NCBI RefSeq assembly: GCF_014644295.1
Contig: NZ_BMKK01000005.1
Coordinates: 186,001-250,000 of the forward strand
Direction: 5' to 3'
DNA: 64,000 nt
Origin: Emticicia aquatilis
GTDB lineage: Bacteria; Bacteroidota; Bacteroidia; Cytophagales; Spirosomataceae
The first letter of the stretch is position 1, and every line of letters starts with the position of its first letter. A model generated the notes under the pieces. That model searched no databases, was not told the DNA's origin, and saw only the letters and a list, made by a program, of their open reading frames with translations. A program made the position numbers and the translations under genes. Shown one piece after another: positions 1-64,000 of the stretch.

Positions 1-2081
1 GTAGCCAGTGCAGAAAGTCCGAAAAGACCAATGCACGAAATAAAAATGGTTATCCAAGCCGACCAGCCAATTATTTGTTTCATTTTTACTTCTTTTTCGT
101 AGTTTTTGGTGTTAGTTTCGCTCAAAAATTCATATTCATAAGGCTTCGTTGGCATTGATTCTTTGAATTTTGCTTTGATATACGCCATCGTTTGCGGAAT
201 ATTTTGCCCTGTTAGTCGAAGATAAAAAGCTCCGTAGCCACCTTGACTTGGGTCGGCCAAAAGCACTTGTGGACGTACTTTTTCGTAGAGTGAAGAATAA
301 TGATAATCTTTAACCACTCCCACAACTTGATAATTTTTCTTGTTATGGAAAGCCAGCGTTTGCCCTATCGGAGTTTTCCAACCTGCTTCTTTCACAAAAG
401 CTTCATTCACAATAATAGATGAGGCTGTATCTGACGGAAATTCCGATGAAAAATTGCGGCCTTGTGTCATTTTTAGTCCCATTAAGTCAATAAATCTTCC
501 ATCGACCAAATCCATAGCATGATTCATTTGTTTATCGCCGTTTACGGTCGAAAGCGTAAACCAAAAACCTTGTTGGCGTGGAGCGGTCTTTACGATATTC
601 GGATTTTTGAGGAGTTCGCTCATAAAAACATTGGCTTTCGAGTGGTCAGAGCCACCTACATTTATTATCATGATGTTTTTATCATCATAGCCCAAACTTT
701 GATTCATAAAAAGATTTACTTGCTTAAACTGCATGATTGTCAATAATATGAAAAACGTAGCCAAGCCAAATTGCAGCACCGTGAGTGATTTTTGAAGGAT
801 ATTTTTGCCTCCAAACCTGAATCTTCCGTAGAGTGTCTCGACAGGTTTGAAACCCGATAGCACCAATGCAGGATAAAAACCCGCCATAAAGGCCGTACCA
901 ATAAATATCCCGAAATAGAGTAAGATGAGTTTTACATCAAGTAAATAACTGAAAGACAGTGCTTTATCGGACAGAGCATTGAAAGTTGGTAAAGCCAAAA
1001 CTACCAAAATAAGAGCCATCACAAATGCCAATAAACTCAAAAGAGCCGACTCGGTCAGGAACTGAATAATGAGTTGCTTGCGTTGGCTTCCCATTACTTT
1101 TCTTACACCAATTTCTTTGGCTCGTTTCATTGAGCGAGAGATGGCAATATTGACAAAATTTATACAAGCAATGAGCAAAATAAACAAAGCAATTCCTGAC
1201 AAAAAATAAGAAAACAACTTATTGCCTGAATTTTTTATGCCATTTTGAGCTTGATAATCTCGGCTCAAGTGCATATCAAGAAATGGCTGCAATTTCCAAA
1301 CAAGTTGGCTTTTATAATTCCATTCTTTTGCTGCTTGAGCAATTTGTTCTTTAGCATCGGCAGCGTAGATTTTAGCAAATTTTTGTTCGATAGCCGCAAG
1401 ATTCGCACCCGGCTTTATCGTGAAAAATGTATTCATGTAGAAATTAATCCACTGGTCATCTTGCTGTTTGTCGTGATGCAGTGGCATTAATAATTCAATC
1501 TGAATGGTAGAGTTAATAGGCATTTTTTTTGTAACACCCGTAACTGTAAAATTTTGGAATCGATTATCGTAATCAATGGCCAAAGTTTTTCCGAGAGCTT
1601 TCTTTTTTCCAAAAAAACGCTCTGCTACTTCTTCTGAAATAACAATTGATTGAGGGTCAGATAATGCCTTGAATGGCGTTCCTTCTACAAATTCGGCATC
1701 GAAAACATTGAAAAAACTACTATCTACTTTCGAGGCTTCTTGCACGAAAACTTCATTATTGTGCTTGATATTGAAGCGTTCGCCTTGAATGCGTACTAAG
1801 TTTTCGATTTCGGGAACCTGACGCTTAAAAGTTGCCCCTTGCACCATGCCCGAAATACCCATTTTGTGTATTTCGCCCGATGGTGAAATTTCGTCCGAAA
1901 TCAAGCGATAGATTTCGTGCTTTCGGCTCTGAAATTGGTCATAACTCAGCTCATCTTTTACATAGAGTGTGATGAGTAAACACACCGCTAAACCAAGACT
2001 CAGCCCCAATATATTGATAACTGAATAGAGTTTATTACTGACTAAACTCCTAAATGCGATTTTGAAATAGTTTCGTATCAT
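1..2081 (-). CDS. FtsX/MacB-type ABC transporter permease G (partial, 3' end outside window)
   Basis: This is the seventh and last visible permease of the array; its C-terminus is cut off by the window edge. It starts MIRNYFKIAF with a first membrane helix near residues 20-40. A large periplasmic MacB core-like domain follows, then three helices and the cytoplasmic coupling motif KRAKEIGVRKVMGS. A second core domain follows, and the visible part ends in FISCIGLFGLSALA, just before the second coupling motif expected in this family. No stop codon interrupts the frame. The start ATG is preceded by ACAAAATT, the same context as permeases F, C and B. Like its neighbours it has no ATPase domain and presumably works with the single ATPase encoded upstream in the cluster. 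The substrate is unknown. Confidence 0.9.
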   Translation of the reverse strand, partial: MIRNYFKIAFRSLVSNKLYSVINILGLSLGLAVCLLITLYVKDELSYDQFQSRKHEIYRLISDEISPSGEIHKMGISGMVQGATFKRQVPEIENLVRIQGERFNIKHNNEVFVQEASKVDSSFFNVFDAEFVEGTPFKALSDPQSIVISEEVAERFFGKKKALGKTLAIDYDNRFQNFTVTGVTKKMPINSTIQIELLMPLHHDKQQDDQWINFYMNTFFTIKPGANLAAIEQKFAKIYAADAKEQIAQAAKEWNYKSQLVWKLQPFLDMHLSRDYQAQNGIKNSGNKLFSYFLSGIALFILLIACINFVNIAISRSMKRAKEIGVRKVMGSQRKQLIIQFLTESALLSLLAFVMALILVVLALPTFNALSDKALSFSYLLDVKLILLYFGIFIGTAFMAGFYPALVLSGFKPVETLYGRFRFGGKNILQKSLTVLQFGLATFFILLTIMQFKQVNLFMNQSLGYDDKNIMIINVGGSDHSKANVFMSELLKNPNIVKTAPRQQGFWFTLSTVNGDKQMNHAMDLVDGRFIDLMGLKMTQGRNFSSEFPSDTASSIIVNEAFVKEAGWKTPIGQTLAFHNKKNYQVVGVVKDYHYSSLYEKVRPQVLLADPSQGGYGAFYLRLTGQNIPQTMAYIKAKFKESMPTKPYEYEFLSETNTKNYEKEVKMKQIIGWSAWITIFISCIGLFGLSALA

Positions 2082-2102
2082 AATTTTGTTGTTGATTGTA
2101 TT

Positions 2103-2122
2103 AGACAACGCATGCGTTGTCT
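2103..2122. repeat. Intercistronic palindrome, GTCTCTAC family, copy 1
   Basis: A perfect 20-bp palindrome (arms AGACAACGCA and TGCGTTGTCT) followed by CTAC. It lies between the stop of permease F and the start of permease G. The right arm matches the GTCTCTAC end of the larger copies near 4.5 kb and 12.2 kb, while the left arm is eroded. It has no T-run, so it does not look like a terminator. Confidence 0.75.
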
Positions 2123-2131
2123 CTACATAGG

Positions 2132-4510
2132 TTATTCCGTTTTCAATGATTTAACAGGGTTCATTAGTGCCGCCGTGATGGCCTGATAACTTACTGTTAA
2201 TAAAGCAATTAATAAAGCTCCAATGCCTGCCAGCACAAAAGTTAGCCAAGATATTTCTGTATGATATGTGTATTTATTTATCCAATCGGACATCAAATAG
2301 TAGGCTATCGGTGAGGCAATAAAGAATGAAATCAAGACCAAAAGCACAAAATCTTTCGAGAGTAAAGTCCATAAATTGGCAGTTGTAGCACCTAATACTT
2401 TTCGTACGCCAATTTCTTTGGTGCGTTGTTCGGCAACAAAACTTGCCAAACCAAATAGCCCCAAACATGAAATAAAAATAGCTAAAACAGCAAAAACGGC
2501 CGAGAGTTTGCCGATGCGTTCGTCGGTATTAAATTTTTTGGCAAATTCTTTATCGACAAATTTATAATCGAAAGGAGCTGATGGATTTAGCTTTTTGAAC
2601 ACCTCTCCCACTTTTGCGAGGGCTGTACTTGTTGGTTCAGTTGATTTTAGTCTAATATTTATCACATATCGCTGGTTATTATCAATCGCATAAATTTGCG
2701 GAAAAGCATTGCGATATGGCGAATTAAAGAGAGCATCTTTCACAACTCCTACTATGTGCAAGGTCATGCCATTTCGGCGTATAACTTTTCCGATGATATT
2801 TTTTCTACCAATCAGATTCGCCGCCGTTTCGTTGATTAGAATGGCTGAAGAATCAGTGCTGAATTTTTCGGAGAAATCACGGCCTTCAACGACTTGTAAA
2901 CCTACGGTTTTTGCATGATTGAAGGTGCTAAGTAAGACCTCAAATAAAACATAGTTTTTTTGGTCCATGCCATCCCATTTAAAATCTGACCCCAACGAAC
3001 CTCCGCTTGTTACAGCATAGTCAGACTGGCTCACTTCTTCTACGACATTAGTAGCCAATAAGCTGTTTCTTAAAACATCATATTTTAGATTAGATAGCTC
3101 AGCAGTGTTAGCTAAATGATAAATCAAGTTATTTCTTTCAAATCCTATCGGGCGGTCTTTTACGTGGCTAATCTGCTGATAAACAATGGCTGTACCGATA
3201 ATGATAGTGACCGATACCGTGAACTGCACAACTACTAAGACTTTGCGAGGAATAGTAGCAAAACGCCCCACTCTGAAAGTACCTTTTAAGGTTTGAATAG
3301 AATTGAAAGAAGAAAGATATAATGCAGGATAACTCCCTGATAACAAACCTATTAATAAAACCACAGTAAGGCTTGCACCTATAAAGAATGGATTAGAAAC
3401 AGGTAGTTCTATTTGCTTATTTGCCAAATCGTTGAACCAGGGTAACATAACCAACACGATAAGCATAGCAACCCAAAAAGCAATAAAAGTAGCCAATAAC
3501 GATTCACTTAGAAACTGGTAAATCAATTGTCCACGAAGCGACCCTACTGCCTTTCGGATACCGACTTCTTTAGCTCTTTTTTCGCTTCTGGCCGTACTCA
3601 AATTCATGAAATTGATACAAGCCAAAAGCATCACAAAAACGCCTATAATGCCAAATAACCAAACCATTTCTATTGCTCCACCTTGATTAACTCCCTTTAC
3701 GAAGTTATCGTATAAGTGCCACTTTGCCATTGGATGAAGTAAGAGTTCGGGCTTACTTGCTTTTTCTGATTCCGAAACTTTATTCAAAATCAGGTTTTTA
3801 ATTTTGGCTTGTACTTGCCCTAATTGTGCATTTTTTTGCAGTAAAACATAGCATTGTTCATTGTTCCTGCCCCAATTGGAAATCTCATTTTGGTAATTAT
3901 ATAGCGATATGTAGTTAGTAAACGGAGCAATCATCGAAACATCAGAAAATGCCGTATTTTTAGAAAAGTCTTGAAATACGCTTATCACTTGCAGCGAAAC
4001 CTTATTATCTAACTTTATGACTTTACCAATGGGGTCTTCAGTACCAAAAAATGTTTTTGCCATTGACTCCGAAAGCATCAATGAATTGATATTTTTTAGC
4101 TCTTGACTGGCACCTTTTGTTGTTTGGACACTAAAAATATCTAAGAAATCAGGTTCGGCAAAAACTATTGTTCGATTGAGTTTTTTGTCTTGATACAGAA
4201 AATTATGTTCTTCGGTTTGAGCCAAAGCTACCTTCTCAAATTCAGGGTATTTAGTGCGAAGTTCTTGTCCAATAGGCATTGCCATAGATGGATAAGTACC
4301 TGTTTCGCCATCAAAAGTACGATTCTGATAAAGCTGTCCAATACCATCATAATTTTTGAATGATTTATTGAAACTCAACTCATCCCAAACCCATAAACCT
4401 ATGAGCATAGTAACGGCCATTCCCATAGCTAAACCAAAAACATTGATAAAGCTATAGAGCTTGTTTTTGAGGAGATTTCTCCAAGCGATTTTTAGGTAAT
4501 TGCGTATCAT
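2132..4510 (-). CDS. FtsX/MacB-type ABC transporter permease F
   Basis: A 792-residue inner-membrane permease. Eight hydrophobic helices can be placed at about 22-42, 284-303, 334-356, 374-394, 424-446, 669-692, 721-742 and 754-775. They separate two large periplasmic domains (about 45-280 and 450-665). Two cytoplasmic coupling motifs, SEKRAKEVGIRKAVGS (~309) and EQRTKEIGVRKVLGA (~695), mark two consecutive MacB-like modules in one chain. MacB itself has four helices per chain and works as a dimer, so this protein resembles a fused dimer. No ATP-binding motif is present. It ends NPVKSLKTE, shared with most neighbours. The gap to permease E holds only a 28-bp palindrome, which suggests co-transcription. 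Substrate unknown. Confidence 0.93.
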   Translation of the reverse strand: MIRNYLKIAWRNLLKNKLYSFINVFGLAMGMAVTMLIGLWVWDELSFNKSFKNYDGIGQLYQNRTFDGETGTYPSMAMPIGQELRTKYPEFEKVALAQTEEHNFLYQDKKLNRTIVFAEPDFLDIFSVQTTKGASQELKNINSLMLSESMAKTFFGTEDPIGKVIKLDNKVSLQVISVFQDFSKNTAFSDVSMIAPFTNYISLYNYQNEISNWGRNNEQCYVLLQKNAQLGQVQAKIKNLILNKVSESEKASKPELLLHPMAKWHLYDNFVKGVNQGGAIEMVWLFGIIGVFVMLLACINFMNLSTARSEKRAKEVGIRKAVGSLRGQLIYQFLSESLLATFIAFWVAMLIVLVMLPWFNDLANKQIELPVSNPFFIGASLTVVLLIGLLSGSYPALYLSSFNSIQTLKGTFRVGRFATIPRKVLVVVQFTVSVTIIIGTAIVYQQISHVKDRPIGFERNNLIYHLANTAELSNLKYDVLRNSLLATNVVEEVSQSDYAVTSGGSLGSDFKWDGMDQKNYVLFEVLLSTFNHAKTVGLQVVEGRDFSEKFSTDSSAILINETAANLIGRKNIIGKVIRRNGMTLHIVGVVKDALFNSPYRNAFPQIYAIDNNQRYVINIRLKSTEPTSTALAKVGEVFKKLNPSAPFDYKFVDKEFAKKFNTDERIGKLSAVFAVLAIFISCLGLFGLASFVAEQRTKEIGVRKVLGATTANLWTLLSKDFVLLVLISFFIASPIAYYLMSDWINKYTYHTEISWLTFVLAGIGALLIALLTVSYQAITAALMNPVKSLKTE

Positions 4511-4527
4511 AATTTTGTGATTATTTT

Positions 4528-4555
4528 GTAGAGACGTTTCATGAAACGTCTCTAC
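4528..4555. repeat. Intercistronic palindrome, GTCTCTAC family, copy 2
   Basis: A perfect 28-bp palindrome with arms GTAGAGACGTTTCA and TGAAACGTCTCTAC. It lies 5 bp beyond the stop of permease E and 17 bp before the start of permease F. It is the most complete copy of this repeat in the window and has no downstream T-run. Confidence 0.85.
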
Positions 4556-4560
4556 GTGGG

Positions 4561-6954
4561 TTATTCCGTTTTCAATGATTTGACAGGGTTCATTATGGCG
4601 GCTTTGATGGCTTGGAAACTAACAGTTAGTAAAGTAATTGCCAAAGCCCCAATACCCGTTAGAGCAAAAATCCACCACGAAATATCAGTTCGGAAAGTAT
4701 ATTTTTGCATCCACTGGCTCATGAAAAAGTAAGCCATTGGCGAAGCAATAAAGAATGAGATGATAACCAAAACCACAAAGTCTTTTGATAATAAAGCCCA
4801 AATATTGGTGACGGTAGCCCCCAAAACCTTACGAACACCAATTTCTTTGGTACGTTGTTCGGCCACAAACGATGCCAAACCAAAAAGACCCAAGCAGCTA
4901 ATAAAAATGGCCAAGATTGCAAAAAACGTAGCCAGTTTGCCTACTCTCTCTTCGTTGCCAAATTTTCTGCCATATTCTTCATTAACGAATTTGTATTCAA
5001 AAGGCTGGGCTGGATTATATTTTTTCAATACTTCTTCTATCTGGCTCAGCGATTCGCTGGCATTTTTGTTTGGATTAAGCTTAATGATTAACACATTTTC
5101 TTCTTCTCGAGATAAATGAAAAAGCGATGCACGAGATGGCTCATAAGGCGATTGAACAATCATGTTTTTTACAACTCCAATGACTTTATAAGACTTTCCA
5201 TCCCATTTGATGATTTCATCGATGGCAGCCATCGGATTTTTATAGCCAATGTATTTTGCAGCCGCTTCATTCAGTACAAACGCTAACGAATCTGATGTGT
5301 ATTGTCGAGAAAAATCTCGGCCAGCCACAAATTGCCAACCAATCGTTTTTCCATATTCGTGCGAAACTGGGTTGTTAGGAAAATCAACAGCTAAATTGGG
5401 GTCTTTTCCTTTCCAATCGAAACCACCATTGCTATTCCAGTGTTCGGTAAGTGGACTTCCAGATTCGGCTATATCGACCACTGCTCCCGACTTCCTTAAT
5501 TCATCTCTCACTACATCAAAGTGTTTATGAATATCTGATGTTTGCATATAAATATTGATTAACCCATCTTTCGTATAGCCCAAAGGGCGGCTTTTTGCAA
5601 ATTCAATTTGTCGAAAAACTACGATTGTGCCTATAATTAATGTAACCGAAACCGTAAACTGAATAACAACCAATATCTTACGTGGGACAGACGCAAAACG
5701 CCCTACTCGAAAAGTACCTTTTAGCACTTTGACTGGCTGAAAAGATGATAAATAAAGTGCTGGATAGCTACCCGCAATCAATCCTGTGAGCAAACTAAAT
5801 GCAACACCGAGTATCCAAAAGACTGGGTTCATCCATAAAACACTCATTTTTTTATCGGCCAAGTCATTGAAGAGGGGTAAAATTAATAGCACTAAAATAA
5901 TCGAAAGTACAAATGCTAAACTAACCACCAATAATGACTCGCTGAAAAATTGACTAATAAGTTGGCCACGTACCGAACCGATTGCCTTACGAATACCTAC
6001 TTCTTTAGCACGTTTTTCGCTACGTGCAGTACTCAAATTCATGAAATTGATACAAGCCAAAAGCAATACAAAAACCCCAATAATGCCAAAAAGCCACACA
6101 AATTCAATACGGCCACCTACGTTAATACCATTTTTAAATTCACCGTATAGATGCCAATCTGACATCGGATGCAAGAAAACTTCGGGTTTATACCTTGCTT
6201 CCTCTTTGTCAAGTCTGTTTAATTTAACGTTCTTTATTTTAGCCGAAACTTTTTTCATATCGGCGTTTTCGGCAATTTGAGCAAATGTCTGAGTAAAGTT
6301 ACTGCCCCACGGGTTTTCCATTTTTTTTATCCAATCATTGGTAATCAGATATAATTCCCAAGGCATGAGATACGAAACATCTTTTAAGGTCGAGTTATGC
6401 GGTAAATCTTCATAAACACCCGTTACTTTTACATCAGTTTTATTATCAATTTTCATTATTTTATCCATAGGGTCGGCATCGCCAAAATAGGCTTTGGCCA
6501 CCGACTCCGACAGTAAAATAGAATATGGTTCTTTCAGTCCATCACGAGTACCTTTGAGCATTTTCAATGAAAGCATTTCAGTTACTTGTGGCTCAAAGTA
6601 GCTTCCACTCTTAGTAAACTTTTTCTCGCCAGCGGTCAGAATATGGCTCGAATTCCACGAAGATTGTAATACATATTTGAAATCACTACCATAATTATTC
6701 CTGATTTCTTCGGCCATCACTGCGGGGTTCGACATCTGAGTCTCTCTCTTACCGTTATACAAATTATGCTGCATTACTTGAGCAATACGGTCATAATTTT
6801 CGTGGTTTTTATCGAAAGTAAGTTCATCATAAATCCACAGACCTATGAGCATGGCCACCGCCATCCCAGTGGCTAAACCAAAAATGTTAATAAACGAGTA
6901 AACCTTGTTTTTGACAAGGTTACGGAGGGCGACTTTGAAATAATTTTTTATCAT
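4561..6954 (-). CDS. FtsX/MacB-type ABC transporter permease E
   Basis: A 797-residue permease with the same two-module plan: first helix at about 22-42, periplasmic domain to about 285, a three-helix block with SEKRAKEVGIRKAIGS near 312, then a second periplasmic domain and a C-terminal three-helix block with EQRTKEIGVRKVLGAT. It is most like F, B and C, sharing the opening NKVYSFINIFGLATGMAVAM. No Walker motifs are present. A five-codon leader frame (ATG AAA AAA CTA TGA) ends in an ATGA overlap with the start codon, so translation may be coupled to it. The gene probably belongs to the same transcript as the other permeases. Substrate unknown; a role in export or in transmitting ATPase movement to the periplasm is inferred from MacB. 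Confidence 0.92.
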   Translation of the reverse strand: MIKNYFKVALRNLVKNKVYSFINIFGLATGMAVAMLIGLWIYDELTFDKNHENYDRIAQVMQHNLYNGKRETQMSNPAVMAEEIRNNYGSDFKYVLQSSWNSSHILTAGEKKFTKSGSYFEPQVTEMLSLKMLKGTRDGLKEPYSILLSESVAKAYFGDADPMDKIMKIDNKTDVKVTGVYEDLPHNSTLKDVSYLMPWELYLITNDWIKKMENPWGSNFTQTFAQIAENADMKKVSAKIKNVKLNRLDKEEARYKPEVFLHPMSDWHLYGEFKNGINVGGRIEFVWLFGIIGVFVLLLACINFMNLSTARSEKRAKEVGIRKAIGSVRGQLISQFFSESLLVVSLAFVLSIILVLLILPLFNDLADKKMSVLWMNPVFWILGVAFSLLTGLIAGSYPALYLSSFQPVKVLKGTFRVGRFASVPRKILVVIQFTVSVTLIIGTIVVFRQIEFAKSRPLGYTKDGLINIYMQTSDIHKHFDVVRDELRKSGAVVDIAESGSPLTEHWNSNGGFDWKGKDPNLAVDFPNNPVSHEYGKTIGWQFVAGRDFSRQYTSDSLAFVLNEAAAKYIGYKNPMAAIDEIIKWDGKSYKVIGVVKNMIVQSPYEPSRASLFHLSREEENVLIIKLNPNKNASESLSQIEEVLKKYNPAQPFEYKFVNEEYGRKFGNEERVGKLATFFAILAIFISCLGLFGLASFVAEQRTKEIGVRKVLGATVTNIWALLSKDFVVLVIISFFIASPMAYFFMSQWMQKYTFRTDISWWIFALTGIGALAITLLTVSFQAIKAAIMNPVKSLKTE

Positions 6955-6965
6955 AGTTTTTTCAT
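6951..6965 (-). other. Mini-ORF (MKKL) overlapping the permease E start
   Basis: On the minus strand an ACAAAATT-preceded ATG opens a frame of four codons and a TGA. That TGA overlaps the ATG of permease E in an ATGA arrangement. The upstream context matches the initiation context of other genes here. It may be a coupling leader or an accidental frame. Confidence 0.3.
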
Positions 6966-7051
6966 AATTTTGTAATTAGTTTCGGGGTTTCTACGCTCAG
7001 CCACCAATTTTAACGGTAACTGAACGTAACGGCCCACCGATGCCGCAGAAG

Positions 7052-9481
7052 TTACTCCGTTTTCAGGCTCTTTACGGGGTTCATCAAGGCAGTTTTGATT
7101 GCTTGATAACTAACCGTCAGCAAAGCCACCAAGATTGCCGAAATACCCGCCAATGCAAATATCCACCACGAGATTTCGACTTTATATTCAAAATCTTGCA
7201 ACCATTTCTCCATCAAATAATAAGCAATCGGACTGGCGATGATGATGGCAGTCAGCACGAGTTTTAAGAAATCTTGGCTCAATAATGCGGTAATACTAAA
7301 GGTACTGGCTCCTAAAACTTTACGAATAGCAATTTCTTTTGTACGGCTTTCGGCAGTGAAAGTTGCCAAACCGAAAAGCCCCAAACACGCAATAATTATC
7401 GCCCAAACCGAGGCCGTAGTAAAAATTTGACTGTATTGCTGCTCTGATTGATACTGTTTATTGAAATTATCATCTACAAAAAAGTATTCGTAAGGATTTC
7501 CCGTAAAATAGGTTTTATAGATTTTCTCAAGATTAGCCACTTTCTCTTGAATATTCTCGGGCGTGAGTCTTACTGTTATATAAGCAGAATTATTTTGAGG
7601 ATAAAAAATAATGGGTTGAATAGCTTGTTTTACGCCCACATGATGATAGTTTTTTACAACTCCGATAATTTCGAGTTGGCGTTCGTCCCACTGGATTCGA
7701 GTACGAATCGCTTCTTCAGGGGTAGCAAAGCCCAATGCCGCAATGGCAGTTTCGTTGAGCAGCACTTTGCTATTATCATTCCACTCTACATTACATTCGG
7801 CTTCGGTGAAATTTCGGCCTGCTTTTAATTCAATCCCGTAAGTTTTCAAATACTTTTCTCCAATAATTGCAAATGAATACGTTTTTTGTTCGTCGCCAGG
7901 TTTTGAATTTGGTTGAGTAAAACCTCCTGTCATGAAATTAAACCAACGACTCGGCACCGACCCCGAAACACAATAGTCTTGCACAAAACTCTGCTGATTT
8001 ACGGCATTCATAAAAGCCATTTTTCGAGTTTTAAACGTACTGTCTTTGCCTACTTCTGCCCCTTGAATCACCAAAAGTTGGCTCGGATTTAAGCCTAAAT
8101 CTTTAGTTTGCATGAAGCGTAATTGTCTGTAAATCAAGACCGTACCCAAAATCAACATAATTGAAATTGTGAACTGCGATACAACTAATGATTTACGTAA
8201 GAAAACTCCTTTCGAGCGTTTATTGAATTTTCCTTTAAGGGTTTCGATTGGGTTGAAATTCGATAAAATATAGGCAGTTAAAGCTCCCGAAAATACCGAC
8301 CCAAAAAGCAGCAAAACCACTCCTACTAACCAAACTGGTGAAAGACTGATATTCGTAAAAGATAAGTTTTTACCGATTAACTCATTGAACACAGGTTGAA
8401 GCCCCACAACCAAAACAATGGCAAGAGCAAAACCAAGCAAATTAACGAGCATCGACTCGCCCAAAAACTGCCAAATCAAGTTCGATTGTGTAGCCCCAAT
8501 GGCTTTTCTTACGCCTACTTCATTGGCTCGTTTCAACGAATTGGCCGTTGAAAGATTGATATAATTAAACCACGCAATAATCAAAATCAAAAAGGCAATT
8601 CCGCCCAGCATATACACATATTTCAGATTACTTGTGGTTTGTAAATCATCGGCGAAGGATTCGCCCAAATGAAGGTTAGCAAAGGCTTGTAATCGAAACT
8701 TCGTTCCGTCATTTTCTCTACCCAACTTATTTCTGAGTTGAGTAAGTTTTGTTTCAAAGGCTTTTGGGTTTACATCATTATTGAGGAGAAAGAAAGTATT
8801 GATATACTGCGAGTCGAGGTTATCGAGCCTTGCCCAGCCATTACCATTTAAGTTTGCAGGATTTTTGAGGGTTTCGAGCGAAAACACCATATCATACCTG
8901 ATGTCCGAATTTTCGAGCATATCGGCATAAATACCTTCGACGGTATAAGCGGCGTTCCCAAACTGGTTATCGAGCGTAAGTACTTGACCTATAGGATTTT
9001 CTGAGCCAAAATATTTTTTAACCGAAGACTCCGACAAAAAAACTACGTTTGGTTTTTGTAATGATTTCGCACTACCTGCAACTAAAGGAAAACTAAAAAA
9101 ATCAAAGAAATTTGCTTCGGCAAAGCCAATACCTGACTCACGGAAAGGTTCGCTTCCTTGTTTAGTACGTTTTACAACTCCTTTAGTTACGCCTTGCTCG
9201 AAACGGCAAAAATCTTTGATTTCGGGAAAAGCTTCTTTGGCTTTCATGGCCCACCCCGGCTCAATATCTGGCCAAGTTTCGCCTTTCGGGTTTTGATTCA
9301 AAAGTCGATACATATTTGGCAAATTGGCGTGAAAGCCATTGACACTCTGCTCAAGGCTAATGTATTCGAGAATGAATAAAAAAGCCGAAATACCCATAGC
9401 CAAACCAACAATATTGATAAAGCTATAGACCTTGTTACGAACAAGATTCCGAAATGCGATTTTTAGGTAGTTGCTTATCAT
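7052..9481 (-). CDS. FtsX/MacB-type ABC transporter permease D (divergent member)
   Basis: An 809-residue permease and one of the more divergent members. It opens MISNYLKIAFRNLVRNKVYS, and the coupling motifs read SLKRANEVGVRKAIGA and ESRTKEIAIRKVLGA instead of the EKRAKEVGIRKA and EQRTKEIGVRKVLG of its neighbours. The two-module, eight-helix layout and the terminal NPVKSLKTE are kept. Its first periplasmic domain differs strongly from those of E and F, which suggests a different partner or ligand. The initiation context is CATATAAAATC rather than ACAAAATT. It follows the 97-residue gene with 24 bp between. ATPase motifs are absent. Substrate unknown. Confidence 0.92.
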   Translation of the reverse strand: MISNYLKIAFRNLVRNKVYSFINIVGLAMGISAFLFILEYISLEQSVNGFHANLPNMYRLLNQNPKGETWPDIEPGWAMKAKEAFPEIKDFCRFEQGVTKGVVKRTKQGSEPFRESGIGFAEANFFDFFSFPLVAGSAKSLQKPNVVFLSESSVKKYFGSENPIGQVLTLDNQFGNAAYTVEGIYADMLENSDIRYDMVFSLETLKNPANLNGNGWARLDNLDSQYINTFFLLNNDVNPKAFETKLTQLRNKLGRENDGTKFRLQAFANLHLGESFADDLQTTSNLKYVYMLGGIAFLILIIAWFNYINLSTANSLKRANEVGVRKAIGATQSNLIWQFLGESMLVNLLGFALAIVLVVGLQPVFNELIGKNLSFTNISLSPVWLVGVVLLLFGSVFSGALTAYILSNFNPIETLKGKFNKRSKGVFLRKSLVVSQFTISIMLILGTVLIYRQLRFMQTKDLGLNPSQLLVIQGAEVGKDSTFKTRKMAFMNAVNQQSFVQDYCVSGSVPSRWFNFMTGGFTQPNSKPGDEQKTYSFAIIGEKYLKTYGIELKAGRNFTEAECNVEWNDNSKVLLNETAIAALGFATPEEAIRTRIQWDERQLEIIGVVKNYHHVGVKQAIQPIIFYPQNNSAYITVRLTPENIQEKVANLEKIYKTYFTGNPYEYFFVDDNFNKQYQSEQQYSQIFTTASVWAIIIACLGLFGLATFTAESRTKEIAIRKVLGASTFSITALLSQDFLKLVLTAIIIASPIAYYLMEKWLQDFEYKVEISWWIFALAGISAILVALLTVSYQAIKTALMNPVKSLKTE

Positions 9482-9505
9482 GATTTTATATAGTTTTATG
9501 TTCGA

Positions 9506-9799
9506 CTAAGCAAACTGCATCATTTCTTTTTGTTTTACCCAATCGTCTTTTTTTACGAATGTGATTGGCACAAAGGTTTCGGTTGGCGAACCGATATAAT
9601 AGAGTGTCCAGTCTTGGTCGTAATTCGAAAGCATCTGACGGATACATTCGGCACGGTCAATGGTCGGAACCTCGCAATCAGCCCAATAAAAAAGCTCAAC
9701 TTTATAATGTAGCTGTTGGCGTTCGCCATTAATAGTTACTTCGATTTCTACTTCTTGTTTGCCACTTCCCAAAGGCAATGGAATTGCGATATGTGCCAT
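9506..9799 (-). CDS. Hypothetical 97-residue protein inside the permease array
   Basis: I do not recognise this family. The 97-residue product has no signal peptide or membrane segment, so it is probably cytoplasmic. The first half reads like beta strands (IAIPLPLGSGKQEVEIEVTI), followed by a Trp/Tyr-rich middle (FYWADCE, DWTLYYIGS) and a charged C-terminus. It lies between permeases C and D with gaps of 31 and 24 bp on the same strand, so it is very likely co-transcribed with them. It could be a small accessory or regulatory subunit of the transporter, but nothing in the sequence shows this. The frame is intact and unrelated to the permeases, so it is not a permease fragment. Confidence 0.75.
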   Translation of the reverse strand: MAHIAIPLPLGSGKQEVEIEVTINGERQQLHYKVELFYWADCEVPTIDRAECIRQMLSNYDQDWTLYYIGSPTETFVPITFVKKDDWVKQKEMMQFA

Positions 9800-9830
9800 A
9801 GTTATACAAGTTTTAGGTTTTCGGTATAAA

Positions 9831-12221
9831 TTACTCTGTTTTCAATGATTTCACAGGATTTACGGTAGCTGCTTTGATAGCTTGATAACTGACCGTCAGT
9901 AAGGTGATTATGACAGCCAAAAACACAACTACTATGAAAATGCTAAAATTGATACTGATTTTATAATCGTATTGCTTTAGCCAATCGTTCATAAAATAAT
10001 AGGCAATCGGAATGGCTATGGCACAAGAAATTAAGACCAAAACCACAAAATCTTTTGAAAGTAACTGCCACAGATTTAGCACACTTGCACCTAAAACTTT
10101 TCTTACACCGATTTCTTTGGTACGTTGTTCGGCCATAAACGATGCCAAGCCAAAAAGCCCAAGACACGAGATAAAAATGGCCAAAACTGCAATAATTGCC
10201 GCCAAATTGCCTACCAATTCTTCGTAATTAAACTTTTTAGAGTATTCGTCGTCGGCAAATTTGTATTCAAACGGAAACCCAGGATTGTATTTATCGAAAA
10301 TTGGTTTCATTTTACTGATTGCCTCCGAAGCCGAAACACTCGGGTTGATACGAACGCACAGATATGATACCCACCCTTTCTGAAAAATGATTGTCAGTGG
10401 AGAAATTTGGCGAAACGGCGACTCCATTTGCATATCTGGCACTACACCAACTACTCTTCTTATTCCGCCATTCCATTTCAAAATTTCGCCTACTGGATTT
10501 TTCAAACCCATACGTTTTACGGCAGCTTCGTTTAAAATTACTCCTATTGAGTCTGTCGAAAATTCTCTTGAAAAATCTCTACCTTCTTTAAGTTTAATAC
10601 CCATCGTTTTGATGTAGTCGTACTCGGTAGCTATCGTTGAAAAAATAACTCCTTCATCGTTGGGTTGGCTATTTTTCCACGCCCAGCCCCTGTTGTTCGA
10701 CCAGATTTGGGTTGGTGGCGAATTGGTTTTCGCAACCGAACTAACCATGCCCGAACTCAGCAGTTCGTGTTGTAGAGCATCAAAGTTTTTGTCAATATCA
10801 TTTGTCCATTCAACCGAAATGAGTCCTTTCTGATTAAAGCCTATTGGTCGATTTTTGCCGTGCTGAATTTGTTGGTAGATAATAACTGTACCTATCATCA
10901 AAATTACCGAACAAGAAAACTGCATCACTACCAATATTTTGCGTGGTAATGAGCTACTTTTTCCTACTCGAATGTTACCTTTGAGTATCTTTACAGGATT
11001 GAAAGAAGACAAATAAAAAGCAGGATAACTACCTGACAACAAGCCTGTTATGAGAGTAAAAACTACTAATATGCTCCAAAACATTGGATTGCTTAGTTGT
11101 AAACTCATTTCTTTTTCGGTCAGCTTATTGAAGAAAGACAACGAAATAGCAACCATAATTAAGGCCAAAACAAAAGCCAAAACAGTAGTTAGTAGCGACT
11201 CGCTCAGAAACTGCCCAATGAGTTGCTCTCTACCCGAACCAACTGCCTTACGAACACCTATTTCTTTGGCTCTTTTTTCAGACCTTGCCGTACTCAGGTT
11301 CATGAAATTAATACAGGCTATCAGCAAAACAATAAAGCCCAAAATACCGAACATTCGTACATATTTGATGTAGCCACCAGTATTTACACCATTCTCAAAA
11401 TCGCCATATAATCGCCATTTCGACATAGGATGAATAAGCAATTCTGGCTTTACTACATTGAGCATCAACTGATTATCTGAGAAGTGTTCTCTTACTACGT
11501 TTTTAATTTTTGCATTGATGCTTTCAGGGTTTGCCTTTTCGTTTAGCTGCACATAGACCTGCCAAGAGTTATTTCCCCAATTGGTTTTATGGTATTTTTT
11601 GATGTAATCGAACAAACTCTCTTGAAGATGAAAGGGTATCAAATAATCGAACGTAAGCGTACTATTTTTGGGTTGTTTAGCAACCACCGCCGTAACCTTC
11701 AAATTATGCTCATTATCCATTTTTATGATTTTCCCGATTGGGTTTTCGTTGCCAAAAAAAGACTTGGCTGTTTCGTCAGTCAGCACAATTGAGTATGGCT
11801 CATGCAACGGATTTTTATCGCCATTTAAAACCTCCAACGAAAACATATCAATGGCTTCTTCGCCGATATAATGCCCAAACTTATTGAATTTCCTATCGCC
11901 ATAAATCAAAGAGTGATTACTGCCCCAGTCGCACATCGCAACGGCCTTAAAATCAGGAAATTTATTCTTCAGTTCTTCTCCAATCGGATAGGGCAAAGCC
12001 AGCTGCGTGCCACGATGCCCATCAAAGGTTTGGTGCATCATTACTCGGTAAAGTGAGTCATAGTTTTTATAGTGCTTGTTGGTCGAGAATTCGTCGTAAA
12101 TCCATAGACCTATGAGCATAGCTACGGCCATTCCTGTAGCCAAGCCTAAAATATTGATAAATGAGTAAACCTTGTTCTTGACAAGATTTCGGAAGGCGAT
12201 TTTTAAGTAATTGCGTATCAT
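9831..12221 (-). CDS. FtsX/MacB-type ABC transporter permease C
   Basis: A 796-residue two-module permease starting at the ATG of MIRNYLKIAFRNLVKNK. A longer in-frame extension of 20 residues exists, but it runs through the intercistronic palindrome, and the internal ATG has the ACAAAATT context and aligns with its paralogues. Coupling motifs are SEKRAKEIGVRKAVGS and EQRTKEIGVRKVLGA. Hydrophobic helices fall at the same places as in F. The chain ends AATVNPVKSLKTE. The first periplasmic domain carries a helix-rich stretch (SLFDYIKKYHKTNWGNNSW) also seen in shifted form in E. No ATP-binding motifs. Expected to share the single ATPase of the cluster; substrate unknown. Confidence 0.92.
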   Translation of the reverse strand: MIRNYLKIAFRNLVKNKVYSFINILGLATGMAVAMLIGLWIYDEFSTNKHYKNYDSLYRVMMHQTFDGHRGTQLALPYPIGEELKNKFPDFKAVAMCDWGSNHSLIYGDRKFNKFGHYIGEEAIDMFSLEVLNGDKNPLHEPYSIVLTDETAKSFFGNENPIGKIIKMDNEHNLKVTAVVAKQPKNSTLTFDYLIPFHLQESLFDYIKKYHKTNWGNNSWQVYVQLNEKANPESINAKIKNVVREHFSDNQLMLNVVKPELLIHPMSKWRLYGDFENGVNTGGYIKYVRMFGILGFIVLLIACINFMNLSTARSEKRAKEIGVRKAVGSGREQLIGQFLSESLLTTVLAFVLALIMVAISLSFFNKLTEKEMSLQLSNPMFWSILVVFTLITGLLSGSYPAFYLSSFNPVKILKGNIRVGKSSSLPRKILVVMQFSCSVILMIGTVIIYQQIQHGKNRPIGFNQKGLISVEWTNDIDKNFDALQHELLSSGMVSSVAKTNSPPTQIWSNNRGWAWKNSQPNDEGVIFSTIATEYDYIKTMGIKLKEGRDFSREFSTDSIGVILNEAAVKRMGLKNPVGEILKWNGGIRRVVGVVPDMQMESPFRQISPLTIIFQKGWVSYLCVRINPSVSASEAISKMKPIFDKYNPGFPFEYKFADDEYSKKFNYEELVGNLAAIIAVLAIFISCLGLFGLASFMAEQRTKEIGVRKVLGASVLNLWQLLSKDFVVLVLISCAIAIPIAYYFMNDWLKQYDYKISINFSIFIVVVFLAVIITLLTVSYQAIKAATVNPVKSLKTE

Positions 12222-12247
12222 AATTTTGTGGGTTTTATATTTCGATT

Positions 12248-12282
12248 GTAGAGACAAGTGACAAGTCATACCTTGTCTCAAC
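12248..12282. repeat. Intercistronic palindrome, GTCTCTAC family, copy 3
   Basis: Inverted arms GTAGAGACAAG and CTTGTCTCAAC (one mismatch) around a 13-bp spacer. It lies between the stop of permease B and the start of permease C. The outer arm is shared with copies 1 and 2 while the inner stem differs. Confidence 0.7.
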
Positions 12283-12288
12283 GTGCGT

Positions 12289-14703
12289 TTATTCCGATTT
12301 CAATGATTTCACTGGGTTCATCATGGCAGCTTTTATAGATTGATAACTTACTGTAAATAAGGTGATTAGCAACGCACTAAGGCCAGAAGCCACAAAAACC
12401 CACCAGCTAATTTCCGTTCTGTACGTATATTTTTGTAGCCAGTTATTCATGAAATAGTATGCGATTGGTGCAGCGATAAGGCAAGAGATTAAGACTAAAA
12501 GCACAAAATCTTTTGAAAGCATTTGCCAAAGGTTAGCAACAGAAGCACCTAACACTTTTCGAATTCCGATTTCTTTGGTGCGTTGCTCTGCCATGAAACT
12601 TGCCAAACCGAAAAGTCCCAAACATGAAATAAAAATGGCCAAAACCGTAAAAACAGTTGCCAACTTTCCAATTCGTTGTTCGGCTTTGAATTTTTGTCCG
12701 TATTCATCGCTTGTAAATTTGACCTGAAACGGAGCAGATGGTACTAATTTTTTCTGAATTGATTCAATTTTTGTCAATGCCTCATTTGCCGATAAGTTTG
12801 GTTTGATTTTTATTAGCATTTGTCCTAAATCATTTGGATTTTTTACATACCAATAAAACCCCATTTTTACAGGCTCAAACGGCGAGTCGGCCACTACGTC
12901 TTCTACCACTCCAATTATTTGTCGGCGTTGTTTGGTGTCATCATTGGTTATATATTCGCCAATCGGATTTTTCAAACCAAGATATTTTGCGGCCGATTCA
13001 TTGATAATTACGGCTGCAGTATCGGTGCTAAAATCAGTCGAATAATCTCGCCCTTGTTTGAGTTTCCATTGAATAGTTTTACCATAATCTTCGTTTATCC
13101 ATGTTACCGAAAAAGATGACTCCGATTCGGGATTTTTCCCTTTCCAAGTAAATCCTCCCCAATTGTCCCAAATTGCGTTTACAGGGCTATTCGAAAAAGC
13201 CACTTTTTCTGCTACCCCGTTTCTAAGAATCTCTTCTTTCATTATCAATTTATTATTATTGAAATTTGGGTCGTCCATCGGAATTCTTATCAAACTCTCT
13301 TTATTATAGCCAATGGGGCGATTTTGAGCATGTTGAATTTGTTGATAAACGATGATTGTACCTATGACCAGAATTATTGAAACTGTGAATTGCACTACCA
13401 CTAATACTTTACGTGGCAACGAAGCATATTTGCCCAGTCGGATTGTGCCTTTAAGCACTTTTATAGGCTCGAATGACGACAAGTAAAATGCGGGATAAAT
13501 ACCTGATAATAAAGAAGTTGTTAGTAAAAAAAACAAACAAATTAACCAAAAATAGAGGTTTGATATTGGCAATTGGATATTCTTATCAGTCAGCTCATTG
13601 AATGGTGCAATAGAAAGCAAAACCAAGATAATTGTAATAATAAAAGCAAAAAAAACAACCAAAAACGACTCACTCAAAAATTGATTAACTAACTGGGATT
13701 TTACGGAGCCAATGGCTTTGCGAATTCCTACTTCTTTGGCTCGTTTTTCGCTACGAGCGGTGCTTAGGTTCATAAAATTGATACACGCCAACAACAATAC
13801 AAATAACCCAACAATAGCAAAAAGCCATACAAAAGTTATACGCCCCCCAGCTGGGTATCCATCTTTGAACTCAGAGTAGAGATACCAGTTTTTCATTGGG
13901 TTTAAATAAAGAATTGCTTGGTATTTTTGGGCAAGTTCTTTAAAATCATCGGGGGCATCTTTGAAATAGAAATCCTTGATAACCGCATTTGCTTGTTCGA
14001 TACTTACGTTATCGTTGGTTTGTACAAAAAGACGTTGTGAACTATTGTGCCAATTGGTTTCATTGGCTTTAATGTCTGGGAATGTTGCCTTGATGTTCTC
14101 AAAATTTCCGATGAATTGTACATCGCCCAGAAAAGAGTTCTTGACAATATCTTCATAGACTCCTGTAATTTTACAGTCTATCTTATTATTTAGCTTAATT
14201 GCTTGACCAATTGGGTCTTTTTCGCCAAAAAGTGCTTTCGAGGTCGATTCCGAAATAACGATTCCTTGTGGGTCGTTTAGGCTTTCTTTGTTACCTTTGA
14301 GCATTTTCACCGAAAACATGTCAAGCACACCATTATCGAAAAACTGCCCATTTTTCACAAAGTTGTTCTCACCAATTTTTATCGAATAATTGCCCGCCCA
14401 TTGCAGCAAGATTACATGTTTGAAAAGATGTCCGTATTTTTGACGCAATACCGTTGCCACTGGTTGTGGCATAGTGGTTGCATAATCAGCTTTTTTTTCT
14501 AATGGCTCAATTACGTGGTTATGTACGTGTCCAATTCGGTCATAGTTTTGGATATTACGGTTATAACTTACTTCGTCATACACCCAAAGCCCAATGAGCA
14601 TCGCCACAGCCATACCTACGGCAAGCCCACCAATATTGATAAATGAGTAAACCTTGTTTTTTTGAAGGTTTCTGAATGCGATTTTTAGGTAATTGCGTAT
14701 CAT
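12289..14703 (-). CDS. FtsX/MacB-type ABC transporter permease B
   Basis: An 804-residue two-module permease, first helix at about 22-42, opening MIRNYLKIAFRNLQKNKVYS. Coupling motifs SEKRAKEVGIRKAIGS and EQRTKEIGIRKVLGA are present and the chain ends NPVKSLKSE. It follows the esterase gene with a 22-bp gap and precedes permease C with only a palindromic repeat between, so co-transcription is likely. The second periplasmic domain (GRDYSTDFSTDTAAVIINES) matches the corresponding stretch in E, F and C, showing that these four are close paralogues. No nucleotide-binding domain. Export or mechanotransmission is inferred from the MacB family; substrate unknown. Confidence 0.92.
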   Translation of the reverse strand: MIRNYLKIAFRNLQKNKVYSFINIGGLAVGMAVAMLIGLWVYDEVSYNRNIQNYDRIGHVHNHVIEPLEKKADYATTMPQPVATVLRQKYGHLFKHVILLQWAGNYSIKIGENNFVKNGQFFDNGVLDMFSVKMLKGNKESLNDPQGIVISESTSKALFGEKDPIGQAIKLNNKIDCKITGVYEDIVKNSFLGDVQFIGNFENIKATFPDIKANETNWHNSSQRLFVQTNDNVSIEQANAVIKDFYFKDAPDDFKELAQKYQAILYLNPMKNWYLYSEFKDGYPAGGRITFVWLFAIVGLFVLLLACINFMNLSTARSEKRAKEVGIRKAIGSVKSQLVNQFLSESFLVVFFAFIITIILVLLSIAPFNELTDKNIQLPISNLYFWLICLFFLLTTSLLSGIYPAFYLSSFEPIKVLKGTIRLGKYASLPRKVLVVVQFTVSIILVIGTIIVYQQIQHAQNRPIGYNKESLIRIPMDDPNFNNNKLIMKEEILRNGVAEKVAFSNSPVNAIWDNWGGFTWKGKNPESESSFSVTWINEDYGKTIQWKLKQGRDYSTDFSTDTAAVIINESAAKYLGLKNPIGEYITNDDTKQRRQIIGVVEDVVADSPFEPVKMGFYWYVKNPNDLGQMLIKIKPNLSANEALTKIESIQKKLVPSAPFQVKFTSDEYGQKFKAEQRIGKLATVFTVLAIFISCLGLFGLASFMAEQRTKEIGIRKVLGASVANLWQMLSKDFVLLVLISCLIAAPIAYYFMNNWLQKYTYRTEISWWVFVASGLSALLITLFTVSYQSIKAAMMNPVKSLKSE

Positions 14704-14725
14704 AATTTTGTGGTTAAAAACTTAC

Positions 14726-15577
14726 TCAGTTTTTCTTATTTTTATAGTCAGCCAAAATACTTTTGAGACCATAATAAGTACCTGGAAAAACGATTGTTCC
14801 GTGCGTTTCATTGGGTAGTTCTAAATAACTATACTCCAATGATTTAGGCCGTTTTTTATCTAAATAATCAAGTAGCTCGACGTTTGCTGGAAATCTGACA
14901 GGGATTTTTATATCTTTCCGACATTCAAATATTTTACCTTTGAAATCTGGGTTTTTATTCAAAAAGTCAATTAATTCTTTGCCAATTTTGCCTTTATTCC
15001 ACCATGTACTACCATCAATTGAAATGATAGCCTGAAAAAGATTGGGCTTTTTATACAAAGCATAATAGGCCAGCAACCCTCCTGTTGAATGTCCAATGAT
15101 TACTCTATAAGGCTGCGTTCGGTACTTTTTTTCTACGTTTGGAATCAATTCTTTTTCTAAATACTCAAGAAAATTATCAGCTCCGCCCGCAGTTTTCAAG
15201 TCTTGTGCCTGTCCAGAATCTTCATCGACTTTTGGCGAAAAATCTCGGCCTCTATTATTTGTCGTAATGCCTATAATAATACAATTTGGTGCGATTCCGC
15301 TCTGAGCCAACAAACTTGCGGCATCGGTGGTCAACGAAAAATAATATTCACCATCTAAGACATACACAACAGGGTATTTCTCTGAATTTTTATCGTAATC
15401 GTCGGGCAAATAGACAAACGCCTTACTTTTTTCTTTCAATACTTGAGAGTCAATCGTAAAATCAGTCATATTGCCCTTAGTATAGGCAAATTGAGCAAAT
15501 GCCGTATTCAACGAGAGCAATACTACTAAGCTAAATTTAAAAATTAGCTCAAGATTTCTGTTGATTGTTAGTCTCAT
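14726..15577 (-). CDS. Secreted alpha/beta-hydrolase esterase (IroE/esterase D-like)
   Basis: A 283-residue hydrolase of the putative esterase (PF00756) type. The ATG of MRLTINRNLE was chosen because it opens a signal peptide (hydrophobic residues 11-28, then AFAQ) and lies 11 bp after the stop of permease A; a longer frame overlaps permease A. The nucleophile is Ser164 in GHSTGG and the likely catalytic histidine is His259 in NETHG. The stretch IGITTNNRGRDFSP resembles the oxyanion-side region of IroE-type siderophore esterases. It is exported, probably to the periplasm. Its place in the transporter operon suggests that it cleaves an ester related to the transported molecule. The substrate cannot be read from the sequence; a siderophore or ester antibiotic is speculation. 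Confidence 0.85.
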   Translation of the reverse strand: MRLTINRNLELIFKFSLVVLLSLNTAFAQFAYTKGNMTDFTIDSQVLKEKSKAFVYLPDDYDKNSEKYPVVYVLDGEYYFSLTTDAASLLAQSGIAPNCIIIGITTNNRGRDFSPKVDEDSGQAQDLKTAGGADNFLEYLEKELIPNVEKKYRTQPYRVIIGHSTGGLLAYYALYKKPNLFQAIISIDGSTWWNKGKIGKELIDFLNKNPDFKGKIFECRKDIKIPVRFPANVELLDYLDKKRPKSLEYSYLELPNETHGTIVFPGTYYGLKSILADYKNKKN

Positions 15578-15588
15578 AGTATTAGTTT

Positions 15589-18024
15589 TTATTCCGTTTT
15601 CAAACTCTTCACAGGATTCATCAAAGCGGCTTTTATAGCCTGATAACTCACTGTTAGTAAAGCAATTAGTAAGATAACAATGCCTGCTACCACAAAAACC
15701 CACAACGAAATATCGGTTTTAAATGCAAAATCTTTCAGCCAAGTACTCATGGCATAATAGGCCAATGGCGAAGCTATCACAAAGGCAAGGCAAACCAGTT
15801 TTAGGAAGTCTTTTGAAAGCAACTGAACGATGCTCCAAATACTCGCTCCCAGCACTTTTCTGACGCCAATTTCTTTGGTGCGTTGCTCGGCTATGTACGT
15901 GATTAGCCCAAATAAACCCAAGCAAGCTATCAAGACCGTAAGCCCCGCAAAAATCAAAGAAATTTGACCAATTCGTTGTTCGGCTCGGTACATTTCATCG
16001 AACGATTCGTTCATAAAATGATAGTTGAAAGGCATTTCTGGAGCAAAAACCTTCCATTTTGCTTCTATTTGTTTGATAAGCGTTTGTGGCTCTTCGGTAT
16101 TGATTTTGAAGGCCGTTACCCACGCACTTCTGCCATAACGGAAGCACAAAGGCCCAACTGCCTCACGCATAGATGAATAGTGAAAATTCTTGACAAGACC
16201 CACAACCGTCAGAGCTTCAACATCATTCGGATTGCCGTTATTGATGTATAGTTTTTTACCGATTGGGTCATCAAAGCCAATCAGTTTGGCGGCTTGTTCG
16301 TTTAAAATTATGCCCGAAGAATCGGTGCTGAATGCTTTCGAGAAATTTCTACCTTTCAAAATCTCCATATCAAGCGTTGGGATATAATCTTCATCAATTT
16401 CCCATGCTTGCATATTAAAGCTATTTTGGGTATTAAAAACCGCTTCGGTTGAAAAGGTATTATCGCTTCTTGAAGAGTTGGCTACTGGCAAAAATCCCGC
16501 AAAGGTGGCATTTTTTACGCCTGCCATTTTCTTTACTTCTTCTTTGAAAACATTATTGTTATCTCGCAGCGAAGATGTGCCTGTCACGACCAAGATTTGG
16601 TCTTTTGAGAAACCTAAATTTTTGTGTTGAATGTAATTGAGCTGGCGATAAATGATAAAGGTTGAAATAACCAAAACCAATGACGTGACAAACTGAAAAG
16701 TAACTAAAGCATTTCGGAAATTTGAACGTCGGAAATTAGCGTTGAGTTTACTTTTTAAAACCTCAATTGGTCGGAAAGATGACAAGAAAAATGAAGGATA
16801 ATAACCCGCCAAAACACCTACAATTAAAGGCAAAAGCACCAAAAAAGGCAAATATTGCGGCTGAAAAAGCGATTGAGTGGTAAATTGTTTTCCAGCTATT
16901 TCATTAAAGGATGGAATCAATAAAATTGTGATTACCAATGCTATAACGAATGCCAAATAACTCGTAAGCACCGACTCAGACATGAATTGCATGATAAGGC
17001 TATTGCGTTGAGTACCCATTACTTTACGAATACCTACCTCTTTAGCACGATTGGCCGAGCGAGCCGTACTGAGATTCATGAAATTGATGCACGCAATGAG
17101 CAATAGAAACAAGGCAACCACCGAAAAAATATACACATACTGAATATCACTATTGGGGCCGATTTCATAAATTCGGTCAGATTTTAGGTGGATATCCAAC
17201 AACGGTGTGAGCGAGTATTTTAAGTAATTGCCGCCTTTTTTGAAATCATCCATGCTTTTTATATCCATGAAAGCCTTCGCCTGTGGCAAGATATATTTAT
17301 CAACAACTACATCGAATTTCTTCTCAAACTGCTTATAATCAACCCCTTCTCGGAGTTTGATATAGGTATAGAAATTATGACTCAAGAAATTATCGAACTT
17401 ATAATCGTTGATATTCTTGAACGGAAAAAACATATCGGTCTGAAAATGTGCGTTGGTGGGCATATCTTCATAAACCGCCGTAACTTTATATTCGACAGGA
17501 TTTTGCAACCCAACCGTAAGGGTTTTACCCACAGCCGAAGTACTGCCAAAGTATTTTTGTGCAGCCGTTTGACTGATAATAAGGGTATTTGGTTCGGCTA
17601 AAACTTTCTTGGAGTCGCCTTCGAGGATATTCAGCGGAAAAACATCCAAAAGCGTGGAGTCGGCGTGAAGACAGTTATTCTCAATGAGAAACTCGCTACC
17701 TTTTTTGATAAAACGGCGACTATTATTTGCATAAAGGCGAACATACTGCTCGACTTCGGCATAATCTTTTTTGAGTGTAGCACCAAACGGGTCAGAGCTA
17801 ACGGCCATGCGTTGTTCGGCTCCGCCAAACTTAATATCAGAGTTGATACGATAGATTCGTTCGGCATCTTTAAACTGTCGGTCGTAGCTGAGCTCATCAA
17901 CAACATAGAGTGTTATCAATAAAAAACAAGTAAGTCCAATAGCTAAACCAAAAATATTGATGAAGCTATATAGCTTGTTTTTGAGAAGGTTTCTCCAAGC
18001 GATTTTTAAGTAGTTTTGTAGCAT
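15589..18024 (-). CDS. FtsX/MacB-type ABC transporter permease A (divergent, promoter-proximal)
   Basis: An 811-residue two-module permease and the first after the ATPase gene. It opens MLQNYLKIAWRNLLKNKLYS. Coupling motifs are SANRAKEVGIRKVMGTQ and EQRTKEIGVRKVLGA. Its first periplasmic domain (DRQFKDAERIYRINSDIKFG) and the tail KTDISLWVFVVAGIVILLIA set it apart from B, C, E and F, while the NPVKSLKTE end is kept. It has eight predicted helices and no ATP-binding motif. The 107-bp gap to the ATPase gene carries a CCCCTAAAGGGG repeat. As the permease nearest the adaptor and ATPase genes, it may be the ancestral partner of both, with the others added by duplication. Substrate unknown. Confidence 0.92.
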   Translation of the reverse strand: MLQNYLKIAWRNLLKNKLYSFINIFGLAIGLTCFLLITLYVVDELSYDRQFKDAERIYRINSDIKFGGAEQRMAVSSDPFGATLKKDYAEVEQYVRLYANNSRRFIKKGSEFLIENNCLHADSTLLDVFPLNILEGDSKKVLAEPNTLIISQTAAQKYFGSTSAVGKTLTVGLQNPVEYKVTAVYEDMPTNAHFQTDMFFPFKNINDYKFDNFLSHNFYTYIKLREGVDYKQFEKKFDVVVDKYILPQAKAFMDIKSMDDFKKGGNYLKYSLTPLLDIHLKSDRIYEIGPNSDIQYVYIFSVVALFLLLIACINFMNLSTARSANRAKEVGIRKVMGTQRNSLIMQFMSESVLTSYLAFVIALVITILLIPSFNEIAGKQFTTQSLFQPQYLPFLVLLPLIVGVLAGYYPSFFLSSFRPIEVLKSKLNANFRRSNFRNALVTFQFVTSLVLVISTFIIYRQLNYIQHKNLGFSKDQILVVTGTSSLRDNNNVFKEEVKKMAGVKNATFAGFLPVANSSRSDNTFSTEAVFNTQNSFNMQAWEIDEDYIPTLDMEILKGRNFSKAFSTDSSGIILNEQAAKLIGFDDPIGKKLYINNGNPNDVEALTVVGLVKNFHYSSMREAVGPLCFRYGRSAWVTAFKINTEEPQTLIKQIEAKWKVFAPEMPFNYHFMNESFDEMYRAEQRIGQISLIFAGLTVLIACLGLFGLITYIAEQRTKEIGVRKVLGASIWSIVQLLSKDFLKLVCLAFVIASPLAYYAMSTWLKDFAFKTDISLWVFVVAGIVILLIALLTVSYQAIKAALMNPVKSLKTE

Positions 18025-18035
18025 ATCGCCCCCTA

Positions 18036-18047
18036 CCCCTAAAGGGG
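18036..18047. repeat. CCCCTAAAGGGG palindromic repeat (copy 1)
   Basis: The palindrome CCCCTAAAGGGG, preceded by CGCCCCCTA and followed by AGTTTTTG, lies between the ATPase and permease A genes. It matches further copies near 18.8, 18.9, 23.3 and, more loosely, 29.1 and 34.4 kb. Confidence 0.75.
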
Positions 18048-18131
18048 AGTTTTTGTTTAAGTAATAGTTAATTTTTCATAATTATTATCCCGTCTCACCC
18101 TTTAGAGGCTGGGTTGGTCTATCGCTGTGAA

Positions 18132-18809
18132 TTACACATGGAAATTCTCGGTCACGACCTTTCCATCAAATAAGTTGATAATTCGGTGTGAGAAACCAGC
18201 ATCGTAAGGCGAGTGCGTTACCATCACGATAGTTGTGCCTTCGTTATTGAGTTCTTGTAAAAGTTTCATTACTTCTTCGCCATTTGTCGAGTCGAGATTA
18301 CCTGTTGGCTCATCGGCCAAAATCATTTTTGGCTTAGCTACTACCGCACGAGCAATGGCCACACGCTGCTGCTGTCCACCCGAAAGTTGTTGCGGAAAGT
18401 GATTGCGTCGGTGCATCATATTCATGCGTTCGAGGGCCAATTCTACTTTTTGTTTACGCTCGTCGGCAGGTGTTTTTAAATAAAGCAAAGGCAGCTCAAC
18501 GTTTTCATAAACCGTTAGTTCGTCAATCAGATTGAAGCTTTGAAACACAAATCCGATTGAACCTTTGCGAAGCGAAGCACGCTGACGCTCCGACATCGTG
18601 GCTACTTCGTTGCCGTAGAAATCGTAGCTTCCACCTGATGGATTATCGAGCAAGCCTAAAATATTAAGCAAGGTTGATTTTCCACAGCCAGAAGGCCCCA
18701 TGATGGCTACAAATTCGCCATCTTTGATTTCCATAGTAATGCCATTTAAGGCAGTTGTTTCTACTTCCTCGGTAGTGAAGATTTTCTGAAGGTTGGTTGT
18801 TTTTATCAT
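18132..18809 (-). CDS. ABC transporter ATPase (MacB/LolD type)
   Basis: A 225-residue nucleotide-binding subunit with Walker [10 protein letters not shown] (38-46), Q-loop Gln90, signature [14 protein letters not shown] (from 142), Walker B MILADEP (162-168) and a switch His in VTHSP near 199. The length and the phrase [10 protein letters not shown] are typical of the LolD/MacB/FtsE class that drives FtsX-type permeases. It is the only ATPase in the cluster and lies between the adaptor and seven permeases, so it probably hydrolyses ATP for all of them, two copies per permease. It is cytoplasmic and peripheral to the inner membrane. Short palindromic repeats flank the gene on both sides. Confidence 0.96.
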
Positions 18810-18814
18810 AAAAA

Positions 18815-18920
18815 GCCCCTAACCCCTAAAGGGGAACTATTGCTGGGGTAGCAATTTATTTTTTAGTGATACATTCAATATAATAATTATCGAAACAAAA
18901 ACTCCCCTTTAGGGGCGGAG
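18815..18920. repeat. Inverted pair of CCCCTAAAGGGG repeats
   Basis: CCCCTAAAGGGG at 18823-18834 and its reverse complement CCCCTTTAGGGG at 18904-18915 face each other across about 70 bp between the adaptor and ATPase genes. The matching flanks AGCCCCTAA and GGCGGAGGCT extend the arms. The arrangement resembles paired REP elements of other bacteria. Confidence 0.75.
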
Positions 18921-18921
18921 G

Positions 18922-20169
18922 CTAAAAGCTTAGAACCTCATTATCCCCAAAATTCTCGTACGAACTTGTGATTACTTGCTCGCCTACTTGTAAGCCTTCT
19001 AAGACCTCGAAATATTCTGGATTTTTACGTCCCAAAGTTATCTTGCGTTTCTGAGCTTTTTTGCCCGATTTATCCACAACATATACCCAATTTCCGCCAG
19101 TATCAGAGAAAAATCCACCTACTGGAATCAGTACTGCTTTTGTTGCTTTGCCCAATTCTAAACGAATCGGTGAAGATTGTCCACGCTTGATGCCTTCGGG
19201 AACTCCTTTAGCAAAAACCATATCTACTTGGAAACGACCATTGCGTACTTCGGGATAAATCTTTGTGATTTCTAAGTCGAAATTTTTACCGTTAAACTCA
19301 AACGAACCACCCAAGCCAGCAAAAATTCTTGAAATATAATGTTCGTCAATATCAACTCGCATCTTAAAACCATTCAAATCATCAATTTGTCCGATGTTTT
19401 GCCCTTGATTGATGTTAGAACCAACCTCTACATCAATGCTCGAAAGTAAACCACCAACTGGGGCTTTTACCACCAAGTTTTCGAGGGTTTCACGCCATAA
19501 TTGCACGTTTTTTTGCGTTCTTTCGAGCGTTCCTTCGAGTTGTTTTATCTGCATTGCCGCATTTTCTTCTTGGTATTTCGACGATTCAAGTGTGATTTCA
19601 CGTTGTTTTACGAGTTTTTCATAATCACGTTTCGACTTCATAAAATCCGACTCGGCAATCACTTTATCGTTATTCAGCTTTTTATTTCTATCGTATAAAT
19701 CTTTGGCTTGGTCAATCTGAAAATCGAGGTCGTTGAGAGTTTGGCGAATCGTAAATTTCTCTACTTTCAAACGTTGACGAGTATTTTGTAGGTCATTCAC
19801 CAATCGGCTCGCTTCGGTTTCTGACTGCAAGAAATTAAGTTTGAGGTTTTGGTTTTCGAGTTTCAAAATTACTTGTCCCTGTTTCACCATATTTCCACCA
19901 TCGACAACTTTTTCTTTCACATATCCACCCACAATGGCATCGAGTCTGATAGTTTTTAAAGGTAAAACTACGCCCGTTACGACGATGAATTCATCAAAAT
20001 CGCCTTGAGTTACGGTCGAAACCGTTAGTTTATCTTTTTCAACATTGAGTTTTGAACGTTTATCAGCAAAGGCAAATTGCCATACCAAAAAAACGGCCAA
20101 TAATGCACCTCCGCCAATCATTGCAATTCGCTGTGTGTTCCAAAACTTTTTCTGTATCTGTCTGTCCAT
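18922..20169 (-). CDS. Efflux periplasmic adaptor (HlyD/MacA-type membrane fusion protein)
   Basis: A 415-residue adaptor with an N-terminal membrane anchor (MIGGGALLAVFLVWQFAFA) followed by a first half-lipoyl segment. A long alpha-helical coiled-coil hairpin comes next, rich in Lys, Glu and Gln (roughly residues 100-215). The second lipoyl half (VKAPVGGLLSSIDVEVGSNI) and a beta-barrel/membrane-proximal part ending near VLEGLQVGEQVITSSYE complete it. Such proteins link an inner-membrane ABC transporter to an outer-membrane channel. No TolC-like gene is visible here. A 21-residue longer frame exists, but the ATG of MDRQIQKKFW is preferred because the candidate sigma-54 promoter would start the transcript near 20207, downstream of the longer start. 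It is the first gene of the cluster. Confidence 0.92.
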   Translation of the reverse strand: MDRQIQKKFWNTQRIAMIGGGALLAVFLVWQFAFADKRSKLNVEKDKLTVSTVTQGDFDEFIVVTGVVLPLKTIRLDAIVGGYVKEKVVDGGNMVKQGQVILKLENQNLKLNFLQSETEASRLVNDLQNTRQRLKVEKFTIRQTLNDLDFQIDQAKDLYDRNKKLNNDKVIAESDFMKSKRDYEKLVKQREITLESSKYQEENAAMQIKQLEGTLERTQKNVQLWRETLENLVVKAPVGGLLSSIDVEVGSNINQGQNIGQIDDLNGFKMRVDIDEHYISRIFAGLGGSFEFNGKNFDLEITKIYPEVRNGRFQVDMVFAKGVPEGIKRGQSSPIRLELGKATKAVLIPVGGFFSDTGGNWVYVVDKSGKKAQKRKITLGRKNPEYFEVLEGLQVGEQVITSSYENFGDNEVLSF

Positions 20170-20216
20170 TGTACTAAATGCTATTGTCTTTTCTAATTCA
20201 TTTTTCTCAAATTTAT

Positions 20217-20232
20217 TCCAAAGCTGTGCCAA
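20217..20232 (-). promoter_or_regulatory. Candidate sigma-54 (-24/-12) promoter of the efflux cluster
   Basis: The minus strand reads TTGGCACAGCTTTGGA. The -24 block matches TTGGCAC fully. The -12 block reads TGGA where TTGC is the consensus, so it is weaker. Transcription would start about 12 bp on, near 20207, about 38 bp before the preferred adaptor start. The divergently encoded NtrC-family activator supports the call. Confidence 0.5.
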
Positions 20233-20284
20233 AAAGGCAATTATCTGATTATCAATAACTTACAAAAACACTAAGATTTTAAAC

Positions 20285-20300
20285 TGTCCGTTTTCGGACA
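20285..20300. promoter_or_regulatory. Candidate activator-binding palindrome, site 1
   Basis: The sequence TGTCCGTTTTCGGACA has perfect 6-bp arms and a 4-bp centre. It lies about 85 bp upstream of the predicted adaptor transcription start, a usual distance for sigma-54 enhancer sites, in the space between the adaptor and the NtrC-type regulator genes. Confidence 0.6.
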
Positions 20301-20305
20301 TTCTT

Positions 20306-20321
20306 TGTACGCTGTCGGACG
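20306..20321. promoter_or_regulatory. Candidate activator-binding palindrome, site 2
   Basis: The sequence TGTACGCTGTCGGACG repeats site 1 with two arm changes (pattern TGTnCG-N4-CGGACr). The two centres are 21 bp apart, about two helical turns, so two regulator dimers could bind the same DNA face. Confidence 0.55.
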
Positions 20322-20469
20322 ATTTCTAAATATCGCCAAATTGCCCCAAAAATTTTTAAATTATAGACAAATAGCTAATAATCAAACGATTATAAAAAAG
20401 CTTTGGCAGAAGAATTTGTAGCGGAATAATTTTTGTCATAGATTAGCTAAAAGAAAAAGCTAAAAGAAA

Positions 20470-21807
20470 ATGTCGAAACTCCTAATAATTGATGATGATG
20501 TTGATGTGCTAAGTGCCGCTAAATTATTCCTGAAACGCCACTTCACGCAAGTTGATATTGAGAAAAATCCCGAACGCATTCCGTTTTTGATTACAAATGG
20601 GGCCTACGATGTGGTTTTGCTCGATATGAATTTTACTCGTGATGTAAATACGGGCAAAGAAGGTTTCGAGTGGCTCGACCGTATTTTGGACATTGACCCA
20701 CGCATTTCGGTGGTGCTTTTTACGGCTTATGGTGATGTAGAAATGGCTGTGCGAGCCATAAAAATGGGAGCAGTTGATTTTGTGCTAAAGCCCTGGGAAA
20801 ACACCAAGCTACTCGAAACCATGCAGTCGGCCTATGAAATGCGATTGCAGAAAACTGGCAAAAGCGAAGAAAAGAAAAAGCCAAGTAGCAAAGTAGAAAT
20901 CATTGGTAGTAGCCCCGCAATGCTCAAAATTTTTGAAACCATTGAGCGAGTAGCAGCGACTGATGCAAATATTCTGATTTTAGGAGAAAATGGAACTGGT
21001 AAAGATTTGATAGCGAGGTCGTTACACGAAAAATCGAATCGTGCAGAAATGCCATTTGTACATTCAGATTTGGGTGCAATTTCAGAAACTTTGTTTGAAA
21101 GTGAGCTTTTCGGACACGTAAAAGGAGCATTTACCGATGCCCGTGAAGACCGAACAGGCAGATTTGAAGAAGCCAACAGCGGAACGATTTTCTTAGATGA
21201 AATAGGAAATATTCCACTGCCGTTACAAGCCAAACTATTGAATGTTTTACAAAACAGAAGTATAACGAAAGTTGGCTCGAACAAACCAAAAAATATTGAT
21301 ATTCGTTTGATTTGTGCCACCAACGAGCCAATCTACGACCGAGTTGCTCAACGCACTTTCCGTCAAGATTTACTTTATAGAATCAATACCATTGAAATAA
21401 AACTTCCCGCCTTGCGTGAACGCCCCGAAGATATTTTGCCTTTGGCAGAGCATTTTTTGAAGATTTACCGCAAAAAATATAATCGACCTGTTAGTAGTAT
21501 CAGTGCGGCTTTGGGCAAGCAATTACAGCGTTATCATTGGGCAGGAAATGTGCGTGAACTCCAACACGCAGTTGAGCGTGCCGTGATACTTTCGCAAGGA
21601 AATGCCCTACAACCAGAAGATTTTTTCTTCGAGACAAGACAAGAAACAGCACCTTCGTTCGACCAAACTTACCAATTGGAAGAAGTAGAGAAGATGCTGA
21701 TTATCAAGACTCTAAAGAAATTCAACGGCAACATCACCGACGCCGCCCGAGAAATGGGACTCACTCGACAAGCTCTTTATCGGAGAGTGGAGAAGTATGG
21801 GATTTAA
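20470..21807 (+). CDS. Sigma-54-dependent response regulator (NtrC family)
   Basis: A 445-residue regulator with three parts. The receiver (1-120) carries acidic residues 8-10, phospho-acceptor Asp52 in LLDMNF and Lys in LKPWEN; a short insertion TRDVNTGKEG follows the Asp. The AAA+ domain (about 145-385) has Walker A GENGTGKD and FLDEIG as Walker B. The C-terminal Fis-type helix-turn-helix is NITDAAREMGLTRQALYRRV. The sigma-54 contact loop reads GAFTDA rather than GAFTGA. It is encoded divergently from the efflux cluster, with paired palindromes and a sigma-54-like promoter between, so it probably activates that cluster. No histidine kinase gene is adjacent. The stop overlaps that of the convergent ArsC-like gene. 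Confidence 0.95.
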   Translation: MSKLLIIDDDVDVLSAAKLFLKRHFTQVDIEKNPERIPFLITNGAYDVVLLDMNFTRDVNTGKEGFEWLDRILDIDPRISVVLFTAYGDVEMAVRAIKMGAVDFVLKPWENTKLLETMQSAYEMRLQKTGKSEEKKKPSSKVEIIGSSPAMLKIFETIERVAATDANILILGENGTGKDLIARSLHEKSNRAEMPFVHSDLGAISETLFESELFGHVKGAFTDAREDRTGRFEEANSGTIFLDEIGNIPLPLQAKLLNVLQNRSITKVGSNKPKNIDIRLICATNEPIYDRVAQRTFRQDLLYRINTIEIKLPALRERPEDILPLAEHFLKIYRKKYNRPVSSISAALGKQLQRYHWAGNVRELQHAVERAVILSQGNALQPEDFFFETRQETAPSFDQTYQLEEVEKMLIIKTLKKFNGNITDAAREMGLTRQALYRRVEKYGI

Positions 21808-22151
21808 GAAAATATGTTTTCATATTCCTCAGCGTTGAAACCAATCGCTAAAATCTTGTCTGATTCTACAATTGGGCGTTTGATGACCGATGTTTTTTCG
21901 AGCATTAAAGTTATTGCCGAAGCATTATCGGTGATTTGTGCTTTTTCTTCGTCGGTTAGTTTTTTGAAAGTCGTACCTGCACGATTTATGAGTTTATCAT
22001 AAGGCACTTGCGTGAGCCATTCTTCGAGTTTGGCTTCACTGATACCAAGTTTTTTATAATCATGAAACTCGTAGGCTACGTTGTGGTCTTTGAGCCACGT
22101 AATGGCTTTTTTTACTGTATCACAGTTCGGGATTCCGTAAACTTTAAGCAT
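21804..22151 (-). CDS. ArsC/Spx-family thioredoxin-fold protein (YffB-like)
   Basis: A 115-residue protein with the ArsC-family N-terminus VYGIPNCDTVKKAITWL. The single reactive cysteine is Cys10, with Asp-Thr where a second redox cysteine would stand in Spx. The conserved RPIVE near the C-terminus is typical. True arsenate reductases need additional conserved basic residues and usually an ars operon, neither of which I can show, so a general thiol-disulfide or glutathione-type role (YffB-like) is as likely as arsenate reduction. The stop overlaps the convergent regulator gene by 4 bp. The start overlaps the end of the DinB-like gene by 8 bp, which suggests translational coupling. Confidence 0.85.
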   Translation of the reverse strand: MLKVYGIPNCDTVKKAITWLKDHNVAYEFHDYKKLGISEAKLEEWLTQVPYDKLINRAGTTFKKLTDEEKAQITDNASAITLMLEKTSVIKRPIVESDKILAIGFNAEEYENIFS

Positions 22152-22626
22152 TTCTAAGTCGGTTTGCGAGGTTTTTAAGAATTTTCATTTCGCCCAAATG
22201 CTCGGTTTCGTGGTTATAGAAAAACCATAGCAATTCGGCATTCGTTCGAGGGTCTGGGCCTATTTTTATGGAAGATTCTTGCTGCAAGTATTCGTCAGAA
22301 GCTATCTCAATAAGTGCATTTATTTGCTCACCACGCTTCACAAAATGCTCAAGAATCAAGCTAAGTTCAGGGTAAGCGTCGTTGGCTTTTAATACTGAAT
22401 CTTTTCCGAATAATTCTCTTTCGTTTTCGTAAACCTCCAATTGAGCCGATGGATTTAAGATTTTAATAATCGTATTTCGGACGGTTGTAGCGTGACCAAG
22501 ATTCCAAAGAAAATTATTTACGGCATCGTATGGGCGAAAGAGGACTTCTTCTTGCGAAAGACCTTCGGCAAATTTTACTATTTTACGAGTATTCAACGAA
22601 AGTCCTTTTTGTAATTCTGTTAGCAT
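22144..22626 (-). CDS. DinB-like four-helix protein
   Basis: A 160-residue all-helical protein of the DinB/YfiT superfamily. The pattern LWNLGHATTVRNTII and the C-terminal FYNHETEHLGEMKIL carry histidines in the positions of the usual metal triad; HE-x2-H is seen near residue 140, and His near 45. These proteins bind a metal and many are thiol (bacillithiol or mycothiol) S-transferases, but the substrate here is unknown. It overlaps the ArsC/Spx-like gene by 8 bp, so the two are probably co-translated and may share a thiol-related task. A terminator hairpin upstream separates it from the lipoprotein genes. Confidence 0.85.
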   Translation of the reverse strand: MLTELQKGLSLNTRKIVKFAEGLSQEEVLFRPYDAVNNFLWNLGHATTVRNTIIKILNPSAQLEVYENERELFGKDSVLKANDAYPELSLILEHFVKRGEQINALIEIASDEYLQQESSIKIGPDPRTNAELLWFFYNHETEHLGEMKILKNLANRLRNA

Positions 22627-22661
22627 AAATAGGTTTTAGTAAAGATTGAAAAAAATAAAAA

Positions 22662-22692
22662 GAGTCGAACACCAACTTGTGATATTCGACTC
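22662..22692 (-). terminator. Rho-independent terminator of the DUF4136 genes
   Basis: Arms GAGTCGAA and TTCGACTC enclose a 15-nt loop. Read on the minus strand the stem is followed by TTTTTATTTTTTTC. It lies just after the stop of the second DUF4136 gene and before the DinB-like gene. Confidence 0.8.
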
Positions 22693-22710
22693 CTGAAACA
22701 CAACATCATT

Positions 22711-23262
22711 TCAATAAATAATGTTCCCTTTGGATTTTTGTGTTTTATCGGCTGTAGCTAAGAGCGGATACTGGTCAAAAATATTTCTGACGATACTCTT
22801 AAAATAGTTTTTCTTCGATGATGCTTTATTAAAAATTCCGGTGGCATATCCACGCCAAACCACTTCGCTGGTTTCTGCTTCTATCATCGAAATCATGAGC
22901 GTCCCACGTCCTAATTCATATTTTATAGGGCGATACAAATAACTTTCATCTTCTGTCGAAACCCAATTCATCAACGATGGCTGTTCGTAGCCTTTGTACT
23001 TGAGTCGGTCGTAGTAGATAGAAAAGTTTACAAACACATTAGGTTTTTGGGCATTAAACTCATAACCCCTTGCACGCATCTGATACTGAATAGCTTGCTG
23101 CACATCTTCGCACAAGATATTTGTATCTCGTTCGCAATCAACAAACGCATAGGTTTGGTATTTTTTGAAGTGGGTCGAATAACGATAGTCGTTATCAACA
23201 AAAACTCTCGTACATCCACTCAGAAAAGCCAATAAGCTCAGAAATAATAGTAGTTTTTTCAT
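22711..23262 (-). CDS. DUF4136 lipoprotein, copy 2
   Basis: A 183-residue lipoprotein. The ATG of MKKLLLFLSL was chosen because it opens a lipoprotein signal peptide with lipobox FLSGC; a frame extending 17 residues upstream runs through a palindromic repeat. The body is of the DUF4136 type: DYRYSTHFKKYQTYAFVDC, IQYQMRARGYEF and EVVWRGYATGIFN, ending in SIVRNIFDQYPL. It is a clear paralogue of the next gene upstream (same order of motifs). It is probably anchored in the outer or inner membrane on the periplasmic side. The function of DUF4136 is not established. Confidence 0.88.
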   Translation of the reverse strand: MKKLLLFLSLLAFLSGCTRVFVDNDYRYSTHFKKYQTYAFVDCERDTNILCEDVQQAIQYQMRARGYEFNAQKPNVFVNFSIYYDRLKYKGYEQPSLMNWVSTEDESYLYRPIKYELGRGTLMISMIEAETSEVVWRGYATGIFNKASSKKNYFKSIVRNIFDQYPLLATADKTQKSKGNIIY

Positions 23263-23287
23263 ACCCCCATCCGAATCGTCGGACCGT

Positions 23288-23298
23288 CCCCAAAGGGG
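23288..23298. repeat. CCCC-AAA-GGGG palindromic repeat (copy 3)
   Basis: CCCCAAAGGGG followed by AGTTTTGATA, immediately upstream of a DUF4136 lipoprotein start. The GGACCGTCC palindrome overlaps its left side. Confidence 0.6.
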
Positions 23299-23355
23299 AG
23301 TTTTGATATACATTTTTTTATAAAATGAAGGCTGATTGCTTATTAAAATTGCCGA

Positions 23356-23910
23356 CTATAATTCTTCAATTTTACGTGGTTTTTCGCCTGCTGCAAAAAG
23401 TGGGTATTGGTCAAAGATATTTCTGACCACACTGCGATAATAATTGATTGGCTTATTGACTTGCTTATTGAAAACGCCCGAAGCGTATCCACGCCAAATC
23501 AGACGGCTACTTTCGGCGTCGAGCAACGAAACCAGAATCATTCCGCCACCAAAATGGAAATTTTGAGTTTTGTATGTATCATCGCCATCGAAGTGATTGA
23601 CCCAACGGTCGAGCGATGGTTGGAAATAACCTTTGTAGTCAACACGGTCACGGATGATGCTATAGCTCACCAATAAACCTGGGTCGTCGGCTGCCACTTT
23701 GTAGCCACGAGCTTTCATTTGGCGACGAATGGCATCTTGGATTTCGGAACAAACAAACGATGTATCAATCTCACAATTCAAAAAATTGTAGGTTTTGTAC
23801 TTCGTAAAGTCGGTTTCGTAGCTATAGTCGTTATCGACCATGAGCTTGATGGAATTACAGCTTGATAATGCTAAAACAACGAGTGCAGACAATAAATAGA
23901 ATTTTTTCAT
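23356..23910 (-). CDS. DUF4136 lipoprotein, copy 1
   Basis: A 184-residue lipoprotein with signal peptide MKKFYLLSALVVLALSSC and lipobox LSSC. The ATG just before it is preferred over one 11 residues upstream because it gives a normal signal peptide length. The DUF4136 body (DYSYETDFTKYKTYNFLNC, IRRQMKARGYKV, LIWRGYASGVFN, SVVRNIFDQYPLF) parallels the neighbouring gene along its whole length, so the pair arose by tandem duplication. The 93-bp gap to copy 2 carries a palindromic repeat. Envelope location is inferred from the lipobox; function unknown. Confidence 0.88.
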   Translation of the reverse strand: MKKFYLLSALVVLALSSCNSIKLMVDNDYSYETDFTKYKTYNFLNCEIDTSFVCSEIQDAIRRQMKARGYKVAADDPGLLVSYSIIRDRVDYKGYFQPSLDRWVNHFDGDDTYKTQNFHFGGGMILVSLLDAESSRLIWRGYASGVFNKQVNKPINYYRSVVRNIFDQYPLFAAGEKPRKIEEL

Positions 23911-24152
23911 AAGGCTTACAAATTGAACTGATTTAAAATACAAAATGACTTTATATTCATGGCATTGCCACGAAAAGACTTATTATCAACTATTTATAAA
24001 TATTCCGATGGAAAGCATCTAACCATTGCAGTATATTCAAAACTAATTAATTGTTTCTAAAAAATCAAGTTTTTGTTGCTTTATCTCGCCTTTCTTGCAA
24101 ACACATTTTTAGGTAGCAACCCTTCAGCTATTGTCTGCCCTCATCTCATTTT

Positions 24153-25178
24153 CTAACCTTTGTAGTATTCTAAGGCTTTTTTCATCTCATTTTTACTCAC
24201 CACTATATCATATAAGCAACTTCCTGCGGCATTTATTAACGAAAAACGGACTTCCTTACCTTTATTTTTCTTGTCTTGAAGCGTCAGCCCAATAATTGTA
24301 TCGAAATCGGCTTCTGCAATATCTACTTTTCCGTAAATCGAAAATATGAATTCTTCTACTTGTTCGAGCGTTCGTTCATCAATCAAACCTCGTTCATAAG
24401 CTATATACGACTCGCAGACCATTCCGGTTGCAATTGCTTCACCATGAAACAATCTTTTTTTTCCTTGATGCAGAAAAAACGTCTCAATGGCGTGTCCGAG
24501 CGTATGCCCAAAGTTTAAAATTTTGCGTAAACCTTTCTCGGTTGGGTCTTGTTCGACCACTTTTTTCTTGATTTCAACCGAATGAGCAATCAAATCGGGC
24601 AAATCTTGGTCGGCTAAATCTTTTCTTCTGATTTCTTGCCATTTTTCTCCGTCTTGAATCAAGCAATGTTTCAAAATTTCGGCAAAACCTGAGCGTTTTT
24701 CTCTTTCCGAGAGTGTTTCCAAGAAAACAGGGTCAATTAAAACTGCATTAGGTAGAGTAAATACGCCTAAATGATTCTTAAAACCTTGAAAATCAATACC
24801 TAACTTTCCTCCTACACTGGCATCAACTTGCGAAAGCAAAGTGGTAGGAATCTGAATAAAATCAATGCCACGCTTGTATGTTGCGGCACAAAAACCACCC
24901 ATATCGCCGATTACTCCTCCACCCAAGTTAATCATCAAAGCATGACGGTCGAGCTGTGCTTCGGTCATGGCCGACCAAATCTGCTCGCAAGTTTGAAGGT
25001 TTTTGTTTTCTTCGCCATGTTTTACGGTAATAAGCGTATGCTTCGGCAAAGAATCTTTGATAACTGGATAACAAAAACGCTTGGTATTTGTATCGGTCAA
25101 GACAATGATTTTAGAATAACTTTTTGTTTCGAGAAAAGTTTTTAAACTTTCGGAAATTGGAGAAATAATAACTGACAT
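24153..25178 (-). CDS. aroB: 3-dehydroquinate synthase
   Basis: A 341-residue enzyme of the shikimate pathway that converts DAHP to 3-dehydroquinate with NAD and a divalent metal. The family blocks are easily read: the nucleotide-binding GGGVIGDMGGFCAATYKRGI, then IPTTLLSQVDASVGGKLGID, and metal-ligand histidines in ILNFGHTLGHAIE and LFHGEAIATGM. Length and order match bacterial AroB. It is a soluble cytoplasmic enzyme. The glycosyltransferase gene upstream is separated by a strong hairpin, so aroB probably has its own promoter. There are 242 bp of featureless AT-rich DNA downstream. Confidence 0.96.
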   Translation of the reverse strand: MSVIISPISESLKTFLETKSYSKIIVLTDTNTKRFCYPVIKDSLPKHTLITVKHGEENKNLQTCEQIWSAMTEAQLDRHALMINLGGGVIGDMGGFCAATYKRGIDFIQIPTTLLSQVDASVGGKLGIDFQGFKNHLGVFTLPNAVLIDPVFLETLSEREKRSGFAEILKHCLIQDGEKWQEIRRKDLADQDLPDLIAHSVEIKKKVVEQDPTEKGLRKILNFGHTLGHAIETFFLHQGKKRLFHGEAIATGMVCESYIAYERGLIDERTLEQVEEFIFSIYGKVDIAEADFDTIIGLTLQDKKNKGKEVRFSLINAAGSCLYDIVVSKNEMKKALEYYKG

Positions 25179-25217
25179 TTTAACTTTCGTTGATTAAAAT
25201 TCAAAGTTAATGAAAAA

Positions 25218-25250
25218 AAGGAAGTCTTCGCTCAAAGCGAAGACTTCCTT
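25218..25250. terminator. Hairpin terminator downstream of the glycosyltransferase gene
   Basis: Perfect 15-bp arms (AAGGAAGTCTTCGCT and its complement) surround a 3-nt loop. On the minus strand a run of T residues follows, so it ends the glycosyltransferase transcript. The arm sequence recurs near 27.4 kb. Confidence 0.85.
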
Positions 25251-25268
25251 AGAAAAACTATATCGAAA

Positions 25269-26009
25269 TTACTTCAACAAATCCCATTTAAAAATACCAA
25301 GATTATTCAAGAAATAACGAAATGATACTCTAAGTACCCCCAAACCGTATTTTGAGCTACGCATAAAATTGATAGAAGATGCCTCATCGAAATATTTGGT
25401 CGGGCAAGTAACTTCGGCAATTTCGTAGCCTTTTGCGAAGATTTGGGCAATCATTTCATTATCAAAAATAAAATCATCGTCGCATTTTTTGAATGGCACA
25501 TTCTGCAATACTTCACGTGAGAATGCACGGTAGCCCGTGTGATATTCTGAGAGTTTTTGACTCATCAAAATATTTTGTGTGAGCGTTAGGAAACGGTTTG
25601 CGATGTATTTATAAAGTGGCATTCCGCCCTTTAAAGCACCTTTGCCCAAGATTCTCGAACCAAAAACAACAGGATATAAATCTTCACCGATGATACTCAC
25701 CATTGCTCTGATTAGCTTCGGAGTGTATTGGTAATCGGGGTGAACCATCACCACAATATCGGCCCCAATTTCGAGGGCTTTTGTATAGCAAGTTTTTTGG
25801 TTACCACCATAGCCTTTATTTACATCATGGCGAATAACGTGCTGAATACCAATACTTTTAGCCACTTCGGCAGTGTTATCGGGACTATAATCATCAACCA
25901 AGATTACTTCGTCAACAATATCAAAAGGGATTTCTTTGTAAGTACGTTCAAGCGTTAGCGATGCACGATACGCTGGCATAACGATGACTACTTTTTTACC
26001 ATTATACAT
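25269..26009 (-). CDS. Family 2 glycosyltransferase (polyprenyl-phosphate mannosyl/glucosyltransferase-like)
   Basis: A 246-residue GT2 enzyme without membrane segments. The GT-A fold is shown by VVIVMPAYRASLTLERTYKE at the N-terminus, VDDYSPDNT (nucleotide-binding Asp pair), KGYGGNQKTCYTKALE, and MVHPDYQY in the place of the metal-binding DxD. Proteins of this form transfer a sugar from a nucleotide sugar to a polyprenyl phosphate or lipid on the cytoplasmic face of the membrane, in cell-envelope glycan synthesis. The sugar and acceptor are not evident. It is transcribed alone, with a terminator behind it and a 287-bp intergenic region ahead of it. Confidence 0.88.
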   Translation of the reverse strand: MYNGKKVVIVMPAYRASLTLERTYKEIPFDIVDEVILVDDYSPDNTAEVAKSIGIQHVIRHDVNKGYGGNQKTCYTKALEIGADIVVMVHPDYQYTPKLIRAMVSIIGEDLYPVVFGSRILGKGALKGGMPLYKYIANRFLTLTQNILMSQKLSEYHTGYRAFSREVLQNVPFKKCDDDFIFDNEMIAQIFAKGYEIAEVTCPTKYFDEASSINFMRSSKYGLGVLRVSFRYFLNNLGIFKWDLLK

Positions 26010-26108
26010 GAATTATTCGAGTTTTCGGTGCAATTTTGCAAATCAATTCTATTGAAACTTTGTTACAAAATACAGCATGTTTCTCTTGAATTGCAAATCT
26101 ATGATTGG

Positions 26109-26244
26109 GTAATTGGTTATTAGTTACTGGTTATTAGGAGAATACTTACAGGTAAAAAAACTTATTTATTAAATTTGGAATATAACTTTACAATGAAGAT
26201 TGTCATACACCAATAACCAGTTCTCCAATAACAAATAACCAACA
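26109..26244. repeat. Imperfect inverted repeat between divergent genes
   Basis: TAATTGGTTATTAGTTACTG near 26110 and the reverse complement of similar sequence near 26208-26244 (TTGGTTATTTGTTATTGG) face each other across about 65 bp of AT-rich DNA. The rest of the 287-bp gap between the glycosyltransferase and TerC-like genes holds nothing I can name. Confidence 0.45.
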
Positions 26245-26296
26245 AACAAACAAAGTGCCAAGATTTTAAGCAATAATTATTTTAAATTTTCCTTTT

Positions 26297-27364
26297 ATGA
26301 CTTTTTCAAACGAAACAATATTTTTCATCTGTTTCTCGATTTTCGTGGGTTTAGTAATGGCTTTCGATTTGGGGGCTTTCAGTAAATCGAGCAGCCACAA
26401 AGTAAGTTTCAAAGAAGCGGGGCTTTGGAGTGCCGTTTGGGTGGCTTTGGCCATCGGTTTTTTCTTCTTCTTACGTCAATACGGCTATCTGATTCACGAT
26501 ATTAGCGATGCTTCGCACCTTGAATCAGTCAGACTGAAATACTATGACAAACTAAAACTTCCGACCGATTTCAATGCCGCCCTGCAAGCCTTTGAAAATA
26601 GCATGGCTATTGATTACCTGACGGGTTATCTGACCGAATATTCACTTTCGGTTGATAATATTTTTGTGTTTATCTTGATTTTTAGTTCATTTGGTGTTCA
26701 CGAAAAATTCTATAAAAAAGTATTAGTTTGGGGTATTCTTGGCTCAATCGTACTGCGTTTTATCTTTATTTTTATCGGGGCGGCCTTGATTCAAGAGTTC
26801 GAGTGGATTCTTTATATTTTCGGTGGATTTTTGGTTTATACTGGACTGAAAATATTTTTTAATAAAGAAGAGGAAGAAGAGAAAATCGAACCTGCAAACC
26901 ACCCAGTGGTGAAAGTTGCCTCGAAAATCTTCAACGTTTACAAAAGAAACGTAACCGATAATTTCTTGATTTATCACAAAAGATATAAGAAATGGTATAT
27001 CACGCCGCTTTTCTTGGTGATGCTCGTTATTGCGGGTACAGATGTGGTTTTTGCGGTTGATTCTATCCCAGCAATTTTCTCAATTACGAAAGACCCTTAC
27101 ATCGTATTTTTCTCGAATGTTTTTGCCATTATGGGGCTTCGTTCGATGTTCTTTTTCCTATCGAGCATCATGGGTCTTTTCCGATATTTACCTCTGGGAT
27201 TGGGCGTTTTGCTGACTTTTATCGGGGCAAAAATGCTTCTTCACCACCAAATGGAAGGCCTTGGCTTTACGAATACACACTCATTAATAGTGATTGTAGG
27301 AATCTTGGCAACCAGTATTCTTGCTTCGATTTTGATTCCTGAAAAGAAAGAAGTGAAGGCGTAA
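26297..27364 (+). CDS. TerC/Alx-family integral membrane protein
   Basis: A 355-residue membrane protein with about eight to nine hydrophobic helices. The two acidic signature segments of the family are present: TEYSLSVDNIFVFILIFSSF near residue 117 and AGTDVVFAVDSIPAIFSIT near 250. TerC/Alx proteins have been linked to tellurite resistance and to manganese export; the latter is a better guess for a lone chromosomal gene. Between helices 2 and 3 there is an extended hydrophilic loop (residues about 72-108), and a run of glutamates follows helix 5. No manganese riboswitch was recognised upstream. A convergent-side terminator follows directly. Confidence 0.9.
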   Translation: MTFSNETIFFICFSIFVGLVMAFDLGAFSKSSSHKVSFKEAGLWSAVWVALAIGFFFFLRQYGYLIHDISDASHLESVRLKYYDKLKLPTDFNAALQAFENSMAIDYLTGYLTEYSLSVDNIFVFILIFSSFGVHEKFYKKVLVWGILGSIVLRFIFIFIGAALIQEFEWILYIFGGFLVYTGLKIFFNKEEEEEKIEPANHPVVKVASKIFNVYKRNVTDNFLIYHKRYKKWYITPLFLVMLVIAGTDVVFAVDSIPAIFSITKDPYIVFFSNVFAIMGLRSMFFFLSSIMGLFRYLPLGLGVLLTFIGAKMLLHHQMEGLGFTNTHSLIVIVGILATSILASILIPEKKEVKA

Positions 27365-27368
27365 CATT

Positions 27369-27415
27369 AAGGAAGGCTTCGCTTTGAGGGGGACGCCCAG
27401 TCCGAAGCCTTCCTT
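27369..27415. terminator. Bidirectional terminator between TerC-like and helicase genes
   Basis: Arms AAGGAAGGCTTCG and CGAAGCCTTCCTT enclose 21 nt, followed by TTTTATTT on the plus strand. It lies between convergent genes. The arms are nearly those of the hairpin at 25.2 kb. Confidence 0.8.
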
Positions 27416-27425
27416 TTATTTCCTT

Positions 27426-30400
27426 CTAAAAATTCCGACTCCAAATACGCTCAAATTTCCAGCCTTTGGCTCGGAGATTCATGGGTAAATAAGCGTGAGA
27501 TTCTTTCGGAGAAATGCCATCAAAATACAAATCATCATCAGTCAAAATCAAAGAATCATATTTTCCAGTAGCAGCTTTTACGGTCAAATCTGCAAAAGGT
27601 AATTCGCTGATATACTGGCTATTACGATTTTTCAATTGTTCTTTCAAAAACCAATCAATTCGGAAACTTTCGGGTAAATTTGGCTCGTGCAGGAACTCAC
27701 CATTCGATACTTCAAGAGCGTACTCCAAATATTTTTTTAGTAATTTCGGACCTTCATTTTGGGCGTTTTCAACATTGAGTTGGACAGGCAAAATACTACA
27801 CACTACATAGATTTTTTCTCTCGCACGAGTAACTGCCACATTAAGCCTATTTTCACCCCCAGTTTGATTCAAACTACCAAAATTCATCAATAATCGACCA
27901 TTGACATCGGGAGCATATCCCACCGAAAAAATCACAATATCAAATTCATCTCCCTGTATATTTTCAATGTTTTTTACTGAAATTTGGCTAAATATTTTTT
28001 CCTCAACTCTAAACTCAGAATTCATAATTCTCAACTCTATCAAATCTGCTTGTTTATGATTGAAAGTCACAACGCCAATGCTTTTTTCGGGGGAAGTTCG
28101 TTGTAGTTCGGCCACCAACTCTACCACTTTTTGAGCTTCACGCTCGTTAGTATTTTTCTCCCAAATGCCTTCCACTTTTATATAATTTATGGCAGGTTGA
28201 TTAAGGCTAATTTGCTCATAATGAGGCAATAAACGCAAAGAATTTTTATAGAAAAACTGATTAGAAAAACCAATCAAATCAAGCGATTGACTGCGATAAT
28301 GACCCATCAATGAAGCCTGTGGCAAATATTGAGCAGCGAAATCGAGCAGCGAATCTATCTCCAGAATCGGTTCTTCGTCAGTCAAATCTTCTTCGTAGCG
28401 AATCTGGTATAAATCATTGGGTTGAAGCTGCTTCGAATCGCCCGCTACCACAATCTGTTTTCCTCTATAAATGGCAGGAATACCGTACTCGGCAAAGCAC
28501 TGAGAAGCCTCATCGAAAATCACTAAATCGAATAAGCCTTCTTTCATTTCAAACATCGCCGAAACCGATTCGGGCGATGCCATCCAGCACGGAATGAGTT
28601 TAAAAAGCTCATCAGAATACGCCTCCAAAACTTTTCTAACCGACCATAACTTTCGTTTTTTAGTAGTCTGATGATGCAGCTCTCGGTAAGTAACTACGTT
28701 TTGTAAGCGATTGATTAGTAAGTCTTTATACGTTTGCTCACGTAATTTAAGTAGCACAATCTCTTGACTCAAAGCTTGTTTTTGCAAAACACTTTCTTGC
28801 AATTCATCTTCCATTTGCTGCATTTTGAGTGAACTCACACTTCGCAAAATCGGGTAAAGTGTCTCAATATGCTGAATCCAAGCCAAACGCAAAGAATTCT
28901 GAAAAACTTCGGTCGCATAATCGGGGTTTTCTGTCAGTTTTTCAATAATCTCAAGTTCGGTATGGCTAAAAGAGTTTTTAAGACTATCAGCTTCTTGTAT
29001 GTAGTCAAAGAGTAGCCCCACCCACAACCCCTCAGCAACGGCTGCCGTCCCAATGGAGAGGGGGGAATTCAAAAGTCCTCCCCATCGGGGAGGGTTGGGT
29101 GGGGCTATCTGCCAATTACTCAAAAACACCTTCCATTGAGGCAGTTTTTGCTTTACTTCTTTGATGGTTTGTCTTAAATCTGCGTAATATTTTAGAGAAA
29201 AGTCGTCGTTTTGAAGAAAATTATTGGCCGTATAAAGAGCAAAAGCATCATTGGCTAAAATATAATTTTTCAAAGTTTGTAAGATTGATTCGGTATCTTC
29301 TTTTGCATCAATATAAATCTCTTTTTTTGCCAGTTTATCTTTCAAGTTCTCGAAGGTAATTCTATTATTTATTTTATCGACAAGCAATTCTAAATCAGCA
29401 CTTTGCAATGATAAGCGATTCTGAAAAAGCAGTTGTTCGACCTCTTTCTTGTCTTTAGAAAATAACTTCCAACTAAACCAACTCAAACCCGATTTACTGG
29501 CCGTCCATGCTTGCTCAACTTGGCTTTTTCTGTGTAAAAGAAGCTCAGTTGGCAAGGTAGTTTCTATCCAATTTTGGTTGGTCAGATGGTTTATTTCGGT
29601 ACTGATTTTCTTTAGGTCAAATTGTCGGTTTACTAAGTATTTTTTCTCGCTTTTTATTGCTTCAAAAATCTCGATGACTTCTTCATTTTCGAACAATTCG
29701 GAGAATTGTTGTACTACGTTTTCATCAAGATTATTTAGTTCGGTAATTGAAAAACGAGTAAAGTTTTTTGTCTGGAAATCGGCTACTTCGACAATGACAT
29801 TTTTGATTTTTGGGACATCGGCAAAAGTAAAATTAGCAAACGAAACTCGGTTTTTCCAAAACTCATAGCCTTCGCTTGATTGCAACTTTTGTTCATACTG
29901 AAAATAACGTTTTAATCGACTCTCAAAATCAGTTAAATCATTGAAAGTAAAAACTTTATACTTATCTCCAAGTTCGATACACGGCTTTTCGGCACTACTT
30001 GTCAGATACAATTCTTTGACCGACATTCCGCAGATTGACTCATCAAAAAGGGCATTTTTGAAGACTTGCAACTCTTCCGAAAGTTTATCAATTCGGCGGC
30101 TGGTTTGTGTAAAATTTCTCTCCAGAAAAATCGCATCAAGGCTTTTATTCTTCTTTTGATATTCTTCAACTCGCTCAATCTGATTCGTAATTTTCTCAAA
30201 AAGCGATTTTCTGTCATTCTTGAAATCATGAATCAACGCCACAAAATCGGTCATTTGGGCGTTTTCCAATCGCTGATAAACAGTATCGAGTGCTACACGT
30301 TTTTGACAAACGACTAATACTTTCTTGCCTCTTGAAGTAAAATCTGCCACCAAATTAGCTATCAACTGAGATTTTCCAGTTCCTGGCGGGCCTTGTACAA

Positions 30401-31322
30401 CTAACGACTGACCTGACTTAACTTGCTGAATAGCAAGCTCTTGCGAAGCATCAATGGAGAAAGGTAGGAAAGAACTTTCTTCTTTTACAATCGTTGTTTC
30501 GGAAGCATCTATTCTAAATAATTCTTCCGAATTTATATTATTATTATTATTTGTATCTTCTAACAATCTCTCATAATCAGGCACCAAATAAGAACCCGCC
30601 TGCGGGAAAATACCCAAAACTGCTTGCGGAAAAAGTTTGAGTTCGCCGTTGCGTTCGAGTTGTTCTAAATCTGATTTTGTAAACTTCTGAAAATCAGTGA
30701 GTTGTTCCGTAAAATTATCTTGATTAAAATTAATTTCAACGGGGCTATTTTTCAATAATTCATACAATTGAGTTCTGAAAACAAGGCTTTCTTTACTAAA
30801 ATCATCAAACGAAGTTTCGAGCAAATCATCGTTGATTTTTATCTGATTAAAGTGTGAATAAGCCAGCAAAAAACTACGATTTAAGCTAATGCTTTCTTCA
30901 CGTCTTTCGAGTAACCATTTTTTACCATCGCCACTGTTTTTGAGTGTTACTGGAAAAAATAACAGCGGACAACGCACCACCGTGCCATCTGAAAGCTTTC
31001 CTTTAACAAACGGATAACCCACATACAAATCCTCCGCCCCACGTTCTTGCTCAATAAATGCTTCGGTTCGGGCTATTTTTCTAAGAATTTTACTCGTTTC
31101 GTTTACTTTTTCTAAACGACTATCCATCACATCACAAAGCGAAATTTGCGATTTTTGAGCAATAAGTTGGTTGATTAACTCAAACGAAGGCTTATTATCC
31201 AGAAAATCAAGTTGGTGTAAATCAAGAAATTGTTCTTGGGGTAAATTAAGCAACAATAACGAACGATTCCGTGAAGTAAGATTGGTAAGCCGACGAAGAT
31301 ATGTTTTGAGGAGTTTTTGCAT
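27426..31322 (-). CDS. DUF4011-like SF1 DNA/RNA helicase (COG1112 type) with degenerate C-terminal nuclease-like tail
   Basis: A 1298-residue protein. The ATG of MQKLLKTYLRR is taken as start; a TTG two codons upstream is possible. The N-terminus (RLTNLTSRNRSLLLL) resembles DUF4011. Superfamily 1 motifs follow: Walker A GPPGTGKSQL near 312, FDEASQ near 937, VAGDSKQLQP soon after, IQGDEFDIVIFSVG and VAVTRAREKIYVV near 1165. The last 70 residues (DSLILTDDDLYFDG and GWKFERIWSRNF) resemble the end of a Vsr/PD-(D/E)XK nuclease but look degenerate. Residues about 740-770 are encoded by a palindromic repeat inserted in frame, and an Asn run sits near 260. The helicase activity is well supported. A defence role is possible because DUF4011-helicase-Vsr proteins act against phages, but no partner gene is present. 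Confidence 0.9.
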   Translation of the reverse strand: MQKLLKTYLRRLTNLTSRNRSLLLLNLPQEQFLDLHQLDFLDNKPSFELINQLIAQKSQISLCDVMDSRLEKVNETSKILRKIARTEAFIEQERGAEDLYVGYPFVKGKLSDGTVVRCPLLFFPVTLKNSGDGKKWLLERREESISLNRSFLLAYSHFNQIKINDDLLETSFDDFSKESLVFRTQLYELLKNSPVEINFNQDNFTEQLTDFQKFTKSDLEQLERNGELKLFPQAVLGIFPQAGSYLVPDYERLLEDTNNNNNINSEELFRIDASETTIVKEESSFLPFSIDASQELAIQQVKSGQSLVVQGPPGTGKSQLIANLVADFTSRGKKVLVVCQKRVALDTVYQRLENAQMTDFVALIHDFKNDRKSLFEKITNQIERVEEYQKKNKSLDAIFLERNFTQTSRRIDKLSEELQVFKNALFDESICGMSVKELYLTSSAEKPCIELGDKYKVFTFNDLTDFESRLKRYFQYEQKLQSSEGYEFWKNRVSFANFTFADVPKIKNVIVEVADFQTKNFTRFSITELNNLDENVVQQFSELFENEEVIEIFEAIKSEKKYLVNRQFDLKKISTEINHLTNQNWIETTLPTELLLHRKSQVEQAWTASKSGLSWFSWKLFSKDKKEVEQLLFQNRLSLQSADLELLVDKINNRITFENLKDKLAKKEIYIDAKEDTESILQTLKNYILANDAFALYTANNFLQNDDFSLKYYADLRQTIKEVKQKLPQWKVFLSNWQIAPPNPPRWGGLLNSPLSIGTAAVAEGLWVGLLFDYIQEADSLKNSFSHTELEIIEKLTENPDYATEVFQNSLRLAWIQHIETLYPILRSVSSLKMQQMEDELQESVLQKQALSQEIVLLKLREQTYKDLLINRLQNVVTYRELHHQTTKKRKLWSVRKVLEAYSDELFKLIPCWMASPESVSAMFEMKEGLFDLVIFDEASQCFAEYGIPAIYRGKQIVVAGDSKQLQPNDLYQIRYEEDLTDEEPILEIDSLLDFAAQYLPQASLMGHYRSQSLDLIGFSNQFFYKNSLRLLPHYEQISLNQPAINYIKVEGIWEKNTNEREAQKVVELVAELQRTSPEKSIGVVTFNHKQADLIELRIMNSEFRVEEKIFSQISVKNIENIQGDEFDIVIFSVGYAPDVNGRLLMNFGSLNQTGGENRLNVAVTRAREKIYVVCSILPVQLNVENAQNEGPKLLKKYLEYALEVSNGEFLHEPNLPESFRIDWFLKEQLKNRNSQYISELPFADLTVKAATGKYDSLILTDDDLYFDGISPKESHAYLPMNLRAKGWKFERIWSRNF
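29014..29106. repeat. 93-bp palindromic repeat inserted in frame in the helicase gene
   Basis: Inverted ends (AGCCCCACCCACAACCC at left, GGGTTGGGTGGGGCT at right) enclose a nested CCTCCCCATCGGGGAGG hairpin. The length is 31 codons and the frame stays open, encoding a Pro/Gly/Trp-rich stretch with APPNPPRWGG that is unlike the rest of the protein. Similar GGGG/CCCC palindromes occur between genes elsewhere in the window. Confidence 0.8.
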
Positions 31323-31525
31323 AGACAAATATAATTACAGAATACTCAGATTTGACAACTTTCAAAAAGTTGTCAAATCTAAATACTCCTTTCATCAACA
31401 CTAAACGCTTTTTAACATTTTTTATTTGTAATTAATCATTCTAACTATTTTCTTCGTTATATAATGCAGGTTAGTAGTTTTTTACTCCTCGCCTATTATT
31501 TGCACAATTAATCCAACAAAAAATT

Positions 31526-34390
31526 ATGTTAAACTATTACCGAAACCTGAACCTCAAGCAGTTCATCATGATGATGCTTGTGGGTATTTTCTTGATTGGT
31601 GGCGATGCGTTCGCTCAGAAAAAAGAAAAAAAGAAACGAAAAAAGAAACAAAAAACTGCTCTCGTAGAAGAAAAAGCTCCAATTCCTGCTCCAGTAAAAG
31701 TTACTTCGGTTGAAGGTATCACCGAATATTTGCTTGGTAATGGTCTTCGAGTTTTACTTTTTCCCGACCCATCTAAGCAAACGGCTACCGTAAACATCAC
31801 GTATTTGGTTGGTTCTCGCCACGAAGGTTACGGCGAAACTGGTATGGCTCACTTGCTCGAACACATGGTGTTTAAAGGTTCGCCAAAACACCCGAATATT
31901 CCGCAAGAATTGACCGACCACGGTGCAAGACCAAACGGTACTACATGGCTCGACCGTACCAATTATTTCGAGACTTTTGCCTCAACTGAAGAAAACCTCC
32001 GTTGGGCCTTAGACCTCGAATCTGACCGCATGATAAACTCATTTATTAAGAAAGAAGACCTCGAAAAAGAGTTTTCGGTAGTAAGAAATGAGTTTGAATC
32101 GGGTGAAAACGACCCCGAAAGTGTGTTAAGTGAAAGAGTAATTTCGACTGCCTATCTGTGGCATAACTACGGAAACTCAACGATTGGTTCACGTGAAGAC
32201 ATCGAACGAGTGCCGATTGATAATTTGCAGGCTTTCTACAAAAAATATTATCAGCCTGACAATGCTATTTTGTTGGTTGCAGGAAAGTTTGATGAAGCCA
32301 AAGTGCTTAAAATGATAAATGAAGAATATTTTGGTGGAATTCCTCGCCCAACTCGCAAGCTACAACCAACTTACACAGTTGAGCCAGTGCAAGATGGCGA
32401 GCGTTCGGTTACGCTTCGTCGTGTGGGCGATGTGCAAGCCATTGGTGTTGCTTATCATATTTGTTCAAATAGCCACCCAGATTACCCAGCTTTAGATGTT
32501 TTGCAGGGGATTTTAACAAGCCAACCTGGTGGAAAACTCTACAAAGCATTAGTTGAAACCAAACTCGCTTCGAGCCTTTATGCCTATTCATTCACGAATA
32601 AAGACCCAACTTTCTTCTACTTCGGACTAAGTGTTTTGAAAGAAAAGAATTTAGATGAAACCAAGAAAGCATTACTGACGATGCTCGATGGCGTAGGCAC
32701 AATGGAATTTACGAAAGAAGACGTTGAGCGTGCTAAAAACGAAGCCCTTAAAGGCCTTGAACTCACGCTTCGCAACAGTGAGCGTGTAGGCTTACAAATG
32801 AGCGAGTATATGGGTGCGGGCGACTGGCGTTTGATTTTCATCTACCGTGATGCCCTCGAAAAAATTACGGTTGATGATGTAAAACGTGTGGCAAAATATT
32901 ATTTCAAGCCATCGAACCGCACGATTGGGGTATTTATTCCAGAAGAAAATCCTGACCGTGTGAAAGTACCAGAATCACCAGATGTTGATGCTTTAGTGAA
33001 AAACTATAAAGGTCGTGCAGTGGTGGCACAAGGCGAAGCCTTCGACCCATCGCCAGCCAATATCGAAAGCCGCACGAAGCGTGGACAAGAGCCAAATGGT
33101 TTAGAATATGCTTTGTTACCAAAATCGACTCGTGGAAACTCAGTACGAGCAAACATCACGCTACGCATGGGCGATGAGCAAAGCCTCCAAAACAAAGCTA
33201 CGATTTCACAATACACGGCCTCGATGTTGAACAAAGGCACCAAAACATTGAGCCGCCAACAATTGAAAGACACGCTCGATAAGCTCAAATCACAAGTAAA
33301 CATCGGTGGTGGTGGCAACAATGTGGGTATCAGCATTGAGTCAACCAAAGATAATTTGCCAAAAGTTTTGGCGATTGTTAATGACATTTTGAAAAATCCT
33401 GTTTTTGATGAGAAAGAATTTGAAACCATGAAACAAGAAATTTTGGCTCAAGTTGAATCTCAGAAAAGCGACCCACAGGCTTTGGCATTTACGGCGTTCC
33501 AACGCATGATGAATCCTTATCCGAAATCTGACGTACGTTATGTACCTACGATTGAAGAAAGCATCGAAAGCAACAAAAACGTAAAACTCGATGACGTTAA
33601 GAAATTCTACACTGATTTCTATGGTGCTTCGGCCGCTACGATGTCGGTTGTTGGAGATTTTGATGAAGCTGCCGTGCGTAAAAGCATCAGCACCAACTTC
33701 GGAACTTGGAAATCACCAGCACCATTCAAACGCATTCAAGCGGTTTTCCAAGAGATTTCTCCATCGAATAGTGCCATCAAAACTCCTGATAAAGCCAATG
33801 CTCTTTTCTTAGCAGGTCAAAACCTTCCATTACAAGAAACCGATGCCGATTATCCTGCATTATTGTTGGGTAACTATATGCTCGGTGGTGGATTTTTGAG
33901 TTCACGTTTGGCCGTTAGGATTCGTCAGAAAGAAGGTATCAGCTATGGTGTTGGTTCAAATCTTTCGGGAAGTCCGTTCGATAAGTCAGGTAGCTTCATG
34001 ACTTATGCCATCTATGCTCCAGAAAATGCCGAAAAACTCGAAAAGGCATTCTATGAAGAAATAGAAAAGGTTGTAAACGAAGGCTTTACCGCCGACGAAT
34101 TGAAAGCTGCAAAATCGGGTTGGTTGCAAAGCCGTAGTGTTTCTCGCTCGCAAGATAACGAACTTTCAAGTCGCTTGAACAACTACTTGTACTACGACCG
34201 TACGCTCACATTCGATGCTGACTTTGAGAAAAAAGTCGAGGCTCTTACGCCTGAGCAAGTAAACGGAGCTATCAAGAAATTTATCGACCCTAAGAAGATT
34301 TCAATCGTAAAAGCGGGCGATTTCGATAAAAAAGTGGCTAATCCTGGTACTCCTGCCGCTGGTGGGGTTTCGGGTAGCGGGAAGAATTAA
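31526..34390 (+). CDS. Secreted M16-family zinc peptidase (pitrilysin type)
   Basis: A 954-residue exported peptidase. A signal peptide (QFIMMMLVGIFLIGGDAFAQ) is followed by a lysine-rich run KKEKKKRKKKQK. The inverted zinc motif HLLEH lies at 109-113, with the third ligand expected in VVRNEFE near 189. The C-terminal half repeats the M16 fold without the zinc motif (for example LLLGNYMLGGGFLSSRLAVRIRQKEGISYGV), as usual for two-part M16 proteins in one chain. It probably degrades peptides in the periplasm. It stands alone between divergent and downstream genes, with a GGGG/CCCC repeat and a strong terminator behind it. The start ATG has an A-rich context. Confidence 0.94.
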   Translation: MLNYYRNLNLKQFIMMMLVGIFLIGGDAFAQKKEKKKRKKKQKTALVEEKAPIPAPVKVTSVEGITEYLLGNGLRVLLFPDPSKQTATVNITYLVGSRHEGYGETGMAHLLEHMVFKGSPKHPNIPQELTDHGARPNGTTWLDRTNYFETFASTEENLRWALDLESDRMINSFIKKEDLEKEFSVVRNEFESGENDPESVLSERVISTAYLWHNYGNSTIGSREDIERVPIDNLQAFYKKYYQPDNAILLVAGKFDEAKVLKMINEEYFGGIPRPTRKLQPTYTVEPVQDGERSVTLRRVGDVQAIGVAYHICSNSHPDYPALDVLQGILTSQPGGKLYKALVETKLASSLYAYSFTNKDPTFFYFGLSVLKEKNLDETKKALLTMLDGVGTMEFTKEDVERAKNEALKGLELTLRNSERVGLQMSEYMGAGDWRLIFIYRDALEKITVDDVKRVAKYYFKPSNRTIGVFIPEENPDRVKVPESPDVDALVKNYKGRAVVAQGEAFDPSPANIESRTKRGQEPNGLEYALLPKSTRGNSVRANITLRMGDEQSLQNKATISQYTASMLNKGTKTLSRQQLKDTLDKLKSQVNIGGGGNNVGISIESTKDNLPKVLAIVNDILKNPVFDEKEFETMKQEILAQVESQKSDPQALAFTAFQRMMNPYPKSDVRYVPTIEESIESNKNVKLDDVKKFYTDFYGASAATMSVVGDFDEAAVRKSISTNFGTWKSPAPFKRIQAVFQEISPSNSAIKTPDKANALFLAGQNLPLQETDADYPALLLGNYMLGGGFLSSRLAVRIRQKEGISYGVGSNLSGSPFDKSGSFMTYAIYAPENAEKLEKAFYEEIEKVVNEGFTADELKAAKSGWLQSRSVSRSQDNELSSRLNNYLYYDRTLTFDADFEKKVEALTPEQVNGAIKKFIDPKKISIVKAGDFDKKVANPGTPAAGGVSGSGKN

Positions 34391-34402
34391 GAAGCCCTCT
34401 AA

Positions 34403-34417
34403 CTCCCCGATGGGGAG
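34403..34417. repeat. CTCCCC-GAT-GGGGAG palindromic repeat
   Basis: Arms CTCCCC and GGGGAG around GAT, just after the M16 peptidase stop. It matches the inner hairpin of the repeat inserted in the helicase gene (CTCCCCATCGGGGAG). Confidence 0.65.
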
Positions 34418-34422
34418 AATCC

Positions 34423-34459
34423 AAACCCCCTCTAATATTTTGATTATTAGAGGGGGTTT
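34423..34459 (+). terminator. Rho-independent terminator of the M16 peptidase gene
   Basis: Perfect 15-bp arms (AAACCCCCTCTAATA and complement) with a 7-nt loop, followed by ATTTTTATAGTTTTTT. Confidence 0.9.
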
Positions 34460-34501
34460 ATTTTTATAGTTTTTTACCTTTGTAGTCTAAATTTTTAGAA
34501 A

Positions 34502-34828
34502 ATGGACACTAAATTTCTACGTCATATTGTTATTTCGTTGGCCGTAACGGCTTTGGTAGTTTATATTATTTATCACAGCATTGGCTCGGGGGCATATTTG
34601 ATGATGTCAGCATTGGCAATATCGAGCTTTATTATTGGCTACTTAGAGCCACACCGTGGATGGGTATTGGCTCTCATACAAGTAGCAATTTTGCTAATTG
34701 TACATTTCTTAAAACTTTTCACGCCCGTAAGTGCCGATATGGCTATGTTTGGCACATTTGCTGGATGCGGAATCTCGTTGGTTTTTAGCTTTGTAGCTGG
34801 GCGTTTAGCGAGGTTATTTGAGAAGTAA
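34502..34828 (+). CDS. Hypothetical small integral membrane protein
   Basis: A 108-residue protein with about four hydrophobic helices (near 8-25, 30-46, 54-70 and 80-100) and a short basic C-terminus RLARLFEK. I do not recognise a family. It starts 42 bp after the M16 terminator and therefore needs its own promoter. A hairpin ATCGG-CGAA-CCGAT follows the stop. The hydrophobicity, sensible start and codon use support a real gene. Inner-membrane location is inferred; function unknown. Confidence 0.75.
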   Translation: MDTKFLRHIVISLAVTALVVYIIYHSIGSGAYLMMSALAISSFIIGYLEPHRGWVLALIQVAILLIVHFLKLFTPVSADMAMFGTFAGCGISLVFSFVAGRLARLFEK

Positions 34829-34832
34829 ATTC

Positions 34833-34960
34833 ATCGGCGAACCGATTTCCAATTTGTTTCTTATACAGCATATTCTTAACCAACTGACAGCTTACAAAGT
34901 TGTTCTGGACAAAAACAATTTAGAAATCGGACGGCAGCGGCCGACCGTCGCCGACACGGT
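34833..34960. repeat. GC-rich inverted-repeat block between convergent genes
   Basis: CCGATTTCCAA near 34842 pairs with the reverse complement of TTTAGAAATCGG near 34919-34930. A small ATCGG-CGAA-CCGAT hairpin lies at the left end, and a GC-rich stretch (GGACGGCAGCGGCCGACCG) at the right. It lies between the small membrane protein gene and mscL and may end one or both transcripts, though T-runs are short. Confidence 0.35.
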
Positions 34961-34964
34961 TGTG

Positions 34965-35321
34965 CTACTTTTTGGCGTTGAGTTTTCTAAGTTCATCACG
35001 AATTTCGATTAATAAATCATCTACTTGTGGTTTAGCTTCGGTATTTTGCCCCAATGCTTTCAGAAAAAAGTATAGAATTGTACCAACTACCACAAAATCA
35101 AAAGTTGCTTGGAGGGCTTCTCCCCAACCAATTTTTACGGTCAATACCTCGGCATATCTATCTTTCAGATTGACACCACCAACCAAAACTCCCACAAATG
35201 GCATGAAGATTTTATCAATCATTGCCGAAATAATTTTCTGAAAAGCCGTACCGATAACTACTCCCGTAGCAAGGTCGATGATGTTGCTACGCATCAAAAA
35301 TAGCTTGATTTTCTTCACCAT
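34965..35321 (-). CDS. mscL: Large-conductance mechanosensitive channel MscL
   Basis: A 118-residue channel subunit that opens under membrane tension to release solutes on osmotic downshock. The amphipathic N-terminus and first helix (NIIDLATGVVIGTAFQKIISA) with the pore-lining GVVIGTAF stretch are typical. The periplasmic loop, second helix (FDFVVVGTILYFFLKAL) and charged C-terminal bundle helix (DDLLIEIRDELRKLNAKK) follow in the expected order. The length is slightly below that of the E. coli protein (136). It acts as a pentamer in the inner membrane. It is a single gene, with 337 bp of AT-rich DNA upstream. Confidence 0.96.
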   Translation of the reverse strand: MVKKIKLFLMRSNIIDLATGVVIGTAFQKIISAMIDKIFMPFVGVLVGGVNLKDRYAEVLTVKIGWGEALQATFDFVVVGTILYFFLKALGQNTEAKPQVDDLLIEIRDELRKLNAKK

Positions 35322-35658
35322 AATTACTGTTTATATTTTCTTTGGTTTGTCAGTTTTTAAACGAATGACTCTTTTTCAATCAGCACATTTGATAGTTTAA
35401 TTACTTTATCAATCGCCATGATTTTGATTTAATCGTTCGTCTCCAAAACTTAGATTTTATTAAAGTTTTTATGTGAGCATATTCATTTTTGCCCAAAACT
35501 ATTATTGAAATTAAGTTATTGGAGGAAAATACAAATATATAGGCAAAACCTTTAAAGACAAGTGGAAGAATTGCGTGGTATTTCTATAAAAATCAATGGG
35601 CGTACTAAAATAGCACGCCCATGAATAAATAATCCTTAATCATTTTTATTAATCAAAT
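35322..35658. other. Intergenic region upstream of mscL
   Basis: AT-rich DNA that should hold the mscL promoter (minus strand) and, at its far end, the terminator of the first SusCD operon. I see no gene or repeat in the remaining 270 bp. Confidence 0.5.
35596..35622 (-). terminator. Terminator of the first SusCD operon
   Basis: Arms ATGGGCGT and ACGCCCAT with an 11-nt loop. The minus-strand continuation TGATTTTTATAG is T-rich. It lies 36 bp after the SusD stop. Confidence 0.7.
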
Positions 35659-37233
35659 CTACTTTACATCCCAAAACAGCTTAGTGCTTAGGTTATCTTT
35701 CGTTCTTACTGAACTATAATTTGTTGAATTATAAGTTTGCTCACTCGATGGGTAGCTCCAACGGAAAGGTGGTTGTTTTTGTGCGTTAGCATCATCTACT
35801 TGGAAAGTAAGTTTCGGTAAATCCAGACGACGGATTTCGGCCCAACTATCTACTGGCTGCACTACACTGAAATGAATCCATTTTTGGGTAGCAATAAGAT
35901 TGAGTTTATCAGTTGCTTTATCCCAGTTTACATCGGCACTGGCTAAATACTTCGTAATTTCATCTTCGGTAACTGCTGTCAATGCAGGTGCGGTATTATC
36001 GTTGCTGAGTTTTCTTAGATTATAATAAAACTCTATTGACTGGCGAATACCTTTCTCATAAGCCATTTTGGATGCGGCATTGTTGTTGGCTTTCAAGTAA
36101 TATTCAGCCGCCAAGAAACTCGCTTCGGCAGCATTTATCAAAACACCTGGGAAGAACTGATTACGGCTCAAAGTCGAGCGGTTATAAATGGACAATGTAC
36201 CACCTGCAATCAAGGCTGTTTGTGCTTGACCATCTAACATTGGGTCTAAGCCATTGTAAACTCCTTTGGCATTTGCACCAGCTTCAAACATCGCTCTTAG
36301 GCGTGGGTCAGTGTTTTTATTCATGTGGTCAATCATAGCTTTACCAGCAATGTTACCATCCCAATCTTCTAAGCCAGTACGGAAGTTTTTAGCGTGAATG
36401 TCGGTATTCAAATCATATACATTAATCTGAATATTATCGGTGTTACTTGTAATAGTTGGATATTTTGCTGGATTATTCAAAATATCAGCAATTTCAGAAG
36501 TAGCACGTGCCGAAAATGCCGATGCACCCGAAACTCTCGTCAGAATTCTTAAACGCAATGAATTGCAATATTTTTTCCAAAGTGTTAGGTCGCCTTTGTT
36601 TACAAAATCTTGTGTTTTGAAACCTGCCAAAATACCACTTTGCACGTTAATACTGTTCAATTCATCAGAAAATGCTTTTAAATCATCTAATATTTTCGTG
36701 TAAATACCTTCGGCAGTATCATACTTAGCGTATGATTTCTCATAATTACCGCCATTTGTACTCAATTTACCTGCCTCGGTCAACGGAATATCACCGTGCA
36801 AATCAACTACTTTTTGTGTATGGTCATAGAAATAGATTGTTGAAGCAATCATATAAATACGACGGTCAGTTTGGTCGGTAGTACTTAGTTTACTATAAAC
36901 TTTTTCTAACTCACGGTACTGAGCCACAAAGTTATAATAGTTATTCCAGCGGTCATTTATACTGGCTGCTCCTGGAATATATTGATTAGCAGTATTTGCC
37001 CAGCCCACTGCTTGATTATAGCGGTTGATAGTTGTGCGAAGTACTACGAAGTAATTCCCGTAATCAGGCAAAACATACCATTTATTGGAGTTTAAAAAGC
37101 CAGTAAATTGCTTTTCAACAGTTGTATTGGATATTTTTGATGGGTCAGGATAAGCTCCTTCAAAATCAGATTTCTGACAAGCCGAAACAACTAAGGTTAA
37201 AGCTGCCATAAAAATTAAATATATTTTCTTCAT
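35659..37233 (-). CDS. SusD/RagB-family outer-membrane lipoprotein (pair 1)
   Basis: A 524-residue lipoprotein (signal MKKIYLIFMAALTLVVSAC, lipobox VSAC) of the SusD-like_2 type. It has a helical TPR-like body, the conserved block DHMNKNTDPRLRAMFEAGAN, GVLINAAEASFLAAEYYLK, and the late segment ATQKWIHFSVVQPVDSWAEIRR. SusD proteins form the lid over a SusC barrel and capture the ligand at the cell surface. It follows its SusC by 40 bp in the same operon. The ligand (glycan, peptide or other) cannot be told, since no glycoside hydrolase or peptidase gene is linked. Confidence 0.94.
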   Translation of the reverse strand: MKKIYLIFMAALTLVVSACQKSDFEGAYPDPSKISNTTVEKQFTGFLNSNKWYVLPDYGNYFVVLRTTINRYNQAVGWANTANQYIPGAASINDRWNNYYNFVAQYRELEKVYSKLSTTDQTDRRIYMIASTIYFYDHTQKVVDLHGDIPLTEAGKLSTNGGNYEKSYAKYDTAEGIYTKILDDLKAFSDELNSINVQSGILAGFKTQDFVNKGDLTLWKKYCNSLRLRILTRVSGASAFSARATSEIADILNNPAKYPTITSNTDNIQINVYDLNTDIHAKNFRTGLEDWDGNIAGKAMIDHMNKNTDPRLRAMFEAGANAKGVYNGLDPMLDGQAQTALIAGGTLSIYNRSTLSRNQFFPGVLINAAEASFLAAEYYLKANNNAASKMAYEKGIRQSIEFYYNLRKLSNDNTAPALTAVTEDEITKYLASADVNWDKATDKLNLIATQKWIHFSVVQPVDSWAEIRRLDLPKLTFQVDDANAQKQPPFRWSYPSSEQTYNSTNYSSVRTKDNLSTKLFWDVK

Positions 37234-37273
37234 TGTCTTATTTCTTAAATTATGGTCAAATTATCATTCATTC

Positions 37274-40200
37274 TTAGAAGCTTGCTCTTAGCATTACACC
37301 CATTGTGCGAGTCGATGGGTTTGTACCTGCATTCGTAAGCGTTTGAAACCATCTCGAACCAGCAGTTGTTTGTTCAGCATCCATATCTTTGATAGTACGG
37401 TAGAAGTACAATAGGTTACGACCAAATACCGAAACGTTGAGTCTCTTAGCACCAATCTTACTGGCAACTTTAGCTGGCAAAGTATAGCCCAAAGTAAGCT
37501 CTCTTAGCTTGATGTAAGAGTTTTTCTGAATGTACAATTCGTAGCGTGATGAGCTGTATTGTGGCCCACCCCAGTTATAGGTATTCCAGTAATAATAGGC
37601 TTGTGAAATCACGTTTGTATTTTTCTCTCCTTTGTCCGATACACCCTCCATGAGCATACCATCGTGATAAACCGTTTCTCCGTTAGGGCCTTTATCAGCC
37701 GTTGTTTGAATACCCTTTCCGTTAGCAACATAGTAACTCAAGCCACCACTTTCTTTATCCATAAACTTCGTACTCTCTTCTAACAAACCACGACTAATCA
37801 TCCAGTTGATACCAGTAGGCATGATGTATCCACCAAAACGGAAGTCGGTTACGATGTCAAGCGAAATACCTTTGTAAGTAAGCGAGTTGATAAAACCACC
37901 TACAACTTTTGGCATTGCATTGCCAACTTTTATCATCTTGTCGGCATCCACTTTGTATAAGCCATCAGGATTTACGATTTTCTCTCCATTAGCATTAGTT
38001 GCAATCGGGTGGGCATAGAAATCACCCATTGGCTGTCCTACAACCGAGCGAAGTTGAGCCGCATTACCATCATAGTCAGCGTGAAGCAATTCAGTAGCTC
38101 CATTAGCTAATTTTTCTACAACGTTGGTATTTTTTGATAAGTTGAGGATAGAGGTCCACATAAAATTACGAGTTCTATACGGAGTGGCTGTGATAGCTAC
38201 TTCGATACCTTTATTGCGGAGAGTTCCGATATTGGTCAAAACTGAAGTAGCACCCGAAGTAGCAGGAAGGGTTAGCGGCAAGATTTGGTCAACAACTTGT
38301 GCATTATAGTAAGAGATGTCGAAACCTAATCTATTTTTGAGGAATTTAGTTTCTAAACCAAATTCAAATTCACGTTTCTGTTCTGGACGGATACCGTCAT
38401 TCCCAAAAGTTGTTGGAATTGTTGTGTAAAGTACTGGTTTTCCACCAATTGCTTGTACGCCTAAAGTATTTTGGTCATAAGCAATATTGGCATTATAAAT
38501 GTCTGGATAATTACCCACGATACCCCATGAAGCACGGATTTTACCATAGCTTAATGCTTCTGGCATTGTAAAGGCATCAGTGAATACGAAACTTGAATTA
38601 ACCGAAGGATACACAAAAGTATTGTTGTTTGGATTCATCGTAGAAGTACGGTCACGGCGAACAGTTCCTTCTAAAAATAAATAACCTTTATAATCAGCAT
38701 TGATTGTAGCTAAAAGGGCATCCTTTGCTAATTTCGAACGACTTGAACTGCTTACAGGAGTATTGATTGAAGCCGCAATATCGAATAAGTTTTCAGTGCT
38801 AAGACCTACGCTTGTTTCACGACCAATTTTTGTTGCTAATTCTTTAGTAGCAGTATAGCCACCCATTGCATTTAGCTCTAAATTTGGTGTAACTTTTTTG
38901 GTGTAAGTCAATAACACATCACCATATACGATTGAATAAAGGTTCGAGCCAAGTGAGAAAGAACCTGAGTTATTGAATGCCAAAGGCACTTCAGTTGACT
39001 GACGGTTTTCAACTCTCTCAGAAGTAAAATCGGTTGATACTCTACCACGAAGTTTTAAATCTTTATAAATCTGGTAGTAGTTAGTCATGCTTGCAATCAC
39101 CCTGTTGCTATATTCATCAAGGTTGTGTTCTTTCAAACGCCATACGTAATCAGCAATATCTCCTTTAAAACCATTGTAGATAATGTTTTCGTTTGGAGTT
39201 AGACTTTGTGCAGAACCAGTCACAAAACGGTAGCCTTTGCTGGTTTTGTATTTGTTTAAATACCATTCAGCATTATCGAAACGACCAATCATACCCGTAA
39301 AGTTATTAATCATACGGTCAATCGAATATGGGCGATTATGTGTGTATTGATTGATATAATTTACGATAATGTCAGTATTCCATTTTTGACCAATTTTGAA
39401 GTTACTATTGAAATTAGCGATATTCTTAGTGTTTTTCGCTCCTAAACTTATCCCTTGATTATCTTGGCGAGTCAATGAAAAACGAAGATTTGAGTTCTCA
39501 TTACCTTGCGAAATCGCTAAATTGATATTTGAATTTTGTCCTTGTTGATACAAACCTCCATAATTATTTTTTTGTGCTTCGTACGGACGCACAACGCCAT
39601 CCCAACTCATCGTTGGCTTTCCATCGAATTTCGGACCAAAATTGATACTAAAATTCAAGATTCCACGCGTATCTTTCACGCCGTCGCCATTGGTATCATA
39701 ATAAATAAAACCTTCGGCGTCTTGCCCAGCATTATTTACGTTAAGTGGAGCACCAGCTCCTCTGATATTTTGGTATCTTGGCAAATAAGCTACGTTATCA
39801 ACACTATAACTTGTGTTGAAATCTACCCCCAAACCTTTGCGGCCTTTACCGTTTTTAGTGGTAATTAATACAACGCCATTCACAGCCTCAGAGCCATACA
39901 AAGCCGCTGCCGAAGCACCTTTGAGGATTGAGATATTATCAACATCTTCGGGGTTGATATCCAACAAACCATTTCCTCTGAGGCGTTGGTCGCCCCAGTA
40001 ATCATTATTTCTTACTTCACCATCACGAATTGGCACACCATCCATCACAATGAGAGGTTGGTTTCGGCCTGTTATAGAGTTTACACCACGAATCGTGATA
40101 TTGACTGCACTGGTAGCTCCACCAGGTGTTGCAGCAATACGTACACCAGGGGCTTTACCATAAAGTGCCGAAGCAAAGTTTGGTGAAGCCGTTTTGATAA

Positions 40201-40585
40201 GGGCATCTGATTTGATAGTCACACTGGCATAACCTAATGCTCTTTGTTGCTTCGAAATACCTAAACCCGTTACGGCTACCTCCTCCAACTGAGTTGCATC
40301 TTCTTCTAAAGTAACATCAACAGTTGAGCGATTCCCTACTGGAATTTCAGAGGTTTTGAAGCCAATAAACGAAAACACTAACGTACTTTGAGCAGAAGCC
40401 TTGATTGAGTAGCTACCTTTATCGTCGGTGGTAGTACCCGCATTTGAGCCTTTAATTGATACCGAAACACCAGTCATCGGTTGGCCATCTTGCTTGGAAG
40501 TGACCCTCCCAGAGATTGTCTGTGCGTAGATTGTTGTACTTATTAGCACGAGCATACTAATAAGTGAAAGTAGTTTTTTGTTCAT
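37274..40585 (-). CDS. SusC/RagA-family TonB-dependent outer-membrane transporter (pair 1)
   Basis: A 1103-residue barrel protein. In order it has a signal peptide ending IYAQ, a carboxypeptidase-like N-terminal domain (ISGRVTSKQDGQPMTGVSVS, about 22-110), the TonB-box region EEVAVTGLG, a plug domain with QPLIVMDGVPI and the SusC signature ILKGASAAALYGSEAVNGVV, and a 22-strand barrel ending in an aromatic residue (MLRASF). It imports a ligand, too large for porins, with TonB energy and its SusD partner. No ECF sigma/anti-sigma pair is adjacent, so regulation is unclear. The upstream 631-bp region should hold the promoter. Confidence 0.96.
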   Translation of the reverse strand: MNKKLLSLISMLVLISTTIYAQTISGRVTSKQDGQPMTGVSVSIKGSNAGTTTDDKGSYSIKASAQSTLVFSFIGFKTSEIPVGNRSTVDVTLEEDATQLEEVAVTGLGISKQQRALGYASVTIKSDALIKTASPNFASALYGKAPGVRIAATPGGATSAVNITIRGVNSITGRNQPLIVMDGVPIRDGEVRNNDYWGDQRLRGNGLLDINPEDVDNISILKGASAAALYGSEAVNGVVLITTKNGKGRKGLGVDFNTSYSVDNVAYLPRYQNIRGAGAPLNVNNAGQDAEGFIYYDTNGDGVKDTRGILNFSINFGPKFDGKPTMSWDGVVRPYEAQKNNYGGLYQQGQNSNINLAISQGNENSNLRFSLTRQDNQGISLGAKNTKNIANFNSNFKIGQKWNTDIIVNYINQYTHNRPYSIDRMINNFTGMIGRFDNAEWYLNKYKTSKGYRFVTGSAQSLTPNENIIYNGFKGDIADYVWRLKEHNLDEYSNRVIASMTNYYQIYKDLKLRGRVSTDFTSERVENRQSTEVPLAFNNSGSFSLGSNLYSIVYGDVLLTYTKKVTPNLELNAMGGYTATKELATKIGRETSVGLSTENLFDIAASINTPVSSSSRSKLAKDALLATINADYKGYLFLEGTVRRDRTSTMNPNNNTFVYPSVNSSFVFTDAFTMPEALSYGKIRASWGIVGNYPDIYNANIAYDQNTLGVQAIGGKPVLYTTIPTTFGNDGIRPEQKREFEFGLETKFLKNRLGFDISYYNAQVVDQILPLTLPATSGATSVLTNIGTLRNKGIEVAITATPYRTRNFMWTSILNLSKNTNVVEKLANGATELLHADYDGNAAQLRSVVGQPMGDFYAHPIATNANGEKIVNPDGLYKVDADKMIKVGNAMPKVVGGFINSLTYKGISLDIVTDFRFGGYIMPTGINWMISRGLLEESTKFMDKESGGLSYYVANGKGIQTTADKGPNGETVYHDGMLMEGVSDKGEKNTNVISQAYYYWNTYNWGGPQYSSSRYELYIQKNSYIKLRELTLGYTLPAKVASKIGAKRLNVSVFGRNLLYFYRTIKDMDAEQTTAGSRWFQTLTNAGTNPSTRTMGVMLRASF

Positions 40586-40979
40586 TGAGTAGAAAGGTTT
40601 TAGATTAAAAATATAAACAGTACTTAGTTACACATTTTAGGTTAATACTTGGATGCTTGACTGAATTGTCAATTTCCTTTCTGATTAATTTTTCGCCATA
40701 AACCTCTCACCACTTTTGCTCTTCAACCTTTCTTTCTTGGTTATTTTGAATTGTTCTTAAATTAAAATATTTCATTAAAAACGTTCAAATATAAAACTTT
40801 TGTAAATTAATTTTTAATTTTTGAATAAATTTTATTAATATTCTATTATTTATTAATTTATTTTAAAATATAAAATCATACAATTCACCAGTCATAAATG
40901 ACTGATATTCAACAACTTATGTTTGAATAAATAGAAAAATAAATGAGAGATAAAAATTGTTAAATAAAATATAAAAATT

Positions 40980-41155
40980 ATGCAATTTTGTATTTCCTAA
41001 AGAATGAAGACACTGAAAATGAAGAATACACCTATGATTCATAGGCTTATAGCAATCGCTCCGAGATAGAAAAAGTAGTAAAAAAATCAGAATATCAGCA
41101 AGTGAAGTTAGTTGCTGAAAGCAGATTCAAAGAGTTAGGACAATCGGTACATTAG
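40980..41155 (+). pseudogene. Possible decayed gene fragment
   Basis: One frame reads about 58 codons with a single internal TAG (41042-41044) and ends at TAG (41153-41155). The residues around the break (KNEDTENEEYTYDS, then SEIEKVVKKSEYQQVKLVAE and RFKELGQSVH) look like real, charged helical protein rather than random AT-rich translation. I do not recognise a family. It may be the remnant of a C-terminus, or chance. Confidence 0.3.
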
Positions 41156-41171
41156 AGTGTTTGAATGTTGT

Positions 41172-41204
41172 TGAAAACTGCGTAAAACCTCCGCACAGTT
41201 TTCA
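41172..41204 (-). terminator. Weak hairpin downstream of the CvpA-like gene
   Basis: Arms TGAAAACTG and CAGTTTTCA with a 15-nt loop, 13 bp after the CvpA-like stop. The minus-strand continuation is not T-rich, so termination is uncertain. Confidence 0.4.
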
Positions 41205-41216
41205 TTGAGAAAAATA

Positions 41217-41744
41217 CTATGCTTTGTCTTTCGTCCATTCCTTAATCATATTTCCACCCGTCGGAATCCAATCGGAAACTTTTGAGATAACGGTCGGAGC
41301 TACTTTTTTCATGACTGGGTAAGTCAAAGATTCTTTTGTGAGTTTTTCGGGAAGATTAATATCAATGCTCGACATCAACCACAAAAATGTACTGATTCCG
41401 AAAAGCCAAGTGAATACTCCAACCAAAGCTCCTGCAAAGCCATCAATCGTACCTAAAATCGTGAAACGCAAAGCACGGCGAAGCATCCAGCCCATTTTGT
41501 TTATTAAGAAAATAGTCGGGAAAAATATTACTGTAAAACTCAGATAAGGTAAAAAACGATTGGCCAAACTTTCACCAATAACGGGGGCAATGAGATTCAT
41601 GCCATAACCCAAAAATTTAAAGCCAATAACAATAGCAACAATGAAAGCAGCAACTCCGATGATTTCGATAAAAAGCCCTTTTTGGTAGCCACGATAAGCC
41701 CCATAAAGTAGTGGAAGGATAAAAATAAGGTCAAGCACGTTCAT
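41217..41744 (-). CDS. CvpA-family membrane protein
   Basis: A 175-residue inner-membrane protein with four helices and the CvpA opening LDLIFILPLLYGAYRGYQKGLFIEI. The family is named after a colicin V production protein of E. coli, but its normal job is not settled. Such proteins are widespread and often linked to envelope or purine/peptidoglycan-related functions. It follows the metallophosphoesterase gene on the same strand with a 108-bp gap, so co-transcription is possible but not certain. The C-terminal part (VISKVSDWIPTGGNMIKEW) is hydrophilic and probably faces one side of the membrane. Confidence 0.85.
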   Translation of the reverse strand: MNVLDLIFILPLLYGAYRGYQKGLFIEIIGVAAFIVAIVIGFKFLGYGMNLIAPVIGESLANRFLPYLSFTVIFFPTIFLINKMGWMLRRALRFTILGTIDGFAGALVGVFTWLFGISTFLWLMSSIDINLPEKLTKESLTYPVMKKVAPTVISKVSDWIPTGGNMIKEWTKDKA

Positions 41745-41852
41745 AAAAATCGAATATTATTCTGCAAATGTACGACTATGTACAGAGAAGGCACAAAAAT
41801 AGGGCAATTTTCATAATTGCCCTACGAGATATTATTTGGATGGTTGCAAAAC

Positions 41853-42680
41853 TCAAAATTCAATCGGAATACCTTCAAGAGCGGTTTCTTCATCGGGTAA
41901 GATTTCGTTATTGTCCCAAATTCCTGTTAGTAGCGTTTCAGAATATGAAAATGGCAAACCGTTTTCGAGCATGAGTTGGTTTGCTTCAAAAGATTCATAT
42001 TCGTAATTGTGAAATTTATACGAAAACTGTCCATCTGCATCGTCCAAAATCAAATACCAAACTCTTGCTGTACCATCATTGGCGGGCATTCCAATTACAC
42101 CTGCATTGAGCCAATATTTTCCATCTTGCACATCAGCGAAAGGAAGTCCGCAATGTCCTGCTAAAATCACGTCGGCATCTGTTTGGTCGAAATTATGTTT
42201 TTTTATTGCCCAATCAGTTGATTTAAAGATAAATTCAGAGATATTATCGAAAGAACCGTGAATAACATCAATTTTTTTATCGGCATACTCAAAACTGATT
42301 TTCTCAGGTAATTGCCCTAAAAAAGTCATATTTCGTTCGGTCATTCGCGCCATTGCATACGGAAACCATTGTTTCGAGAAAATATCACAGCGACTGCCTT
42401 CCTCAAAATTGCAACCGCAGTCGTCCGTTCCGTTGATAAGATTCTGCTCGACATTCCCTTGAATCCCGTGGATTTTCCAATCTTCTATAAAATCTAAACA
42501 CTCGCTTGGGGCTGCACAATAGCCCACAATATCGCCAGTAGAAATAATATTGCTGGGTTTTATTCCTTCGACTTGGGCAATTCGATATAGTTCTTCCAAA
42601 GATTGGTAGTTGGAATAAACTCCGCCAAAAACCAAAACTTTTCCGCTTAATCGACCAATATTTTTAGTTAGCTGATTCAA
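41853..42680 (-). CDS. Calcineurin-like metallophosphoesterase, atypical motif I
   Basis: A protein of about 275 residues with the metallophosphoesterase fold: STGDIVGYCAAPSECLDFI, GIQGNVEQ (in place of GNHD/E), IHGS and ILAGHCGLPF (in place of GHT/H). The first motif reads VFGGVYSN, where family members usually have SDxHSN, so the Asp and His that bind the first metal are missing. There is no good ATG near the N-terminus. The TTG at 42678-42680 (NQLTKNIGRLSG) is the likeliest start and overlaps the symporter gene by 17 bp, which suggests translational coupling. Either the active site has changed or the protein acts in another way. Substrate unknown. Confidence 0.8.
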   Translation of the reverse strand: MNQLTKNIGRLSGKVLVFGGVYSNYQSLEELYRIAQVEGIKPSNIISTGDIVGYCAAPSECLDFIEDWKIHGIQGNVEQNLINGTDDCGCNFEEGSRCDIFSKQWFPYAMARMTERNMTFLGQLPEKISFEYADKKIDVIHGSFDNISEFIFKSTDWAIKKHNFDQTDADVILAGHCGLPFADVQDGKYWLNAGVIGMPANDGTARVWYLILDDADGQFSYKFHNYEYESFEANQLMLENGLPFSYSETLLTGIWDNNEILPDEETALEGIPIEF

Positions 42681-44022
42681 TTTTTTTCTTGAATAAAATC
42701 GGTAATAAAAAAACAATAAAACAAGCAATCGTACCAAAGAGATTGATGCTCAATAAATCAGCATATTTGCCTTCTGATAAAAGCATAAACGTTGGTACTG
42801 GATAAAAAACTAACCAAAATCCAAACACTACGCCCAAGACTACTGACGCAAAATATGAAATTTTGGGTGCGTCGAGATTCCAAAATACAAATATAGGGGC
42901 TAAACCCATCACCATAGTACCGCTGATGGTTGTAGCCGATAATATTTCGGGATTAAAGAAAATCGGTATTGTACCAAAAACAGCAATCGCAATCATAGTG
43001 AGGCGAGCTTTTGAAACGCTAATGCCTTTTTCGTTGAGTAAATCTATATGCACCAATTTGGCGGTTGAAGTAAACGTAGAATCAATAGTAGCTGCCGCCG
43101 ATGTGAGCATGATGGTATTCATAACCAAAAGCAAAATCGTGCCGAAAAACTTGGCTACGCCAATGGTTGCGGGAGCTTCTAAACCTCTCATTTTGGCAAA
43201 AATGCCTACAAAACTAAACAATATGATACAACTTGCCCCGATAACCGTTGCCCAAAGATAAGATTTGAGTGTGGTTTTCGGACTCGAAATAAAGCCTCGG
43301 TCGGTAAGAATTGGGTCGTGGAAAGGATAACTTAAAACTTGAATCAATGCCACCAAAAGTAGGTTAACTCCTTGAGCCATCGACCAGTCGCCGCTTTGAA
43401 CGAATGTCTTTATGCCTCCATCGGTTTCTGGGATAATAATGCCTAAAATTATAACCATCAATAGCACAAAAAATGCCATTTGAATAAGGTCAGTAATGAT
43501 AGAAGTTCGCATTCCGCCTTTAAGTGTGTAGGCGAGCGTGAGTAAAGTAAAAACCGTCAGTGAAGCGAAATAGGGCATACTACCTTTTTCGCCAAAATAA
43601 CTCCCGACAATCATGGTATTCGACCAAATTTCGTTGAGTAATCGGAAACCTATCAGAATCGTGAATAAAATGATAGCCCCTTTGCCGTATTTAGTCTGTA
43701 AGAAATGATGAATGCTTTTGTATTGCCCTTTGGTTCGCATTCGGTAAATGATAACACCCGCCACCAAAAACGACAAATAATAACCAGCGTAGGCCACTCC
43801 GCCTACAATCCCAAACTGATAGCCTAAATCGGCAGCGTTGGTAATGGATTTGGCAAATAACCAACAGATAACCAAACTACTCGTGAGCAAAAAGGCACTC
43901 GGTGGCTTGTCGTTGTGGCTTCCTCTAAAAAAATCATTGACTTTATTCGACCACGGAGATACCCAAAACAGCACGACGTTGACCGCTATCAAGATTATCC
44001 ATTGCCACGTAAGTGTACTCAT
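42664..44022 (-). CDS. Sodium:solute symporter (SSS/SLC5 family)
   Basis: A 452-residue inner-membrane transporter with about 12-13 helices. The family core is seen in SITNAADLGYQFGIVGGVAYAGYYL, the amphipathic GGMRTSIITDLIQMAFF, and TSAAATIDSTFTSTAKLVHIDL, which carries the small-residue/Ser-Thr helix that helps bind sodium. It should import a small solute (sugar, amino acid, sialic acid or vitamin type) with Na+. It lies downstream of the second SusCD pair and overlaps the metallophosphoesterase gene, so it may carry the product of outer-membrane uptake across the inner membrane. The substrate cannot be assigned. Confidence 0.9.
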   Translation of the reverse strand: MSTLTWQWIILIAVNVVLFWVSPWSNKVNDFFRGSHNDKPPSAFLLTSSLVICWLFAKSITNAADLGYQFGIVGGVAYAGYYLSFLVAGVIIYRMRTKGQYKSIHHFLQTKYGKGAIILFTILIGFRLLNEIWSNTMIVGSYFGEKGSMPYFASLTVFTLLTLAYTLKGGMRTSIITDLIQMAFFVLLMVIILGIIIPETDGGIKTFVQSGDWSMAQGVNLLLVALIQVLSYPFHDPILTDRGFISSPKTTLKSYLWATVIGASCIILFSFVGIFAKMRGLEAPATIGVAKFFGTILLLVMNTIMLTSAAATIDSTFTSTAKLVHIDLLNEKGISVSKARLTMIAIAVFGTIPIFFNPEILSATTISGTMVMGLAPIFVFWNLDAPKISYFASVVLGVVFGFWLVFYPVPTFMLLSEGKYADLLSINLFGTIACFIVFLLPILFKKKIESAN

Positions 44023-44113
44023 AAGGTTTATATTTAACGGTGTGTTTTGAAAACCGAATCTCGAAGGAGTGAAAGGATTATAGACCGCCGAAGCGACATT
44101 ATAAAATTATTTC

Positions 44114-44179
44114 ATCCCTTCGGGATTCCTAATATCTGTGATTATTCCCCTTGTTATAATAATATCATCCCTTCGGGAT
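44114..44179. repeat. Pair of ATCCC-TTC-GGGAT hairpins
   Basis: The same 13-bp palindrome ATCCCTTCGGGAT occurs at 44114-44126 and 44167-44179, both preceded by TTC or ATC and followed by T. They lie between the SusD stop and the symporter start. There is no T-run on the minus strand. They may reduce or tune read-through from the SusCD genes into the symporter gene. Confidence 0.65.
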
Positions 44180-44195
44180 TTTTGAACTTTCATTC

Positions 44196-45638
44196 TCAAT
44201 TATCCCACCAAACTGGTGAATTGATGCTGTTTTTATTAGTTTTCTCGGCTGCTGCTTTGAAGTTTGCGTTGTTTAGGGCATCTTCGGTGGTTGGGTAAGG
44301 CATACGAACAGGTATCAGATTCTGATTCAAACTTGCCGAAATGGTTTTAAGTTTCGGGAAACCTGTGCGGCGATATTCGTTCCAGCCCTCGTATCCGTTG
44401 ATGACGTTGGCAATCCATTTTTGCGTAATTATCTGCTCAATTGGGTTGGCGTTTGCCACTTTGTATGCCGCTGGAGCAGTTTTTAAGTAATTTTCTGGCA
44501 AAACCGAATACCAATAATCGAAGGCTTGTTTTACGCCTGTTTCGTAGAAAGTCTTAGCATCGACACTGATGAAGCCTTTTTCGGCAGCTTCGGCCAGCAA
44601 GAAATTCATTTCAAAACTTGTCAAGAAATTAGCCTTCAAACGCCCTGCATCTTCTCTGAAAATTCTTCCCGAAAAAGAAAAGTTTCCGACCGAGATTGAA
44701 AGTTTTGAAGCATCTGGCCCATTTAATAAACCTTTATAAACATTGGCGTTATTGGCCGTTGGGCGGAATAACACTTGTTTGCGTGGGTCGTCGAGTTTGG
44801 TCAGAATTTCGTCCATTGTTTCCGACATGATGAACAAATTAAAGTCACCGATACGAGCGGTTGCCATTCTAAAATTATTAGGTTGCGAAGCCGTAAAGGC
44901 ATAAACCGCATTTTGAGTAGCGTCTTTGATATAGTCTCCGCCAGCAAAAATTTGTTTTAACTGCTCTGCTACATTCTCTTTGCCTGATGCACGCATCAAA
45001 TATTTGAATTTCAACGAATTAGCAAATCTTCTCCATTTAGTCAAGTCACCGTTGAAGATAATATCTCCTTGCAAGCGTGTTGCTCCTTTATAATTCGTAA
45101 TAGCCGTAATGGCTGAATTTAGGTTATCGATGATTCCATCTTTTCCTAAATAAATGTCTCTTTGAGCATCGTATTTTGGCGTCACGTTTCCACTTTTTCC
45201 CTTCAAGGCCTCTGAGTAAGGTACATCGCCATAAAGGTCGGTCAAAACACCTGTCAAATACGCCTTGTAAATCAAAGCTGGGCCTTCATAGACACCAAAA
45301 GCGGCATTTGCTCTTGATTTTGCCAATAAAATCTCATTATCACGTAGATTTTCGTACAAAAATGGCCACGGATTTCCGCCGTACTGTGGTTCTGTCAAGC
45401 TATGGCGGTCGAATAAATTAAAGTCGATGGCCGTGAACTGTTGTCCCAATAAATTTCCCGCCACAAAGCCTTCGTACGACATTTGGTCGGCAAAATCGAA
45501 CAGCACTTTACGGAGCAAAAGCTCGGGCTGCACATCAACTGGGGCAGTTGGATTGATGTTGAGTTTCTCGAAATCTTGCGTACAGCTCAAACTGCTCACA
45601 AACAAGATAGCAATGATATATTTATTAAATTTCTTCAT
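44196..45638 (-). CDS. SusD/RagB-family outer-membrane lipoprotein (pair 2)
   Basis: A 480-residue lipoprotein (signal peptide with lipobox SLSC) of the SusD-like_2 type. The early segment DFEKLNINPTAPVDVQPELL, the middle SFEMNFLLAEAAEKGF and the late segments ITQKWIANVINGYEGWNEYRR and RMPYPTTEDALNN are typical. It partners the SusC encoded 21 bp upstream, forming a surface capture-and-import complex. It differs clearly from the first SusD in this window, so the two pairs probably take up different ligands. No degradative enzyme is linked. Confidence 0.94.
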   Translation of the reverse strand: MKKFNKYIIAILFVSSLSCTQDFEKLNINPTAPVDVQPELLLRKVLFDFADQMSYEGFVAGNLLGQQFTAIDFNLFDRHSLTEPQYGGNPWPFLYENLRDNEILLAKSRANAAFGVYEGPALIYKAYLTGVLTDLYGDVPYSEALKGKSGNVTPKYDAQRDIYLGKDGIIDNLNSAITAITNYKGATRLQGDIIFNGDLTKWRRFANSLKFKYLMRASGKENVAEQLKQIFAGGDYIKDATQNAVYAFTASQPNNFRMATARIGDFNLFIMSETMDEILTKLDDPRKQVLFRPTANNANVYKGLLNGPDASKLSISVGNFSFSGRIFREDAGRLKANFLTSFEMNFLLAEAAEKGFISVDAKTFYETGVKQAFDYWYSVLPENYLKTAPAAYKVANANPIEQIITQKWIANVINGYEGWNEYRRTGFPKLKTISASLNQNLIPVRMPYPTTEDALNNANFKAAAEKTNKNSINSPVWWDN

Positions 45639-45659
45639 GTCTTTAATGATTTGAAAACC

Positions 45660-48600
45660 TTAGAATGTTATGCCCAATTTCACACCAAAACTACGAGTAG
45701 TTGGGTAGCTCATGTCTTCTACGCCCGACATCAATTTTTGTCCTTGAAAACCAAACTGCTCAGGGTCGAAGTGCGGTATTTTGCTGAAAGCGTAGAGATT
45801 ACGGCCAATCAACGAAACATTGATGCTCTCAATACGATTTTTGAACCAACCTTTTGGCAATTCGTAGCCAATCAGTACCTCACGGAGTTTCAGATATGAA
45901 GCATCATAAGTGTTATTTTCTTCGTGGTTTCGGTCGTAATACATTCTGTAATACGTTTCAGCACTTACAGCAGTAGTATTTGGCTGGTAATTAGGGTTTT
46001 CGGCCGTTCCCGTGTTCACTACACCTTTAGCAATAATTCCTGCTTCGGGGCGGTCTTCGGTTTCGATAAGTTGTCCACCAACTGCGGCCAATGCTAAAGT
46101 ACGAGAAACAACTTTTCCGCCTTGACGCCAATCGAACAAGAAACTCATTTGAAAGTTTTTATAACTCAAAGTATTATTGAAACCTACCATAAAATCAGGT
46201 GTATAATTACCCAACTTTCTGAGGTTATTATCAACAATGTAACGGCCATCTTTTCCAATGATAAACTCACCTTTATCATTTTTCAAATAGCCCGTTCCGT
46301 ACATATCGCCCATGCGGCCACCTTCTTTTACTTGGTACCAAACCGTTTGATTGACGTTATCATAAATTCTGTTGTAGGCCAAAGTGATAGTTTGCCCAGG
46401 AATCGGCAATTTCTCTACGATATTCTGATAAGTCGAGAAATTGAAAGTACTTCTCCAAGAAAAAACATTCGTGCGGATTGGCGTTAAATCAAGTACAACT
46501 TCAACACCTTTGCTTCTAACTGCTCCGCCATTGATACTTTGCTGACCATAACCCGAAGAAACGGCAATCGGCAATGAGATAATTTGATTTTTATTTAATG
46601 CGTTAAAGTATGTTACGTCAAGTTTGATTTTATCATTCAAGAATCGCACATCGGCACCAAATTCGGTCGAACTAATGCTTTCGGGCTTCAAGTTGGCATT
46701 TGAGATTTGGTTTTGGTCTGTAAAAGTCGGCAAACCACCTACGGGTGTACGTGCCACGAATGTTCCGATGGTTTGGAAAGGATTGGTATCATTTCCAACT
46801 TGTGCATAACTCGCACGGAGTTTCAAGAATGAAATGGCCGTTGGTAATTTTACTAAATTTGAAACCACTAAACCTGCCGAAACTGATGGATAGAAGAATG
46901 AAGTATTGGCCGAAGAAGTAGCAGTTGCCAAAGCACTTGACCAGTCGTTACGACCAGTAATATCTACAAACAAGAAATCTTTAAAGCCGAATTTAGCAAT
47001 TCCATATAAACTATTGATGCGTTTGGTGCCTGCCGCTTGAAAATACTCTAAAGGCGAAGCTGCATTCGACAAAGCATAAACTCCAGGTTGTGCCAGCGAT
47101 AACGTTTGAACTTGTTCGTTAGCCACTCTTTGGTCCATTCTATTACCACCAGCCGAGACATCTACGCTCAAATTGCCCAAGTTTTTGGTGTAATTCAGCA
47201 AGAAATCAGAGTTGATTTCACGATAGAAAACGTTTTGCTCGGCATAAGCACCAGTTTTAAAACGGTTTGAACTGTATGCACGACGGAAAGTACGGTCTTC
47301 GTTTTGGTAGTCCATACCCGTACGAACCGAAAGCGATAATTCGGGCGTAAATTCATAACGAGCCGAGAGATTACCAAAAACTCTGTCACGATTGAAGGCG
47401 TTGCGGTTTTCGTAAAGTGTAAAATAAGGATTATCAAAAAATGTGTAGTTATATGAAAACTGTTGCACATTTTCTAAACCTGGCTGCCAGTAATCTTTCA
47501 GTGGCTCAATATTATTTGAGCGACCAAACCAACCTACCAAAGCATAGTTGATATTTTCAGAACCATATTTTGTAGCAGGACGATTACTACTTCCCGAATT
47601 AATATAACTAATATTTGAGGTAATTTTTAGCTTAGAAATTGGCATAAAATTGAGAGCCGTAGAAACTGTACGACGCTTCAAATCTACTCCTGGAATATAA
47701 GATTGGCTATTCAAATCGGTCATTGAAAGGCGGAAATTGCCTTTTTCGTTGCCTGCCGAAATGGCCAGATTATTGATTGAAGTGCGGCCAGTTCCGTAGA
47801 AATCTTTGAGGTTATTCGGGTAAGCCACAAAAGGCGTTGGCGTGATTGGCAAACCACCGTGAATGGCCACATCGCCCGCTCTTACAGTTTGTCCGTTTGG
47901 CAAAGTTACGGGGCTATCATATTGCGGAATCGAAAGCCCAGTGTTTAATTTTGGTCCAAAACTATAAGTGATATTATCGTTGATACCTCCACCGAGACCA
48001 TCTTTGTAAGCATATTGCCCGCTATTTCCTAAACCATAAGAATTCTGAAAAACAGGTAATTGAAAAGGCGTTTCGAGATAATTTGAAGTATTAAACGACA
48101 CGCCCAAGCCTTTAGATTTTGCTCCTGATTTTGTTTTAATAATCAAAACTCCATTAGAAGCACGAGTTCCGTAAAGTGCTGCCGCTGATGGGCCTTTTAG
48201 CACCGTAACCGATTCAATATCATCAGGGTTCACTTCCATACCTCCGTTCCCGAAATCAACTTCCATGAAGCCGTTGGCATCATCGTTTACGTTATTTACT
48301 ATTGTATTGTTATTAATCGGAATTCCATCAACCACAAATAGTGGATTGGCATTTGTGAAAGACGATTCTCCTCTTATGCTTATACGTGTGGTTGAACCTA
48401 CGCCCGTAGAGCCGCCTGTGATGGTTACGCCCGCCACTCGGCCAGCCAAATTATCCAAGAAATTAGTTGATTTTACTCGGCTAACTTCCTTAGCATCAAT
48501 CTGCTGCACGGCATATCCCAAGTTTTTCGACTGACGCTCTAAACCTAAGGCTGTGACTACAACTTCGTTTAAAACTTCACCGCTTTGCAAAGAAATTGTC

Positions 48601-48896
48601 AGTTGAGTTTGGCCATTCAATGCTATCGTTTGGCTTTTATAACCTACCGATGAAACATTGATTTGCTGAGTTTTTTCGGGAAGTATTAATGAAAAGTTTC
48701 CTTTTTCGTCCGAAACAGTTCCGATAGTTTTTTTACCATCGTTGGCACTGATGCTCGCTCCGATTACACCTTGATTGGTTTCGGCATCAAGGATTTGCCC
48801 TGTTATTTTTCGGGTTTGCTGTGCGAAAGTCGAGACCGAAAACATCAGTCCGATGAGCCATAGAAAGCCACTACCTTTCGTAAATATTTTTTTCAT
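45660..48896 (-). CDS. SusC/RagA-family TonB-dependent outer-membrane transporter (pair 2)
   Basis: A 1078-residue transporter with a signal peptide (GLMFSVSTFAQQ), the N-terminal carboxypeptidase-like domain (TGQILDAETNQGVIGASIS), the TonB-box region NEVVVTALG, a plug with NPLFVVDGIPINN and VTVLKGPSAAALYGTRASNG, and a long beta barrel ending FGVKLGITF. The final aromatic residue is the usual signal for barrel insertion. Together with the next gene it forms a SusCD importer. It heads a run of same-strand genes (SusD, symporter, phosphoesterase, CvpA-like). Ligand unknown. Confidence 0.96.
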   Translation of the reverse strand: MKKIFTKGSGFLWLIGLMFSVSTFAQQTRKITGQILDAETNQGVIGASISANDGKKTIGTVSDEKGNFSLILPEKTQQINVSSVGYKSQTIALNGQTQLTISLQSGEVLNEVVVTALGLERQSKNLGYAVQQIDAKEVSRVKSTNFLDNLAGRVAGVTITGGSTGVGSTTRISIRGESSFTNANPLFVVDGIPINNNTIVNNVNDDANGFMEVDFGNGGMEVNPDDIESVTVLKGPSAAALYGTRASNGVLIIKTKSGAKSKGLGVSFNTSNYLETPFQLPVFQNSYGLGNSGQYAYKDGLGGGINDNITYSFGPKLNTGLSIPQYDSPVTLPNGQTVRAGDVAIHGGLPITPTPFVAYPNNLKDFYGTGRTSINNLAISAGNEKGNFRLSMTDLNSQSYIPGVDLKRRTVSTALNFMPISKLKITSNISYINSGSSNRPATKYGSENINYALVGWFGRSNNIEPLKDYWQPGLENVQQFSYNYTFFDNPYFTLYENRNAFNRDRVFGNLSARYEFTPELSLSVRTGMDYQNEDRTFRRAYSSNRFKTGAYAEQNVFYREINSDFLLNYTKNLGNLSVDVSAGGNRMDQRVANEQVQTLSLAQPGVYALSNAASPLEYFQAAGTKRINSLYGIAKFGFKDFLFVDITGRNDWSSALATATSSANTSFFYPSVSAGLVVSNLVKLPTAISFLKLRASYAQVGNDTNPFQTIGTFVARTPVGGLPTFTDQNQISNANLKPESISSTEFGADVRFLNDKIKLDVTYFNALNKNQIISLPIAVSSGYGQQSINGGAVRSKGVEVVLDLTPIRTNVFSWRSTFNFSTYQNIVEKLPIPGQTITLAYNRIYDNVNQTVWYQVKEGGRMGDMYGTGYLKNDKGEFIIGKDGRYIVDNNLRKLGNYTPDFMVGFNNTLSYKNFQMSFLFDWRQGGKVVSRTLALAAVGGQLIETEDRPEAGIIAKGVVNTGTAENPNYQPNTTAVSAETYYRMYYDRNHEENNTYDASYLKLREVLIGYELPKGWFKNRIESINVSLIGRNLYAFSKIPHFDPEQFGFQGQKLMSGVEDMSYPTTRSFGVKLGITF

Positions 48897-49006
48897 AAAA
48901 TCTTATAGAAACAGATTGATAAAATTTGAGCAAAACAATTCTAAGCCTTCGTAAATGAAATCATTTGAAGGTGTTTACTGAGAATTATTAATTTTAGATT
49001 TACGTA

Positions 49007-50071
49007 TTAGGCAACTTCGCCTCCGCACGAACTACCCGCTCCTGCCGTGCAGCCATAACAATGCTGATTGACAATAATTGAGCGATTGCTTAGTTCGTCG
49101 TAATCAAACTCGCTGATGTGCTTTGATTTTGCAGCTACTTTTAGTTCGAGCATCTGATTAAAATCACAGTCGTAGAGATAGCCATCCCAACCAATTGAAA
49201 GTGTATTTCGGCACATAACATTGCTGGCAGCCACAGGATTATAAGCCGCTACGAGTTTTTCCATATAAGCAGCGTAGTTGCCACTTACCAATAAATAATC
49301 GAGATAACGACTAATTGGGATATTAGTGATGGCAAAAAGAGAATTGAATTCAATGTTGAATTTTGTTTTTAAAACTCGTTTAAATTCTTTCTCCAAACCA
49401 GCTTGACCAGCAGGCAAAAATGCACCAGCAGGATTATAAACTAAATTGAGGTTTAGCCCTGTTCCTTCAACACCATAACCAACGGCATTGAGCATTTGTA
49501 AGGCTTTTATTGAATCATCAAAAACACCATCGCCACGTTGCGAATCGGTACGAGAAGCACTCGTAGCAGGCAATGAAGAAACAACTTCAATATTATTTTT
49601 TTTGAAAAAATCTGGTAAATCGTGGTATTTTGGATTGGCCAGAATAATTGTCAAATTACAGCGTACAATTATCTTAATCTCCGCATCAACCTTACGGATT
49701 TCTTCAATAAACCATCTGAAATTATTGTTCATTTCGGGAGCTCCGCCAGTCAAATCAAGGGTTGTGAACTTATATTTTGCAATGATGTCAACGCATTGTT
49801 GCATGGTTTCACGGGTCATGATTTCCTTGCGGTCAGGACCTGCGTCAACGTGGCAATGCTTACACACTTGATTACACATTTTTCCTACGTTTATCTGAAA
49901 AATCTCGAGTTTGGTAGGTTTCAGTGGAAACAAGTTGATATCCTCTAATTTATCTCGAAACAAAGGCACGTTATTGCCTAAAAGTTCTTTATCGTTAAGT
50001 ACTTTTAGTTGGAAAGCAGATTCTCCTAATTGGCTTTTCTGAGCCTTTAAACTCTTGACTGGATTTGACAT
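49007..50071 (-). CDS. arsS: Arsenosugar biosynthesis radical SAM protein ArsS
   Basis: A 354-residue radical SAM enzyme. The [4Fe-4S] cluster cysteines are Cys66, Cys70 and Cys73 in MCNQVCKHCHVDAGP. The C-terminus carries the family mark CYGCTAGAGSSCGG, with further cysteines for an auxiliary site. DLTGGAPEMNNNFRWF and SLPATSASRTDSQRG are also typical. ArsS couples a 5'-deoxyadenosyl radical to dimethylarsinous acid, an early step toward arsenosugars. The usual methyltransferase partner ArsM is not in the window. It lies last in a module with a CMD-like protein and a DUF2064 transferase. The stretch FLPAGQAGLEKEF replaces the usual FLPPxQAxLE without changing length. Confidence 0.9.
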   Translation of the reverse strand: MSNPVKSLKAQKSQLGESAFQLKVLNDKELLGNNVPLFRDKLEDINLFPLKPTKLEIFQINVGKMCNQVCKHCHVDAGPDRKEIMTRETMQQCVDIIAKYKFTTLDLTGGAPEMNNNFRWFIEEIRKVDAEIKIIVRCNLTIILANPKYHDLPDFFKKNNIEVVSSLPATSASRTDSQRGDGVFDDSIKALQMLNAVGYGVEGTGLNLNLVYNPAGAFLPAGQAGLEKEFKRVLKTKFNIEFNSLFAITNIPISRYLDYLLVSGNYAAYMEKLVAAYNPVAASNVMCRNTLSIGWDGYLYDCDFNQMLELKVAAKSKHISEFDYDELSNRSIIVNQHCYGCTAGAGSSCGGEVA

Positions 50072-50090
50072 TTATTTATTCTAATGTTGA

Positions 50091-50152
50091 ATGAGTGAAT
50101 GATAGAATGAGTGAATGAATGAGTCTGATTTTTTATTCTATCATTCACTCAT
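50091..50152. repeat. 18-bp perfect inverted repeat in the arsenosugar module
   Basis: Arms ATGAGTGAATGATAGAAT (50091-50108) and its complement (50135-50152) flank 26 bp that repeat GAATGAGT units. It lies between the CMD-like and arsS genes. A TTTTTTA run is in the loop, not behind the stem. Confidence 0.7.
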
Positions 50153-50173
50153 CCAATCATTCAAAATTATATT

Positions 50174-50509
50174 TTACATCATTAATTCTTTGGCTTTGTT
50201 TATCATCTGTACGCTGTGTACGAGTTTTACGCCCGCTGCCATTGCTGCTGATACGTGTACGGCTTCCATCATTTCATCTTCGGTACAGCCTTTTGCCAAT
50301 GTATCGGCTGTGTAAGCATCAATACAATACGGGCATTGCATGGTGTGAGCCACTGCCAGAGCAATTAATGATTTTTCACGCTCGGTCAATGCACCGTCTT
50401 TGAAAGTTTCGCCGTAATAATCAAAGAATTTCTTGGCTAAATCTTTGCCACCAAATTCTCCGATTTTACCAAACTTTGCGAGGTCATCGGGGTTATAATA
50501 TGTTTTCAT
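50174..50509 (-). CDS. Carboxymuconolactone decarboxylase/AhpD-like protein of the arsenosugar module
   Basis: A 111-residue helical protein of the CMD/AhpD superfamily. The redox motif Cys59-Pro-Tyr-Cys62 (HTMQCPYCIDAYT) with a following His-containing helix (EAVHVSAAMAAGVKLVH) is typical of the AhpD-like peroxidase branch. A close subfamily is commonly encoded beside ArsS and is annotated as arsenosugar-associated. It could keep an arsenic intermediate or a thiol partner reduced; this is inference from context. It lies upstream of arsS on the same strand, with a 102-bp gap containing an inverted repeat. Confidence 0.88.
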   Translation of the reverse strand: MKTYYNPDDLAKFGKIGEFGGKDLAKKFFDYYGETFKDGALTEREKSLIALAVAHTMQCPYCIDAYTADTLAKGCTEDEMMEAVHVSAAMAAGVKLVHSVQMINKAKELMM

Positions 50510-50548
50510 ATAGTATGTGTTTTGAAAAGAAAATACAGCATTGTATAG

Positions 50549-50565
50549 CGGACTTAAAAAGTCCG
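50549..50565. repeat. Small hairpin between the DUF2064 and CMD-like genes
   Basis: Arms CGGACTT and AAGTCCG with a 3-nt loop, in the 90-bp gap. No long T-run. It may attenuate transcription. Confidence 0.4.
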
Positions 50566-50599
50566 TTTATGACTAAAATTAAACAATAAATGAGTGTTT

Positions 50600-51292
50600 T
50601 TAGACGAATGGTGGAGCTCGGAGAGATAAGGAGCGAATTGACCAGTTTTCTACAAAGAAGCTGTAAAAACCCTGCATTCTTGCAGTAACTTGCTCAACGA
50701 GTCGAATTAAAAAGGCAATAAAATACCTTGATGTTGTGTAGGTTTGTAGTTCTTGAAAATTATGAATATCTGATAAAGTTTCGAGCATTAATACAGCTTG
50801 GTTAGTGTATTGCTCTATAAAACTTTCCAGCATTTTTTCACTCTGCCAAGCAAGATTCTCGAAAACTTCCGCATTAAAATCTTTGCTCGAAATACCAATT
50901 AAATAAGCTCCTCCACGATTATCAGGGCCAACAACTGTATCAACAGTTTGAAGTTTTTCGGCTGCCGCTAAAATTCGATTTTCATTAAGTGCGGGGCAGT
51001 CATTACCGATACAAATTACTTTTTCAAATCCTCGCTCAAAAACTACCTGAATAGCTGCCGAAAGCTGTTGCCCGAAACTATTACTGTTTGGCTTGATTAA
51101 TTGATTTGAATGAAAAACTTGCAAATTTTCGGCTTTAGAAGCAGCTGCCGTAGCCGTACGTTCAACGAAATGGTTCAACTTGTCAAATACCAATCGATTG
51201 ACTCCTTGATTCTTTGAGGGAGTCAGCATTTTACGAGCAGCTTCTTTCGATGCTTCTTGCGTAAAAATCAATATGGCAGTAGATTTTGACAA
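50600..51292 (-). CDS. DUF2064 glycosyl/nucleotidyltransferase-like protein
   Basis: A 230-residue protein related to the DUF2064 (TIGR04282-type) transferases. The GT-A-like core is seen in the opening TAILIFTQEASKEAARK, FGQQLSAAIQVVFERGFEKV, VICIGNDCPALNENRILAA (the nucleotide-binding Asp region) and VVGPDNRGGAYLIGI. Members of this family occur beside ArsS in many bacteria, where a sugar- or nucleotide-transfer step is suspected. The start is a TTG; no ATG occurs near the N-terminus. The C-terminal 40 residues (from RYFIAFLIRLVEQ) have no family match I recognise. It heads the module CMD-like then arsS. Confidence 0.82.
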   Translation of the reverse strand: MSKSTAILIFTQEASKEAARKMLTPSKNQGVNRLVFDKLNHFVERTATAAASKAENLQVFHSNQLIKPNSNSFGQQLSAAIQVVFERGFEKVICIGNDCPALNENRILAAAEKLQTVDTVVGPDNRGGAYLIGISSKDFNAEVFENLAWQSEKMLESFIEQYTNQAVLMLETLSDIHNFQELQTYTTSRYFIAFLIRLVEQVTARMQGFYSFFVENWSIRSLSLRAPPFV

Positions 51293-51377
51293 GGTTTTTC
51301 TAAGTTTTTCTTATAGTCATTTAAACTACATACGTTAATAATTGTTCGTTGGATTTCAGATATGTTCTAAAAAGTTA

Positions 51378-51416
51378 CCGCAAGGATACAAAACATTCAT
51401 TTAGGTATCCTTGCGG
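51378..51416 (-). terminator. Rho-independent terminator of the M48 peptidase gene
   Basis: Perfect 12-bp arms CCGCAAGGATAC and GTATCCTTGCGG with a 15-nt loop, 30 bp after the M48 stop. The minus-strand continuation GTAACTTTTTAG is T-rich. Confidence 0.85.
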
Positions 51417-51446
51417 CAGCAGAAGATTTTGAAATCTTACTAAAAT

Positions 51447-52247
51447 TTACTTACCATATTTGGCAATGTGTTCTTTAATTTTAGCAATACGATTCTCGGG
51501 ACTTGGGTGCGTACTCATAAACTCATCTTGTCGTTGTCCGCCAGCGGCTTCTTCTAAGATTTCCATTACCTGAATCATCGCATTAGGGTCATAACCCGCC
51601 TGTATCATATATTTTACGCCAAACTCATCAGATTGTAATTCATCATTACGGCCAAACTTCATTTGCTGGATTTGTGCCACATACTGGGCAATTTGTCCAC
51701 CGCCCATGCTAGTTCCGTCAGAAGTTGCCGTTGCTACCGCACCAACCAAGCCATTATAAAAATCAGATTTGGCCATTTGTTGTGCCGAATGGCGGTGAAT
51801 AACGTGGCCAACTTCATGACCCAGCACACCAGCCAATTGGTCTTCTGACTTCAATCTTTTTAGAAGCCCAACAGTTATAAAAATTTGTCCGCCTGGCAAT
51901 GCAAAGGCGTTAACGGTTTGGTCATCGGCCAGTACGTGGAAATCGAATTGATACGGAATATTTACTCCCTTAGCTTTCGCTTCGTCGGCCACTTGTTTCA
52001 CAATTTTATATCCAACGGCTTTAGCTTGCTGCTGTACTTCATTATCATTATATAAACCGCCGTATTCTTGAGCCATTTGCGGAGCCGACTGCAAGCCCAT
52101 TGCCACTTCTTGCTCGGGTGTTAGGTCAATATGCTGTTTTTCTCCCGTTATGGGATTTACTTGGTTTTTGCTGTAATAGCTTATCAAGGCCACAATCGCC
52201 ATGACGATACCGATAAGAAGTCTGAATTTTAAACCAGAAGACTGCAT
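51447..52247 (-). CDS. M48-family membrane-anchored zinc metallopeptidase
   Basis: A 266-residue peptidase with an N-terminal anchor or signal (KFRLLIGIVMAIVALISYY) and no lipobox. The zinc motif HEVGH lies at 144-148 (VLGHEVGHVIHRHS). The third ligand is probably Glu203 in NDELQSDEFG. The C-terminal STHPSPENRIAKI is a family hallmark of BepA/LoiP-like periplasmic M48 enzymes. These act in quality control of outer-membrane proteins, and that role is likely here. It is transcribed alone and ends at a strong hairpin. Confidence 0.93.
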   Translation of the reverse strand: MQSSGLKFRLLIGIVMAIVALISYYSKNQVNPITGEKQHIDLTPEQEVAMGLQSAPQMAQEYGGLYNDNEVQQQAKAVGYKIVKQVADEAKAKGVNIPYQFDFHVLADDQTVNAFALPGGQIFITVGLLKRLKSEDQLAGVLGHEVGHVIHRHSAQQMAKSDFYNGLVGAVATATSDGTSMGGGQIAQYVAQIQQMKFGRNDELQSDEFGVKYMIQAGYDPNAMIQVMEILEEAAGGQRQDEFMSTHPSPENRIAKIKEHIAKYGK

Positions 52248-52341
52248 GATTTATTGAATTTACGATTTATAAATTACATTTTGTGTTTTAGACGAACAAT
52301 GCCCCGTTAAGAAACGTATTATTGGTATTTTTCTCGAAAAA

Positions 52342-53490
52342 TTATTTCAGTATTGATAAAGCGGCATCAATATAAGTAAAGTTTTCGGGCTGGAAGTGAT
52401 GCACGTGTTTTACAACTTTTGTTTCGCCTAAACGCACAATTATAGCATTTTTTTCTCGAATAGTATATACGTATTGTCCGAAAAGACCATTCATAGTCGG
52501 AATCGAAAAACCGCTATGATTGAATACCCAAAACTGATAACCGTAATAATCCACTGGTTTACCGCCTTCGGTTGGGTCTTTCAGATAACTGGCAGGCGAA
52601 GTGGCCACTTTCATATAATCTTCTGGCACAATCTGTTTATCTTTCCATTTACCGTTCGTACGCATCAATTCTCCGAAACGAGCGTAGTCACGAGCCACTC
52701 CATTGAAACAACAAAAGGCCTTTTCATGCTTACTTTCACCATCCAAAAGCCACTTTGCATCATTTTCCGCTCCCATCGGTTTCATAAAATACTCAGAGGT
52801 TAGTTCCGAAATATTCTTCCCAAAAGCTTTTTCAACTACAAGCCCCAGCACTTGTGTATCGCCACTGCGATATTCCCAATTTACACCTGCTGGCTCTTTG
52901 ACTTCCATTAAATTCACTACATATTCTTGGTCATCGGCATAATACATTTTGGCAGAAAGACCCATATAGCTTTGGTCGCTTTCTTTGTAGTTTGTTCCCG
53001 AACTCATCGTCAGCAAATCTTTGATTCTGATTTTGGCCAAATCCCCTTCTTTAAAATGTGGCACATAATTACCAACGGGTTCGTCGAGTGACTTTATTTT
53101 TCCTTCGCTTACGCCAATGCCTACGAGCATCGAAATGATACTTTTCGCCGCCGAAAACGAACCACTGATACTATCTTTTGTGTAGCCGTCGAAGTATTTT
53201 TCGTAGAGAATTTTGCCGTCTTGAATCACTAAGAAAGCATGTGTATTATTAGAATCTATTTTTGCTAAGAGCGAATCGGGAAGCTCAATTTTATTGTAGA
53301 GAGAATCGTGAGGCCAAACTTGCGGGGCATCGCCATTTTCGATATGACGAGTTGGGTGCGTACGAAAATCAAAAATGGAGTGTTTTCCCCATGCCATAAA
53401 GTTTCGTATGTGGTCAAACGACGGCAGATAAAGAATTCCAGCAAGTAAGGCTACGGTCAGCGAAACGCCGATAAGCGATTTTTTAAGCAT
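52342..53490 (-). CDS. Serine hydrolase, class C beta-lactamase/NylB-like
   Basis: A 382-residue exported or membrane-anchored hydrolase (hydrophobic residues 5-22, no lipobox). The beta-lactamase-fold catalytic motif SxxK is Ser113-Ala-Ala-Lys116 in SGSFSAAKSIISM. The Tyr of the second motif is in WEYRSGDTQVLGLVVEKA. A third-motif-like NGLFGQYVYTI follows near the end. The set FSAAKSI and YRSGDTQ is closest to 6-aminohexanoate-dimer hydrolase and esterase EstB relatives rather than true AmpC. It probably cleaves an ester, amide or D-amino peptide in the periplasm; antibiotic resistance cannot be inferred. The gene is divergent from nrdB. Confidence 0.9.
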   Translation of the reverse strand: MLKKSLIGVSLTVALLAGILYLPSFDHIRNFMAWGKHSIFDFRTHPTRHIENGDAPQVWPHDSLYNKIELPDSLLAKIDSNNTHAFLVIQDGKILYEKYFDGYTKDSISGSFSAAKSIISMLVGIGVSEGKIKSLDEPVGNYVPHFKEGDLAKIRIKDLLTMSSGTNYKESDQSYMGLSAKMYYADDQEYVVNLMEVKEPAGVNWEYRSGDTQVLGLVVEKAFGKNISELTSEYFMKPMGAENDAKWLLDGESKHEKAFCCFNGVARDYARFGELMRTNGKWKDKQIVPEDYMKVATSPASYLKDPTEGGKPVDYYGYQFWVFNHSGFSIPTMNGLFGQYVYTIREKNAIIVRLGETKVVKHVHHFQPENFTYIDAALSILK

Positions 53491-53663
53491 TTGATTAGGT
53501 TTTTAGGTTGATTTGCGATGAGTAAAGTTAGCATTTTTATTAAAATCTACATCAAAACTGGCACAACAAAAGTTTTATGAGAAAGCATCTTGACTATCAA
53601 GTCTTTAGAAAAAAAGTTGAAATTATCGAAAACATTCATTGTGAACAAACAATTATGTGACTA

Positions 53664-53732
53664 TATTTGGGATACAATTCTACTGTTACACAGTCCCAAA
53701 TAAAAAATGTAAATACTTGGCGGAGTACCGCC
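53664..53732. promoter_or_regulatory. Inverted repeats upstream of nrdB
   Basis: TATTTGGGA (53664-53672) and TCCCAAATA (53694-53702) form a perfect 9-bp inverted repeat with 21 bp between. A second hairpin GGCGG-AGTA-CCGCC occupies 53719-53732, about 30 bp before the ATG. The position between divergent genes suggests control of nrdB. The sequence is not an NrdR box that I recognise. Confidence 0.4.
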
Positions 53733-53761
53733 GACCAATAAACTCCAAAACTATAATTCCA

Positions 53762-54748
53762 ATGACCGACGCTGAACTATTACAAGTTGAACCCCTTCTT
53801 ATCGAAGACAAAACTCGTTTTGTTCTTTTCCCCATCAAACATAACGATATTTGGGAATTTTATAAAAAACACGAAGCCTCTTTCTGGACTGCCGAAGAGA
53901 TTGACCTCTCGCCAGATTTGCAAGACTGGGCAAGATTGAACGATGGCGAACGCCACTTTATCTCACACGTACTCGCATTCTTTGCAGCGTCTGATGGAAT
54001 CGTGAACGAAAACCTGGCCGTAAACTTCATTTCTCGTATTCAGTTTGCCGAGGCGAAATGTTTCTATGGTTTCCAGATTATGATGGAAAACATTCACTCA
54101 GAAACTTACTCGTTGTTGATTGATACGTATATAAAAGATGCGGTTGAGCGTGATAAAATGCTTAATGCCATTGACCATATTCCGTGCGTGAAGAAAAAAG
54201 CCGACTGGGCTTTGAAGTGGATTGATAACGGAAATTTCATTGACCGTTTATTAGCATTTGCCGTAGTTGAGGGAATTTTCTTCTCAGGTTCGTTCTGCTC
54301 AATTTTCTGGTTGAAAAAACGTGGTTTAATGCCAGGTCTTACATTCTCAAACGAGCTTATCTCGCGTGATGAAGGCTTGCACCGTGACTTTGCTTGTTTG
54401 CTTTATACGCAGTATATCCAAAATAAATATCCAGCCGAAAAAGTATATAATTTAGTACGTGATGCGGTTGAAATCGAGAAGGAATTCGTAACAGATGCTT
54501 TGCCAGTATCATTGATTGGTATGAATGCCGAATTGATGTGCCAATACATCGAGTTCGTAGCCGACCACTTGCTCGAATCTCTTGGTTTGGATAAAACTTA
54601 CAATGCAACCAATCCATTCGACTTTATGGATATGATTTCGTTGCAAGGAAAAACCAATTTCTTCGAGAAACGTGTGGGTGAATACCAAAAATCAGGTGTT
54701 ATGTCGCAAAAGAGCGATATGGCTTTCTCGTTAGACGAAGAATTCTAA
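53762..54748 (+). CDS. nrdB: Ribonucleotide reductase class Ia small (beta) subunit
   Basis: A 328-residue R2 protein that houses the di-iron tyrosyl radical used to reduce ribonucleotides to deoxyribonucleotides. The metal ligands are seen as Asp78 (AASDGI), Glu109 and His112 (MMENIHSET), a further Glu in [10 protein letters not shown], and a later Glu/His pair in RDEGLHRDF. The radical tyrosine is present as Tyr116 in HSETYS. The ATG of [10 protein letters not shown] is chosen; a frame 35 residues longer runs through the upstream hairpins. The large-subunit gene nrdA is not next to it, which is less usual. It ends at a bidirectional terminator. Confidence 0.95.
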
Positions 54749-54755
54749 TTTCTCT

Positions 54756-54820
54756 GTGGAGCGAATCTCCCGATTCGCAGTAGATTTTACATAGTGAACG
54801 AACTGGGAAGTTCGTTCCAC
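54756..54820. repeat. Pair of inverted hairpin repeats with compensatory changes
   Basis: Two copies of a GTGG-led hairpin in opposite orientation. Copy 1 (54756-54778, plus) has stem GCGAATC, loop TCCC, stem GATTCGC. Copy 2 (54796-54820, read on the minus strand) has stem ACGAACT, loop TTCCC region, stem AGTTCGT. Three base pairs differ and all remain paired. They follow nrdB, before its terminator. Confidence 0.65.
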
Positions 54821-54826
54821 AAATAT

Positions 54827-54859
54827 AAAAAGGCTGCAAGTTTGATTTGCAGCCTTTTT
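54827..54859. terminator. Bidirectional terminator between nrdB and oxyR
   Basis: Perfect 13-bp arms AAAAAGGCTGCAA and TTGCAGCCTTTTT with a 7-nt loop, A-rich before and T-rich after, between convergent genes. Confidence 0.92.
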
Positions 54860-54881
54860 TATATTTTAGTTGGTGTATCTC

Positions 54882-55820
54882 TCATATCTCCACCACAAAC
54901 TGCTTACCATTTTGCTGCGGAATAAAAGCCTCAACGCCAGTTTTTATTTCTTCGGCCAATACTTCGAGCAACTTTGTTTTTACGAAATGGCGGTAGGTAA
55001 CCAAACTTATTTCACGTACAGGTACGGGAGCTTTAAACTCTCGTATCTGTTTTTTTTGTTTGGTATCAAAGTTAATCACTGCCAGTTCTGGAACAACCGT
55101 AATACCATTATTCATTTCTACGATTTTTAGTAATGACTCAATACTTCCTGCTTCGTATTCGAGATTTCCGAAATCAGTATTTTTCTTACGTAACTCACAC
55201 AGATTCATCATTTGTGAGCGAAGGCAATGCCCTTCTTCGAGCAGCCAAAGTCGATTTACATCAATTTCTTCGGGCAAAATAAACTTTTTCTTGAGCGTAG
55301 TTTCTTTATCCGATACAAAAACTACCAGTTTTTCGTAAAAAAGTGGATATTCTTTCAAACCTTCAATATTGATAGGCGTAGCTAAAATACCGACATCAAG
55401 GTGGTCTTTTTCGAGTTGTTCTACAATCTGGTCAGTATTTAACTCGCTGACTTTTACCTTTAGTTGTGGGTTATTTTTTAGTAAATTATACAAAAACAAT
55501 GGCAGAAGATACGGTGCAAGCGTCGGAATAATGCCGATTCTGATTTGTCCTTTTACTTCAGCTTTGGTGTCGTTGGCAAGTTGTTTTAGGTAAGAAGTTT
55601 CTTTCAAAATAACCTTTGCTTGCGTAATAATCCCTTTTCCTGTTTCGGTTGGCACAACGGGCTGTTTACTTCTATCAAAGAGTATCACTTCTAACTCTTC
55701 TTCGAGTTTTTTTATCATCATACTCAGCGTTGCTTGCGTAACACAACATTCGTCGGCCGCTCGCTGAAAATGACGATGTTTATCAACCGCTACTATGTAT
55801 TCTAATTGTTGGAGATTCAT
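54882..55820 (-). CDS. oxyR: LysR-family hydrogen-peroxide regulator OxyR
   Basis: A 312-residue LysR-type regulator. The N-terminal winged helix-turn-helix (LQQLEYIVAVDKHRHFQRAADECCVTQATLSMMIKKLE) is followed by the effector domain. The redox pair is present at exactly Cys199 and Cys208 (EEGHCLRSQMMNLCEL), the numbering of the E. coli protein. On peroxide these cysteines form a disulfide and the protein activates antioxidant genes. No catalase or ahpC gene is adjacent; dps- or kat-type targets would be elsewhere. It is divergent from the ECF sigma operon, with a 178-bp AT-rich gap that may serve both promoters. Confidence 0.95.
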   Translation of the reverse strand: MNLQQLEYIVAVDKHRHFQRAADECCVTQATLSMMIKKLEEELEVILFDRSKQPVVPTETGKGIITQAKVILKETSYLKQLANDTKAEVKGQIRIGIIPTLAPYLLPLFLYNLLKNNPQLKVKVSELNTDQIVEQLEKDHLDVGILATPINIEGLKEYPLFYEKLVVFVSDKETTLKKKFILPEEIDVNRLWLLEEGHCLRSQMMNLCELRKKNTDFGNLEYEAGSIESLLKIVEMNNGITVVPELAVINFDTKQKKQIREFKAPVPVREISLVTYRHFVKTKLLEVLAEEIKTGVEAFIPQQNGKQFVVEI

Positions 55821-55998
55821 TAATGCTTAAATTAGATATTATCTATACAAATGTAAGAACTATCATTTCTATTTAATAAACTTAGCTCTCAGATAATAAA
55901 ATTGAGCCCAAAATAAATTTTCTTCATTTTTTCTGTAACCTTTCTTTTTTTGCTAAGTTTCCACATTCAAATAACAAAACTTATATATATTCTGACGC

Positions 55999-56550
55999 TT
56001 GAACGCTCTATCCGACAATAACCTAATGCTCAAAGTAAAAACGGGCGATTTGGATAAGATGGGCCTGCTCTTTGAGCGGTATCATCGAGCTTTATTGGCC
56101 TTTTTTTACCACTCAACAGGGCAGTCGGCTCACAGTGAAGATTTGGTACAGACGGTATTTTACCGAATGCTCAAATATCGACACACTTTTATAGAAAATG
56201 GCGAGTTCAGAACTTGGATGTACCATTTGGCTCGAAATGTATTAAACGATTCAATTAAAAAGAATCACCGAATGAGTTATCAGTCGGATATGACAAGCAT
56301 GAGCGAGCAAGCATTTACTGAGCCTTCGGCCGATAAGCAACTCGAAAAAAAACAGGAACACGAAAACCTTCATGCGGCCTTAGCAAAGCTTAGTTCTGAG
56401 CATCGAGAAGTTTTAGTTTTGAGCCGTTTTCAAGATTTATCGTACAACGAAATTGCCGATATTTTACAAACCACCGAGGGCAATATCAAAGTAAAAGTAC
56501 ACAGAGCCATGAAAGAGTTGAAAAGTATTTATTTGAAAGAAATGATTTAA
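55999..56550 (+). CDS. ECF-type RNA polymerase sigma factor
   Basis: A 183-residue sigma-70-family factor of the ECF group. Region 2 covers LLFERYHRALLAFFYHSTGQ to FRTWMYHLARNVLNDSIKK. Region 4 covers ALAKLSSEHREVLVLSRFQDLSYNEIADIL with recognition helix EGNIKVKVHRAMKEL. The start is a TTG directly after an in-frame stop; an ATG nine codons later (MLKVKTGDLDKM) is the alternative. It heads an operon with a HEAT-repeat membrane protein 8 bp downstream and two DUF4097 proteins, and it probably controls that operon and envelope targets when released from its anti-sigma partner. No sigma-own promoter motif was defined. Confidence 0.92.
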   Translation: MNALSDNNLMLKVKTGDLDKMGLLFERYHRALLAFFYHSTGQSAHSEDLVQTVFYRMLKYRHTFIENGEFRTWMYHLARNVLNDSIKKNHRMSYQSDMTSMSEQAFTEPSADKQLEKKQEHENLHAALAKLSSEHREVLVLSRFQDLSYNEIADILQTTEGNIKVKVHRAMKELKSIYLKEMI

Positions 56551-56558
56551 ATTACCAG

Positions 56559-57284
56559 ATGATGATGAACGAAGAATTTGATGATATAGAAAAACAACTT
56601 TGGGAACAAATGGGTAACCTTCCAACGCCCAACCCAAGCCCAAACATGAAAACTCGTTTTCATGCGATGCTTGATACTTACAAAGCCGAAGTTGAAGACA
56701 AAAAAGCAAGTAGTTTTAGCGTGTTTTTAATGAAATTAAAGCAAGTTTTCACCTACAAAACATCCAACAACTGGGCTTATGCGATTATATTGATAATGAT
56801 GAGTGGCATCATCGGATACTTTGCCGGAAAACCTAATAATCAAGCAGTTGCCGACCAAAATGATGTAAAGAAGCTGTCGTCAGAAGTGCAAGAAATGAAA
56901 GAAATGATGATGCTTTCGATGCTCGAAAACCCAACCGCCACCGAACGCCTCAAGGCCGTAAGTTATACACAAGAACTCAACAAAGTTGATGATAAAGTGA
57001 TTGATGCTTTGCTAACAACCCTAAACTCTGACCCGAATGAAAACGTTCGCCTCGTTACGCTCGAAGCCTTGATTCAACTGGGCAATAACCCGAGGGTACG
57101 AGAAGGCTTAGTGCAGTCGCTTATGAAGCAAGAATCGCCACTTGTGCAAGTTGCACTGGCCGATGCAATGGTGAAATTACAAGAAAAACGCTCTGTCAAA
57201 CAGTTTAAGCAATTACTTCAAAAAGAAAACCTCAACAAAGCCGTGAAAGGCAAAATTGAGAAAACGATTCAAGTACTTTCGTAG
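56559..57284 (+). CDS. HEAT-repeat membrane protein, candidate anti-sigma factor
   Basis: A 241-residue protein with a cytoplasmic N-terminal part (1-70, helical), one membrane helix (WAYAIILIMMSGIIGYFAG, about 68-86), a linker helix (VKKLSSEVQEMKEMMMLSML), and a C-terminal domain of two to three HEAT-like helical repeats (DDKVIDALLTTLNSDPNENV, VRLVTLEALIQLG and PLVQVALADAMVKL). It lies 8 bp after the ECF sigma gene. The single-membrane-helix layout and position are those of an anti-sigma factor that senses the periplasm through its C-terminal domain. No ZAS or DUF4880 signature is visible, so this role is inference from context. Confidence 0.8.
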   Translation: MMMNEEFDDIEKQLWEQMGNLPTPNPSPNMKTRFHAMLDTYKAEVEDKKASSFSVFLMKLKQVFTYKTSNNWAYAIILIMMSGIIGYFAGKPNNQAVADQNDVKKLSSEVQEMKEMMMLSMLENPTATERLKAVSYTQELNKVDDKVIDALLTTLNSDPNENVRLVTLEALIQLGNNPRVREGLVQSLMKQESPLVQVALADAMVKLQEKRSVKQFKQLLQKENLNKAVKGKIEKTIQVLS

Positions 57285-57306
57285 AACACAAAACAAACAC
57301 AAAATT

Positions 57307-58167
57307 ATGAAAAAACTAATTATTCCGATTCTGTCGGGAGTGGTATTGTCATGCACAAACGCACCCGCACAAGAACCAAAATTCACCGAAACCATCAAGA
57401 AAGAGTTTGTGGTTTCACCCAGCAGTGTGTTGGCAGTTTATAACATTGATGGCTTTATCAAAGTCGAAGGTTATGAAGGCAATAAGGTTTTGATTGAAGT
57501 CGAGAAAACCATTTCGGGCAAAACTAATGAGATTGTAGAAGAAGGAAAGCGAGAATTTAAACTCGAATTTGAGCAGAAGGCAGATAGCCTAATCGCATAC
57601 ATTTCCGAGCCGTTCGATTCTCGACCAAACCGAAATCGTGATAGATGGAATAAGGATGAATACCGTAAAATTCATTATCGGTATAACCTGGATTTTACGA
57701 TTAAAGTGCCTAAAAGTATGAATTTGGCGGTTTCAACGATTAATAACGGAGATGTAATGATAGCCGATGTAAATGGTTTATTAAAAGCCAATAATATCAA
57801 TGGCAAAATTACGCTCAAAAACGTTAAAGCGGCTACCGAGGTACGCACCATCAATGGCGATGTAAATATCAATTATATATCTTCGCCGCCCGATAATGCT
57901 AAATATTACACACTAAACGGAAATTTAAATATCAGTTATCCAGCCGATTTTTCGGCCGATTGCGAGTTCAAAACTTTCCAAGGGGATTTCTATACCGATT
58001 TCGATAATGTAGAGAAACTACCCGCTCGTGTAACAAAAACCACTAACGAAACCGACAAAGGTACCACCCACAAACTCAGTAAAGGTAGCATTATAAGAAT
58101 TGGGACTGGGGGGAAAAGTCTAAAATTTGAAACTTTCAACGGGAATGTTTATATCAAAAAATCGTAA
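57307..58167 (+). CDS. DUF4097-family exported protein, copy 1
   Basis: A 286-residue exported protein. The ATG of MKKLIIPILSGVVLSC, preceded by ACAAAATT, opens a signal peptide. VVLSC could be a lipobox, so the product is perhaps a lipoprotein. The body is of the DUF4097 type: many short beta repeats with alternating Asn/Gly turns (STINNGDVMIADVNG, ANNINGKITLKNV, VRTINGDVNINYI, YTLNGNLNISY) that stack as a beta solenoid. It ends FETFNGNVYIKKS. The function is unknown; such proteins are often encoded in ECF sigma operons and face the periplasm or cell surface. It follows the HEAT-repeat gene by 22 bp. Confidence 0.88.
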   Translation: MKKLIIPILSGVVLSCTNAPAQEPKFTETIKKEFVVSPSSVLAVYNIDGFIKVEGYEGNKVLIEVEKTISGKTNEIVEEGKREFKLEFEQKADSLIAYISEPFDSRPNRNRDRWNKDEYRKIHYRYNLDFTIKVPKSMNLAVSTINNGDVMIADVNGLLKANNINGKITLKNVKAATEVRTINGDVNINYISSPPDNAKYYTLNGNLNISYPADFSADCEFKTFQGDFYTDFDNVEKLPARVTKTTNETDKGTTHKLSKGSIIRIGTGGKSLKFETFNGNVYIKKS

Positions 58168-58228
58168 AGCAATTTAGAGAATTGCTACATCTAAAATCAA
58201 AAAATAATATTTCAAGAATCTTAAAAAT

Positions 58229-59053
58229 ATGAAATCGCAAAAAACAATATTCGCTGCATTGATGCTAATGTTATCTGCATCGTTTTATGCCCAAAGTCAA
58301 GAACGTGAGCAACTTACCGTTCCGTTATCTGACCCCGCCAAAGAAGTAAAACTCAACGTCAACCTAATCACAGGCTCAATTAAAGTCATGGGTTATGATG
58401 GCAAAGATATTATTATTGATGCTATCGCTCCTGTTTCGGAGAAAAAACAAACTCGTGAGCGAGCCGACGGAATGAAGAAAATTTCAACCAACGATGGTTT
58501 CGAGATAGTGGCTCGTGAACAAAATAACATCGTCAATGTCAGCACCGACCGTGTTAATATGAAGGTAAACCTGACAATAAAGGTACCTCGTAAAGCATCG
58601 CTCAAACTCAAAACTATCAATGATGGCGATATTTATGTGGAAAGTGTAGCTGGAAATCACGAAATATCAAATATCAACGGCGAAATCAAGATGAAAAATG
58701 TGGCAGGTTCGGTTGTTGCCAATACCATCAACGAAAACATCATCATTAACTTCACCGACATCACACCCAATACCCCAATGGCTTTCACGACTCTCAATGG
58801 TAACGTAGATGTAACGTTTCCAGCCAATTTAAAAGCCAATGTTAAGCTAAAGTCTGACATGGGTGAAGTACTAACCGATTTTGATATTGATGTTGATAAA
58901 ACAGCCGCAAAAGTCAAACAAACGGCTGATAAAGAAAAAGGTCTTTACAAAATTCAGAAAGACGAATGGACGTATGGAAAAATCAACGGTGGCGGCCCTG
59001 AAATCATGATGAAAACCATGCACGGCGATGTACTGATTCGTAAGATAAAATAA
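58229..59053 (+). CDS. DUF4097-family exported protein, copy 2
   Basis: A 274-residue paralogue of the preceding gene. The signal peptide is TIFAALMLMLSASFYAQSQ, without a lipobox, so it is probably soluble in the periplasm or surface-exposed rather than lipidated. DUF4097 solenoid repeats are visible: NLITGSIKVMGYDG, LKTINDGDIYVESVAG, ISNINGEIKMKNVAG, NTINENIIINFTDI, FTTLNGNVDVTF and MKTMHGDVLIRKI. The duplication and conserved order suggest that both products serve the same unknown envelope task under the ECF sigma factor. It ends the operon; a hairpin follows. Confidence 0.88.
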   Translation: MKSQKTIFAALMLMLSASFYAQSQEREQLTVPLSDPAKEVKLNVNLITGSIKVMGYDGKDIIIDAIAPVSEKKQTRERADGMKKISTNDGFEIVAREQNNIVNVSTDRVNMKVNLTIKVPRKASLKLKTINDGDIYVESVAGNHEISNINGEIKMKNVAGSVVANTINENIIINFTDITPNTPMAFTTLNGNVDVTFPANLKANVKLKSDMGEVLTDFDIDVDKTAAKVKQTADKEKGLYKIQKDEWTYGKINGGGPEIMMKTMHGDVLIRKIK

Positions 59054-59062
59054 CAAAAAAAA

Positions 59063-59087
59063 CACCCAGTCGAAATTCGGCTGGGTG
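59063..59087. terminator. Terminator between the DUF4097 operon and the DoxX gene
   Basis: Arms CACCCAG and CTGGGTG with an inner CGA/TCG stem. On the minus strand the stem is followed by a run of eight T residues, so it certainly suits the DoxX gene; on the plus strand the T-run is missing. Confidence 0.75.
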
Positions 59088-59119
59088 CATACTGTTCAGT
59101 TTAGGGTAGGTATCAAAAA

Positions 59120-59494
59120 TCATTCAACAGGCTGTGTGCTTGCATATACCAAAGCACCACCTGCAATCGCAAGGTCTTTCAATAAGCTCATCATTGACAT
59201 CTGCCCGCTATCTCCACCTGCCATTACTCCTGGTAGGTGAATAGCCAAAACAAACACTAATAATAAAACAGCAAGTAAAGCTGACGCAAGGCGAGCTTTC
59301 TTTTGCATAATAATTGCCACAGCGGCTGCAATAAGGGCTACTCCTGTAATATACACCCAAATAACACCTCCGGGAATTGGAACCATCTTAGCCATTCCTT
59401 CAGCACCCAAAAAATGAAAAATACCGAAAATGGCCATCGGGATAGCCAAGAGAAAACGGCCGATTTTTGTAAGCGGCGAGATTACTGCTTCCAT
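59120..59494 (-). CDS. DoxX-family inner-membrane protein
   Basis: A 124-residue protein with four hydrophobic helices (about 10-30, 43-63, 68-86, 101-119) and the DoxX-like pattern GRFLLAIPMAIFGIFHFLGAEGMAKMVP. It resembles the small DoxX/YphA proteins of unknown or oxidoreductase-associated function. It is divergent from the flavin-reductase-like gene, with a perfect 16-bp palindrome between, so the two are probably co-regulated, perhaps in a redox response. Part of its upstream region (GTTAGGTTAGGTTTAGGG) is low-complexity. Confidence 0.85.
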   Translation of the reverse strand: MEAVISPLTKIGRFLLAIPMAIFGIFHFLGAEGMAKMVPIPGGVIWVYITGVALIAAAVAIIMQKKARLASALLAVLLLVFVLAIHLPGVMAGGDSGQMSMMSLLKDLAIAGGALVYASTQPVE

Positions 59495-59589
59495 GATAAA
59501 TAAGTTAGGTTAGGTTTAGGGTTAAATAGAATTTCGTTGTAATATTAAATTTTTTATTGGATAAATACAAATTTAATACTCAAAATTTT

Positions 59590-59605
59590 ATGTATGTACA
59601 TACAT
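59590..59605. promoter_or_regulatory. 16-bp palindromic operator candidate
   Basis: ATGTATGTACATACAT, a perfect palindrome, 95 bp from the DoxX-like start and 80 bp from the flavin-reductase-like start, between divergent genes. It has the form of a dimeric repressor site (MarR/HxlR/TetR class); no regulator gene is adjacent. Confidence 0.55.
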
Positions 59606-59685
59606 TATTTTCAATATTCATCTCGTTTTGTCAAAACATTCCATTTTATAAAACGTTAGTATATTGAAATTTCTATCTATATGCC

Positions 59686-60159
59686 ATGCCAAAATCACTA
59701 TTAAAATATAAAAACTATGATGTGCATTCCATAACAACCGTACACGACGGAAACATCAATGCCAATATTGCAACTTGGGTTATGCAAACGGCAATGGGCG
59801 GAAAAATTGTTTGTGTGTCTCTTTATAAAGTTGATTATACGATTGAACTCGTGAGGGTTTCTAAGGTGCTAAACATCAATTTGTTGCATATCGAACAGAC
59901 GGGCTTAATAAACAAATTGGGTCGTAGAAGTGGAAAAGACAGCAATAAATTTAAAAACTTAAAGTTTGAATTAGATAATAGAGGGTGTCCGTTCTTGACC
60001 GAAGCCATTGGCTATATTCAATGTAAAGTTTTACATTCGACCGATGCAGGGGACCACGAATTGTTTATATGTGAGGTATTAAAACAGGTAGTTTTAAATC
60101 CCGAAAAAGAAGTAATGACCAATAATTATTTGAGAGAAAAAGGATTGGTTCGAGGTTAA
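59686..60159 (+). CDS. Flavin reductase-like FMN-binding protein
   Basis: A 157-residue split-barrel protein of the flavin reductase-like family. Typical features are the opening THDGNINANIATWV-type block (here VHDGNINANIATWVMQTA) that contacts FMN, ICV-type strand GKIVCVSLYKVDYTIELV, and CPFLTEAIGYIQCKVLHSTDAGDHELFICEV, where a conserved His-Glu pair binds flavin. It probably reduces FMN/FAD with NAD(P)H or supports an oxygenase; the substrate is unknown. The start ATG gives MPKSLLKYKNYDV. It ends at a bidirectional hairpin and shares a divergent promoter region with the DoxX-like gene. Confidence 0.82.
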   Translation: MPKSLLKYKNYDVHSITTVHDGNINANIATWVMQTAMGGKIVCVSLYKVDYTIELVRVSKVLNINLLHIEQTGLINKLGRRSGKDSNKFKNLKFELDNRGCPFLTEAIGYIQCKVLHSTDAGDHELFICEVLKQVVLNPEKEVMTNNYLREKGLVRG

Positions 60160-60168
60160 ATGTTAAAT

Positions 60169-60205
60169 AAAAACGCCATTCAACGTTCTGCTGAATGGCG
60201 TTTTT
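60169..60205. terminator. Bidirectional terminator between flavin reductase and lipoprotein genes
   Basis: Arms AAAAACGCCATTCA and TGAATGGCGTTTTT (14 bp, perfect) with a 9-nt loop, between convergent genes. Confidence 0.92.
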
Positions 60206-60218
60206 GATATAGTTATCA

Positions 60219-61091
60219 TTACTTGCAATCGTAAGTATAAGTGGCACTTCCTTCGAGTTTATCTTTACCATCAATTTGAATGTAAGTCATCTTTGTTGGA
60301 AGATTATCTTTGCTATACTCATATTTATAAGTAGTAGTAACAGGGTCTGTACTAAAAACACCTAATAACTTATCTGTCAAAACATTATTAGCATTTACAA
60401 ATTTGGTCATATTTGTTCCAAAAAAAGCCCCCACGATAATAAACGGAATATTAGCTTTTGCCAAACCTGCATTCACAAATACATTCGATTTAGCATCAAA
60501 TGTTAGATTTTCAATTAATGTTTCTTTCTTCCCATCTGCACTGGCAATTAATTTCTTAATATTATTGCCTTGATATTCGAGGATAAAATCAATATTTCCG
60601 TCTTCAGTTACGGCTGTCACTTGCGAAACCTGCCCGCTGGCATTTGTGGTAAGCTTATATTCAGTTATAAAGAGCGAAACAGGCGTATTCTTAGCCGTAT
60701 ATTTGATATTCGACATATTGCCTTTCGAATCATACGAATAAGTATATGTTTCAACCCCAGCTCCATCAACTAAAGTAAGTTTTGTAACCCTATTATTGGC
60801 ATCATATTCATAAGTCGATAATGCCCCATCTTGGTCAGATGTAGTTAAGAGATTCTTGGTATTATAAGCCAGCTTATTTGTATAAGTATCACCATCTTCT
60901 ACTTCGACAATCGTTTTTACATAGCATTTCGTAGTGGTTGTTGTCGTACCTGTATTAGAACCCGTTGTCGGGCTATTGGTCGAATTTCCTTGGTTAGTGC
61001 TTGCTCCAGTGATAAGATTTTCTTCTTCACAAGAATTAAGAATTAACAGCGAAAAGGTTGAAAGTGTCAGCAGCAATAAAAGTTTTCTCAT
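60219..61091 (-). CDS. Hypothetical lipoprotein with RHS/YD-like repeats
   Basis: A 290-residue lipoprotein (signal peptide MRKLLLLLTLSTFSLLILNSC; lipobox LNSC) followed by a Thr/Ser/Asn-rich linker. The body has YD-like repeats in DQDGALSTYEYDANNRVTKL and ETYTYSYDSKGNMSNIKYT, as in RHS-type surface proteins of Bacteroidota, ending SATYTYDCK. It is probably surface- or periplasm-anchored. It lies 50 bp downstream of the PQQ-dehydrogenase-like gene on the same strand and may be co-transcribed with it. Function unknown. Confidence 0.8.
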   Translation of the reverse strand: MRKLLLLLTLSTFSLLILNSCEEENLITGASTNQGNSTNSPTTGSNTGTTTTTTKCYVKTIVEVEDGDTYTNKLAYNTKNLLTTSDQDGALSTYEYDANNRVTKLTLVDGAGVETYTYSYDSKGNMSNIKYTAKNTPVSLFITEYKLTTNASGQVSQVTAVTEDGNIDFILEYQGNNIKKLIASADGKKETLIENLTFDAKSNVFVNAGLAKANIPFIIVGAFFGTNMTKFVNANNVLTDKLLGVFSTDPVTTTYKYEYSKDNLPTKMTYIQIDGKDKLEGSATYTYDCK

Positions 61092-61141
61092 TACAGGTGT
61101 ATGATTTTGTTATTTTATTCACAAAATTATAAAAAAAACTA

Positions 61142-64000
61142 TTAATTATCACATCCTTGTATAGTTGCTTTAAAAACACTTCCTGCACTAACACTAAACC
61201 CTGGTAAAAGCTCAATTTTGTTAGTTGCTTGATAATTAACCTTTGACGCTCCCGACAAAGCATTGCTGGCACTAATCGAATCCGCTGCTTTTAGGGTAGC
61301 GTTTGTATTGGTGTAATTATCTGCTGTGGTCAAGTTTAAGCTCGATACACAAGGGGTAAACGTTAAAGCCAACGATTTACTTGCTGCACGATTATTAGCG
61401 TCATCTCTCGCTTGTACGGAAACAATATACGTTCCGGCCGCTAAAGCTGGTAACGAATAACTAAGATTTACGGTACTATCTATTTTTACTCCATTTACGA
61501 TTATTTCGTATGTAATATTAGTTGTTACATCATCGGTTGATGGATTCCACGATAATTGATAATTATTGGATATTGGTGCTATACTTGTCAAATTGCTTGG
61601 TGTTGTTGGTGGTAAGACATCGCTATTTACACTTTCTAACAAAAATTTAGCATCGGCCCAATCTCCATGGTCACAAAAATTATTGTCTCCCGAAGTATCA
61701 GTAATTAATTTTATTTGAGAGGTGTTACTTATATCAAGATTTACATCTACTGTTGCTGATGATGGATATAAAGTCGGGCTTGTATAAGCCAAATTATTAT
61801 CTTTATATATTTTAAAAATAACACTTCCGCAGTTTCCATCTAAAACCTCATCGTCAATACCAATTTTTGCTTTAAATGTATTATACTGATTAGGTGTCAA
61901 ATTATAGATTATTTCCGAATTGGCATGTGTCCCAAGTCCTTTAGCATAAGTTGTACCGTTAAGTGTTAAAGTCCTTCCATCACCCACAGCATCTTCACCA
62001 TTACTTTTATCAATTTCAACTGGTCCAAAACCATTAGTACTTGACACAGCTGTTAAGTCTGAAACATAAACCTGAGCACTACCCCCAGAATTAGCTTTAG
62101 CTACAAAATCAATCTTTGAGCTTGGCGTAGCATTATTTCCTAAGTCAATGGCTTTTACATAACATTCAAAAGATTGATTTAAGATGCTTGTCTGAGAAGT
62201 GTATTGATAAGAAAGCGTTTGAGCATTTACAATAGCTTTGGATACTCCATTGACAAATATCTCATAAGAGTTAATACCAGTATTATCAGAAACACTATTC
62301 CATGATAAATTGAATGAGTTATTTGTAATATTATATACTTTAATTAATGGCTCATCGGGCGGAGTAATATCACTTGGATTACAGTTAGGATAAATGTCTT
62401 TTATGGAGGTCGTTGAAAGTCCATAAGAGTCTGTTACTCTTAACGTAACTCTGTAAAAATACAAGTGTCCATCACACGGTACAATTTCAAGATTCACCTG
62501 CGAGGTTTGTCTTGTTACATCTAAAGCAGGGTGTGAGTGGTCGTCGTGATATAAACGGACTGTCCAACGATAAGTAAGTTGACTACTGGCTTCTTCGTTG
62601 TCAGAAACTTGTGCAGAAAGGGCAATAATATCAGTGCCATTGTTATTGAAGAAATTAATAGCATCAACACTGGTAGAGTTTATAACTGGAGGTGTATTAT
62701 TGAGCGAGATAATAGTAGAGGTTGTATCTGTCAGCCCACCTTCATCAGTAACAGTAAGCAAAACCTTAAAAGCCTGTGGATTTGACGAACCATTATCAAA
62801 TGTATGAGAAGGGTTCACTCCACTTCCAGTCTGTCCATCACCAAAATCCCATGTGTATGTGAGAGTACCTGTATTTTCAGGGTCAGTAGAGGCCGAAGCA
62901 TCGAAAGTAACATTTAAAGGCGAAGTTCCATTTTTAGTACTTGGTGTAAATTTTGCCGTTGGAGCAATATTAGTACCTAAAGTATAGTAAATTCTACGAA
63001 TTTCCTGTGGGTCTCCTTCATTGAAACCTAATTTCACATAATAAAGTGCTTGGTCAGCTGGGTTATAAGCCAAAGTTACAGCTCCAAGAGCGATTGTATT
63101 CAAATCTCTAAATGATGTTGGGTTCTCGTTATTATCAAACGAAAAGCTCTTAATCCAACCAGGAGTAAAGTCAGCAAAAATATAAGAGTTACGGTATTCT
63201 TCTGGAAACGCCGTACCTGTGTACCAAACTCCTCCGATAGAACACGTACCTGTAAAGTTACTGCCAGGAAATTCGTCAGAACCAATCGTATGAGCCATAT
63301 CATTAATGATTACTCGAGCAGAAATGTCTTCTTGAGAGCCTTCGTGTATCCATTCTACGGTTGGTTTTTTGTAAGTTGCAGGTGTATAAGTCGGATTTGA
63401 CCACAACGTCGGTCTATCATTTCCTTCATAAATCGGCCACCCAAAATTTTGCCCTCCTTGGGTAATGATATTTAATTCTTCACGGTTATTCCAACCAACT
63501 TCTCCGATATACACTATCCCAGGTGAGCCAGAGTTAGGTCTTACTGAAAGTCTGAAAGGATTTCGGAATCCTAACGCCCAAACACGAGATTGAGCCGAGC
63601 GAGGAGCATTTGAATCATAAAACGGATTTCCTCCTACTCCATCACCAGTGTTAGGGTCAATTCTAAGAATTTTCCCATTAAGAGAGTTTATCATCTGACA
63701 ACGATATACCCTATCTTCGACATTTTCAGCCTCTGATAAAATCCCATCAGCCAATGCTTCGCCATCATAATCAATACCGAGACCACCATCACCACTACCA
63801 ATAAACAATGTTCCATCATTACCAAAAGCCATACCTCCACCAGCATGATTTGTGCCTGTAATTGGAATACCTGTCGATTTTGTTTCACCCAAAAGTACTA
63901 ACCTTGAACCATAATCAACCGTAGTTGGGGTTTGCGGAGTAGGTGTTGTATATCTTGTTACACGAGCAATAGTTGCTCCTTCAAGCGAGGTATTAGGGTC
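61142..64000 (-). CDS. PQQ-type sugar dehydrogenase fused to surface domains (partial, 5' end outside window)
   Basis: The N-terminus lies outside the window; 952 residues are visible without a stop, reading on from the window edge. The first ~330 are the C-terminal part of a six-bladed propeller of the glucose/sorbosone dehydrogenase family (GGGMAFGNDGTLFIGSGDGG, GKILRIDPNTGDG, RVWALGFRNPFRLSV). Next come a PKD domain (APTAKFTPSTKNGTSPLNV, ASASTDPENTGTLTYTWDFG), a second Ig-like domain, an FN3 domain (~560-645), an NPCBM-like carbohydrate-binding domain (~660-800), another FN3, and a terminal block ending IELLPGFSVSAGSVFKA, which is a 3-coathanger-stack type sorting/anchoring end. It is secreted and probably oxidises a sugar or polyol at the cell surface; metal and PQQ ligands lie partly outside. 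Confidence 0.9.
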   Translation of the reverse strand, partial: DPNTSLEGATIARVTRYTTPTPQTPTTVDYGSRLVLLGETKSTGIPITGTNHAGGGMAFGNDGTLFIGSGDGGLGIDYDGEALADGILSEAENVEDRVYRCQMINSLNGKILRIDPNTGDGVGGNPFYDSNAPRSAQSRVWALGFRNPFRLSVRPNSGSPGIVYIGEVGWNNREELNIITQGGQNFGWPIYEGNDRPTLWSNPTYTPATYKKPTVEWIHEGSQEDISARVIINDMAHTIGSDEFPGSNFTGTCSIGGVWYTGTAFPEEYRNSYIFADFTPGWIKSFSFDNNENPTSFRDLNTIALGAVTLAYNPADQALYYVKLGFNEGDPQEIRRIYYTLGTNIAPTAKFTPSTKNGTSPLNVTFDASASTDPENTGTLTYTWDFGDGQTGSGVNPSHTFDNGSSNPQAFKVLLTVTDEGGLTDTTSTIISLNNTPPVINSTSVDAINFFNNNGTDIIALSAQVSDNEEASSQLTYRWTVRLYHDDHSHPALDVTRQTSQVNLEIVPCDGHLYFYRVTLRVTDSYGLSTTSIKDIYPNCNPSDITPPDEPLIKVYNITNNSFNLSWNSVSDNTGINSYEIFVNGVSKAIVNAQTLSYQYTSQTSILNQSFECYVKAIDLGNNATPSSKIDFVAKANSGGSAQVYVSDLTAVSSTNGFGPVEIDKSNGEDAVGDGRTLTLNGTTYAKGLGTHANSEIIYNLTPNQYNTFKAKIGIDDEVLDGNCGSVIFKIYKDNNLAYTSPTLYPSSATVDVNLDISNTSQIKLITDTSGDNNFCDHGDWADAKFLLESVNSDVLPPTTPSNLTSIAPISNNYQLSWNPSTDDVTTNITYEIIVNGVKIDSTVNLSYSLPALAAGTYIVSVQARDDANNRAASKSLALTFTPCVSSLNLTTADNYTNTNATLKAADSISASNALSGASKVNYQATNKIELLPGFSVSAGSVFKATIQGCDN

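Follow-up and report, generated by a model that had tools for sequence, protein, structure and literature searches.

The region between an HlyD-type adaptor gene and a divergent regulator gene of Emticicia contains two palindromes arranged in tandem, and the question raised by this locus is which protein these sites serve and which genes they control. All features located in the window, i.e., the whole 64-kb stretch of DNA that was analysed, are given in Table 1.

Table 1. Putative regulatory elements and genes of the adaptor–regulator locus, in window coordinates.
Feature	Position	Strand	Basis
Distal activator site (putative), TGTACGCTGTCGGACG	20306..20321	.	sequence; in register beside seven genus orthologues
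Proximal activator site (putative), TGTCCGTTTTCGGACA, TGT-N10-ACA type	20285..20300	.	sequence
Dyad CAA-N4-CTGAT-T-ATCAA-N4-TTA, possible HU/IHF bend site	20238..20262	.	read by eye
-24 element TTGGCAC	20226..20232	-	sequence; about 52–53 bp from proximal site
-12 element TGGAA (consensus TTGCW; no GC)	20216..20220	-	sequence
NtrC-family response regulator, loop GAFTDA instead of GAFTGA	20470..21807	+	
HlyD-type periplasmic adaptor, shorter ATG start	18922..20169	-	domain match; genus orthologues
ABC transporter ATPase	18132..18809	-	domain match
MacB_PCD/FtsX permease	15589..18024	-	
Esterase-like ORF inside permease run, true start uncertain, overlaps permease	14726..15703	-	
MacB_PCD/FtsX permease	12289..14703	-	
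MacB_PCD/FtsX permease	9831..12281	-	
97-aa ORF filling apparent gap in run	9506..9799	-	
MacB_PCD/FtsX permease	7052..9481	-	
MacB_PCD/FtsX permease	4561..6954	-	
MacB_PCD/FtsX permease	2132..4510	-	
MacB_PCD/FtsX permease cut by window end	3..2108	-	

Paired palindromes and the adaptor promoter

Both palindromes claimed in the original prediction were present at the expected positions, with their starts 21 bp apart, upstream of the minus-strand TTGGCAC element that precedes the adaptor gene. The proximal site (TGTCCG-TTTT-CGGACA) is a perfect palindrome of half-sites, and the distal site (TGTACG-CTGT-CGGACG) an imperfect one. No further match to TGTNCGN4CGGACR with at most one mismatch was found in the 64-kb window; as the chance mean was 0.70 and 6 of 100 shuffles reached three matches, the significance of single sites within one window is weak. 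Tandem pairs are less common than single sites and rare in the genome. The exact pattern TGTnCGn4CGnACn6TGTnCGn4CGnAC occurred at two places in 6.75 Mb (the window and contig C18), compared to none for the reversed-pattern control, and with up to three mismatches four places were found, the control giving one forward and two reverse. A chance origin of the sites was ruled out by these genome-wide tandem counts with reversed controls, together with locus shuffles.

The claim of a sigma-54-like promoter held for the -24 element, where GG stands in a TGGCAC context, but not for the -12 block, which reads TTGGCACAGCTTTGGAAT and carries GA where GG-N10-GC has GC. Since validated sigma-54 promoters that deviate from the consensus do exist, as stated in the part of PMC12316311 considered here, the adaptor promoter is described as a variant predicted to work like a sigma-54-dependent promoter and is not filed as a standard member. 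From these elements, a transcription start is predicted near 20205. The proposed distance of 85 bp between sites and -24 element applied to the centre of the distal site only, that of the proximal site being about 63 bp away from TTGGCAC; edge to edge, the proximal site and TTGGCAC are separated by about 52–53 bp. Support was also obtained for the earlier proposal of a shorter adaptor start (ATG at 20169), because the TTG of the longest ORF (20232) falls within the -24 element; in addition, ATGGACA is kept at this start in the seven genus orthologues.

Conservation and geometry of the module

Of 99 places matching the regulator at E values up to 1e-120, 71 were read (the own locus, 7 of the genus and 63 of the family), with a tandem pair accepted at up to three mismatches and a spacing of 20–22 bp. 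Conservation of the sites next to orthologous regulators was confirmed at 50 of the 71 loci, and an adaptor homologue was located within 900 bp in all 50 cases, although for five loci it was no more than a weak match 785–833 bp away. The remaining 21 loci showed neither tandem sites nor an adaptor homologue in the stretch read, and the idea of an obligatory location next to the regulator was dropped.

All 21 of these genomes encode an adaptor homologue further off: 11 at about 2–4 kb, 3 at about 18–70 kb on the same contig, and 7 on another contig. Using criteria that were set after these promoters had been inspected, and in their final form for the shuffles as well, 20 of the 21 passed at least one, namely 17 with a single site plus -24 and 11 with the tandem pair, compared to 1 and 0 of 4200 shuffles, respectively. 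Of the ten adaptors at least 18 kb from the regulator or on another contig, nine were among those that passed. The one promoter failing both criteria (L201) belongs to a group of adaptors (L201–L204) that are 43–45% identical to the query and may not be orthologues. In several separate adaptor promoters the distal site looks decayed to the half-site CGGACA, and in genome G017, where regulator and adaptor are about 70 kb apart, sites were observed at the adaptor only. The sites thus track the adaptor even when the regulator is distant, which indicates that they belong to the transporter promoter and would be usable when the regulator gene lies elsewhere. Of the 96 family genomes in which the regulator was matched (E up to 1e-120), 40 had exact tandem sites, compared to 1 of 24 without such a match; conversely, 40 of the 41 genomes with such sites had a match, the exception at 1e-120 being G094.

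The module was also observed outside the genus. A scan of named genomes yielded 77 loci, of which 7 from Emticicia were left out, and 64 of the other 70, mostly from Chitinophaga and Ferruginibacter, contained it with the -24 element at 52–55 bp from the site (0 of 3500 shuffles). Six loci (L268–L271, L278, L281) lacked the pair or the -24 element. Emticicia belongs to the class Cytophagia and Chitinophaga to Chitinophagia; the palindromes are thus real binding-site-like elements whose distance to a sigma-54-type promoter is kept fixed in both of these Bacteroidota classes. A scan of 247 class genomes with the exact pattern, which is too strict for the Chitinophaga variants, matched the own genome only, this set holding two genomes of the same family, the own one included.

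For the analysis of geometry, a -24 element at 51–56 or 63–67 bp from the site was required and duplicates were removed, leaving 88 distinct promoters, so that the distances are conditional on this filter. Six tandem-site rows without -24 at the expected distance were dropped: L044, L052 and L053 (second site in both), L054 (second register), L067, and L071. The distance was 52–55 bp in 74 promoters, 65 bp in 12, and 63 and 66 bp in one each. The 65-bp class is about one helical turn longer, and all 12 of its members have a site spacing of 20 bp.

Since the search required GG at -24 and favoured TTG at -12, the constancy of these bases is not independent evidence, while their fixed position is. 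TTGC at -12 was found in none of the 88 promoters, TTGG and TTGA prevailing; GC was in register in 7 and shifted one base downstream in 27, and 54, the window promoter among them, had it at neither place. In the 64 loci outside Emticicia, the -12 base was A in 28, G in 20, T in 9, and C in 7. In the own genome, TTGGCAYR-N4-TTG was found 36 times compared to 20 for the reversed pattern, the following base in 30 of the 36 matches being A (13), G (8), T (6), or C (3); these counts are too weak to prove a lineage-wide change of -12. What emerges is an enhancer module of the sigma-54 type that is well conserved and whose -12 element departs from the consensus.

The dyad between the proximal site and -24 fits the IHF consensus WATCAANNNNTTR, when compared by eye, at every position on one strand and at all but one on the other, and two HU/IHF-family genes are present in the own genome. 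Among 50 dereplicated spacers, this consensus was found with at most one mismatch in 22 and 18 on the two strands, compared to about 10% of shuffles, and TGATnATCA at the same stringency in 26, compared to 3.8% of shuffles. In 34 of the 50 spacers, the best TGATnATCA match was located 29–31 bp from the proximal site; with this position fixed, the extra 11 bp of the longer promoters falls between the dyad and -24. In the Chitinophaga/Ferruginibacter set the dyad was not conserved (2 of 64 within one mismatch at offset 31), and the IHF-like element is restricted to the family of the window genome. TTGAT-N-ATCAA was not taken for an FNR/CRP site, since the halves of FNR sites are separated by four bases, a spacing that the dyad does not have.

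Transporter genes and further module copies

The window module had been proposed as the switch for an entire seven-permease cluster, a proposal that had to be corrected. The run continues to the left of the window with three more genes (L148 11778–19121), making ten contiguous MacB/FtsX permeases, and three further module copies were found elsewhere in the genome. The four copies share one layout, as compared by eye. Those at C5:171572 and C5:175476 precede two further MacB/FtsX permeases left of the window, and the one at C18:18476, on another contig, precedes genes for a DUF5916 protein, an ABC ATPase, and an outer-membrane efflux protein (TolC). A single-switch reading was ruled out by these four copies, and the window module is to be regarded as one of several putative switches. 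In genome G004, an ATPase–TolC pair is directly preceded by one copy, and another copy stands before a permease of the cluster in that genome.

With the same module at three other places, one signal would supply the adaptor, ATPases, permeases, and outer-membrane channel together, and one regulator could thus provide a complete tripartite efflux machine. When compared with the darobactin exporter DarBCD at NCBIfam equivalog cut-offs, adaptor (DarC), ATPase (DarD), and permease (DarB) all scored below the cut-off; the exporter was the nearest NCBIfam entry for the adaptor and ATPase, while for the permease the ADOP family outscored DarB, also below its cut-off.

In other genera (L043, L054, L058–L063, L065, L066), the same tandem sites were observed before small ORFs of about 125–148 aa. 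Weak DUF3244 matches were obtained for four of these, two scoring above the cut-off and two below it, and five of the ORFs, when aligned, were 35–43% identical to the first; the small DUF3244-like proteins behind module copies are secreted. Near the regulator, a 1300-aa helicase-like protein (DUF4011/AAA_11/AAA_12) is encoded at window positions 27426–31328.

Regulator, proposed mechanism and alternatives

The divergent gene encodes an NtrC-family regulator, as predicted, with REC, Sigma54_activat (AAA+), and HTH_8 domains. GAFTDA was found in 7 of 7 genus loci, 22 of 23 family loci, 66 of 77 named loci (plus 8 with GSFTDA), and 4 of 4 paralogue loci (44% identity). The five remaining activators encoded in the own genome, in contrast, carry GAFTGA, GSFTGA, or GAFTSA. 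For D. vulgaris, GAFTDA is listed among loop variants expected to stay functional, in the portion of PMC4641369 used here. The genome contains two rpoN genes with Sigma54_DBD (L040, L041), the second of which adjoins another sigma-54 activator gene (L009). A further activator homologue on contig C25 (L010) has a TAA inside the matched stretch and may be a broken gene.

A kinase homologue was present in 64 of the 70 outside loci. The best homologue of the own genome (54%) lies apart from the regulator on another contig (C6:212798; L149 1495–2820), divergent from PadR and PspC-domain genes, neighbours hinting at envelope stress as the signal. Seven loci (L084, L085, L087, L088, L090, L093, L109) carry an additional -24/-12-like element that points towards the regulator gene, at 53 bp from the same palindromes, which suggests self-activation in those genomes.

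The sites, their arrangement, their conservation, and the genes behind them are properties of the sequence itself. It is very probable that the palindromes form the enhancer of the divergent regulator, driving the sigma-54-type adaptor promoter and the three further modules, and the sites most likely mark its regulon. We infer regulator binding, use of sigma-54, bending, and phosphorylation as follows. The kinase homologue at C6:212798 would phosphorylate the regulator, whose dimers would then occupy both sites on one helix face and nucleate a hexamer. In the family of the window genome, an HU/IHF-type bend at the dyad may aid looping. The hexamer would contact sigma-54 RNA polymerase at -24/-12, 53 bp away, and open the adaptor promoter, and the three other modules would place two more permeases and the DUF5916–ATPase–TolC operon under the same control.

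The type of palindrome alone does not identify the protein, and the sites could belong to a different dimeric factor, e.g., a repressor, acting near the regulator by chance, with TTGGCAC being incidental. The 21 of 71 regulator loci without sites alongside and the G094 sites without a regulator match are in line with this, but the link to -24 is fixed (74 of 88 at 52–55 bp and 12 at 65 bp in the distance-filtered set; 64 of 70 outside) and the regulator co-occurs in 40 of 41 genomes with exact tandem sites. An enhancer fits these two observations better, which leaves the different factor quite improbable. A terminator or RNA hairpin is scarcely credible and was rejected. A 6-bp stem could form, and on C18 an ORF terminates about 20 bp from where the pair ends; however, the window palindrome sits between divergent genes, conservation extends to the imperfect second site and to the spacing from -24, and on C18 a full module is directed towards the DUF5916 operon.

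With the enhancer retained as the preferred reading, its middle dyad could still bind a specific regulator other than HU/IHF and act as a second input. This is a tentative possibility, to which the sharper contrast of TGATnATCA (26/50 vs. 3.8%) compared to the IHF consensus points; however, the outer parts of the dyad resemble the IHF consensus too, and its distance from the enhancer stays constant even where -24 shifts by 11 bp, as that of a bend site might. It is also conceivable, but unlikely, that the shift of -12 to TTGG/TTGA and a GAFTDA loop contacting polymerase differently represent a co-adapted activator–promoter pair. Against such coupling, TTGA also occurs in single -24/-12 candidates close to two activators of the own genome that have GAFTGA, so the -12 change may be simply lineage-wide.

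The architecture is known in kind. Like NtrC/NifA-type sigma-54 enhancers, the module combines paired TGT-N10-ACA sites, here predicted to bind dimers, about two helical turns apart, a possible bend element between sites and a -24/-12-like promoter, and an NtrC-family activator; tandem palindromes, IHF-aided looping, and the NifA site TGT-N10-ACA are described for other such activators in the part of PMC6296734 considered. It differs in its target, a MacAB-like multi-permease transporter set in Bacteroidota, in the -12 element, mostly TTGG or TTGA, and in the GAFTDA loop. In NorR, a Gly-to-Asp change in the sigma-54-contact loop (G266D) bypasses repression and gives constitutive activity, as reported in the relevant part of PMC2941729. 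NorR G266D and VfmH share the loop change of the window regulator, judging from the portions of PMC2941729 and PMC10714721 at hand, while GAFTDA is natural here and near-fixed in an orthologue group with a receiver domain. Sigma-54 control of FtsX-like ABC permeases was predicted in 2025, with COG0577 enriched in Bacteroidia among other classes (PMC12316311, in part). That prediction shares the tie between sigma-54 promoters and these permeases; the part considered gives no activator site, enhancer geometry, regulator, or TolC operon, and its consensus is TGGCAC-N5-7-TTGCT, compared to TTGG/TTGA at -12 here. The part of PMC3162934 considered mentions neither Bacteroid- nor macB. Among the literature matches listed, no account of this activator site was found, nor were the regulon and the variant features of the module found described.

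The paired TGTnCG-N4-CGnACA sites, at about 53 bp from TTGGCAY, provide a searchable cis-regulatory code. Through this code, a multi-permease ABC transporter set and a TolC-type partner are linked to an uncharacterised two-component regulator found in Cytophagia and Chitinophagia. Approximately 150 comparable promoters (88 and 64) are thereby available in which the recognition of the -12 element by sigma-54 outside Pseudomonadota can be studied.
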